In this document: one piece after another, positions 1 through 32,979 of the stretch | Position numbering within the stretch: the first letter of the stretch is position 1 | Layout of the letters: every line of letters begins with the position of its first letter | Assembly (NCBI GenBank): GCA_014384025.1 | Contig: JACNGQ010000176.1 | Location: forward strand, 1-32,979 | DNA: 32,979 bases | Source: Planctomycetota bacterium | GTDB taxonomy: Bacteria; Planctomycetota; Phycisphaerae; Sedimentisphaerales; Anaerobacaceae | Direction of reading: 5' to 3' | The notes under the pieces: model-generated | What the model saw: only the letters and a program-made list of their open reading frames with translations | The model's database searches: none | Told to the model about the DNA's origin: nothing | Position numbers and translations under genes: made by a program

Positions 1-403
1 ATCGTAGTGATAGTAATAGACGGCGTTACTGTCTGCGACGTCTATCATACAGACCGGCTCATCTACGCACGGGCCGTAGATGTATTTGCGCGTGAGGTTG
101 TTATTGCCGTCGTATTCGGCTATGACGTTACCGCCGTCATATATATACCTGGTTTTATAGCCATCGATATCCTTTTCGATACGCGCGGGGGGCCGGATCA
201 TATTTGTAGGTGGCAGTCTCCCAGGTTACTGGTTCCTGGGACGGAGGCGAGCCTGTCCACTCGACTAAGTCAACATAGCCGCAATCGTCACCAGTTTCTA
301 CGCTGCTATCTTTGATATATCGCCATTTCAGCGAGTGAGAGTTTACATCTGAAGCCAAAGCGAGGGAAAATTTCGCTTGTTCTCGTAGCAAAAGCAATTT
401 TTA
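1..403 (-). pseudogene. Rhs-repeat protein remnant, frameshifted and cut by the window start
   Basis: The minus strand encodes two parts of an Rhs/YD-repeat protein in different frames. The upstream part (about 397 to 190) ends in a YKYDPA-like sequence. The downstream part (about 187 to 1) reads RIEKDIDGYKTRYIYDGG and later KYIYGPCVDEPVCMIDVAD and YYYHYD, the classic Rhs core leading to the GLGSV region that would lie off the window. The frames meet at a run of six G on the plus strand (187-192); removing one base joins them into YDPAPARIEK. Upstream of about 400 there is an in-frame stop, no ribosome binding site and only a TTG as start, so the 5' part of the gene is missing. The first part carries a MAM-like KDSSVETGDDCGYVD stretch seen in secreted proteins. 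It is either a decayed gene or a sequencing error in a homopolymer plus a truncated gene. Confidence 0.72.
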
Positions 404-461
404 TAGATACCTTTAACAATATAGTTTATTATACTCCCGGTATTATTAAAGGAGACAGAAT

Positions 462-1478
462 ATGGACATGCTTGGTGCGGCGATAATTGGTTGTGGTTGG
501 GTTGCAGAAGAGTACGTGAAGGCCTTTGGGAAGGATGAGCGTTCCGAGGTACGGGCGCTGGTTAGCCGGAATCGGGCAAATGCGGAAAGGTATCGCGACC
601 GCTACGGCTTAAAGTGCACCATCGAAACCGACGCTTCGGCAATGCTTGAGCAGAAGGACGTGGATATTGTGGTGGTATGCACGCCGCATAATGTACATAC
701 GCAATACGTGGTTGCGGCCGCAGAGGCAGGCAAGCATATTATTATAGAAAAACCGGTAGCGCTGACTCCTGAAGATGTTTACAAGCAGCGCGAAGCGGTA
801 AGAAAAAACAAAGTCAAGACAATTGTAAGTTTCGTATTGCACTGGAATCCTCTGCTGATGACTATTGACCGTTTAATAGAGCAGGGTGTATTTGGCGACA
901 TCTTTATGGTGGAGGTCGATTATATGCACCGGATATGGGATTTAAAATGGTACGGCAGCCTGGAAAAGAGCGGCACGGCACTTCTGACGGCGGGCTGCCA
1001 TGCGGTTGACGCCCTGCGATGGTTTGCGCGCAGCCGGGTCGAGGAAGTATCGGCCTATCAGGTAAAGACTGAAAATCCCGCAGAATACCCGGGGACCATT
1101 TCGATCAACGTAAAATTCGAGGATGGAAAGATAGGACGCAGTTACACTACCTTCGACGCAAAAATGCCTTACAGATTCAACATCGGAATCTATGGCAGCG
1201 ATGGCGCACTCCGCAACGATCAAATATTTGCTCCAAAACTTTTCCCTGGTCAAAACGATTTTATGAAGATTCCCTGTATTCTTCCGGACAGTGGTGATGT
1301 TAACCATCATCCTTTTCAGGGTGAAGTGACTCATTTTCTCGACTGTATTATCAATGACCAAAAGCCATTTCCAGACCTCGATGATGCGTCACTGACACAG
1401 GCCGTGTGCTTCGCGGCTGACAAGTCCGCAGAATCCGGCTCGCCCGTGTCTATCAGCGAATTCAAAAACCTGCTGTGA
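462..1478 (+). CDS. Gfo/Idh/MocA-family NAD(P)-dependent oxidoreductase
   Basis: Predicted cytoplasmic sugar or polyol dehydrogenase of 338 residues, normal for the family. The N-terminal Rossmann fold shows a GCGWVAEE nucleotide-binding loop at residues 10-17, the family hallmark EKP at 96-98, and the catalytic-region motif GCHAVDALRWF at 178-188 with the usual His180 and Asp183. The C-terminal part is the alpha/beta substrate and dimer domain. The ATG at 462 follows AAAGGAGA at good spacing, which supports this start. It stands alone: an Rhs remnant lies upstream on the other strand and a 362-base gap follows. The substrate cannot be read from the sequence; members act on inositols, glucose-type sugars, amino sugars or their phosphates. 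Family assignment is secure and the specific reaction unknown. Confidence 0.9.
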   Translation: MDMLGAAIIGCGWVAEEYVKAFGKDERSEVRALVSRNRANAERYRDRYGLKCTIETDASAMLEQKDVDIVVVCTPHNVHTQYVVAAAEAGKHIIIEKPVALTPEDVYKQREAVRKNKVKTIVSFVLHWNPLLMTIDRLIEQGVFGDIFMVEVDYMHRIWDLKWYGSLEKSGTALLTAGCHAVDALRWFARSRVEEVSAYQVKTENPAEYPGTISINVKFEDGKIGRSYTTFDAKMPYRFNIGIYGSDGALRNDQIFAPKLFPGQNDFMKIPCILPDSGDVNHHPFQGEVTHFLDCIINDQKPFPDLDDASLTQAVCFAADKSAESGSPVSISEFKNLL

Positions 1479-1556
1479 TTTATTTTGAACGCTATTTACC
1501 CTCAAAAAGATGAAATGTAGGCTCTCTGCAAATAGTGACTTATAAAATTGCGACTA

Positions 1557-1627
1557 AATGCCCCTTTTTTTTAAAAATGAGAAATTTTCCTTGCATATTT
1601 TCTTGAATACGAGAAAATTGGGGCATT
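1557..1627. repeat. Long inverted repeat downstream of the Gfo/Idh gene
   Basis: AATGCCCC at 1557-1564 and GGGGCATT at 1620-1627 are exact reverse complements. After a 2x2 mismatch the T-run at 1567-1572 can pair with AGAAAA at 1612-1617 (one G-U), giving a stem of about 14 pairs around a 39-base AT-rich loop. The left arm is followed by eight T and then five A. It could be a transcript-end or mRNA-stabilising hairpin, a protein-binding dyad, or a tiny MITE-like remnant. No flanking duplication was seen. Confidence 0.45.
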
Positions 1628-1652
1628 ATGAATCACCCGTAGATATGTTCTA

Positions 1653-1658
1653 TATAAT
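1653..1658 (+). promoter_or_regulatory. Possible -10 box for the hdr-mvh cluster
   Basis: A perfect TATAAT lies 183 bases before the hdrC start, in the only sizeable gap ahead of the long cluster. No convincing TTGACA-like -35 box is found at 16-18 bases upstream (best GAATCA or TGAATC), so this is a weak call. If correct, the transcript would carry a leader of about 175 bases containing the hairpins at 1682-1733. Confidence 0.3.
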
Positions 1659-1681
1659 AGAAATAATGCAAAGGTAAACCA

Positions 1682-1733
1682 GCGATGACCGTAAAACCTG
1701 AAAAAGATATCATCGCCGAGTTCTTAATCTCGG
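1682..1733 (+). promoter_or_regulatory. Tandem hairpins in the hdrC leader
   Basis: GCGATGA (1682-1688) is the exact reverse complement of TCATCGC (1710-1716). Directly next to it, CCGAG (1716-1720) pairs with CTCGG (1729-1733) across an 8-base loop and is followed by ATTTTCTGTTCTT. The second hairpin resembles a weak intrinsic terminator and the two stems share one base, so they would compete. This could be an attenuator for the hydrogenase cluster. No known riboswitch class was recognised. Confidence 0.35.
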
Positions 1734-1813
1734 ATTTTCTGTTCTTGGGCTGTTTGTCTTAACCGACTCTAACCTTACAAAAAACTGGCTTAAATAGCTT
1801 GGAGATACTGTTA

Positions 1814-1824
1814 CCTGTCACAGG
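1814..1824. promoter_or_regulatory. 11-base dyad overlapping the hdrC ribosome binding site
   Basis: CCTGTCACAGG is a perfect odd-length palindrome centred on C1819, and its right arm runs into the AGGAG Shine-Dalgarno sequence of hdrC (1822-1826). The one-base loop makes an RNA hairpin unlikely without opening inner pairs, so a protein-bound operator is the alternative. It may be chance. Confidence 0.22.
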
Positions 1825-1840
1825 AGAAAGAAGCTAAGAT

Positions 1841-2413
1841 ATGATGGAAACTAATCTCAAGGTTATGTCACAGTCACAATTAGCCAAAGCAGTCTTGAAT
1901 GAAAGCGGCCAGAATGTGAACCTGTGCTATCAATGCAGGAAGTGTGCTGCGGGCTGTCCGATATCTTATGCGATGGACTATAAACCCGCCCAGATTATAC
2001 ACGCAATCCGGCTTGGTTTGGACGATCTTGTGTACAAGAGCAAGACTATGTGGTTGTGTGCATCTTGTGAGACGTGCACAACGAGGTGTCCTCAAGAGGT
2101 CGATATTGCGAAAGTGATGGATGCCGTGAAGATAACAGCAGTGAAGCAGGGTATTAAACCCACTATCCCGCAAGTGGCCTCTTTTTACAGGGCAGCGCTT
2201 TCCAATATCAAAATGTTCGGGCGGATGTACGAGATGGGGATGATAGTTGGCCTTAAGATGAGGACTTTCGAGTTATTCAAAGACGTCGGACTGGGAATGA
2301 AACTGTTCACAAAAGGCAAGCTCAAGGTGATTCCCAGTTTTACCGGTGCATTAAGAACTTGGAAGATTTTTAATCGGGTAAAGAGCATCGAAAACAGGGA
2401 GAGCAAAATATAA
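1841..2413 (+). CDS. hdrC: Heterodisulfide reductase subunit C-like ferredoxin
   Basis: Cytoplasmic electron carrier of 190 residues that passes electrons from HdrA to HdrB. Two complete [4Fe-4S] motifs are visible: C29, C32, C35, C39-Pro and C73, C76, C79, C83-Pro, with the usual spacing of HdrC and GlpC-type ferredoxins. The C-terminal 100 residues are helical and basic, as in HdrC proteins that dock on HdrB. The start is one of two adjacent ATG codons; AGGAG at 1822-1826 is somewhat distant (14 bases), so a start at the second ATG or at Met9 is not excluded. It is the first gene of the long cluster and hdrB follows after 86 bases. Family assignment is firm; the physiological disulfide or other acceptor is not known. 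Confidence 0.93.
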   Translation: MMETNLKVMSQSQLAKAVLNESGQNVNLCYQCRKCAAGCPISYAMDYKPAQIIHAIRLGLDDLVYKSKTMWLCASCETCTTRCPQEVDIAKVMDAVKITAVKQGIKPTIPQVASFYRAALSNIKMFGRMYEMGMIVGLKMRTFELFKDVGLGMKLFTKGKLKVIPSFTGALRTWKIFNRVKSIENRESKI

Positions 2414-2499
2414 CGTAAAACATTTGATAATAAACAAATTAATATGTTTTTGGGAAATTTGTATTTCCTAAATGGTATGTCCTGGGAGGTCAGCATACG

Positions 2500-3360
2500 A
2501 TGACAGCAAAATACGCTTATTATCCGGGTTGCTCACTTCACTCGACCGGCTCTGAATACGATATATCATTTCGGGCCGTTTGTGAAAAGCTTGGTATGGA
2601 TATTCAAGAGATCGAGGGGTGGATTTGCTGCGGCACCTCTCCCGCTCATAGTTCGTCCAGGCTTTTGTCGCTCGCACTTCCTTTTGAAAATCTCTGTCAG
2701 GCGGAGAAAATGGGTTTTAAAGACATTATCGCCCCATGTGCCGCCTGTTTTGCGAGATTGCGGACTGCGATGTATGAAGCGAACGAGGACGCTGAGATAG
2801 CTTCTCAGATTAGTGAGGCCCTTGAAAAGCCGCTGCCAAAATCGATGAATGTTTTAAGCCCCATTGAGATATTCTGTAACCGGGAAGGTCTGGCTGAGGC
2901 GGTTACAAAGCAGTTACCCGAATTAAAGGTTGTGTGTTATTACGGCTGCCTTCTAACCAGGCCTTCGAAGGTAATGCAGTTTGACGAGTGCGAGTATCCG
3001 ATGGCTATGGACAATCTGCTTCGCTCGCTGGGAATTGAAACACTTGACTGGTCTTATAAGACCGAATGCTGCGGCGGGGCTCTTGCTATGACCCGCACTG
3101 ACGTGGTTCTTAAGTTGACGCACGATATACTTGAGGAAGCCAAGGCGGTAGGTGCAAACGCTATCGCTGTTGGATGTCCGTTATGTCATGTCAATCTGGA
3201 CACACGGCAGACGGAGGTTGAGCAGGAATACGGAGTTCAGTACGGTCTGCCGGTATTTTACTTCACACAACTGATGGGGCTGGCAATGGGCTTGGCCGGC
3301 GACAAATTGGGATTGCAGAAACATTTTGTCAGTACGGACGGATTATTGTCCGGTGTTTGA
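2500..3360 (+). CDS. hdrB: Heterodisulfide reductase subunit B-like, two intact CCG domains
   Basis: The catalytic partner of HdrC, 286 residues. Both cysteine-rich CCG domains are complete: C11, C43-C44, C80, C83 (YYPGC, ICCG, PCAAC) and C150, C190-C191, C226, C229 (YYGC, ECCGG, GCPLC). In methanogen HdrB these residues hold two non-cubane [4Fe-4S] clusters that split the CoM-S-S-CoB disulfide. The host is probably not a methanogen, so the real substrate is unknown; a different disulfide or use as an electron relay are options. The ATG at 2500 is preceded by GGGAGG at 2482-2487. It lies between hdrC and the HdrA/NuoE fusion, as expected for subunits made together. Confidence 0.93.
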   Translation: MTAKYAYYPGCSLHSTGSEYDISFRAVCEKLGMDIQEIEGWICCGTSPAHSSSRLLSLALPFENLCQAEKMGFKDIIAPCAACFARLRTAMYEANEDAEIASQISEALEKPLPKSMNVLSPIEIFCNREGLAEAVTKQLPELKVVCYYGCLLTRPSKVMQFDECEYPMAMDNLLRSLGIETLDWSYKTECCGGALAMTRTDVVLKLTHDILEEAKAVGANAIAVGCPLCHVNLDTRQTEVEQEYGVQYGLPVFYFTQLMGLAMGLAGDKLGLQKHFVSTDGLLSGV

Positions 3361-3401
3361 GAAGGACAGCTTTTCTTGGAATAGAAACGGGAGGCAAATA
3401 A

Positions 3402-4280
3402 GTGATTCAGACAACAGATAAAAAGGTTGGTGCTGTTCTCGTGGTTGGCGGCGGCGTCGGAGGTATGCAGGCTTCGCTCGATCTGGCTGAAGGGGGTTAT
3501 AAGGTCTATTTAGTCGAAAAGGGGCCGTCTATCGGCGGGGTGATGGCACAGCTTGACAAGACGTTCCCGACTAACGACTGCGCGATGTGTACTCTTGCGC
3601 CGCGCATGGTCGATTGCGGCGGGCACATGAATATCGAGAAAATGACCTACTCCGAGATAGAATCAATCGAAGGCTCAGCGGGCAATTTCAAGGTCCGCGT
3701 CAGGAAAAAGGCACGCTACGTTGATCCGGAAAAGTGTACGGGCTGCGGAGAATGTGTTGAGAGCTGTCTTGTTAGAAACATTGTCTATATAGATCAGCCG
3801 GGCCGTGCGCCGGTTCAGATTGAAGAAGACGTGCGAGTCAAGGTGGATGACATTCTGAACAGATATTCAGGCGGCCGTGAAATCATCGTTCCGATTCTTC
3901 ACGATATTAATGAGGAGTTCAGGTGGCTGCCTCCGGAGGTCCTCTGTCGAATAGCCGAGGTAACCGAGATTCCTATCGAGCACATCCTGCGGATTGCAAG
4001 CTTCTACAATGCCTTCAGTCTTAAGCCGAAGGGAAAGCATGTCATCCGTGTCTGTACCGGAACAGCGTGCTATGTCAAAGGTGCACAGCGTATTTTGGAT
4101 ACATTTTCGAGGGAACTGGAGGTCGAAGTAGGGGACGTAACGGATAACGGGCAGTTCAGCCTGGAGACCGTCAATTGTGTGGGTTGCTGCGGCCAGTCGC
4201 CTGTAATCACGGTCGATGATGATATATACGGATATGTGAACCAGACTATGGTCACCGGCGTGCTCGGGAAGTACACATAG
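3402..4280 (+). CDS. HdrA N-terminal half fused to NuoE-like [2Fe-2S] subunit
   Basis: A 292-residue fusion. Residues 10-125 match the first part of the HdrA flavin domain: GGGVGG FAD loop at 16-21, the signature NDCAMCTLAPRMVDCGGH (58-75) and one ferredoxin motif C112, C115, C118, C122. HdrA stops there, and residues 143-292 form a NuoE/HndA thioredoxin-like domain with [2Fe-2S] ligands C218, C223, C259, C263. The rest of a typical HdrA, beginning with the conserved DxGLxxRxxIYxPFxQAxP segment, is found instead in the 1083-residue protein at 9284-12535. The start is GTG at 3402, after GGGAGGCAAATA. The NuoE part should pair with the NuoF encoded at 4691. The fusion is read directly; the idea that two proteins rebuild one HdrA is inference. 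Confidence 0.9.
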   Translation: MIQTTDKKVGAVLVVGGGVGGMQASLDLAEGGYKVYLVEKGPSIGGVMAQLDKTFPTNDCAMCTLAPRMVDCGGHMNIEKMTYSEIESIEGSAGNFKVRVRKKARYVDPEKCTGCGECVESCLVRNIVYIDQPGRAPVQIEEDVRVKVDDILNRYSGGREIIVPILHDINEEFRWLPPEVLCRIAEVTEIPIEHILRIASFYNAFSLKPKGKHVIRVCTGTACYVKGAQRILDTFSRELEVEVGDVTDNGQFSLETVNCVGCCGQSPVITVDDDIYGYVNQTMVTGVLGKYT

Positions 4281-4293
4281 GAAGGAGAAAAAA

Positions 4294-4677
4294 ATGTCTA
4301 AGATTAAACCTGAGGACCTCGACAAGATCGGAGAAAAGATCAAGAGGACAATGCTTCTTAGAGAAGGCTCGTGCCGGGTGAAGATCATCGTCCATATGGG
4401 GACATGCGGAATTGCGGCCGGTGCAAGAAACGTCATGAAAGCTTTGATGGATGAGATCGAGAAGGCGGAATCGAAAGACATTCTTCTGACAATCTCGAGT
4501 TGTGCAGGACTTTGCAGCAGTGAGCCTATGATAACGATAGAAGAAAAAGACAAGCCGGCGGTGAAGTATGTTGAGCTTACTGCCGAGAAGGCAAAGGCAA
4601 TCTTTGCCGGTCATGTCCTTGGCGGTAAGATTGTGAACGAATACGCGCTTGCGGCCGGGAGCGAGAGAACGCTTTAA
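4294..4677 (+). CDS. HndB-like thioredoxin-fold [2Fe-2S] ferredoxin
   Basis: A 127-residue protein with the HndB hallmarks GTCGIAAGAR (C38) and SCAGLCSSEP (C70, C74). In NADP-reducing and bifurcating [FeFe] hydrogenases HndB is an extra [2Fe-2S] subunit that sits with the NuoF-like HndC. Residues 1-25 are a charged helix. Only three of the four classical ligand positions are cysteine, which is usual for this family because the second position is Ala in GTCGIAAGA; Cys27 is an additional cysteine. The ATG at 4294 follows AAGGAG after 13 intergenic bases, and the stop codon overlaps the ribosome binding site of nuoF. It presumably forms part of the NAD(H) module with NuoE and NuoF. Confidence 0.88.
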   Translation: MSKIKPEDLDKIGEKIKRTMLLREGSCRVKIIVHMGTCGIAAGARNVMKALMDEIEKAESKDILLTISSCAGLCSSEPMITIEEKDKPAVKYVELTAEKAKAIFAGHVLGGKIVNEYALAAGSERTL

Positions 4678-4690
4678 GGAGATTGCAACG

Positions 4691-6472
4691 ATGCCACATA
4701 TTACGAACGTAATGATTTGCACTTGCACAAATTGCATATCGAACGGCGCTCTTGATATACGGGATTCACTGGATGCACAGATTAAGCGGCAGGGATTGCA
4801 GGATGATGTCCTTGTCGTACCGACAGGAGCAAGTGGTCTTTGTGTCAATGGGCCTATCCTGATAGTGCAGCCAGAAGGAATTTTCTACCAGAAACTCAAG
4901 GGCAAAGACATTCCGAATCTTGTTGAGGAGCATTTTCTAAAAGGCCGGCCGGTAAAGAGCCTGATGTATGTTCCTCCGGGAGAAGAAAGCCCGATTCCTG
5001 AGCTTCGATCGATTCCGTTTTTCAAGGACCAGCGGCTGATTGCGCTTCGTAACCGGGGACTGATCGATCCGGACAAGATCGATGAGTATATTGCCAGGGA
5101 CGGTTACAAGGCACTGGCAAAGGCAGTGACATCTATGACGCAGGAAGAAGTCATCAAAGAAATATCCGATTCAGGCCTGCGGGGACGTGGTGGTGCAGGG
5201 TTTCCAACGGGACGTAAATGGGACAGTAGAAGGAAAGACCCAAGGACGCCTAAGTACGTGGTTTGTAATGCCGACGAGGGTGATCCGGGCGCATTTATGG
5301 ACAGGAGCATCGTCGAAGCGGATCCGCACTCGGTGATTGAAGGAATGGCTATCGGAGCATATGCAGTGGGAGCGTCGAGCGGGTATATGTATCTGCGAAT
5401 GGAGTATCCACTTGCCGTCAAAAGAATACAACTGGCGATAGAGCAGGCCAGAGAGTACGGCTTGCTGGGCAAAGATATCTTTGGCAGCGGTTTTGATTTT
5501 GACTTGCAGGTATTTAAGGGTGCCGGGGCATTTGTATGTGGTGAGACGACCGCTCTTGTCGCTTCTATTGAAGGCAAGATTCCTGAGCCGAGACAAAGAC
5601 CTCCACGGACGACCCTATGGGACAAGCCGGTCGTTATCAACAACGTTGAGACCTGGGCAAATGTCCCTGTGATTTTAAACTGGGGGGCAAAATGGTTTGC
5701 GGAGATCGGAACCGAGAAAAGCAAGGGAACCAAAGTCTTCTCGCTGGCGGGGAATATCAATAATGCAGGTCTTGTGGAGGTGCCAATGGGCATAACCCTT
5801 CGGGATATTGTCTATAATATCGGAGGTGGTATTCCCAAAGGCAAGGAGTTCAAGGCTGTTCAGACAGGCGGGCCTTCCGGCGGCTTTCTTCCGGCCAGTC
5901 TGCTCGATTTATCGGTTGACTATGAGCAACTGGATGAGGCCGGGTCTATGATGGGTTCCGGCGGTATGGTAGTGATGGACGAGAATGTTTGTATGGTCGA
6001 AATGGCCAGGTATTTCGTTGCATTCACAAATGACGAATCCTGCGGCAAATGCACTTCCTGCCGAGAGGGTTCCCTTGCACTTCTTGAGATTTTGAGCAGG
6101 ATGTGCAATGGAGAGGGAAAGCCTGGAGATATCGAGTTACTCGAAGAATTGGGAGAGGCAATCAGAGATGCTTCTCAGTGCGGATTAGGGCAAAGCCTTC
6201 CCAACCCGGTATTGAGCTCCCTGGAACACTTCCGAGACGAATATAAAGCCCATATTGATGAAAAGAGATGTCCGGCGGGATTATGCAAGGCTTTAATCAC
6301 ATTTAATATTAGTGAAGAGAAATGTATAGGATGTCGGTTGTGCGCCAAGAAATGTCCCCAGGAGGCCATATCGGGAGAGGCCAAAGAGCTGCATACAATC
6401 GATCAGGATAAATGTATCAAATGCGGAGTTTGTCTCGACGCATGTAAGTCTGAAGCGGTATTAGTAGCATGA
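4691..6472 (+). CDS. nuoF: NuoF/HndC-type NAD(H)-binding flavoprotein subunit
   Basis: The 593-residue FMN protein that exchanges electrons with NAD(H). Domains in order: thioredoxin-like domain (1-95); NuoF core with GLRGRGGAGFPTGRKW (162-177) and ADEGDPGAFMDR (194-205) for FMN and NADH, and GAGAFVCGETTAL (277-289); the [4Fe-4S] motif CGKCTSCREG (451-460) with C497; and two C-terminal ferredoxin motifs (C545-C555 and C575-C585 regions). In the N-terminal domain the usual CxxxC reads ASGLC, so the third ligand is Ala47 rather than Cys; C10, C15 and C51 remain and C12 is extra. The start at ATG 4691 follows AAGGAG at 4677-4682; a longer frame from a TTG at 4649 has no site of its own and would overlap the preceding gene. 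The gene belongs to the bifurcating NADH module, not to respiratory complex I. Confidence 0.95.
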   Translation: MPHITNVMICTCTNCISNGALDIRDSLDAQIKRQGLQDDVLVVPTGASGLCVNGPILIVQPEGIFYQKLKGKDIPNLVEEHFLKGRPVKSLMYVPPGEESPIPELRSIPFFKDQRLIALRNRGLIDPDKIDEYIARDGYKALAKAVTSMTQEEVIKEISDSGLRGRGGAGFPTGRKWDSRRKDPRTPKYVVCNADEGDPGAFMDRSIVEADPHSVIEGMAIGAYAVGASSGYMYLRMEYPLAVKRIQLAIEQAREYGLLGKDIFGSGFDFDLQVFKGAGAFVCGETTALVASIEGKIPEPRQRPPRTTLWDKPVVINNVETWANVPVILNWGAKWFAEIGTEKSKGTKVFSLAGNINNAGLVEVPMGITLRDIVYNIGGGIPKGKEFKAVQTGGPSGGFLPASLLDLSVDYEQLDEAGSMMGSGGMVVMDENVCMVEMARYFVAFTNDESCGKCTSCREGSLALLEILSRMCNGEGKPGDIELLEELGEAIRDASQCGLGQSLPNPVLSSLEHFRDEYKAHIDEKRCPAGLCKALITFNISEEKCIGCRLCAKKCPQEAISGEAKELHTIDQDKCIKCGVCLDACKSEAVLVA

Positions 6473-6834
6473 TTTTGAAAGATATACAAAAGATACTGGA
6501 AGCGGAAGTCATCGTGGGCGATGATCTGCTGGGTGAAGATATAACAATAGCTTGCGGGTGTGACTTAATGAGCGATGTTTTGTCTTTTGTGAAGCCTGGA
6601 GCACTTTTGTTGACCGGTTTGATTAATCCGCAGGTGGTTCGTACTGCAGAAATGGCGGACCTGCGGGCAATATGCTTTGTTCGGGGAAAAAGGCCCGCTC
6701 AGGAGACTATTGAATTGGCTCAATCCAAGAGTATCCCGTTATTGACGACGCCTCTGCTGCTATTCGAGTCTTGCGGTCGATTACACCGAGAAGGACTTTC
6801 CGGTTGCTCTGAAAATAAGAAGAAAATCAAATAG
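6469..6834 (+). CDS. DRTGG-domain protein (first copy)
   Basis: A 121-residue stand-alone DRTGG-type domain, a small alpha/beta module otherwise found in phosphotransacetylase and CBS-containing regulatory proteins. Recognisable elements are GEDITIACGCDLMSDVLSF (21-39), where the signature DRTGG is degenerate, and the following GALLLTG and INPQVVRTAEMADL strands. It shares layout with the second copy at 7777, so the two look like paralogues. The start ATG overlaps the nuoF stop (ATGA), implying translational coupling. The domain has no catalytic residues and is thought to bind a small ligand; the ligand is unknown. DRTGG genes accompany bifurcating hydrogenase operons in clostridia and Thermotogales, which makes a regulatory role in hydrogenase control likely but unproven. 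Confidence 0.75.
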   Translation: MILKDIQKILEAEVIVGDDLLGEDITIACGCDLMSDVLSFVKPGALLLTGLINPQVVRTAEMADLRAICFVRGKRPAQETIELAQSKSIPLLTTPLLLFESCGRLHREGLSGCSENKKKIK

Positions 6835-6845
6835 GATTTTTTCAA

Positions 6846-7790
6846 GTGACTCCAGATAACAAAATAAGCAGGATTCAGGAATTAGTCTATGAGATTAGGA
6901 TAGGCGAAGTAATGCAGAGTGATGTCATTACGATTAGTCCGCAGACCCATATGAGTGAGCTAAGGAAGATTTTACGGGAGAAACGCATCTCCGGAGCGCC
7001 TGTAATGGACGGGGATGAAATGGTGGGTATCATCAGTATCGAGGATTTTATTAAGTGGCTGGCCGATAGGGAGCACGATTGCCCCATTAGTGAGAAGATG
7101 AGCAAAGATGTTCAAACTCTTTATGCCGATGAGCCGTTGACCCAGGCGGTCAACAAATTCGAGCGTTTTGGTTTCGGCCGATTTGCCGTTATTGACCGCC
7201 AGAGCAGGCGGCTTCTTGGCATAATCACCAAGGGGGATATAGTTGAGGGCCTGCTCAAAAAGCTGGAGATCGACCACTATAAAGAAGAGGAAGAGATTTA
7301 CTGTCGACGAGTTGAGCATTTTTTCGAGGATATTCTTGCGGACAAAGTGGTGCTTTTATTTCAATATGATGTAGCGGGACACGATTTCAAACGGGCAGGA
7401 GAAGGCGCCAGCCGGCTAAAGGCCTCCTTAAAACGCCTGGGCCTGGATCCTCAGATAGTCCGCCGGGTTGCGATTGCTACATACGAAGCAGAGATGAACC
7501 TGGTCATCTATACCGATGGCGGCCAGATTCGAGCGCGTGTTGAACCGCATGAGATTTTTGTAAAAGTGGCGGATTCCGGACCGGGGATCCCCGATATCCA
7601 GAAGGTTTTGCAGCCGGGTTATTCAACCGCTCCGGAGTGGGTTAGAAACTTAGGTTTTGGAGCCGGTATGGGCCTGAACAATATCTTCAAGTGTGCCAGT
7701 AAGATGGAATTGAAATCTGTCGTAGGCAAAGGAACGCAATTGTATATTCGTATCGACACCAAAGATGGAGCTATGAGTGAAACTAACTGA
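6846..7790 (+). CDS. CBS-pair protein fused to RsbW-like ATPase
   Basis: A 314-residue signalling protein. Residues 19-75 and 82-138 form two CBS domains (IGEVMQSDVITISP and ISEKMSKDVQTLY, with GIISIEDF and GIITKGDI ends), which as a pair usually bind adenosine nucleotides. Residues 165-305 are a GHKL ATPase of the anti-sigma/serine-kinase kind: N-box YEAEMNLVIY (213-222), DSGPGIPD (243-250), GFGAGMGL (270-277) and GKGTQLYI. There is no histidine phosphoacceptor domain, so it is closer to RsbW/SpoIIAB than to a sensor kinase. The GTG start at 6846 has only AGGA upstream. An energy-charge signal could be sensed by the CBS pair and passed to the kinase. No anti-anti-sigma partner is seen in the window. 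Confidence 0.85.
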   Translation: MTPDNKISRIQELVYEIRIGEVMQSDVITISPQTHMSELRKILREKRISGAPVMDGDEMVGIISIEDFIKWLADREHDCPISEKMSKDVQTLYADEPLTQAVNKFERFGFGRFAVIDRQSRRLLGIITKGDIVEGLLKKLEIDHYKEEEEIYCRRVEHFFEDILADKVVLLFQYDVAGHDFKRAGEGASRLKASLKRLGLDPQIVRRVAIATYEAEMNLVIYTDGGQIRARVEPHEIFVKVADSGPGIPDIQKVLQPGYSTAPEWVRNLGFGAGMGLNNIFKCASKMELKSVVGKGTQLYIRIDTKDGAMSETN

Positions 7791-8121
7791 ATTAATACAG
7801 AAGTTAAACTTGAGCGTCAGGTCGGCAAAAACGCACTTGGATCGCGAGGTTACCGGGGGCTATGCGAGCGATTTGCTTAGTGATGTCCTTGCTAATAGCG
7901 AAGAAGGAAACCTTTGGATTACTTTACAGATTCATCAGAATATCGTGGGTGTGGCCAGTATGAAAGACCTGGCTGGAATTATATTGGTAAATAACAGAGA
8001 ACCTGAGCCGGAAACCCTGGAGAAAGCAGAATTAGAAAAATTACCGATTATGGTAACCGAGATGCCGACCTTTGAACTGGTCGGCAAGCTCTATAGTTTG
8101 GGAATTGTCGGAACGAAATAA
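7777..8121 (+). CDS. DRTGG-domain protein (second copy)
   Basis: A 114-residue DRTGG domain with a clearer signature than the first copy: REVTGGYASDLLSDVLAN (24-41), then GNLWITLQIHQNIVGVA and PIMVTEMPTFELVGKLY. The GTG start at 7777 sits inside the end of the CBS-ATPase gene (14-base overlap) with GGAG at 7767-7770 ahead of it. The stop shares a base with the ATG of the PHP gene, so translation is probably coupled. As for the first copy, a ligand-binding or protein-binding regulatory role is the best guess; no enzyme activity is expected. Confidence 0.8.
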   Translation: MKLTELIQKLNLSVRSAKTHLDREVTGGYASDLLSDVLANSEEGNLWITLQIHQNIVGVASMKDLAGIILVNNREPEPETLEKAELEKLPIMVTEMPTFELVGKLYSLGIVGTK

Positions 8122-8837
8122 TGAGGAAAGTAAGAGCCGACCTGCATCTGCATACTTGCCTTTCTCCCTGTGCCGACAATCAGATGCAGCCAGCAGCTAT
8201 AATCGAGCGGTCTAAAAAAGCAGGTTTGGATATGATAGGTATATGTGATCATAATTCTGGTGAGAATGTAAGGGCGATGATGAAAGCCGGTGAGCGGCAG
8301 GGCATTGCGATTATTCCTGGTGTTGAGGTTACCTCGCGGGAGGAAGTGCATATCCTCGGACTGTTCGACACCGAGCAGGACCTGATGCGCCTTCAGGATA
8401 TTATCTATGAAAACCTGCCCGGCCAAAACGATGAGGAGGCCTTCGGCCCTCAGCTAATCATTGACGAATACGGTAATGTGGTGGGTCAGAATTCCAGGCT
8501 TTTGATAGGAGCGACAACCCTGACCTTAGAGCAGATTATCGATGCGATTCACCAATTCGCCGGACTGGCTGTTGCCTCTCACATCGATCGCCAGCGATTC
8601 AGCCTGATTGGCCAGTTGGGTTTCATCCCCAAAGGATTGAAGCTGGATGCCGTGGAGGTTTCGATCCCGTCCTCGGTCAGGCAGGAGTATGACTATCCGG
8701 TTGTAACTTCTTCCGATGCTCATTTTCTGGAAGACATCGGAAAGAATTCCACTTGTTTTATGATAGAGGATACATCGTTACAGGAGATTTCAAAAGCGTT
8801 GCGCTGTGAGCTGGGAAGGATGGTCGTAAGCAATTGA
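8121..8837 (+). CDS. PHP-domain metal-dependent phosphoesterase
   Basis: A 238-residue PHP-superfamily protein related to TrpH/YciV-type phosphatases. The metal-binding motifs are present in order: DLHLHTCLSPC (H9, H11), CDHNSGEN (D43, H44), PGVEVTSREEVHIL (E69, H77), ASHIDR and SSDAHF. The family hydrolyses 3',5'-bisphosphonucleosides, 5'-ends of RNA or small phosphate esters; the substrate here is unknown. An internal segment of about 45 residues (LPGQNDEEAFGPQ to NSRLLIGATTL) distinguishes the form that travels with hydrogenase operons. The start ATG overlaps the preceding stop by one base (TAATG). Its constant company of DRTGG and ATPase genes suggests a place in the same signalling pathway, possibly removing a nucleotide signal. 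Confidence 0.85.
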   Translation: MRKVRADLHLHTCLSPCADNQMQPAAIIERSKKAGLDMIGICDHNSGENVRAMMKAGERQGIAIIPGVEVTSREEVHILGLFDTEQDLMRLQDIIYENLPGQNDEEAFGPQLIIDEYGNVVGQNSRLLIGATTLTLEQIIDAIHQFAGLAVASHIDRQRFSLIGQLGFIPKGLKLDAVEVSIPSSVRQEYDYPVVTSSDAHFLEDIGKNSTCFMIEDTSLQEISKALRCELGRMVVSN

Positions 8838-9296
8838 ATGGAAGATTTGTCGCTGCACATTCTGGACATTGCTGAAAACTCGATTAACGGAGCGGCAAGG
8901 ACAATTGAAATTATAATCGATGAAGACAGAGAGAAAGACTTGTTGACTGTTGAGATTAAAGATGATGGTAAGGGCATGGACCAAAAGACTCTGAAAAAAG
9001 CTCTTGATCCGTTTTTCACTACACGCAAGACTCGCAGAGTCGGCCTGGGGCTGTCCTTACTGGCTCAGGCGGCCGAACAGAGCGGCGGCAAGATGGAGCT
9101 GAACTCTATACCAGACGTGGGAACGACGGTCAGGGCGACGTTTCGCATGAGCCATCCGGACTGCAAACCTATGGGTGACATTAATGAGACAATGCGCATG
9201 TTGGTTGCAGGGCATCCTGAGATTAATTTCGTTTACGAACATCATAAAGACAATTCAAAATACCGTTTTGACACGAGAGAAGCATGCAGAAAATGA
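8838..9296 (+). CDS. Stand-alone GHKL ATPase (anti-sigma/histidine-kinase-like)
   Basis: A 152-residue GHKL ATPase without sensor or phosphoacceptor domains. Visible motifs are the N-box DIAENSINGAA (10-20), DDGKGMD (42-48) and GLGLSLL (69-75), then the GTTVRATF strand. The C-terminal 45 residues (from HPDCKPMGD) are an extra segment often seen in hydrogenase-linked copies. The ATG directly abuts the stop of the PHP gene, and the 3' end overlaps the start of the 1083-residue HdrA fusion by 13 bases, so the signalling cassette is hard-wired into the operon. It may phosphorylate a serine or histidine in a partner; no target is visible here. Confidence 0.82.
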   Translation: MEDLSLHILDIAENSINGAARTIEIIIDEDREKDLLTVEIKDDGKGMDQKTLKKALDPFFTTRKTRRVGLGLSLLAQAAEQSGGKMELNSIPDVGTTVRATFRMSHPDCKPMGDINETMRMLVAGHPEINFVYEHHKDNSKYRFDTREACRK

Positions 9297-12200
9297 TTAC
9301 TCTAACAATTGACAACAAAAAAGTTGAGGTTGAAGAAGGCTCAACCGTTCTTCAGGCCGCAGAGAAGCTCGGTATTAAAATTCCTACTCTTTGCCACCAC
9401 AGGTCTTTGTTGCCCTACGGTGCGTGCCGTGTCTGTCTGGTCGAATTAAAAAAATCGTGGGGTTCAAGCATTCAGGCTTCCTGTGTTTATGCTGCAGAGG
9501 AGGGATTGGTCGTACGAACTGATTCAGAGAGAGTCTTGAAGACCCGCCGGATGATGCTCGAATTGCTATTGGCCCGTTGCCCGGATTCGCCCCGGATAGT
9601 AGAAATGGCCAGGGAGATGGGCATCGAGGAACCTCGCTTTCAAAAGAAGAACGATAACTGCATCCTATGCGGACTCTGTACAAGAGTATGCGAGGAAAGG
9701 ATGGGTGTCGGCGCCATCAGCTTTGTCAACAGAGGTTCGGAACGAAAGGTCGCTGTTCCGTACGACAAGCATTCTCCTATTTGTATGACATGCGGGGCCT
9801 GCACGGTTGTCTGCCCGACCAATGATGTGGACCTATCCAAAGTATCACTTAACAAACCAAGGCCAGTAATGTCCGATTATGATATGGGTCTTGTCCAAAG
9901 GTCTTCCATTTATATACCTTTCGCCCAGGCAATACCTAAGGTAGCGCTGATTGACAAAACAACCTGTATGCACTTCCTTAATGATACGTGCAAATCCTGT
10001 GAGAATTTCTGTGAAGCCGGAGCTATCGACTATGAACAGCAGGATGAAATCGAGGAGCTGGATGTCGGTGCCGTTGTCCTGTCGCCGGGATTTGAGCAAT
10101 TTGATCCGGACCTCAAAAAGGAACTCGGCTACTCGAGGTATTCCAATGTCCTGTCCAGCCTTCAGTTCGAACGGATTCTTTCGGCCAGCGGACCGTACCT
10201 CGGAAAGGTCCTGCGTATCTCCGATGAAAAAGCCCCCGGGAAGATTGCATGGATACAGTGTGTCGGCTCCAGAGAAGTAGAGTGCAACTATTGCTCCTCG
10301 GTCTGTTGTATGTATGCGACCAAGGAGGCTATTATTGCCAAGGAGCACGCCCCCGACCTCGATTGCACAATCTTTTTCATTGATATGCGCGCCTATGGCA
10401 AAGGATTTGACGCCTATTACGAACGTGCAAAGGGGCTTGGCGTTAAATATATTCGCTGTCGTCCCTCTTCGGTGAAAGAGGACTCCAAAACAAAGAACCT
10501 CAAAATCACATATCAGGCCGCTGACGGCGAAATACTAACAGATGAGTTTGGCATGGTAGTCCTTTCAACAGGTTTAAGACCTCCGGCGGAGGTCCGCGAA
10601 CTTGCGGATAAATTCGGAATCGAGCTTGATCAACATGGTTTTGCCGCCACGCTTCCTATGGCACCGGTTGAGACCTCAAAGGCCGGTGTTTATGTTTGCG
10701 GGCCTTTTGCTTCGCCGAAAGATATCCCTGAAACGGTCATGGAGGCCTCCGCAGGCGCTGCCAAGGCGATGGCGCTGCTTACGGAGCAGCGGAATACTCT
10801 AATCACGCATAAAGAATATCCACCTGAAATGGATGTTGCCGGCAAGGAGCCGCGCATCGGCGTGTTTGTATGTCACTGCGGCAGAAATATCGGCGGAGTC
10901 GCCGATGTGCCAAATGTAGTCGAATATGCCAAAACTCTGCCGAATGTCGTCTATGCAGCGCATAATCTATATACGTGCTCGACCGATACTCAGGATAATA
11001 TAAAAGAAATGATTGCCGAGCACGACCTGAATCGCATAATAGTGGCTTCGTGCAGTCCGAGAACTCACGAACCGCTTTTCCGCAATACGTGTCGAGAGGC
11101 CGGGCTTAATGAATACCTCTTTGAAATGGCTAATATTCGTGACCAGTGTACCTGGGTGCACATGCATCAGCCGGAAATGGCCACTCAAAAATCAAGAGAC
11201 CTTGTCAGGATAGCTGTTGCCAAATCAAGAATGCTCGAACCTCTGAAAAAGGGAACTCTTAAGGTCAATAACGATGCCCTGGTAATCGGCGGCGGCATCG
11301 CCGGAATGACGGCGGCAATTAATCTGGCGGATCAGGGATTTAAGGTGCATCTCGTTGAAAACCAGGAGCAATTGGGCGGCAACCTTAATCATATACACAG
11401 CCTGCTAAGCGGCGACCCACAGCAAAAGCTCAAAAGCACTATTGAGAAGGTCAACGCCCATCCTAATATAGATGTGCATCTGAAAAGCATTGTATCTGCG
11501 GTTGATGGTTCGGTTGGTAATTTCAAGTCAACAATCCAGCATAACGGCGATGGAAAACAGGTCTCTCACGGTGTCGTTATCGTCGCCACCGGAGCTGAGC
11601 AATACGAACCGACCGAGTATCTCTACGGCAAAAACCCCCGCGTTCTTACCCAGCGGACATTTGAGCAGTGGCTGTCCGAGGACAAGGCCGAGCTTAAAAA
11701 GGCTAAATCCATTGTGATGATTCAATGCGTTGGTTCACGAGACGAGGACCGTCCATATTGCAGCCGCGTCTGCTGCTCGGAAGCAATTAAGAATGCGATT
11801 GTCATTAAGAAAAAGCAGCCTGAGACTGATGTTTACATTCTCTACCGTGACATAAGAACATACGGCCTGCTTGAAGAATACTATACAGAAGCAAGACGTA
11901 TAGGTGTACGCTTCATCCGCTATGAAGAAGACAAGAAGCCTGAGGTCTCAGCCAATAATGGCAGCTTCTCAGTTTCCTGTTTTGATCCCGTTCTCAATGC
12001 ACCGGTTACGATAAACTCTGATTTGGTTGTGCTCGCTGCAGCGATAGTACCGGGCGAGACCCTTAGTGAAGTCGGAAAATTATACAAGTTGTCACTCAAT
12101 CAGGACAAGTTCTTCCTGGAAGCGCACATGAAGCTCAAACCGGTCGATTTTGCCACCGACGGTGTTTTCATGTGCGGCTTGGCGCACTGCCCGAAATCAA

Positions 12201-12535
12201 TCGAAGAAAGCATCGCCCAGGCGGATGCGGCCGCAGGCCGTGCCGCAACTATTCTGTCCAAAGACGAAATCGAGCTGGACGCTAATATTTCAGAAATCGT
12301 GGACGATAACTGTGACGGCTGTGCATATTGCATCGATCCGTGCCCGTATAACGCATTGACGCTTATTGAATATATGCTCAAAGGCGATATTAAGAAGACC
12401 GTTGAAAGAGATGCGGCATTGTGCAAAGGCTGTGGTGTGTGTCAGGCTACGTGTCCGAAAAAAGGAGTATTTATTCGCAGTTTCAAGCTTGAGCAATTAG
12501 GTGCAATGGTTGAAGCCGCGCTGGAAACAGGCTAA
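9284..12535 (+). CDS. NuoG-N / ferredoxin / HdrA C-half / complete HdrA fusion
   Basis: A 1083-residue multi-domain electron carrier. Residues 1-80: NuoG/HydA-type [2Fe-2S] domain with C37, C48, C51, C67. Residues 120-185: two [4Fe-4S] motifs (C126, C129, C132, C136; C167, C170, C173, C177). Residues 195-500: second half of an HdrA, starting at SDYDMGLVQRSSIYIPFAQA and with QCVGSRE (325-331), but without its own FAD loop. Residues 524-1083: an HdrA with CHCGRNIGG (530-538), CSPRTHEP (590-597), FAD loop GGGIAG (669-674), QCVGSRDEDRPYCSRVCC (814-831) and two terminal [4Fe-4S] motifs (C1010-C1020; C1047-C1057); the inserted ferredoxin of methanogen HdrA is absent. The His-Cys cluster of NuoG is not conserved and there is no [FeFe] H-cluster. 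It should be the hub linking hydrogenase, NAD(H) and HdrBC. ATG 9293 is an alternative start. Confidence 0.93.
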   Translation: MQKMITLTIDNKKVEVEEGSTVLQAAEKLGIKIPTLCHHRSLLPYGACRVCLVELKKSWGSSIQASCVYAAEEGLVVRTDSERVLKTRRMMLELLLARCPDSPRIVEMAREMGIEEPRFQKKNDNCILCGLCTRVCEERMGVGAISFVNRGSERKVAVPYDKHSPICMTCGACTVVCPTNDVDLSKVSLNKPRPVMSDYDMGLVQRSSIYIPFAQAIPKVALIDKTTCMHFLNDTCKSCENFCEAGAIDYEQQDEIEELDVGAVVLSPGFEQFDPDLKKELGYSRYSNVLSSLQFERILSASGPYLGKVLRISDEKAPGKIAWIQCVGSREVECNYCSSVCCMYATKEAIIAKEHAPDLDCTIFFIDMRAYGKGFDAYYERAKGLGVKYIRCRPSSVKEDSKTKNLKITYQAADGEILTDEFGMVVLSTGLRPPAEVRELADKFGIELDQHGFAATLPMAPVETSKAGVYVCGPFASPKDIPETVMEASAGAAKAMALLTEQRNTLITHKEYPPEMDVAGKEPRIGVFVCHCGRNIGGVADVPNVVEYAKTLPNVVYAAHNLYTCSTDTQDNIKEMIAEHDLNRIIVASCSPRTHEPLFRNTCREAGLNEYLFEMANIRDQCTWVHMHQPEMATQKSRDLVRIAVAKSRMLEPLKKGTLKVNNDALVIGGGIAGMTAAINLADQGFKVHLVENQEQLGGNLNHIHSLLSGDPQQKLKSTIEKVNAHPNIDVHLKSIVSAVDGSVGNFKSTIQHNGDGKQVSHGVVIVATGAEQYEPTEYLYGKNPRVLTQRTFEQWLSEDKAELKKAKSIVMIQCVGSRDEDRPYCSRVCCSEAIKNAIVIKKKQPETDVYILYRDIRTYGLLEEYYTEARRIGVRFIRYEEDKKPEVSANNGSFSVSCFDPVLNAPVTINSDLVVLAAAIVPGETLSEVGKLYKLSLNQDKFFLEAHMKLKPVDFATDGVFMCGLAHCPKSIEESIAQADAAAGRAATILSKDEIELDANISEIVDDNCDGCAYCIDPCPYNALTLIEYMLKGDIKKTVERDAALCKGCGVCQATCPKKGVFIRSFKLEQLGAMVEAALETG

Positions 12536-12553
12536 TAGAGGAGTTTGTTTAAT

Positions 12554-12973
12554 ATGGCAGACGAAGAAACGTTTGAACCGGTAATTGTTGGTTTTTGTTG
12601 CAACTGGTGTTCGTATGCAGGGGCTGATCTCGCCGGGGTCTCCCGGTATCAGTATCCTCCGAACCTGAGGATTATACGAGTTATGTGCTCGGGAATGGTG
12701 CACCCGAATCTGGTCATAGATGCTTTAACAAAAGGTGCAGATGGGGTTCTGATTTGCGGCTGTCATATCGGAGACTGTCACTACCTTGACGGTAATGTTA
12801 AAGCTGAGAACCGAAAGGAAGCAATAGAGCTTATGTTGGAAGATTTCGGCATAGAACCTGAACGATTCAGGCTCGAGTGGGTATCCGCATCTGAGGGGCC
12901 CAGGTTCGCCGAGGTGATCCGGGAAATGACCGAGGCTGTTCGTGCGCTGGGTCCCAGTATGTATAAGGTTTGA
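12554..12973 (+). CDS. mvhD: MvhD-type [2Fe-2S] adaptor of hydrogenase and HdrA
   Basis: A 139-residue MvhD/FlpD protein, the [2Fe-2S] link that carries electrons from the [NiFe] hydrogenase to the HdrA C-terminus in methanogens. Cysteines at FCCNWC (15, 16, 19), VMCSG (45) and CGCHIGDCH (68, 70, 75) fit the family, as does GMVHPNLVIDAL. I place the start at ATG 12554 because AGAGGAG at 12537-12543 lies ten bases before it; a frame opened by a TTG at 12545 is too close to that site. It follows the HdrA fusion by 18 bases and precedes the hydrogenase genes, as expected for its linking role. Confidence 0.94.
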   Translation: MADEETFEPVIVGFCCNWCSYAGADLAGVSRYQYPPNLRIIRVMCSGMVHPNLVIDALTKGADGVLICGCHIGDCHYLDGNVKAENRKEAIELMLEDFGIEPERFRLEWVSASEGPRFAEVIREMTEAVRALGPSMYKV

Positions 12974-13058
12974 GAATATTTGTTCGGCTTGAACAGAAGT
13001 GAGTCGGGCTGAAACGTATGTATAGCTTTGAAATTAATTTGTTTTAGGAATTTAAGAT

Positions 13059-13247
13059 ATGCCAAAAGCACGTCTCTTTGATGGCAAAAAATTTATGTGG
13101 GATGGCCTTGAGTACGACGACGAAGAAAAAGCCGGCTCAGTGGAGAAGGGATACGCCGAAAAGGGCTTTGAGGTTCGAACCTGCAGCGAGGAAGGGAAGG
13201 TGTTTATTTACACACGGCGAGTTGTCACTGAGGTTGTGGTGGAATAA
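13059..13247 (+). CDS. Small acidic protein of unknown function
   Basis: A 62-residue open frame that I do not recognise. It begins MPKARLFDGKKFMWDG, has an acidic stretch YDDEEKAG (19-26) and ends in strands FEVRTCSEEGKVFIYTRRVV, with a single cysteine (42). The composition suggests a small soluble beta-rich fold, not a membrane or secreted protein. The ATG at 13059 has TTTAGGAATTTAAGAT upstream. It sits between mvhD and a response-regulator gene on the same strand, with 85 and 78 bases on each side. An accessory or adaptor role for the complex is possible. A shorter overlapping frame from 13078 looks like a shadow. Confidence 0.6.
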   Translation: MPKARLFDGKKFMWDGLEYDDEEKAGSVEKGYAEKGFEVRTCSEEGKVFIYTRRVVTEVVVE

Positions 13248-13325
13248 AACCAGCAGGATTGGCTGTACGGACCGGCTTACCAGAAGGAAGCTGCCGTAAC
13301 AAAAGTCGTTGTGAAAGGAGAAAAT

Positions 13326-13730
13326 ATGAGTGCTCCAAAGATATTGATTATCGATGACGATCCGGATTTCGTGATGGTCACTAAAGCGATCCTCGAGACA
13401 AAGCAGTACAACGTTCGATTCGCCCATGACCCGGAAGAGGGATTTATTAAGCTGGAGGAGGAAATACCGGACGCTCTGATACTGGATGTCATGATGGGAA
13501 AAGGTGCGGAGGGATTCGTATGTGCAAGGAAGATACGGAAGGACCCACGGTTTGATAAGATGCCTATATTAATGATAACATCCATGTCCGAGCAGACCGG
13601 ATTTAATTTTCCCGGCGAAGGTAAACATTCCAAGTTCCTGCCGGTTGATGAATATATAGAGAAAGGCATTGAGCCGCACGTTCTTCTTGAGAAAGTTGAG
13701 CAGCAGCTTGCCAAAAAAAGAGACGACTAA
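13326..13730 (+). CDS. Receiver-only response regulator, hydrogenase-linked
   Basis: A 134-residue CheY-like receiver with the acidic pocket DDD (10-12), phospho-acceptor D54 in LDVMMG, the PILMITS strand with the conserved Thr, and an EYIEKG segment near the conserved Lys. There is no DNA-binding or enzymatic output. An insertion around NFPGEGKHSKFLPVDEYIEKG before the Lys is shared in form with the second receiver at 17907, so both may belong to one subfamily and be served by the kinase at 16450. The ATG at 13326 follows AAAGGAG at 13314-13320. It lies directly ahead of mvhG. It could act by binding a subunit of the complex. Confidence 0.88.
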   Translation: MSAPKILIIDDDPDFVMVTKAILETKQYNVRFAHDPEEGFIKLEEEIPDALILDVMMGKGAEGFVCARKIRKDPRFDKMPILMITSMSEQTGFNFPGEGKHSKFLPVDEYIEKGIEPHVLLEKVEQQLAKKRDD

Positions 13731-13802
13731 TCGTAAATATAAGTTAATGAGAAATGAGATACTACATAATATGTTAAATCTCTTGAGAAAGGAGGTACTA
13801 CC

Positions 13803-14756
13803 GTGCCTGTAAAAGTAGCAGAAGAATGGCTGAACATCTGTGGAGGATGTGAGGTCACAATACTGGACATAGGCGAGCCGCTGCTTGACCTGCTGCCTGA
13901 GCTCGATTTTGTCCATATGCCCGTATTGATGGACCATAAGTATTTTGGTCAAACAGGAGAAAAGGAAGAGATGGAGATCCCCGAGGCTGATGTGGGGATA
14001 ATCTCAGGAGGTGTACGGAACGAGAAGGAAAAGCATGTTACCGAGGAAATGAGAAAAAAGTGCAAAACCCTTATTGCCCTTGGCTCATGTGCATGCTATG
14101 GCGGAATTCCCGCCCTGGCGAATATGTTTCCTCTTGAAGCCCTGTACGACAAAGTCTTCAGAGAATCGAAGACTACGGATGCCGGTGATACACCTAAAGA
14201 GAATCTTCCTCCTCTATTGGACAGGGTGTACGCAGTAGATGAGATTGTGCCTGTGGATGTATATATTCCAGGTTGTCCTACAAATCCTGATATTGTTGTC
14301 AAGGCCCTCACCGCACTTTTGGAAGGCAAAGAGTTCAAGCTTGAAGAGAGAAGTGTCTGCGACGAGTGTCCGCTTAAGCGGGAAAAGAAGGCTGCGGGCG
14401 GCCAGATTAAAAGAACGCTTGATTCGGTGGAGTTCGACCAAAGTAAGCCCTGGGATCAGACCAGGTGCTATATGGAACAGGGCTATTTATGTCTTGGGCC
14501 TGTCACCCTGGCGGGCTGTGGGAGTAAAGAAGGAAACGGTGACGGTGTAACAGTCCCTCGCTGCATAAAAGGGTTTATGCCGTGCCGGGGATGCTTCGGT
14601 CCGATTCGTAAAGGTGCAAATCCTTTGGTTGACATGATGACTGCGATTTCATCTATAGGGCTGGATGCAAAACAGGTTCCCGACAGACGTGCATTGCTAA
14701 ACAGGTATATTGGTGCTCAAAAACGACTTAGGCCGTTGCCTGTGCGTCCAAAGTAG
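13803..14756 (+). CDS. mvhG: [NiFe] hydrogenase small subunit, MvhG type
   Basis: The 317-residue electron-transferring small subunit of a cytoplasmic group 3 [NiFe] hydrogenase. The proximal cluster ligands are C13, C16 (NICGGCE), C96 (GSCACYGG) and C158 (PGCPTNP). A second set (C186, C189, C222, C230) and third set (C239, C254, C261, C264) provide the medial and distal [4Fe-4S] clusters. No Tat signal peptide is present, which fits a cytoplasmic enzyme. The start is GTG at 13803, behind a very strong AAAGGAGGT at 13788-13796; no in-frame ATG is nearby. mvhA follows after 15 bases. The match to the MvhG/HoxY-like branch with mvhD and hdrA next door points to group 3c. Confidence 0.95.
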   Translation: MPVKVAEEWLNICGGCEVTILDIGEPLLDLLPELDFVHMPVLMDHKYFGQTGEKEEMEIPEADVGIISGGVRNEKEKHVTEEMRKKCKTLIALGSCACYGGIPALANMFPLEALYDKVFRESKTTDAGDTPKENLPPLLDRVYAVDEIVPVDVYIPGCPTNPDIVVKALTALLEGKEFKLEERSVCDECPLKREKKAAGGQIKRTLDSVEFDQSKPWDQTRCYMEQGYLCLGPVTLAGCGSKEGNGDGVTVPRCIKGFMPCRGCFGPIRKGANPLVDMMTAISSIGLDAKQVPDRRALLNRYIGAQKRLRPLPVRPK

Positions 14757-14771
14757 AAAGGATGTATAAAT

Positions 14772-16214
14772 ATGAAAACAATTACAATAGCCCCAGTAAC
14801 CAGAATTGAGGGCCATGCCAAGGTAACCATTAACCTTGATGACAGCGGTAATGTGGCGGATACTTTTGTTAACGTGGTGGAGCTTCGCGGTTTTGAGAAG
14901 TTCTGTATTGGAAGGCCTGTAGAGGAACTCCCGCGTATTGTAACGAGTATCTGTGGGGTGTGTCCGTGGCACCATCACCTGGCGTCGGCGAAGGCCAACG
15001 ACGTGGTCTTCGGCGTAACACCGCCGCCTACGGGGGCAAAGCTCAGGGACCTCTGCCAGAGCATCGCCTTCTGCTCGGACAAGATACTTCACTTCTTCAT
15101 CTTGGCCGGCCCGGACTTTGTGATGGGCCCGGATAGTGATTATTCTGTGAGAAACGTTATAGGAATAGCCCAGGCAAATCCCGAAATAGGCAAGAAAGTC
15201 ATTCGCAACCGGCACCTTGGCACACAGATGCTCAACATAATTTCAGGGAAGGCTATTCACCCGGTCACTGCAGTACCGGGCGGATTCAGTAAGCCTCTGA
15301 CAGAGGCCGAACGGGAAAAAGTTGTTCCCATGGCAAACGAAGTGCTGGAGTTTGCAAAGTTTGCTATAGCATTCGCCAAGGAGAACGTCTTCCCCAAGTA
15401 CCTCGACGCCATTAAAACCTTGGGCGTGATTGAGACCGGTTTCCTGGGGACCGTGGCCGAAGACGGAACGCTTGAACTATACGACGGCAAGGCTCGATTG
15501 ATGAAGCCTGACGGTTCATACGAAGAGTTCCCATATGATCAATACACTGAGTATATTGGAGAACATATCGAGCCCTGGACATACCTCAAGTTTCCTTATG
15601 CCAAAAAATGGGGTGATTTTTCGATGGATCTCGATAATCCGTCGGGGATATACCGCACGAACACCCTTGCTCGTATCAATGTTTGCGATAAGATGGCAAC
15701 GCCGTTGGCGCAAGCGGAGCTCGAAGAGTTCCGGGCGAGCTTTGGACGGCCCGCCCAGCAAACACTGCTCTACAACTACGCGAGACTGATCGAGCTGGTT
15801 TACAACGCCGAGCATGTCATTGAGCTCCTGAACGACCCGGAGATTACCGGGAAGGAGATACGCGTTCCGGTTACGCCGCGAGCTGCAAGGGGTATTGGTT
15901 GTGTTGAGGCGCCAAGAGGGACCTTGATTCACGATTATGAGACCGATGAGAACGGGCTGATTACCAACGTCAATCTGATTGTCGGTACTACCCACAACAA
16001 TGCCCCAATCAATATGTCCGTTAAGCAGACGGCGAAAGCACTGATAAAGGACGGTAATTACGACCAGGGAATCCTCAACAGGGTCGAAATGGCCATACGG
16101 GCCTACGATCCGTGCCTGTCCTGCGCAACGCACAAACTGGATGGCAGTGTTCCTGTGAAGGTTGAAGTTCGGGATGCTCGTGGGAAACTAATCGACACTA
16201 TTGCAAATTGGTAA
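14772..16214 (+). CDS. mvhA: [NiFe] hydrogenase large subunit, MvhA type, with C-terminal tail
   Basis: The 480-residue catalytic subunit that splits or makes H2 at a NiFe(CN)2CO centre. The N-terminal ligand pair is C61 and C64 in SICGVCPWHHH; TRIEGHA (10-16) is also a family mark. The C-terminal pair is C448 and C451 in DPCLSCATH. After His454 a tail of 26 residues (KLDGSVPVKV to IANW) remains, which in this family is cut off by an endopeptidase after nickel insertion; such a protease is encoded at 18327. The ATG at 14772 has AAAGGATG upstream. Together with mvhG, mvhD and hdrABC it makes a group 3c (Mvh/Hdr) hydrogenase. Other maturation genes (hypA-F) are not in the window. Confidence 0.96.
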   Translation: MKTITIAPVTRIEGHAKVTINLDDSGNVADTFVNVVELRGFEKFCIGRPVEELPRIVTSICGVCPWHHHLASAKANDVVFGVTPPPTGAKLRDLCQSIAFCSDKILHFFILAGPDFVMGPDSDYSVRNVIGIAQANPEIGKKVIRNRHLGTQMLNIISGKAIHPVTAVPGGFSKPLTEAEREKVVPMANEVLEFAKFAIAFAKENVFPKYLDAIKTLGVIETGFLGTVAEDGTLELYDGKARLMKPDGSYEEFPYDQYTEYIGEHIEPWTYLKFPYAKKWGDFSMDLDNPSGIYRTNTLARINVCDKMATPLAQAELEEFRASFGRPAQQTLLYNYARLIELVYNAEHVIELLNDPEITGKEIRVPVTPRAARGIGCVEAPRGTLIHDYETDENGLITNVNLIVGTTHNNAPINMSVKQTAKALIKDGNYDQGILNRVEMAIRAYDPCLSCATHKLDGSVPVKVEVRDARGKLIDTIANW

Positions 16215-16222
16215 GTTGACAA

Positions 16223-16259
16223 GGCCGTAAAGCAATCCGATATTGAGATTGCTTTGGCC
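16223..16259 (+). terminator. Hairpin directly after mvhA, no T-tract
   Basis: GGCC-GT-AAAGCAATC (16223-16237) pairs with GATTGCTTT-GGCC (16247-16259), a 13-pair stem with a 2-base bulge and a 9-base loop, starting nine bases after the mvhA stop. What follows is CTCTAAAACG, so it lacks the U-run of a classical intrinsic terminator. It may protect the 3' end of the hydrogenase mRNA or partly end transcription. Confidence 0.5.
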
Positions 16260-16271
16260 CTCTAAAACGAC

Positions 16272-16300
16272 TTGCCGGATGAATATAATGATGCTATAGT
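16272..16300 (+). promoter_or_regulatory. Sigma-70-like promoter ahead of the histidine kinase
   Basis: TTGCCG (16272-16277) and TATAGT (16295-16300) are separated by 17 bases, four and five matches to consensus. The site lies just after the mvhA hairpin and about 150 bases before the kinase start. The leader contains a small AAAATC/GATTTT stem at 16320-16340. A perfect TATAAT at 16284-16289 overlaps but lacks a -35 box. If real, the kinase, regulator and protease genes can be transcribed apart from the hydrogenase genes. Confidence 0.45.
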
Positions 16301-16449
16301 GGGGAGATAGTTGTAGTCTAAAATCTCTGAAAAGGATTTTGGGATATTTCTCGGTGTGCGCTTGATTCCTGGCGATTTCATTAATTCTAAGCGAGGGATA
16401 CAGGTCAATAACTGAGAAGATGGAGAATTAAGGACAAAGACTGTTTCTA

Positions 16450-17922
16450 ATGGCTTCAGAAGAGAGTATTCAGCCGGCTGTATATGAGCTGCCGCTTCGG
16501 CAGGAATTGCCCGTTGATGCGGAGATCAAAGGCTCGGAAATATCTCTGTCGGAATCTCTGCTAATGCGAAATGCATTGTGGTTCTGCCGGGTCAGATGGC
16601 TGGTGATTGCAACTCTGGTCTGCTACGGTGTGCTGGGTCAGTTTCGGCGTTCGATTGACTACTTCGAAATACGTTCTCCGGGAACGTGGCCCTTTGTCAT
16701 GGCCGGGATTTTGACGTTGTTCAATCTTGTTTTTCTGTTTCTTGCACGGGCCAGGACCTTTCCGTCCAAAATCATTTTTAACCTGTGGGGTCAGATTATT
16801 GTGGATTTGGTTATCCTCACCGGGGTCGTTTACTTTATCGGCAGCCTTGAGACGAACATCGCGTTCACGTATCTTTTTCATATCGTTTTATCTTGTGTGT
16901 TCTTCTCGCGCAGGCAGAGTTTGATTGTGACTATCATGGCAATCGTCATGTTTGCCGCGTGTATTGCCGCAGAATATGTATTGAAGATACTGCCTTCGAT
17001 GAGTATTTTCAACGAGTCTTTCCATGAACAGAATCATTCCCCGGTATTGGCAACATTGACTGTAAACTTCTTTTTCGCTATCGGAATATGGCTGGTCGTA
17101 TGGTATCTTGCCTCCCACTTATCCTGGATGGTACGCCGGAGGGATTTCGAACTTACTGAAACCAACCTCCGCCTGGTTGCTGCCCAGGAGGAACGGGCCC
17201 GGCATATGCTTGCGACAACCCACCAGCTAAAAGCTCCTTTTGCAGCTATCTATTCCAATGCGCAGCTTCTGCTGCAGGGATATTGCGGTGATATTCCGGA
17301 CGAAGCTTTGCAGGTGATACAGCGGATAACGTCGAGGTCAAGGCGGCTGACTACTGAAATCCAGGAAATGCTCCAGTTGGCAAATTTAAGCTCAACCAGC
17401 CAACAGTCTCTTCCGCAGAGCAGGATAGTTTCAACGGATTTACTTTTGTGGTGCAAATCTCAGGTTGACCCGATAGCTCGTGAACGCGGCGTTACTTTCA
17501 AAGTAAATGTTCGGCCTGTAGCTATGGTTGGCACTGAAGATCACTTTAAAATGTTGTTTGTCAATCTCCTGTCAAATGCGGTAATATATTCCCATAGAAA
17601 CGGACATGTACATATCTGCTGTTATAAAGGTCCGGATTCGGAGCCTGTTGTTACTATTGCCGACAATGGAATAGGCATACAACCGGATAAACTGCCTCAT
17701 ATCTTTGAGGAGCATTACCGAACCAATGAGGCCGTGCAGCATAACAAAGAGTCTTCCGGACTGGGTTTGGCTATTGTTAAAAACGTAGCCGAATTGTACG
17801 GCATCCGCATCAGGGTGGAAAGCCGTTTCGGTTCAGGAACAAAGTTTGAGCTTAAATTCCCGGCTCCGAACGGAAGTCCGGGCGATAATATGAAAGGAGA
17901 AACGAAATGCCCTATCTCTTGA
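16450..17922 (+). CDS. Membrane-bound sensor histidine kinase
   Basis: A 490-residue inner-membrane kinase. After a hydrophilic N-terminus, six hydrophobic segments are visible at about 48-64, 80-98, 112-130, 137-153, 157-178 and 200-220, with no large periplasmic domain, so it may sense something in or near the membrane. The phosphoacceptor helix carries H258 in TTHQLKAPFAAIYSN; the ATPase domain shows NLLSNAV (372-378), DNGIGI (405-410) and SGLGLAI (436-442). In the H-box the usual His-Glu/Asp is His-Gln, as in some atypical HisKA families. The end overlaps the receiver gene by 16 bases, so the two form a pair. Its position between hydrogenase genes and the maturation protease suggests it senses redox state or hydrogen, which is inference. 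Confidence 0.92.
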   Translation: MASEESIQPAVYELPLRQELPVDAEIKGSEISLSESLLMRNALWFCRVRWLVIATLVCYGVLGQFRRSIDYFEIRSPGTWPFVMAGILTLFNLVFLFLARARTFPSKIIFNLWGQIIVDLVILTGVVYFIGSLETNIAFTYLFHIVLSCVFFSRRQSLIVTIMAIVMFAACIAAEYVLKILPSMSIFNESFHEQNHSPVLATLTVNFFFAIGIWLVVWYLASHLSWMVRRRDFELTETNLRLVAAQEERARHMLATTHQLKAPFAAIYSNAQLLLQGYCGDIPDEALQVIQRITSRSRRLTTEIQEMLQLANLSSTSQQSLPQSRIVSTDLLLWCKSQVDPIARERGVTFKVNVRPVAMVGTEDHFKMLFVNLLSNAVIYSHRNGHVHICCYKGPDSEPVVTIADNGIGIQPDKLPHIFEEHYRTNEAVQHNKESSGLGLAIVKNVAELYGIRIRVESRFGSGTKFELKFPAPNGSPGDNMKGETKCPIS

Positions 17923-18314
17923 TTGTTGATGATGATGAAGATTTTGCCAGTACTACGGCAACTGTCCTGCGTAAAGAAGGATACGACGTGCAGGTTGAGC
18001 TGGACATTGAAAGTGCGGTGAAAAGTATGGAAAGCAAACCTCCGGATTTGGCGATCTTGGATGTTATGTTTCCCGAAAACGCTTCTGCCGGATTTGAACT
18101 GGCGCGCTCCATGCGCCACAAAAGCGGAAAGCTCAAGAATATTCCGATCCTGATGCTGACTGCTATCAACACAAAATTCCCGCTCGGCTTTGGGCCGAAG
18201 GATATCGACGAAAGCTGGATGCCCGTAACTGAATTTCTGGAAAAACCTGTTGATTTTGATGTTTTACGGGAAAAAGTGGCTAAGCTTTTAAGTTCGAATA
18301 GCGCGGATGATTGA
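17907..18314 (+). CDS. Receiver-only response regulator, partner of the adjacent kinase
   Basis: A 135-residue CheY-like receiver with D8-D10 acidic pocket, phospho-acceptor D52 in LDVMFP, the PILMLTA strand and the conserved Lys in EFLEKPVDF. An insertion of about 15 residues (NTKFPLGFGPKDIDESW) lies between the Thr strand and the Lys, similar in place to the insertion in the receiver at 13326. No output domain. The ATG lies inside the kinase gene after AAAGGAGAAACGAA. Without a DNA-binding domain its effect must come through a protein partner, for instance a further phosphorelay or the hydrogenase complex. Confidence 0.92.
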   Translation: MPYLLIVDDDEDFASTTATVLRKEGYDVQVELDIESAVKSMESKPPDLAILDVMFPENASAGFELARSMRHKSGKLKNIPILMLTAINTKFPLGFGPKDIDESWMPVTEFLEKPVDFDVLREKVAKLLSSNSADD

Positions 18315-18326
18315 AAAGGGTGGTAT

Positions 18327-18812
18327 ATGGGACCTGAGTGGTACGATAAATCTGTTCTTATACTGGGATGCGGCAATGTGTTGCTTGAGGATGACGGATT
18401 TGGTCCTGCCGTTGCTCAGCAGCTCCAGCGCGACTTCACAATTCCCTCCGATATCTGTGTCCTGGATACAGGAACTTCTGTTCGGGAGATACTCTTTGAT
18501 ACCATTCTTTCCGACAAGAAGCCGTCAAAAATCGTTATTATAGATGCGATGGATTGCGGCCTCGAACCGGGAGAACTCTTCAACCTGGACCTCGATTCTT
18601 ACCCAAAGGTTAAGCTCGACGACTTTTCCCTGCATCAGATACCCACATCGAATTTGCTTCGTGAGCTTCGTGACCTTTGCGGAATAGAAGTCAGCGTGGT
18701 TGCCTGCCAGGTGGCCGGAGCATGTGACAGTGTCAATCCCGGGCTTTCGGAACCTGTCAACAAAGCTGTCGGGCAGGCTGCCGAGATGATCGCCAAAGAC
18801 TATTTCAAATAG
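18327..18812 (+). CDS. [NiFe] hydrogenase maturation protease (HycI/HoxW/FrhD family)
   Basis: A 161-residue endopeptidase that removes the C-terminal tail of the hydrogenase large subunit once nickel is in place. The family motif GCGNVLLEDDGFG (14-26) carries the nickel-sensing acidic residue (D23 aligns with E16 of HybD). IIDAMDCG (71-78) gives D73, and FSLHQIPTSNLL gives H103, the other two nickel ligands. The start ATG at 18327 follows AAAAGGGTGG and is 12 bases after the receiver stop. The 26-residue tail on MvhA at 16137-16211 is the obvious substrate. Confidence 0.93.
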   Translation: MGPEWYDKSVLILGCGNVLLEDDGFGPAVAQQLQRDFTIPSDICVLDTGTSVREILFDTILSDKKPSKIVIIDAMDCGLEPGELFNLDLDSYPKVKLDDFSLHQIPTSNLLRELRDLCGIEVSVVACQVAGACDSVNPGLSEPVNKAVGQAAEMIAKDYFK

Positions 18813-18909
18813 CTGTTCGAATATTGCTTACTGCATATTGAACTGAATTGAACCACTCCGGCATCAAAAGTACGGGATAGGAATAAGACCATCTATGTTG
18901 ATTTTGTTT

Positions 18910-20415
18910 TTATTGTATAGCTTTGGGGATGTTATAGATATTCAAACCGGCTCGATGTTCCGTCCTTGCCGGCATTATAATACCGGCAAGAAACGCAACG
19001 CCGAAACAAGTTATCGCGCCGATGGCACCGTATAACAGGCTGTTAAGCTCAGTGGCCAATTTCACATACAGCAGTATGCCTATACTCGCAACAGCCCCAA
19101 TCCAGGCGTGAGCGGTATTAACTCTTTGCGTGAAAATACCGAGCATAAACAGGCCGGCGAGTGTCCCTCCGAGCAGGCCCATTATTCCCAGGAAAAAGTC
19201 CCAGAGATATTTGATTTCAATACGGGCCAGAAGCATGGCAGTTGCTGTGCCGGATATACCGAGTGCTATAGTCAAACATCTCGCAAAAAGAAGATATTTA
19301 CTTTCAGAAAGGTGTGGCATAAATCGTCGAACAAAGTCTGTCGTTACCACGGTTGAAATCGAGTGCATGCTGCTGTCGATTGTTGACATTGCGGCTGCGA
19401 ATACCCCGGCAATTACAAGCCCGGCTAAACCGTTCGGCATCTGCCGGGCAATAAACAAGGCGAATATCTGATCGGTCTTTTCGAGATGAGCCAAACTCTG
19501 TGGGTTGGCTTGGTAGAATACAAATAATCCCGTACCGACCAACAAGAACAGTGCGCCGGCGAAGATGGCCAGACAACCATTAAGCCAGATGGCCTTGGCC
19601 GCCTGTTTCTCATTCGGCGTAGTCAGGTAACGCTGGATGACCGCCTGATCGGTTGTGTACGGCACCAGAGAATTAGTAAAGACGGCGCCGATGACAACGA
19701 CAATCAGAGCATCCGAAGTCCAGTCCCAGTTTAGATGTGCGAGATTGAACTTTCCGTTCTCGGCTGCGACAGAGACAAATTGACCAAAACCTCCGTCCAG
19801 ATCGCCGATGATAATTCCCAGCGCAACAAAAGCTCCGCCTATCAGGACAAATGCCTGCACGACGTCCGTCCAGATTACGGCTTCGATGCCGCCGAGGACG
19901 GTATAGACTGTGCTCAAAATACCCATCAGGGCAATGCACACAAAGACATTCAAACCTGTTACGGCAGAGAGGGCCAGGGCCGGCAGCAGGACGACAATTC
20001 CCATTCGTCCTAATTGAAAAGCCACAAATGACAGGCTGCCGAAGACTCGGATGCTTACGTGAAAACGCTTTTCGAGATACTCATACGCGGTCGTGATATT
20101 GAGCCGCCGGAAGAAAGGCAGATATAAGTAAATAACAAAAGGGGCTATCGCAAATATTCCGATATTCAATATCAACAGCGCCCAGTCGGTGGCATAGGCT
20201 CTTGCGGGCATAGCCAGGTAAGTGATTGCGCTTAATTGGGTGCCGAAAATACTAAGGCCCGCCGCCCACCATGGAATTCGCCTGCCGGCCAAAAAGAAAT
20301 CATCGGTCGTTTTTTCCCGCCTGGCGAAGTAGAAACCCATGGCAACTAATACAGCCAGATAAACCCCTACAACGGCGTAATTCAATTTTCCGAAACTCAC
20401 GGCTATGTCATTCAT
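18910..20415 (-). CDS. Sodium:solute symporter family (SSS) transporter
   Basis: A 501-residue inner-membrane protein with about 13 hydrophobic helices, usual for the SSSF/LeuT-fold family. Family marks are the N-terminal DFFLAGRRIPWWAAGLSIFGTQ region (residues 39-60), the YTVLGGIEAVIWTDVVQ segment, TDQAVIQRYLT, and AAAMSTIDSSMHSIST (sodium-site helix). Close relatives carry sugars, sialic acid or carboxylates, and the substrate cannot be told here. The ATG at 20415 has only a weak GGA upstream. It follows the hydroxyacid dehydrogenase gene on the same strand with 68 bases between, so uptake of a hydroxy acid or sugar acid would fit. It converges with the hydrogenase cluster, with a 97-base gap showing no clear terminator. 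Confidence 0.93.
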   Translation of the reverse strand: MNDIAVSFGKLNYAVVGVYLAVLVAMGFYFARREKTTDDFFLAGRRIPWWAAGLSIFGTQLSAITYLAMPARAYATDWALLILNIGIFAIAPFVIYLYLPFFRRLNITTAYEYLEKRFHVSIRVFGSLSFVAFQLGRMGIVVLLPALALSAVTGLNVFVCIALMGILSTVYTVLGGIEAVIWTDVVQAFVLIGGAFVALGIIIGDLDGGFGQFVSVAAENGKFNLAHLNWDWTSDALIVVVIGAVFTNSLVPYTTDQAVIQRYLTTPNEKQAAKAIWLNGCLAIFAGALFLLVGTGLFVFYQANPQSLAHLEKTDQIFALFIARQMPNGLAGLVIAGVFAAAMSTIDSSMHSISTVVTTDFVRRFMPHLSESKYLLFARCLTIALGISGTATAMLLARIEIKYLWDFFLGIMGLLGGTLAGLFMLGIFTQRVNTAHAWIGAVASIGILLYVKLATELNSLLYGAIGAITCFGVAFLAGIIMPARTEHRAGLNIYNIPKAIQ

Positions 20416-20483
20416 TCGGTTGAATCCGGAATAATTTTTGCCTGCGGATACCCGGTCCGGATTTGCAGGTGATTATAATTATA

Positions 20484-21461
20484 TTATCTGACATCTTTTG
20501 TTTTTACCCCATTGACCACATTCTGAGGTTTGCCGGCAAGGAATGAAGCCACATTATCGACGGCTACCCGGAGCAGCCTTTTCCGAGCTGCTATAGTCGC
20601 CCATGCAATGTGCGGAGTAATGCAGCAGTTCCTTGCTTTCATAAGCGGATTATTCTCACCGGGCGGCTCCTCTGACAGCACGTCCAAACCGGCCCCTGCA
20701 ATTCTATTGTTATTCAATGCGTCAGCCAAAGCCTGCTCATCTACCAAAGGCCCGCGGCTGGTATTAATCAGAAAAGCGGTCTTTTTCATCATCTCCAGTC
20801 GCTCCCTGTTGATTATCTTTTTTGTCTCAGATGTAAGCGGACAATGCAGGCTGATGACGTCACTTGTCCGAAAGATATCATCTATGCCTGCGGGTTGGCA
20901 TCCTTCCGGTATACTTGATGATTTGGCGATATCATAAAAGATGACATTCATTCCAAAAGCAATGGACAGCTTTGCAGTAGCGCGGCCGATTCTTCCAAAG
21001 CCGATTATCCCCATAGTCAGTCCCGCTAATTCAATCAAAGGCGTGTCCCAATAGCAGAAGTCGGGACTGGAAGTCCACCGTCCGGACCTTACTGTTTGAG
21101 CATGGTGGGCAGTATGATGAGCGAAATTCAGAAGATGAGCAAAGACTATTTGCGCCACTGATTGTGTACTGTATGTTGGAACATTGGTCACCGGGATATT
21201 TTTATGGCGGGCTGCTTCGATATCTACTATGTTGTAGCCGGTAGCCAGAACCCCGATATATTTAAGCTTTGGAAGCTGTTTAATTGTATCTGAGGATAAT
21301 ACGGTTTTGTTTGTTAGTATGATTTCAGCGTCTTTGGCACGCGGTACCACTGCTTCGGGGGCTGAACGGTCATGAACTGTACACGGGCCCAGGGCCTCCA
21401 GGTCTTTCCATGTTAAATCTCCGGGATTTAGTGTGTAGCCGTCTAATACAACAATATTCAT
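20484..21461 (-). CDS. D-2-hydroxyacid dehydrogenase (glycerate dehydrogenase-like)
   Basis: A 325-residue NAD-dependent dehydrogenase that reduces 2-oxo acids such as hydroxypyruvate or glyoxylate. The N-terminus MNIVVLDGYTLNPGDLTW is typical of the HprA-like branch. The nucleotide loop is GFGRIG (154-159), and the catalytic triad is R236 (NTSRGPLVDE), E265 (DVLSEEPP) and H284 (TPHIAW). The ATG at 21461 follows AAGGAAATTAGATA. It lies between the FG-GAP protein and the symporter on the same strand, with short gaps of 34 and 68 bases, so co-transcription is likely. Branch-level identity is good; exact substrate uncertain. Confidence 0.93.
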   Translation of the reverse strand: MNIVVLDGYTLNPGDLTWKDLEALGPCTVHDRSAPEAVVPRAKDAEIILTNKTVLSSDTIKQLPKLKYIGVLATGYNIVDIEAARHKNIPVTNVPTYSTQSVAQIVFAHLLNFAHHTAHHAQTVRSGRWTSSPDFCYWDTPLIELAGLTMGIIGFGRIGRATAKLSIAFGMNVIFYDIAKSSSIPEGCQPAGIDDIFRTSDVISLHCPLTSETKKIINRERLEMMKKTAFLINTSRGPLVDEQALADALNNNRIAGAGLDVLSEEPPGENNPLMKARNCCITPHIAWATIAARKRLLRVAVDNVASFLAGKPQNVVNGVKTKDVR

Positions 21462-21495
21462 TATCTAATTTCCTTATTTAGCTGAAGACATCTTT

Positions 21496-23490
21496 TTATT
21501 GTATGATTTTACGATGGGGATTCTTCATATAGTAAAAGAATCCGTCTTCGGCACCCACTAAAAGATCAGGGATATCATCTTTGTCCCAGTCCACAACGGT
21601 CGGGCTTGTTGTGTGGCCGGCCAGGATGCGATTATCAACTGTTCCCTGATCGCTGAAAAGATGCTTGTTTTGATTTGTAGAAATATTTCGAAGAAAGTTG
21701 ATATTTCGACTATTCACCAGCAGGTCCAGTCGTCCGTCGAGGTCCCAGTCGGCAAAACAGAATTTGCGCCGGCCGCTTCTGCCTGCAATACCGTCGTTCA
21801 TTCTTAACAGTCCGCTGGTTTTATTTGTGGGTCGATGTATCGAATCAAAAGCCGAGACATCTTCGCAGGCAAAAAGACGCTTGCCCGGCAGCAGAATTAG
21901 TTCCCGGCCTCTTTCGGCACGCTGAAATAGCGCCAGGTATCCCTCATTGTCCAGTATTATCAAATCGTTCAGTCCATCTTTGTCATAGTCGATAACAACC
22001 GGTGTGGTTCGCCACTGGGTTGCGAGATTTTTATTTTTAGGCGCCCACCAGTTCCAGGCCGGTTTAGGAGGCTTTCCTGGCCACTCTACTTCAATGGGTT
22101 GTGCTGTCGTCAGTTGAGGTTTTTGCCGTGTTCCGATGTTTCTGTACCAGAGGATTTTTCCCCAAATCGAGTTGATGATAATATCCGGCAGGCCATCATG
22201 GTTCCAGTCCACAACATTCAGGGTCATATAACCCCATTTGGCTTCGCAGGGTCCCTGGATTGAGCCGTTTGGGCCGGCAATAATTCGGATGATGTTGCCA
22301 TCGGCCTTGAGATATACCGGAGCGGCCCATTTTGGCGGATTAGCTCCATCGAGGTTTTCGATAAATCCGACGTAACCTGCGCTGTTGCCGCAAATCAAAT
22401 CTTCGTCTCGGTCGTTGTCCCAGTCGAAACTATGCGGCGTAACAAGTACTCCGAATTTTACGTCGTCTGCCTGCTGTTGGAAAAAACGCGGCGGCAAAAA
22501 CTCAGGCATGCCATCAATCATTTGGCCCGTATTTTCCAACAAAGCCACACGCCCGTCTTCCTGACCTACAATCAGGTCCACGTCTCCATCCCTGTCCCAG
22601 TCCAGCGCTACAGGAACAATCATGCACAAATCCATCTGAAGCGGCTTATCCTTATAGGTCAGGTATTTGCCTGCGGCATATTTGGGATGTTTGCGAGTTC
22701 CTATGTTTTCGAACCATGTGAATTTGTCAACGAACTCACCGCATATCAGGTCCAGGTCGCCGTCTCCGTCGAAATCGGCAAAATTTGGAGAAGGCATACC
22801 ATATACGTCCACCGGTTTATTGCCGGCCAGTATTTTTTCCGCTCTTTCGTACTGCGGATTTTCATTGTTTCCCGTATTGTTCATAAGATAAACGTATCCA
22901 TGTAACGGCCCGCGGATCCAGCGTCCCTGTTTATCGAATGCGTTATCCCATCCATAGTCGCTCCAGTCGCCGACGCCTGCAATCAGGTCGAGAACTTCAT
23001 CCCCGTCATAGTCACAATACTGCCACTGGTTGGCACGGATGCGTCCTTTTGTACTATGCACGTTGGCTGAAGGATAAATTGCCTTGGTTTGTTTGAACTG
23101 ATTGTCCGGCTTGTGAAAATCTATAATTTCCTTGGCCGGCAGCAGTAAGCGGACTTCGCCATTAATATAACTCGGGCGAATATTACTATATCCTGCGCCA
23201 ACTCGAACGGCCGGCTTAAATACCGGCATTTTTATATTACCGCTGACATTCTCGAAGAAATACGTTCCATTGTACGGTTTGTCGGGACAGGAAACAACTA
23301 AATCGTAGTCACCGTCATTATCATAATCCATAGGCAGCGGCCAGGCCCAAAGCCCCACCCCCAAATCCACAATCAGGCCGGGATTATTATACTTTACCCG
23401 TTCAAGAGCGGTGCCGGATGCAGCAGTTATGAAAATCACCAGTATGATTATCAACAGAGAAACAGGGCTCTTAATTGTATCAGCGTTCAT
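21496..23490 (-). CDS. Secreted FG-GAP/VCBS repeat protein
   Basis: A 664-residue exported protein. The start at 23490 is chosen because CGGAGAA precedes it and the first 25 residues (NADTIKSPVSLLIIILVIFI) form a signal peptide with a likely cleavage near AASG-TA; the frame continues 20 codons upstream without a good site. About nine repeats carry the calcium-type motif DxDxDGxxDL, for example DYDNDGDYDL, DFDGDGDLDL, DWDRDGDVDL, DWNHDGLPDI, DYDKDGLNDL, DWDLDGRLDL and DWDKDDIPDL, each followed by a strand such as FTWFENIG or VALLENTG. This predicts a beta-propeller. No enzyme domain, sorting signal or membrane anchor is seen at the C-terminus. Such proteins are numerous in planctomycetes; binding of polysaccharide or surface structures is likely. 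Confidence 0.88.
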   Translation of the reverse strand: MNADTIKSPVSLLIIILVIFITAASGTALERVKYNNPGLIVDLGVGLWAWPLPMDYDNDGDYDLVVSCPDKPYNGTYFFENVSGNIKMPVFKPAVRVGAGYSNIRPSYINGEVRLLLPAKEIIDFHKPDNQFKQTKAIYPSANVHSTKGRIRANQWQYCDYDGDEVLDLIAGVGDWSDYGWDNAFDKQGRWIRGPLHGYVYLMNNTGNNENPQYERAEKILAGNKPVDVYGMPSPNFADFDGDGDLDLICGEFVDKFTWFENIGTRKHPKYAAGKYLTYKDKPLQMDLCMIVPVALDWDRDGDVDLIVGQEDGRVALLENTGQMIDGMPEFLPPRFFQQQADDVKFGVLVTPHSFDWDNDRDEDLICGNSAGYVGFIENLDGANPPKWAAPVYLKADGNIIRIIAGPNGSIQGPCEAKWGYMTLNVVDWNHDGLPDIIINSIWGKILWYRNIGTRQKPQLTTAQPIEVEWPGKPPKPAWNWWAPKNKNLATQWRTTPVVIDYDKDGLNDLIILDNEGYLALFQRAERGRELILLPGKRLFACEDVSAFDSIHRPTNKTSGLLRMNDGIAGRSGRRKFCFADWDLDGRLDLLVNSRNINFLRNISTNQNKHLFSDQGTVDNRILAGHTTSPTVVDWDKDDIPDLLVGAEDGFFYYMKNPHRKIIQ

Positions 23491-23657
23491 ATTATTCTCC
23501 GAAAAATAACTCGTTCTTTCTCTAATACAGGTATTACAAATATAACGCACATTTATTATCTGAGAATTACTCTTATTTAAAAATGCTGTAATGTTAACTT
23601 GTTCGATAAGGATAGCAATTCTGCCCGTTTAGGGAAAGAAGAAATCAAACTGCTTCT

Positions 23658-23675
23658 CAACGCGATGAAGCGTTG
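23658..23675 (-). terminator. Small hairpin downstream of korB
   Basis: CAACGC and GCGTTG pair perfectly around a 6-base loop (23658-23675), about 70 bases after the korB stop on the minus strand. No U-run follows directly, so it is only a weak terminator candidate. The remainder of the 23491-23742 gap holds no gene I can support. Confidence 0.25.
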
Positions 23676-23742
23676 TGGAGTAAAATGCCGGCCAAGCTCC
23701 CGCAGGGATCACTCCAAGGAAAAGATTGACAAGGAGAATTCA

Positions 23743-24612
23743 CTACTCTGTGATTGTGAATGTTTCAATCAGACTTTTTAATTTTCCGATATCCGGCTCG
23801 CGCTCGTATAAAGGTTTTTGATTTTCTTTATATATACCGATATTTTCTTCAAAAGTTCTTTTGTCGGGATTGATATAAAAGATTCCAAGCGGGAACGGTT
23901 CATTTTCAGTTGCCTTCGTAAACGCTTCATTTCTATTGGATGGGTCGTGTGAATCGTCAAGATAATAGGTGTTTTTCTTAAACCACTCGAAAGTGTTGAG
24001 CTTGTTAAATGTTACGCAGGGCTGGAATATATCAACCAGAGCGTAGCCTTTATGTTCGATTGCTTTCTTTATTATTTCCTTTGTCTGCTCTGCGTCGCCG
24101 GAAAAAGCCCTTGCGACAAAAGAGGCATCCAGCGCAATAGCAACCGCGAGCGGATTGAACGGCTCAAGAAACACACCGCCGACCTGTACCGGCGTCTTAA
24201 AGCCTGTTTGACTTGTGGGTGACGCTTGTCCCTTTGTCAGGCCGTAAACCATATTATTATGAACAATATTTGTTATGTTCGGATTTCTGCGTATCGTATG
24301 TATAAAATGATTGCCGCCTTCCCCGTACATATCGCCGTCGCCGCTTTCGGCTATAACCGTCAGAGCGGGATTTGTCGCTTTTATGGCCGTTGCCGGCGGC
24401 AGGGCCCGTCCGTGCAGACCGTTGAATACATTTGCTTTGAGGTAATGAGGGATTTTTGCCGCCTGGCCTATACCGGAAACCATTACAAGATTTGTCGGTT
24501 CAATTGTCAACTCCGCCAGAGCTTGTTTTAGTATTTTTAGAATGGGAAAATTACCGCAGCCCGGACACCAGGCTATATCCATGCCGGCCATGTTAAAAAT
24601 TTCAGTATCCAT
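23743..24612 (-). CDS. korB: 2-oxoacid:ferredoxin oxidoreductase beta subunit
   Basis: The thiamine diphosphate subunit, 289 residues, of an enzyme that oxidatively decarboxylates a 2-oxo acid and reduces ferredoxin. Visible are WCPGCGN (15-21), part of the cluster/TPP region, the TPP-binding motif [20 protein letters not shown] (91-110, Mg site ending in VHNN at 117-120), and the [14 protein letters not shown] segment (199-212) typical of 2-oxoglutarate-type KorB and related VorB proteins. It follows korA by ten bases on the same strand; the Shine-Dalgarno sequence is weak (TAGAGAC). The substrate, 2-oxoglutarate or branched-chain 2-oxo acids, cannot be fixed by sequence reading alone. Confidence 0.92.
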
Positions 24613-24622
24613 AGCTTTGTCT

Positions 24623-26329
24623 CTATTTCAATAAGTCATTCAATTTTTCAGCCAGCTCTTCGACATAAAAACTCAGACCGTCATATTTGAGAATCCTGTC
24701 ACTAATCTCGATGCCTGTATGAAGTTTTATTAATTTTGCGAATTGGGAGGTGGCGTTGTTTTCAACTATTATAATTCTCCTGGCTTTTTTTAGATAATCG
24801 CTCGTTTGGCCCGGCAGGGGGTACACCTGCTTGAAATGCAGAAATGCCGTGTCGTCCCTGCCGAGATTTTTCACGGCCTCTCTTACGATATTGTATGTCG
24901 AACCCCAGCACACTATCAGGTTTTTATAATCCTCAGAACCAACCAATTCGGGCGGGATTGATTCATCTTTTAACAGTTCGAGCTTCTTCAATCTTTTATC
25001 GACCATCTCGACTCTTAAACCAAGGTCTTCCGTAATGTGTCCGGCCTCATCGTGCTCGTCGCTGTCAACAGCGACCAGCCCTTTTCCGTAGCCGGGTATT
25101 CCGCGGGGAGAAATGCCATCGTCCGTCAATTTATATCTTTTGTAATCGGCATCTGTTTGGACTATGTGTTTTTCGATACTAACGTCCGACAAATCAGGAC
25201 AAGCGGTATTGTAGTATGAATCCACAAAATATTGGTCGGTGAGTATGAATACCGGTATCTGATACTTCTCGGCCAAATCAAACGCTTTCCGGGTCAGGTA
25301 AAAGCCATCTTGAATCTTTCCGGGTGCGAGCAATATTCTGGGAAATTCACCGTGCCCTGCATAAAGGGCCAGTTCAAGGTCGGCCTGTTCGGTCCTTGTG
25401 GGCAACCCTGTTGCCGGGCCGGGCCTTTGGGCAAGATGAATCACAATCGGGCTCTCAAGAATCCCGGCCAGACTTAGACCTTCTGTCATAAGGGCAAAAC
25501 CGCCGCCCGATGTTGTGACCATCGCTCGTGCTCCGGCATACCAGGCCCCGATGGCCATATTTATTGCGGCGATTTCATCCTCGGCCTGCTCTGCTATTAT
25601 GCCGAAATCTTTCGCCTGTTTGGCAAGAAATATCAGCACGCCGGTTGATGGGGACATAGGGTAGGAAGATATAAAGTTACAGCCCCCTGCAATAGCACCG
25701 AGAGCTACGGCCTCGGCGCCGTTTACGAGGATTTGGTCTTTAATATCGGCATCATCGTTGATATCAAATTTGATTTTGGATGAATCGGCTAAGCCGAGAC
25801 CGAGATTGAAACCTTCCTTTACTGCGGCAAGATTCTTTTGTACGACATCATCCGCTTTTGAAGAAAAGAATTTTTTCACATACTCGCTGACGGTTTGCAG
25901 CTCAATTCCAAACAAACCGGTAACTGTACCGACGGCGACAACGTTGGAATAAATTTTGTTGCCGATCTCGGTAGCTTTTTTGGTGAACGGCACATCAATA
26001 AATTTGTGCCTGGTTTGGTCGAAATCCTCGGCTATGGTTTCTTTTTCCGCCAGGATAATTGTCTGAGGAGAAATTCTTTTTTCAACGTGTCCGACAGCGC
26101 CCTTGTTAAGAGGTATAAGAATGTCAATGCGGTTTATATAGGCACAAACAGGCCCTGAGGATACTCGTATTTCAGTGGAATTTATACCGCCGCGGACACG
26201 CGACATATATTCCTTCGTTGCGAAAACATTGTAACCGGCGAGCTTGAAAATTCTCGTTAAGAGATATTCGACAGTCTGGATGCCCTGTCCGGCCTGGCCG
26301 CATAAAACGATGGAGAGGTCTTTTCTCAT
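24623..26329 (-). CDS. korA: 2-oxoacid:ferredoxin oxidoreductase gamma-alpha fusion
   Basis: A 568-residue fusion of the gamma (about 1-190: [28 protein letters not shown]) and alpha subunits (about 200-568: [70 protein letters not shown]). This fused form is common in bacterial KorA/PorA-like proteins. The start ATG 26329 has AAAGGGGA eight bases ahead; upstream in-frame TTG and ATG codons lack a properly spaced site. No separate ferredoxin (delta) subunit gene accompanies the pair, so external ferredoxin must be the acceptor, perhaps the same pool used by the hydrogenase/Hdr complex. The gene order rubrerythrin-korA-korB suggests one transcript. Confidence 0.93.
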
Positions 26330-26360
26330 TATAAACATCCCCTTTACGAACAAGTACTAT

Positions 26361-26846
26361 TCAATAGTCTTCCAGATGAAAAAACTCGGCATCCTCAAGC
26401 CATTGTTCCGGCCGGGATACAAAATCAATTATATTATCGAGTAAGAGATAATGTTTATTTTCTTCATCTGCCAATTTAAGAAAAAGCTCTTTCTGATATT
26501 CTTCCGTTACTTCATTGGCTTTTTCCTTGTAGAAGTCCCGGCTCTTTTTCTCGATGTCCTGCGCTTTTTTATAAAGCTCCGTTTGCTTTATGTCAAAATC
26601 AAAACTTTCACCTGATTCTTTGATTTGGACAAAGACATTCTTCGCATCGGTCAAAATTTCGGACTCAGCGATTTGTGTCTTTTGAGTTTTAATTTTCTCT
26701 AAGGCGTTGTAGTGTTTAACCTCTTCATCGGCCAGCATGATCAAAATAGTTTTCATACCGTTATTGCCGGTTTTTTGGGCCAACCGGCGATAATAATCTT
26801 CGCCGTCCTTTTCCATCTGCATTGCATATTCGAATATATTTGTCAT
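26361..26846 (-). CDS. Rubrerythrin-like di-iron ferritin-family protein
   Basis: A 161-residue four-helix di-iron protein. Iron-ligand motifs are E16 in EKDGEDYY and EExxH (E42, H45), and in the second half E99 with EExxH-like E129 and H132 (DEENKHY). The C-terminal rubredoxin domain of classic rubrerythrin is missing, so electrons must come from another carrier. The family reduces peroxide in anaerobes. I chose ATG 26846 because TTGAGGAAAAAC precedes it; the TTG four codons upstream contains that site. It is 31 bases upstream of korA and may protect the oxygen-sensitive enzyme. Confidence 0.9.
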   Translation of the reverse strand: MTNIFEYAMQMEKDGEDYYRRLAQKTGNNGMKTILIMLADEEVKHYNALEKIKTQKTQIAESEILTDAKNVFVQIKESGESFDFDIKQTELYKKAQDIEKKSRDFYKEKANEVTEEYQKELFLKLADEENKHYLLLDNIIDFVSRPEQWLEDAEFFHLEDY

Positions 26847-26903
26847 GTTTTTCCTCAATTTAATGTGTTATCTTCATAAACTGCTAATGTAAGCATCAAT
26901 CGG

Positions 26904-29090
26904 CTACTTTGTTTTATAGATGTCGGATAATAATTTGTCAAGGTCGTCGATCTTGTTTACAGGCCGGTTGCAAGCGTAGTTTTCACACACATAAGCTGTT
27001 GCCTTGCCCTCTATGGCAGTTAGATTTTGAATAAATGGGATTGTTTTGTCAATAGCAGAGTTTGCTTTTTCCTGTTGGTGGAGTAATAAAACTGCATTCG
27101 GCAGAAATTTGTTACGTATCAGCTTGAGCATCTGCTGTGTGTCCACTGCATCGGCGTTGCCGGCAATCACTATTTCCTGCGTCGGACCGAGCCGAAAGTT
27201 CAATGCTGTCAGCATTTCAGAAGAATAGCCTGACGATTGTTTCAACTGCCGCGAGAAAGATTCGAGCACTTTACCGCCTTGTTCTGTGAAGTGTTGATTC
27301 ATAGTCAACTTACCCAGCTTCAATAAAGCTAATGCTGCGGCTGAATTCCCGGAAGGAATCACTCCATCGGTGCTCGGCTTAATGCGGGCAATCAGTTTTT
27401 CGCTGTCTTTACCGGTGAGAAAAAATCCCCCTTGCTCATTATCGGCATACAGCTTTAACATTTCCTCGGCGAGTATTTTTGCATCAATGAGCCATTTGGT
27501 CTCGAAAGACGCTCCATATAAGTCCAAAAGGCCCGTTATTGTAAAAGCATAATCGTCAAGAAAGGCAAGCTCGACAGCGCGGCCATGGCGGTAATATCGC
27601 ATCAGTCTGTTTTTTTTGTGCAAAGCATTTAATATAAATTTTCCCGCTCGCTCGGCGGCTCTGATATATTTTTCTTCCTGCAGAACCGCGCCGCCGTAAG
27701 CCATCGAAGAAATCATCAGGCCATTCCATGCAGTGATGATTTTGTCGTCTCTATGCGGGCGGATTCTTTTTGCCCGTTCGTCGAAAATCTTTGAACGGGC
27801 ATTTGACAGAATGTTCATTATTGCCGTATGGTCTTTTTGGAACTTTTCTTCCAACTGTGCCATCGACATTTCAATATTGAGAATAGTTTTATTATCTTCA
27901 AAATTGCCATTCTCTGTAACGCCATAATAAGCTGCGAATATTTCGGCTTCGTCTTTATCTAATATTGAGTTGATTTGCTTTAGGTCCCAGACATAAAACA
28001 CACCTTCTTTTCCCTCGCTGTCGGCATCTTCGGCGCTATAGAAGCCGCCTTTGGGGTCGGTCATGTCCCTCAGGACATAATCAAAAATCTCCCTCGCTGT
28101 CGCTGCGTACTTTTTGTTCCCGGTAGCCTGATATGCCTGGAGATAGACCTTACTCACAAGTGCCTGGTCGTAAAGCATCTTCTCGAAATGCGGAACAAGC
28201 CACCGTCCATCGGTTGCGTAACGATGAAAGCCGCCGCCGATATGGTCATATATGCCGCCTTTGGCCATGACATCGAGAGTTTTTTCAACCATTTGCAGGG
28301 CCTGCGTATCGTTTGTCCGATGCCAGTAAGAAAGCAGCATTGAAAGGTTGGTCGGCTGCGGGAATTTCGGGGCCGGCCCGAAACCGCCATTAGCGGCGTC
28401 GAAAGTGGCCCTGAAATAATCGAATCCGGCTTGAAGCATATCCGCCGATAGTGTCTCTTTTTCAGTCGGCCCGGTCAGGTTTGCCAGAACTTCACTTATT
28501 TTGTCTGAGGAATCGACCAGTTCCTGCCGCTTGTTTTTCCATGCCTCCGCAATAGACAACAGCACCCGCTCAAAACCCGGACGACCGTATATATCTTTTG
28601 GCGGAAAATACGTTCCACCGTAAAAGGGCTTGCCCTCAGGTGTAAGAAAAACCGATAGAGGCCAACCGCCCGAACCTGTCATCATCTGAACGGCATTCAT
28701 ATATATCCCGTCAATGTCCGGCCTGTGCTCCCTATCTACCTTTATACAAATGAAATACTGGTTCATTATTCCGGCAATTTGTTCGTTTTCAAAACTCTCT
28801 CTTTCCATCACATGACACCAGTGACAGGTGGAATAGCCGATGGATAGAAATACAGGTTTGTCCTCTTTTTTTGCCCGTTCGAAGGCCTCTTGGCCCCACG
28901 GATACCAATCAACAGGATTATGAGCGTGTTGCAGCAGATAGGGACTGGTCTCGTTGATAAGTCTGTTTGTATATTTATATACGGCCATTGTCGTCGGCAT
29001 ATTCTTTTCTCCGGCTATCTTAAAGACCCCTATCATAAGACATACAAAAGCAACGGGGCTTAGAATCCAATGAAAAAGCTTTCGTGCCAT
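26904..29090 (-). CDS. DUF255/YyaL thioredoxin-fold protein with N-terminal hydrophobic segment
   Basis: A protein of up to 728 residues related to YyaL and animal SPATA20. The DUF255 thioredoxin-like domain comes first ([25 protein letters not shown] at about 41-65, then [14 protein letters not shown] with a CxxC pair), followed by a glucan-hydrolase-like (alpha/alpha)6 region with [17 protein letters not shown] and [14 protein letters not shown]. The function is not established in bacteria. The frame from 29090 adds about 30 residues ([20 protein letters not shown]) that look like a signal or membrane anchor but have no ribosome binding site. The ATG at 29000 has GGAGAAAAGAAT ahead and would give a cytosolic 698-residue form, so the start is open. 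Confidence 0.88.
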
Positions 29091-29103
29091 TTTAATATCG
29101 TTT

Positions 29104-29736
29104 TCAAAAAACTTCGGCTATTTCTTTTACCTTTTCGATAGCTCCCTGGCGTTTTGCTCCGGCGGCATCCGGGCCGCCCTGCAAGGTTGGTTCAACGACC
29201 ACTGAGTGAATGTCCTTAAAACCAATAAATCCGAGTATAAGTTCAATATATTTTGTTTGCATATCGAGACCTTCGACACCACTACCCGGAGGATATTCAC
29301 CACCACGAGCATACACGACCAGTATTGGTTTTCCAGATACAAGCCCTTGGTATCCGGCTTCCGGACTGTAACTGAACGTATAGCCGGGCTGAACTAAAAG
29401 GTCGATGTACTGCTTGAGCCGGTAGGGAATACTGAAATTCCACATCGGAACAGCGAGGACGAATTTATCTGCCGAGGTAAACTGCTCAATCACCTGCTCG
29501 ACATCTTTCCATACCTCTTGTTCGGCTTGCGAATGCGGCTTGCCGTGCAGAATTGTATATTTGGCCTGCACCGCCAGCCCGTCGAAATTGGGAATCGGTG
29601 CGTCGAATACATTTAAAATCACAATCTCGTCATCAGGATGCTTTTGTTCGTATGCTTCGATAAAGGCATCGGCTACGGCAACGGAATGTGACCTTTGGCC
29701 TCTTGGAGAAGCCTGGATATATAAAAGCCTGCTCAT
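29104..29736 (-). CDS. azoR: FMN-dependent NADH-azoreductase
   Basis: A 210-residue flavodoxin-fold quinone/azo reductase of the AzoR/AcpD family. Typical elements are [20 protein letters not shown] at the N-terminus, the FMN motif [16 protein letters not shown], and [11 protein letters not shown] for the second FMN loop. It uses NADH to reduce quinones and azo compounds in two-electron steps and so limits radical formation. The start at ATG 29736 follows AAAGGAAAG; a frame from six codons upstream would include that site. It ends 14 bases before the DUF255 gene and probably shares its transcript. Confidence 0.94.
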
Positions 29737-29845
29737 AATTCTTTCCTTTCTCATCTTGAGAGATTTGCGAGTTTCTTATCCAACGATAATGCGTCCACAA
29801 CTGCCTCAAAATCAGTTGCCTTAAGAACCAATCCGGCCCTTTTCC

Positions 29846-30397
29846 CTACTTCCACTTTATGTTGCAGCCTATGCTCGGTTTCTGTTCCTGGGATACCTGC
29901 TGTCCGCCAAGAACAGCATCAATCGCCGCGGTAAGATCGGCTCCGGTAACAGGTATCCCGTTGCCGGGCCGGCTGTCGTCCATCTGACCTCGATAAACAA
30001 GCGTTTTGTCACTGTCGAATAAAAAGAAGTCAGGTGTGCAGGCGGCATGATAAGCCTTCGCGATTTCCTGGGTCTCGTCATAAAGATAGGGAAAAGTAAA
30101 GCCGGCTTCTGTTGCCAGCTTGGCCATCATCTCCGGGCTGTCATCCGGATAATTATCGACATCATTTGAATTTATTCCGACAACTATGCACCCTTTTGCC
30201 TGGTATTCCTTAATAAGGGCAACGAGGCCGTCTAAAATATGTTTTACGAATGGACAATGGTTACACATAAAGATTACTAAAAAAGCCCGAGCTTCCCTGA
30301 AGTCATTTAAGGTCACCATTTTGCCTGTAGTATCGGGCAAATTAAAATCCGGCGCCGATGTTCCCAAAGGAAGCATTTCTGAAGCTGTAAGAGTCAT
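29846..30397 (-). CDS. Thioredoxin-like (AhpC/TSA-type) protein
   Basis: A 183-residue thioredoxin-fold protein with PDFNLPDTTGKMVTLNDF near the start and the redox pair CNHCPFVKH (residues about 45-53). The ACTPDFFLFD segment supplies the cis-proline region. There is no signal peptide, so it is cytoplasmic. The CNHCPFVK form marks a widespread bacterial group of unknown partner, often close to peroxiredoxins. The ATG at 30397 follows AAGGAG. It lies between the MDR reductase and azoreductase genes on the same strand; a role in thiol redox balance fits. Its C-terminal KPSIGCNIKWK is typical of this group. Confidence 0.9.
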   Translation of the reverse strand: MTLTASEMLPLGTSAPDFNLPDTTGKMVTLNDFREARAFLVIFMCNHCPFVKHILDGLVALIKEYQAKGCIVVGINSNDVDNYPDDSPEMMAKLATEAGFTFPYLYDETQEIAKAYHAACTPDFFLFDSDKTLVYRGQMDDSRPGNGIPVTGADLTAAIDAVLGGQQVSQEQKPSIGCNIKWK

Positions 30398-30428
30398 AGT
30401 AAACTCCTTAATTTTAAATTAAATTCAT

Positions 30429-31466
30429 TTATCTACAAACTTCTATAACAATCTTTCCGAACTGCCGGCCTGTTTCCATCCTGCCTGTGGCGTCTTTGAT
30501 GTTTTCCAGCTTTGCCTTTGAGTCTATGATCGGCTTTAGCTTTGCTTTTGTAACCGCCTTTATCATCTGATGCAAATCCTCTTCCGAGCCCATCGTTGAG
30601 CCGAGAATTGTCAACTGGTTCCAGTATAGCGTTCGTAGATTAGTAACCGCTTGTGCATCGGAGGTTACCCCGCACAAGACTATCTTACCGCCCCGGCGTA
30701 CCGCTGAAAAGTCAATCGGCCATGTCGCGGCTCCGACCGTATCAATAATTATATCAACGCCTCTGCCGGATGTAATATCCTTTACGTTTTGCGCTACATC
30801 TTCGACTGAGCGGTAATTAATTGTGTGGTCCGCGCCGATCTGACCTGCACGTTCCAGTTTTTCATCTGATGATGAGGTAACAATTACTTCAGCGTTTGCG
30901 AGTCTGGCCAACTGAAGAGCCGAAAGAGCAACGCCGCCGCCGATACCGTGTATTAAAACAGTCTGGCCCGGTTTAAGCTGTGCTCGTGTCATAAGCATTC
31001 GCCAGGCCGTAAGGTGCGACAATACGAATGCTCCGGCCTCGTTAAAATTCATATGGGAAGGTTTTGGCCATACGTTTCGGGATGGTACGGCCACCTGTTC
31101 AGCAAAAGTTCCCCGTCGGGTCAAACCCATAATCCCGAATGAAATACATTCGCTATGCTCACCTCGATTACAATATTCACAGCTGCCGCAGCTCAGGCCC
31201 GGATTGACGATCACTTCATCACCGACAGTTACATTTGTTACTTTTGAACCGGCGGCAACCACAACACCTGCGGCGTCAGAGCCGGGAATATGCGGTTTCG
31301 GCAGGTTAAGGTTGCCCCTGCCTTTTCTTACCCAGATATCCAGATGATTCAGACCGGCGGAATGGACTTTAATGACGACTTCGTCTTCAGTATATTTAGG
31401 CTCAGGGACTTCTTCAACCTTGAGCTTGTCCAGTTCGCCGTGTTCATGAATAATTACTGCTTTCAT
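30429..31466 (-). CDS. Medium-chain reductase (MDR), zinc alcohol dehydrogenase superfamily
   Basis: A 345-residue NAD(P)-dependent MDR enzyme. The structural zinc loop is intact: SCGSCEYCNRGEHSEC (four Cys, near residues 93-108). The catalytic zinc is probably absent: where alcohol dehydrogenases have Cys and GHE, this protein reads GLNHLDIWVRKG and PGSDAAG. The nucleotide loop is GIGGGVALSALQLA (about 175-188). This pattern belongs to the quinone-reductase/enoyl-reductase side of the superfamily, so reduction of activated double bonds or quinones is more likely than alcohol oxidation. The ATG at 31466 follows GGGGTATTTTTA. The thioredoxin-like gene follows downstream after 31 bases, suggesting one operon. 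Confidence 0.9.
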   Translation of the reverse strand: MKAVIIHEHGELDKLKVEEVPEPKYTEDEVVIKVHSAGLNHLDIWVRKGRGNLNLPKPHIPGSDAAGVVVAAGSKVTNVTVGDEVIVNPGLSCGSCEYCNRGEHSECISFGIMGLTRRGTFAEQVAVPSRNVWPKPSHMNFNEAGAFVLSHLTAWRMLMTRAQLKPGQTVLIHGIGGGVALSALQLARLANAEVIVTSSSDEKLERAGQIGADHTINYRSVEDVAQNVKDITSGRGVDIIIDTVGAATWPIDFSAVRRGGKIVLCGVTSDAQAVTNLRTLYWNQLTILGSTMGSEEDLHQMIKAVTKAKLKPIIDSKAKLENIKDATGRMETGRQFGKIVIEVCR

Positions 31467-31561
31467 TAAAAATACCCCAACATGTGCCAGCCTTCACCAG
31501 TCAAAAATGGATTTATGCTGTTAATTACCTTCTGAATCAAGCTGTTTAAATATGAGTTTGG

Positions 31562-31846
31562 CTATCTAATTTCTTTCGGTTGACAAACTGCCCCTCTGGA
31601 AGGTGTAACTCTTCCACAGCCCTTGCAGACATATTTCATCTCTGCCGCCATAGGCGCGCAAACGTGCCTGGGATCGCTGGTGGAGATGCCGCAATGTCGG
31701 CAAATATATACTTCTTCGGCCTTTTTGGGAGAACAAAGATGAGAGCGGGTTTTTGTGACCTTCCCGCAGCTTGAACAGGTATAAATAGCAGGTTTCTTTG
31801 CTTTTGTGGTTTTGCTTTTATTCTTTTGTTTTGTGGTCTTTGCCAT
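31562..31846 (-). CDS. Small triple CxxC-repeat (zinc-ribbon-like) protein
   Basis: A 94-residue protein with a lysine-rich tail (AKTTKQKNKSKTTKAKKPA) followed by three copies of a 25-residue unit. The units start YTCSSCGKVT, YICRHCGIST and YVCKGCGRVT and have cysteines at 24, 27, 38; 49, 52, 63; and 74, 77, 88. Units one and two place a His two residues before the third Cys (SHLC, RHVC), giving a likely CxxC...HxC zinc site; unit three has GAVC and lacks it. The basic tail suggests nucleic-acid or ribosome contact. I chose ATG 31846, with AATGAGA ahead; two ATG codons lie just upstream in frame. I know no named family for it. Confidence 0.75.
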   Translation of the reverse strand: MAKTTKQKNKSKTTKAKKPAIYTCSSCGKVTKTRSHLCSPKKAEEVYICRHCGISTSDPRHVCAPMAAEMKYVCKGCGRVTPSRGAVCQPKEIR

Positions 31847-31923
31847 AATATATCTCATTATCAACTATCGAATAATCCTTCACGGTGTCATTGCCATAAA
31901 AATGCATTATTCTTCTGTTCAAG

Positions 31924-32118
31924 TTATCCGTTTAACTTTTTGTAAAAGATCATACTCTGTAAAATAGCTGAAAGCAGCATAAAGACTATCCGGTCAAATC
32001 CTTCCTCCGAAGCCGGTTTGCTGTTTAATATTGAGTCCGCTGTTATAGTGGCACTTCCACATTTTCCCGGCAAGCGGGTGTATATGAACACCGCTCTTTT
32101 AACAGTCCCTCTTATCAT
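31924..32118 (-). CDS. Small protein of unknown function, predicted hydrophobic C-terminal helix
   Basis: A 64-residue frame starting MIRGTVKRAVFIYTR, with a hydrophobic stretch FDRIVFMLLSAILQSMIF near the end that could be one membrane helix. I do not recognise a family. Support comes from a good AAAAGGAGTAAACAG site before ATG 32118 and its position 22 bases after the receiver gene on the same strand. It does not contain a LuxR-type helix-turn-helix, so it is not the missing output domain of that regulator. Confidence 0.5.
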   Translation of the reverse strand: MIRGTVKRAVFIYTRLPGKCGSATITADSILNSKPASEEGFDRIVFMLLSAILQSMIFYKKLNG

Positions 32119-32140
32119 CTGTTTACTCCTTTTCAACTTT

Positions 32141-32632
32141 TTAAGTTGCCTTTTTGATGTTTATGCTGTCATCGATAATGGAAATCGTGTCTGACAGATT
32201 TTTTGCCATTTTACTGTCGCTGACATAAATTTTACCGCTTAAAACAAGTCGGATTGCCGTTATTATTTTTTCGGCCGCCTCGTATTTTGCAACATATCCT
32301 GAAGCCCCGGCCCTGAGGGCACGTTGGGCGTAAAACAGCCCCTCGTACATGGAAAGTATAAGAACAATCATTTTTGGACTGCGTAATTTCATTATTTCAG
32401 TCAGTTCAAACCCGTTTAAACCTTCCAGCGAAATATCCACAATGGCCAGGTCATAATGCTGACCGGCCATAGCTTTTAGGGCTTGAGCGGCATTCTCGGC
32501 CTCAGAGCAGACCATGAGGTCAAATTCCGTCTCGATTAACTTTATCAAACCCTGGCGCACTATAGCATGGTCATCAACAACCAAAATCCTGGTTTTATTT
32601 TTTCGGGCGCCCTGTTGTACTTTTGACTTCAT
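32141..32632 (-). CDS. NarL-like receiver protein lacking its HTH domain
   Basis: A 163-residue protein whose receiver domain is of the NarL/FixJ kind: acidic pair D20-D21 (VVDDHAIVRQG), phospho-acceptor D66 (IVDISLEGLNG), the LILSMYE strand and RAGASGYVAK with the conserved Lys. NarL proteins continue with an LTxRExEVL helix-turn-helix; here only about 25 residues (VSDSKMAKNLSDTISIIDD) follow. The start at ATG 32632 has GGAGG directly ahead; the frame goes on 18 codons upstream without support. It overlaps the 3' end of the FlgM-like gene by 38 bases, so the two are probably translated together. Confidence 0.85.
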   Translation of the reverse strand: MKSKVQQGARKNKTRILVVDDHAIVRQGLIKLIETEFDLMVCSEAENAAQALKAMAGQHYDLAIVDISLEGLNGFELTEIMKLRSPKMIVLILSMYEGLFYAQRALRAGASGYVAKYEAAEKIITAIRLVLSGKIYVSDSKMAKNLSDTISIIDDSINIKKAT

Positions 32633-32906
32633 TTTCCTCCATCCTCTTTGTGATAAGGTCCTCAACGAGTCTATCAGCAGCCACATTTAATCGTTCATTT
32701 ATACCGTATTTTCCCGCATCAAGCCGGCAACGAACAGCAAGGATTTTTTCCCTACGGGCTTTCGGCAGCGAAGCAACCTTTTCTAATAATCGGGCAGTAC
32801 TTCCCTGTCTTACCTTATTACCCCGCGCATTCGGCGTTGTAGTTCGTACACGCTCTACGGCCGCACTCGACTCGTGCTTTTGTCCTTTAACCGGTAAAGC
32901 CAACAT
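32595..32906 (-). CDS. FlgM-like anti-sigma factor candidate
   Basis: A 103-residue, basic, low-complexity protein. Residues 49-87 (KARREKILAVRCRLDAGKYGINERLNVAADRLVEDLI, quoted here in parts: RREKILAVR, DAGKYGIN, AADRLVEDL) match the C-terminal pattern of FlgM, the anti-sigma-28 factor: a helix, a G-x-Y turn and a second helix. The N-terminal 45 residues look disordered, as in FlgM. The ATG at 32906 follows AAAGGAG. A short CAGGT/ACCTG stem and a TATAGT box lie upstream (about 32930-32960), near the window edge. No flagellar gene is in view, so the sigma partner is uncertain. Confidence 0.6.
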   Translation of the reverse strand: MLALPVKGQKHESSAAVERVRTTTPNARGNKVRQGSTARLLEKVASLPKARREKILAVRCRLDAGKYGINERLNVAADRLVEDLITKRMEENEVKSTTGRPKK

Positions 32907-32979
32907 TTGTGAACTCCTTTCAATTATTGGCAGGTTTTCATACCTGTAAAAACTACTATAAGCTTAAATCCTTTTTTTA

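Follow-up and report, generated by a model that had tools for sequence, protein, structure and literature searches.

Type II (tandem, A3/A4-like) HdrA of methane-metabolizing archaea contains two TrxR/FAD units of separate origins, of which the first (A6-like) has no N- or C-terminal domain and the second (A12-like) no inserted ferredoxin; K409 and E356 are kept, and Cys197 and the N-terminal domain are complementary between the units (Lyu et al. 2025, PMC12054007; PMC9012536). In ANME HdrA3/4, the unit with Cys197 and the unit with the N-domain are described in the opposite order (Chadwick et al. 2022, PMC9012536). In HdrL (type III HdrA), an NAD(P)H module lies between the inserted-ferredoxin motifs (Strittmatter et al. 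2009, PMC2702500; PMC12054007; PMC9012536). According to Schut et al. (2022, PMC9304861), the type 2 Bfu (HydABC) family, including the Bam-Bfu class II benzoyl-CoA reductase, has a BfuB/BfuC core and a BfuA head without A3 and A5, and for Bam it was already proposed there that Bfu combines with an HdrA module. HdrA, HdrB, HdrC, MvhD, MvhG, and MvhA occur together in the HdrABC-MvhADG complex of methanogens (5odc; PMC5861303, PMC9012536), and the nuoEFG-mvhD-hdrA clusters of Desulfotignum phosphitoxidans (PMC4046663) have HdrA and MvhD next to the genes of an NADH module. We analyzed a 32,979-nucleotide stretch of DNA from a Planctomycetota bacterium (the window), which contains a locus sharing these features with each of the systems above (Table 1).

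Table 1. Features of the locus, with positions in the window.
Feature	Position	Strand	Details
HdrC	1841..2413	+	4Fe-4S dicluster
HdrB	2500..3360	+	two CCG domains
Chain E	3402..4280	+	292 aa; HdrA1 N-half fused to NuoE/BfuC
HdrA1 N-half	3402..3791	+	chain E residues 1-130; GGGVGG, Cys63 (=Cys197), CTGCGECVESC
NuoE/BfuC domain	3816..4277	+	thioredoxin-like [2Fe-2S]; C218, C223, C259, C263 of chain E
Small thioredoxin-like 2Fe-2S-type subunit	4294..4677	+	HndB/HydD-like by position and Pfam
NuoF, HydB/BfuB type	4649..6472	+	FMN domain; B1, B2 (Cys/His), B3, B4 ligands conserved
Five-gene block	6469..9296	+	DRTGG, CBS+HATPase, DRTGG-like, PHP, HATPase
Chain G (hub)	9284..12535	+	NuoG head - HdrA1 C-half - HdrA2 - C-terminal 2[4Fe-4S] ferredoxin
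NuoG/BfuA-type head	9284..9850	+	residues 1-189; [2Fe-2S] C37/48/51/67; [4Fe-4S] C126-136, C167-177
HdrA1 C-half	9857..10798	+	chain G residues 192-505; second inserted-ferredoxin motif C228/236/239/243
HdrA2	10829..12253	+	chain G residues 516-990; N-terminal FeS domain; FAD domain GGGIAG 669-674
C-terminal 2[4Fe-4S] ferredoxin of HdrA2	12254..12532	+	C1010-1020, C1047-1057
MvhD (FlpD)	12545..12973	+
MvhG/VhuG	13803..14756	+	small [NiFe]-hydrogenase subunit
MvhA/VhuA	14772..16214	+	large [NiFe]-hydrogenase subunit; ICGVC and DPCLSC nickel-ligand motifs
Hydrogenase maturation protease	18327..18812	+	HycI family

The open reading frame of chain G was translated without a stop into 1083 aa. Among Pfam families, Fer2_4 was located at residues 2-81 (E 4e-19) and a terminal Fer4_7 at residues 1009-1060. 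The HdrA2 profile NF040770 matched chain G over three stretches (E 8e-253), and the PDB HdrA 5odc matched with an E-value of 2e-166, its residues 2-235, 246-499, and 487-648 corresponding to residues 521-752, 167-435, and 913-1078 of chain G. This alignment showed that the first HdrA part of chain G is a C-half only, while the second has an N-domain, an FAD domain, and a terminal ferredoxin; the inserted ferredoxin domain and Cys197 were both absent from it. The first-pass annotation had described a NuoG-type [2Fe-2S] domain, two [4Fe-4S] motifs, and an HdrA second half, which the domain, profile, and PDB matches bore out, and two further terminal [4Fe-4S] motifs, which were found as listed in Table 1. 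Its description of the second part as a full HdrA held for the N-domain, the FAD domain, and the terminal ferredoxin, but not for the inserted ferredoxin and Cys197. All Cys motifs of the head, the HdrA1 ferredoxin motif, and the terminal ferredoxin were invariant among 24 homologues. These E-values, together with homologues in several phyla, exclude a chance origin of the architecture.

The missing half of the first HdrA unit was found in chain E. The N-terminal part of this chain matched HdrA 143-263 (chain E 12-132, E 5e-46) and was complementary to the C-half in chain G, which covers HdrA 246-499; the CTGCGECVESC of chain E corresponded to the first inserted-ferredoxin motif of HdrA1. The C-half carried E296 (=E356), K347 (=K409), and the cluster Cys 326/337/341/342, and HdrA2 carried E794, K836, and Cys 815/826/830/831, so both units have the K409 and E356 equivalents of type II HdrA. 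Cys197 and the N-domain were also distributed as in type II HdrA, with Cys63 in chain E equivalent to Cys197, and HdrA2 having the N-domain without Cys197. However, chain G has one and a half FAD/TrxR domains, not the two per polypeptide of type II HdrA, and two are reached solely across chains E and G.

A common history of both HdrA1 halves is well supported by the sequences. A separate HdrA N-half was present in 20 of 20 NuoG-HdrA loci with intact upstream sequence, this locus included, and in 18 of them it was fused to NuoE. Apparent partner-less loci stop at contig edges or N gaps; L075 and L057, considered as exceptions, were rejected as such, 100-N scaffold gaps being present. Evolutionary distances of the N-half tracked those of the HdrA1 C-half on the other chain (rho 0.75) more than those of NuoE on its own chain (0.39), in 18 loci that are not independent of phylogeny, and the N-half groupings mirrored the C-half tree. 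In addition, an unsplit natural form was found in L097, a 1259-aa protein in which both HdrA1 halves flank the NuoG head and HdrA2 follows in the same chain. The AF2 model of this protein (pLDDT 72.6, pTM 0.74) aligned at residues 8-655 with residues 149-576 of HdrA 8rwn_A (Z 45.4, rmsd 2.5 Å, 422 aligned) and at residues 674-1144 with residues 2-564 of 5odh_A (Z 38.3, rmsd 2.4 Å); its NuoG part had no alignment depth, with a pLDDT of about 25. In this model, a complete HdrA1 fold is well supported when both halves share one natural chain.

HdrA1 and HdrA2 fell into two deep, separate clades with 100% support in a quick tree, and a careful tree agreed. Thus the two units represent two HdrA lineages of separate, old origin, as in type II HdrA, and a recent tandem duplication, which the first-pass annotation had left as an alternative, was rejected. 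A single origin of the NuoG-interrupted HdrA1 was also rejected (21 rows, picked by architecture; AU p 1e-7), in a test that does not tell gain from loss. On plasmids, no match reached 80% coverage of the query. The GltD/Fer4_20 domain was absent among the families listed for chain G, and the NuoG head occupies that site; evolutionarily, HdrA looks like the host and the NuoG head like a guest at the position that NfnB occupies in HdrL. The earlier statement that HdrA replaces an H-cluster or molybdenum domain behind the head describes the chain layout, but the history looks reversed, with the head as the later entrant.

The NADH module was then compared with Bfu. The NuoG head, which has no His-Cys cluster, aligned end to end with its best PDB match, 9mqx_A, the BfuA-like subunit of the W-aldehyde oxidoreductase-Bfu. 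Before residue 190, chain G has only the A1, A2, and A4 Cys sets and a lone C99, the content of a type 2 BfuA, which lacks A3 and A5. Chain E has the C1 [2Fe-2S] ligands of BfuC (Pfam PF01257, E 5e-46). In NuoF, the B2 ligands C438/C476/H525/C531/C536 of 7t2r_B were all present, including the diagnostic His. One of the four B5 Cys was Ala in NuoF of the locus and of five relatives, while all four were kept in many other NuoF relatives; an extra Cys lies near B5 (CTCTNC), by means of which a B5 cluster might form despite the Ala. Because of this replacement, the module is called Bfu-type, in the sense that it would function as Bfu does, and not an established member of the family. Its predicted FMN-FeS site adds a third flavin and may itself bifurcate. 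The earlier count of two flavins is accordingly too low. For the HdrA flavins themselves, two predicted sites per complex, one of them from two chains, agree with sequence, phylogeny, and fold, and the E356 and K409 equivalents stand at both; the loss of key flavin-contacting residues that had been raised as a refutation was thus not seen at these two positions.

The genes over 1841-12973 were tightly packed, with gaps of at most 86 bp, and the gene order with HdrBC and MvhDGA was conserved across phyla. The HdrABC-MvhADG gene set is complete at the locus, and the five-gene block between NuoF and chain G was also found inside the operon of relatives. The first-pass annotation had not placed HdrBC and MvhADG of the same operon with the complex. 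DsrC, a candidate HdrBC acceptor, was not detected in the organism's own genome and was rejected. The tungsten-oxidoreductase family (BamB) was not found among the scanned proteins of the window, which comprised all but a few minor ORFs. The same genome also encodes one HdrL/type III HdrA with an NfnB insert (C222).

While domain content and conserved key residues are well supported by the sequence, HdrBC/MvhADG membership, assembly between chains, the direction of electron flow, and how many flavins bifurcate are inferred. With this reservation, the locus probably encodes a trans-split type II HdrA complex that is coupled to Bfu and linked to hydrogen. This soluble complex, with chain G as its hub, would bifurcate (or confurcate) electrons among NAD(H), H2, ferredoxin, and a disulfide. 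HdrA1 of a type II (tandem) HdrA would have opened within the inserted ferredoxin, admitting a BfuABC (HydABC-type) NADH module, and would then have been split, leaving the N-half on NuoE/BfuC (chain E) and the C-half on NuoG/BfuA (chain G). With HdrA1 so divided, FAD1 and the two inserted-ferredoxin clusters would form between the chains. Cys63 of chain E would be a ligand to the cluster of the HdrA2 N-terminal domain, which would make HdrA1 and HdrA2 a built-in heterodimer. Electrons from H2 would enter through MvhAG and MvhD, whose expected docking site is the C-terminal ferredoxin of HdrA2, and reach FAD2/FAD1. The high-potential branch would lead to HdrC/HdrB and a (hetero)disulfide, and the low-potential branch from the HdrA1 inserted ferredoxin through the last NuoG [4Fe-4S] cluster to the NuoF FMN-FeS core, and from there to NAD+ and ferredoxin; the reverse flow may also be possible.

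The retention of their markers bears on which flavins may bifurcate. FAD1 may be the sole bifurcating HdrA flavin, with HdrA2 a relay flavin or a structural partner (N-terminal cluster, MvhD docking); we regard this as a real possibility, though somewhat more doubtful than otherwise. The E356 and K409 equivalents were invariant in HdrA1 (each 32 of 32 homologues) and drifted in HdrA2 of NuoG-type proteins (K409 in 28 of 30, E356 in 24 of 30), the second unit of HdrL-type relatives kept them in just 5 of 15 (K409) and 6 of 15 (E356), and HdrA2 has neither Cys197 nor the inserted ferredoxin. Because HdrA2 is more variable at these residues and has no KTFPTNDC loop, FAD2 may be missing or serve as a relay. 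However, the locus and most of its clade keep E, K, and all four cluster Cys in HdrA2, a retention that in archaeal type II HdrA was taken as two possible sites (Lyu et al., PMC12054007). That the Bfu FMN-FeS core alone bifurcates, with the tandem HdrA merely wiring H2 and HdrBC to the NADH module, is unlikely: the B1-B4 ligands with the diagnostic His, the type 2 BfuA head, and the bifurcation with many third substrates proposed for Bfu enzymes agree with it, but the markers kept at both HdrA sites would be superfluous for a plain relay, HdrBC genes imply a high-potential branch, and one B5 Cys is missing. Less probable still is a three-stage machine in which FMN-FeS, the trans-assembled FAD1, and FAD2 bifurcate in series via the inter-chain ferredoxin; if true, one enzyme would balance H2, NADH, ferredoxin, and disulfide and lift some electrons to an unusually low potential.

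Two further explanations concern the assembly itself. The operon might encode two enzymes, one a Bfu-HdrA oxidoreductase that includes HdrBC and the other a free-standing hydrogenase of the MvhADG type. MvhD is indeed separated from MvhG/MvhA by a gap of 337 bp and a gene for a response regulator, and NuoG-HdrA occurs without detected MvhA/MvhG in L051, L052, and L097; but MvhD, the known Mvh-Hdr connector, is directly 3' of chain G, and MvhG, usually with MvhA, follows in most loci with enough sequence, in several phyla, which makes separate enzymes improbable. It is very improbable that the N-terminal domain of chain E binds a nucleotide for some other purpose and that residues 192-505 of chain G are a flavin-free, degenerate HdrA remnant. 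Modelled alone, chain G reached a pLDDT of 67.8 with a weak HdrA1 part, as would be expected if a partner chain is needed, though this is not proof. Several findings argue against a remnant: the two halves complement each other, co-occur constantly, and match in phylogeny, the catalytic residues are invariant, and L097 has both halves in one chain.

If the trans-split complex is right, two polypeptides jointly form a bifurcating flavin site, and likewise a 2[4Fe-4S] ferredoxin, and NAD(P)H modules of different kinds have repeatedly entered one slot of HdrA: NfnB in HdrL and NuoG/Bfu here. The inserted ferredoxin of HdrA would then be a modular docking port, giving a simple rule to predict the carriers of uncharacterised HdrA complexes. 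Whether there are one or two HdrA bifurcation events, which has been asked of class II benzoyl-CoA reductase too, becomes testable through enzyme comparison along the natural series of an uninterrupted tandem, an NfnB insert, a NuoG insert in one chain, a split NuoG insert, and the single-HdrA split form of L105. The parts are known and their arrangement has apparently not been described before; no description of a NuoG-HdrA fusion was found in the accessible literature, outside which an earlier mention is possible. Likewise, the split BfuA/BfuC-HdrA arrangement was not found among the Bfu types in the accessible part of PMC9304861, and the accessible description of the D. phosphitoxidans clusters is at gene level only and reports no fusion or split. 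In contrast to archaeal type II HdrA, the first unit here is divided between two chains, both of them fusions with a subunit of the NADH module, with the NuoG head in the inserted-ferredoxin slot and a bacterial operon containing NuoF and MvhADG. HdrL has NfnB (GltD) as its guest in one chain, whereas here NuoG, accompanied by NuoE and NuoF, takes that role in a chain that is cut in two. Unlike methanogen HdrABC-MvhADG, the complex would have two HdrA units and an NADH module, and CoM/CoB are not expected in a bacterium. In comparison with Bam-Bfu, BfuA and BfuC here carry one HdrA half each, and the partners are HdrBC and MvhADG instead of benzoyl-CoA reductase.

The layout of chain G, the 1083-residue hub protein, is given in the table below. 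The first-pass annotation had described a NuoG-type head followed by two HdrA parts and two terminal [4Fe-4S] motifs, and this order was retained. However, its "full HdrA" was not, since comparison with HdrA showed neither an inserted ferredoxin nor a Cys197 equivalent (HdrA reference numbering) in HdrA2. The named cluster cysteines were invariant across 24 homologues. The His-Cys cluster present in complex I was absent from the NuoG-type head.

Features of chain G
Feature	Location	Strand	Description
Chain G ORF	9284-12535	+	1083 aa, stop-free translation
NuoG-type head	residues 1-189		[2Fe-2S] C37, C48, C51, C67; [4Fe-4S] C126-136, C167-177
HdrA1 C-terminal half (HdrA1c)	residues 192-505		
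HdrA2	residues 516-990		N-terminal iron-sulfur domain and FAD domain
C-terminal 2[4Fe-4S] ferredoxin	directly after HdrA2		

The N-terminal half of HdrA1 was found in another protein, chain E (ORF 3402-4280). Its first 130 residues align with HdrA 143-263 (E 5e-46) and carry GGGVGG, the KTFPTNDCAMC loop, in which Cys63 is the Cys197 equivalent, and the first inserted-ferredoxin motif; the remainder is NuoE. Chains E and G are complementary: the HdrA part of chain E stops midway through the inserted ferredoxin, and that of chain G begins at this point. Ferredoxins with two clusters normally draw the ligands of each cluster from both motifs. Since the inserted ferredoxin of HdrA1 is split, its clusters would be built across, and shared by, the two chains.

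Homologues were surveyed by scanning a collection of genomes and mapping the domains of the retrieved loci, which revealed NuoG-HdrA1c-HdrA2 proteins in MAGs of Planctomycetota, TA06, Elusimicrobia, Bacteroidetes, Gemmatimonadota, Hydromicrobium, Aminicenantes, Nitrospirae, and Deltaproteobacteria. A separate HdrA N-half was present in 20 loci with intact upstream sequence (the window counted) and was fused to NuoE in 18 of them; in loci without it, the upstream sequence stops at a contig edge or N gap. Across 18 loci, N-half distances followed HdrA1c on the other chain (rho 0.75) more closely than NuoE on the same chain (0.39). The N-half tree also mirrored the HdrA1c groupings: in both, the main clade grouped with L063-type HdrL (HdrA relatives with an NfnB insert), loci L052 and L097 with deltaproteobacterial HdrL, and locus L105 with type I HdrA. 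In L097, a single 1259-aa chain holds both HdrA1 halves with the NuoG head in between. L105 is a single-HdrA split, with a 320-aa ORF (2461-3420; N-terminal domain and FAD N-half) and a 588-aa NuoG-HdrA C-half-ferredoxin chain (L105:9989-11752); because this form groups with type I HdrA, the split also exists without a second HdrA. When the phylum was sampled evenly, 5 of 294 genomes had a match spanning both parts of chain E.

The AF2 model of chain G alone was of moderate quality (pLDDT 67.8, pTM 0.56). The ferredoxin part of the head and much of HdrA1 were weak, as expected if the N-half of HdrA1 lies in another chain. The model of the natural single chain of L097 reached pTM 0.74; when its NuoG part is looped out, residues 8-655 matched HdrA 8rwn_A 149-576 (Z 45.4, rmsd 2.5 A, 422 residues), and residues 674-1144 matched 5odh_A 2-564 (Z 38.3, rmsd 2.4 A). 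Both units can therefore adopt HdrA folds in a chain that contains the two halves.

Whether the two HdrA parts are recent duplicates or of separate origin, as the first-pass annotation had asked, was examined with a 113-row tree. HdrA1 and HdrA2 formed deep separate clades, which rules out recent duplication; archaeal type II (tandem) HdrA units are likewise not recent duplicates (Lyu et al., PMC12054007). NuoG-interrupted HdrA1 required six label changes on the tree, five forced by well-supported branches, and a single clade of 21 rows was rejected (AU p 1e-7). L052 and L097 were nested among NfnB-bearing HdrL, and the NfnB and NuoG guests occupy the same position. The HdrA slot has thus seen repeated use, and the tree is compatible with gains or losses. 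The genome of the window additionally codes for a protein of HdrL type at C222 (L002), with the layout NfnB-HdrA-HdrA in a 1455-aa open frame. Lokiarchaeota loci (L058-L062, L064, L067, L068, and others) contain arrays of HdrC, HdrB, and MvhD with free HdrA halves (A6- and A12-like) and tandem HdrA proteins of ~1010 aa.

According to published work (PMC12054007), bifurcating HdrA is marked by two residues, E356 and K409 in Methanothermococcus HdrA, and the HdrA sequence rebuilt from the PDB HdrA alignment gave the same numbering. Both were kept in HdrA1 of all 32 NuoG-type proteins. Of 30 HdrA2 units, 28 kept K409 and 24 kept E356, with Asp in place of E356 in the others, so FAD1 (the HdrA1 site) is under tighter constraint than FAD2 (the HdrA2 site). 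HdrA2 of HdrL relatives has drifted (K409 5/15, E356 6/15). Loss of key flavin residues was not seen in the window, which has both markers at both sites (E296/K347 in HdrA1, E794/K836 in HdrA2); this pattern fits one HdrA bifurcation event as well as two. The two FAD sites proposed earlier are supported, but a total of two flavins is too low, given the further FMN-FeS site in NuoF.

NuoF matched HydB of bifurcating hydrogenases nearly end to end (7q4v_B, E 2e-233; 7t2r_B, E 3e-231). The ligands of clusters B1 to B4 are conserved, among them the B2 His marking Bfu (HydABC-type bifurcating) enzymes; at B5, the window and five relatives have Ala at one of four cysteine positions. In cluster content the head corresponds to type 2 BfuA, and its closest PDB match was also a BfuA-like subunit, that of the bifurcating aldehyde oxidoreductase 9mqx. 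The complex is thus predicted to carry an FMN-FeS site in addition to the two FAD sites. For benzoyl-CoA reductase, serial action of Bfu and HdrA of this kind was proposed by Schut et al. (PMC9304861). The N-terminal domain of NuoF (4649-5100) was 55% identical to the closest relative, L034 (85% for the rest of NuoF), but shared 87-90% identity with L039 and L070, two loci whose chain G is less closely related and which have the B5 Cys-to-Ala state as well; this suggests acquisition by gene conversion or transfer. The NuoF ORFs of L035, L040, L043, L050, and L055 (1023-1040 aa) have an extra flavoprotein domain, absent from the window, that is GltD/NfnB-like (Fer4_20 and Pyr_redox_2, with the Pfam result coming from L040 alone), possibly adding a further flavin.

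The genes are closely spaced, with gaps of <=86 bp, from HdrC and HdrB through chain E, a small thioredoxin-like subunit, NuoF, five regulatory-type genes, and chain G to MvhD; a 337-bp gap without a scanned gene, a response regulator, and MvhG and MvhA follow. The five-gene block (6469-9296; DRTGG, CBS/HATPase, DRTGG-like, PHP, and HATPase genes) is conserved within the operon and likely regulatory. Genes for 2-oxoacid:ferredoxin oxidoreductase subunits (23743-26353, minus strand) adjoin a rubrerythrin-family gene (26361-26858, minus strand). Judged from its nearest named relatives (94% identity), the genome is a MAG of a planctomycete. It encodes acetyl-CoA synthase and Rnf; no DsrC was detected in it.

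The best reading is that HdrA1 and HdrA2 would pair within the complex as a built-in heterodimer (cf. Chadwick et al., PMC9012536), with the high-potential branch exiting via HdrBC. The low-potential branch would run from the HdrA1 inserted ferredoxin through the last NuoG cluster to the FMN-FeS core, and on to NAD+ and ferredoxin. This wiring, which we infer from the anatomy, could operate in either direction. No description of a trans-split HdrA with each half on an NADH-module subunit was found in the accessible literature. In methanogen HdrA the low-potential branch leaves via the inserted ferredoxin to free ferredoxin, whereas here it would be wired into the last NuoG cluster. Every module is already known.
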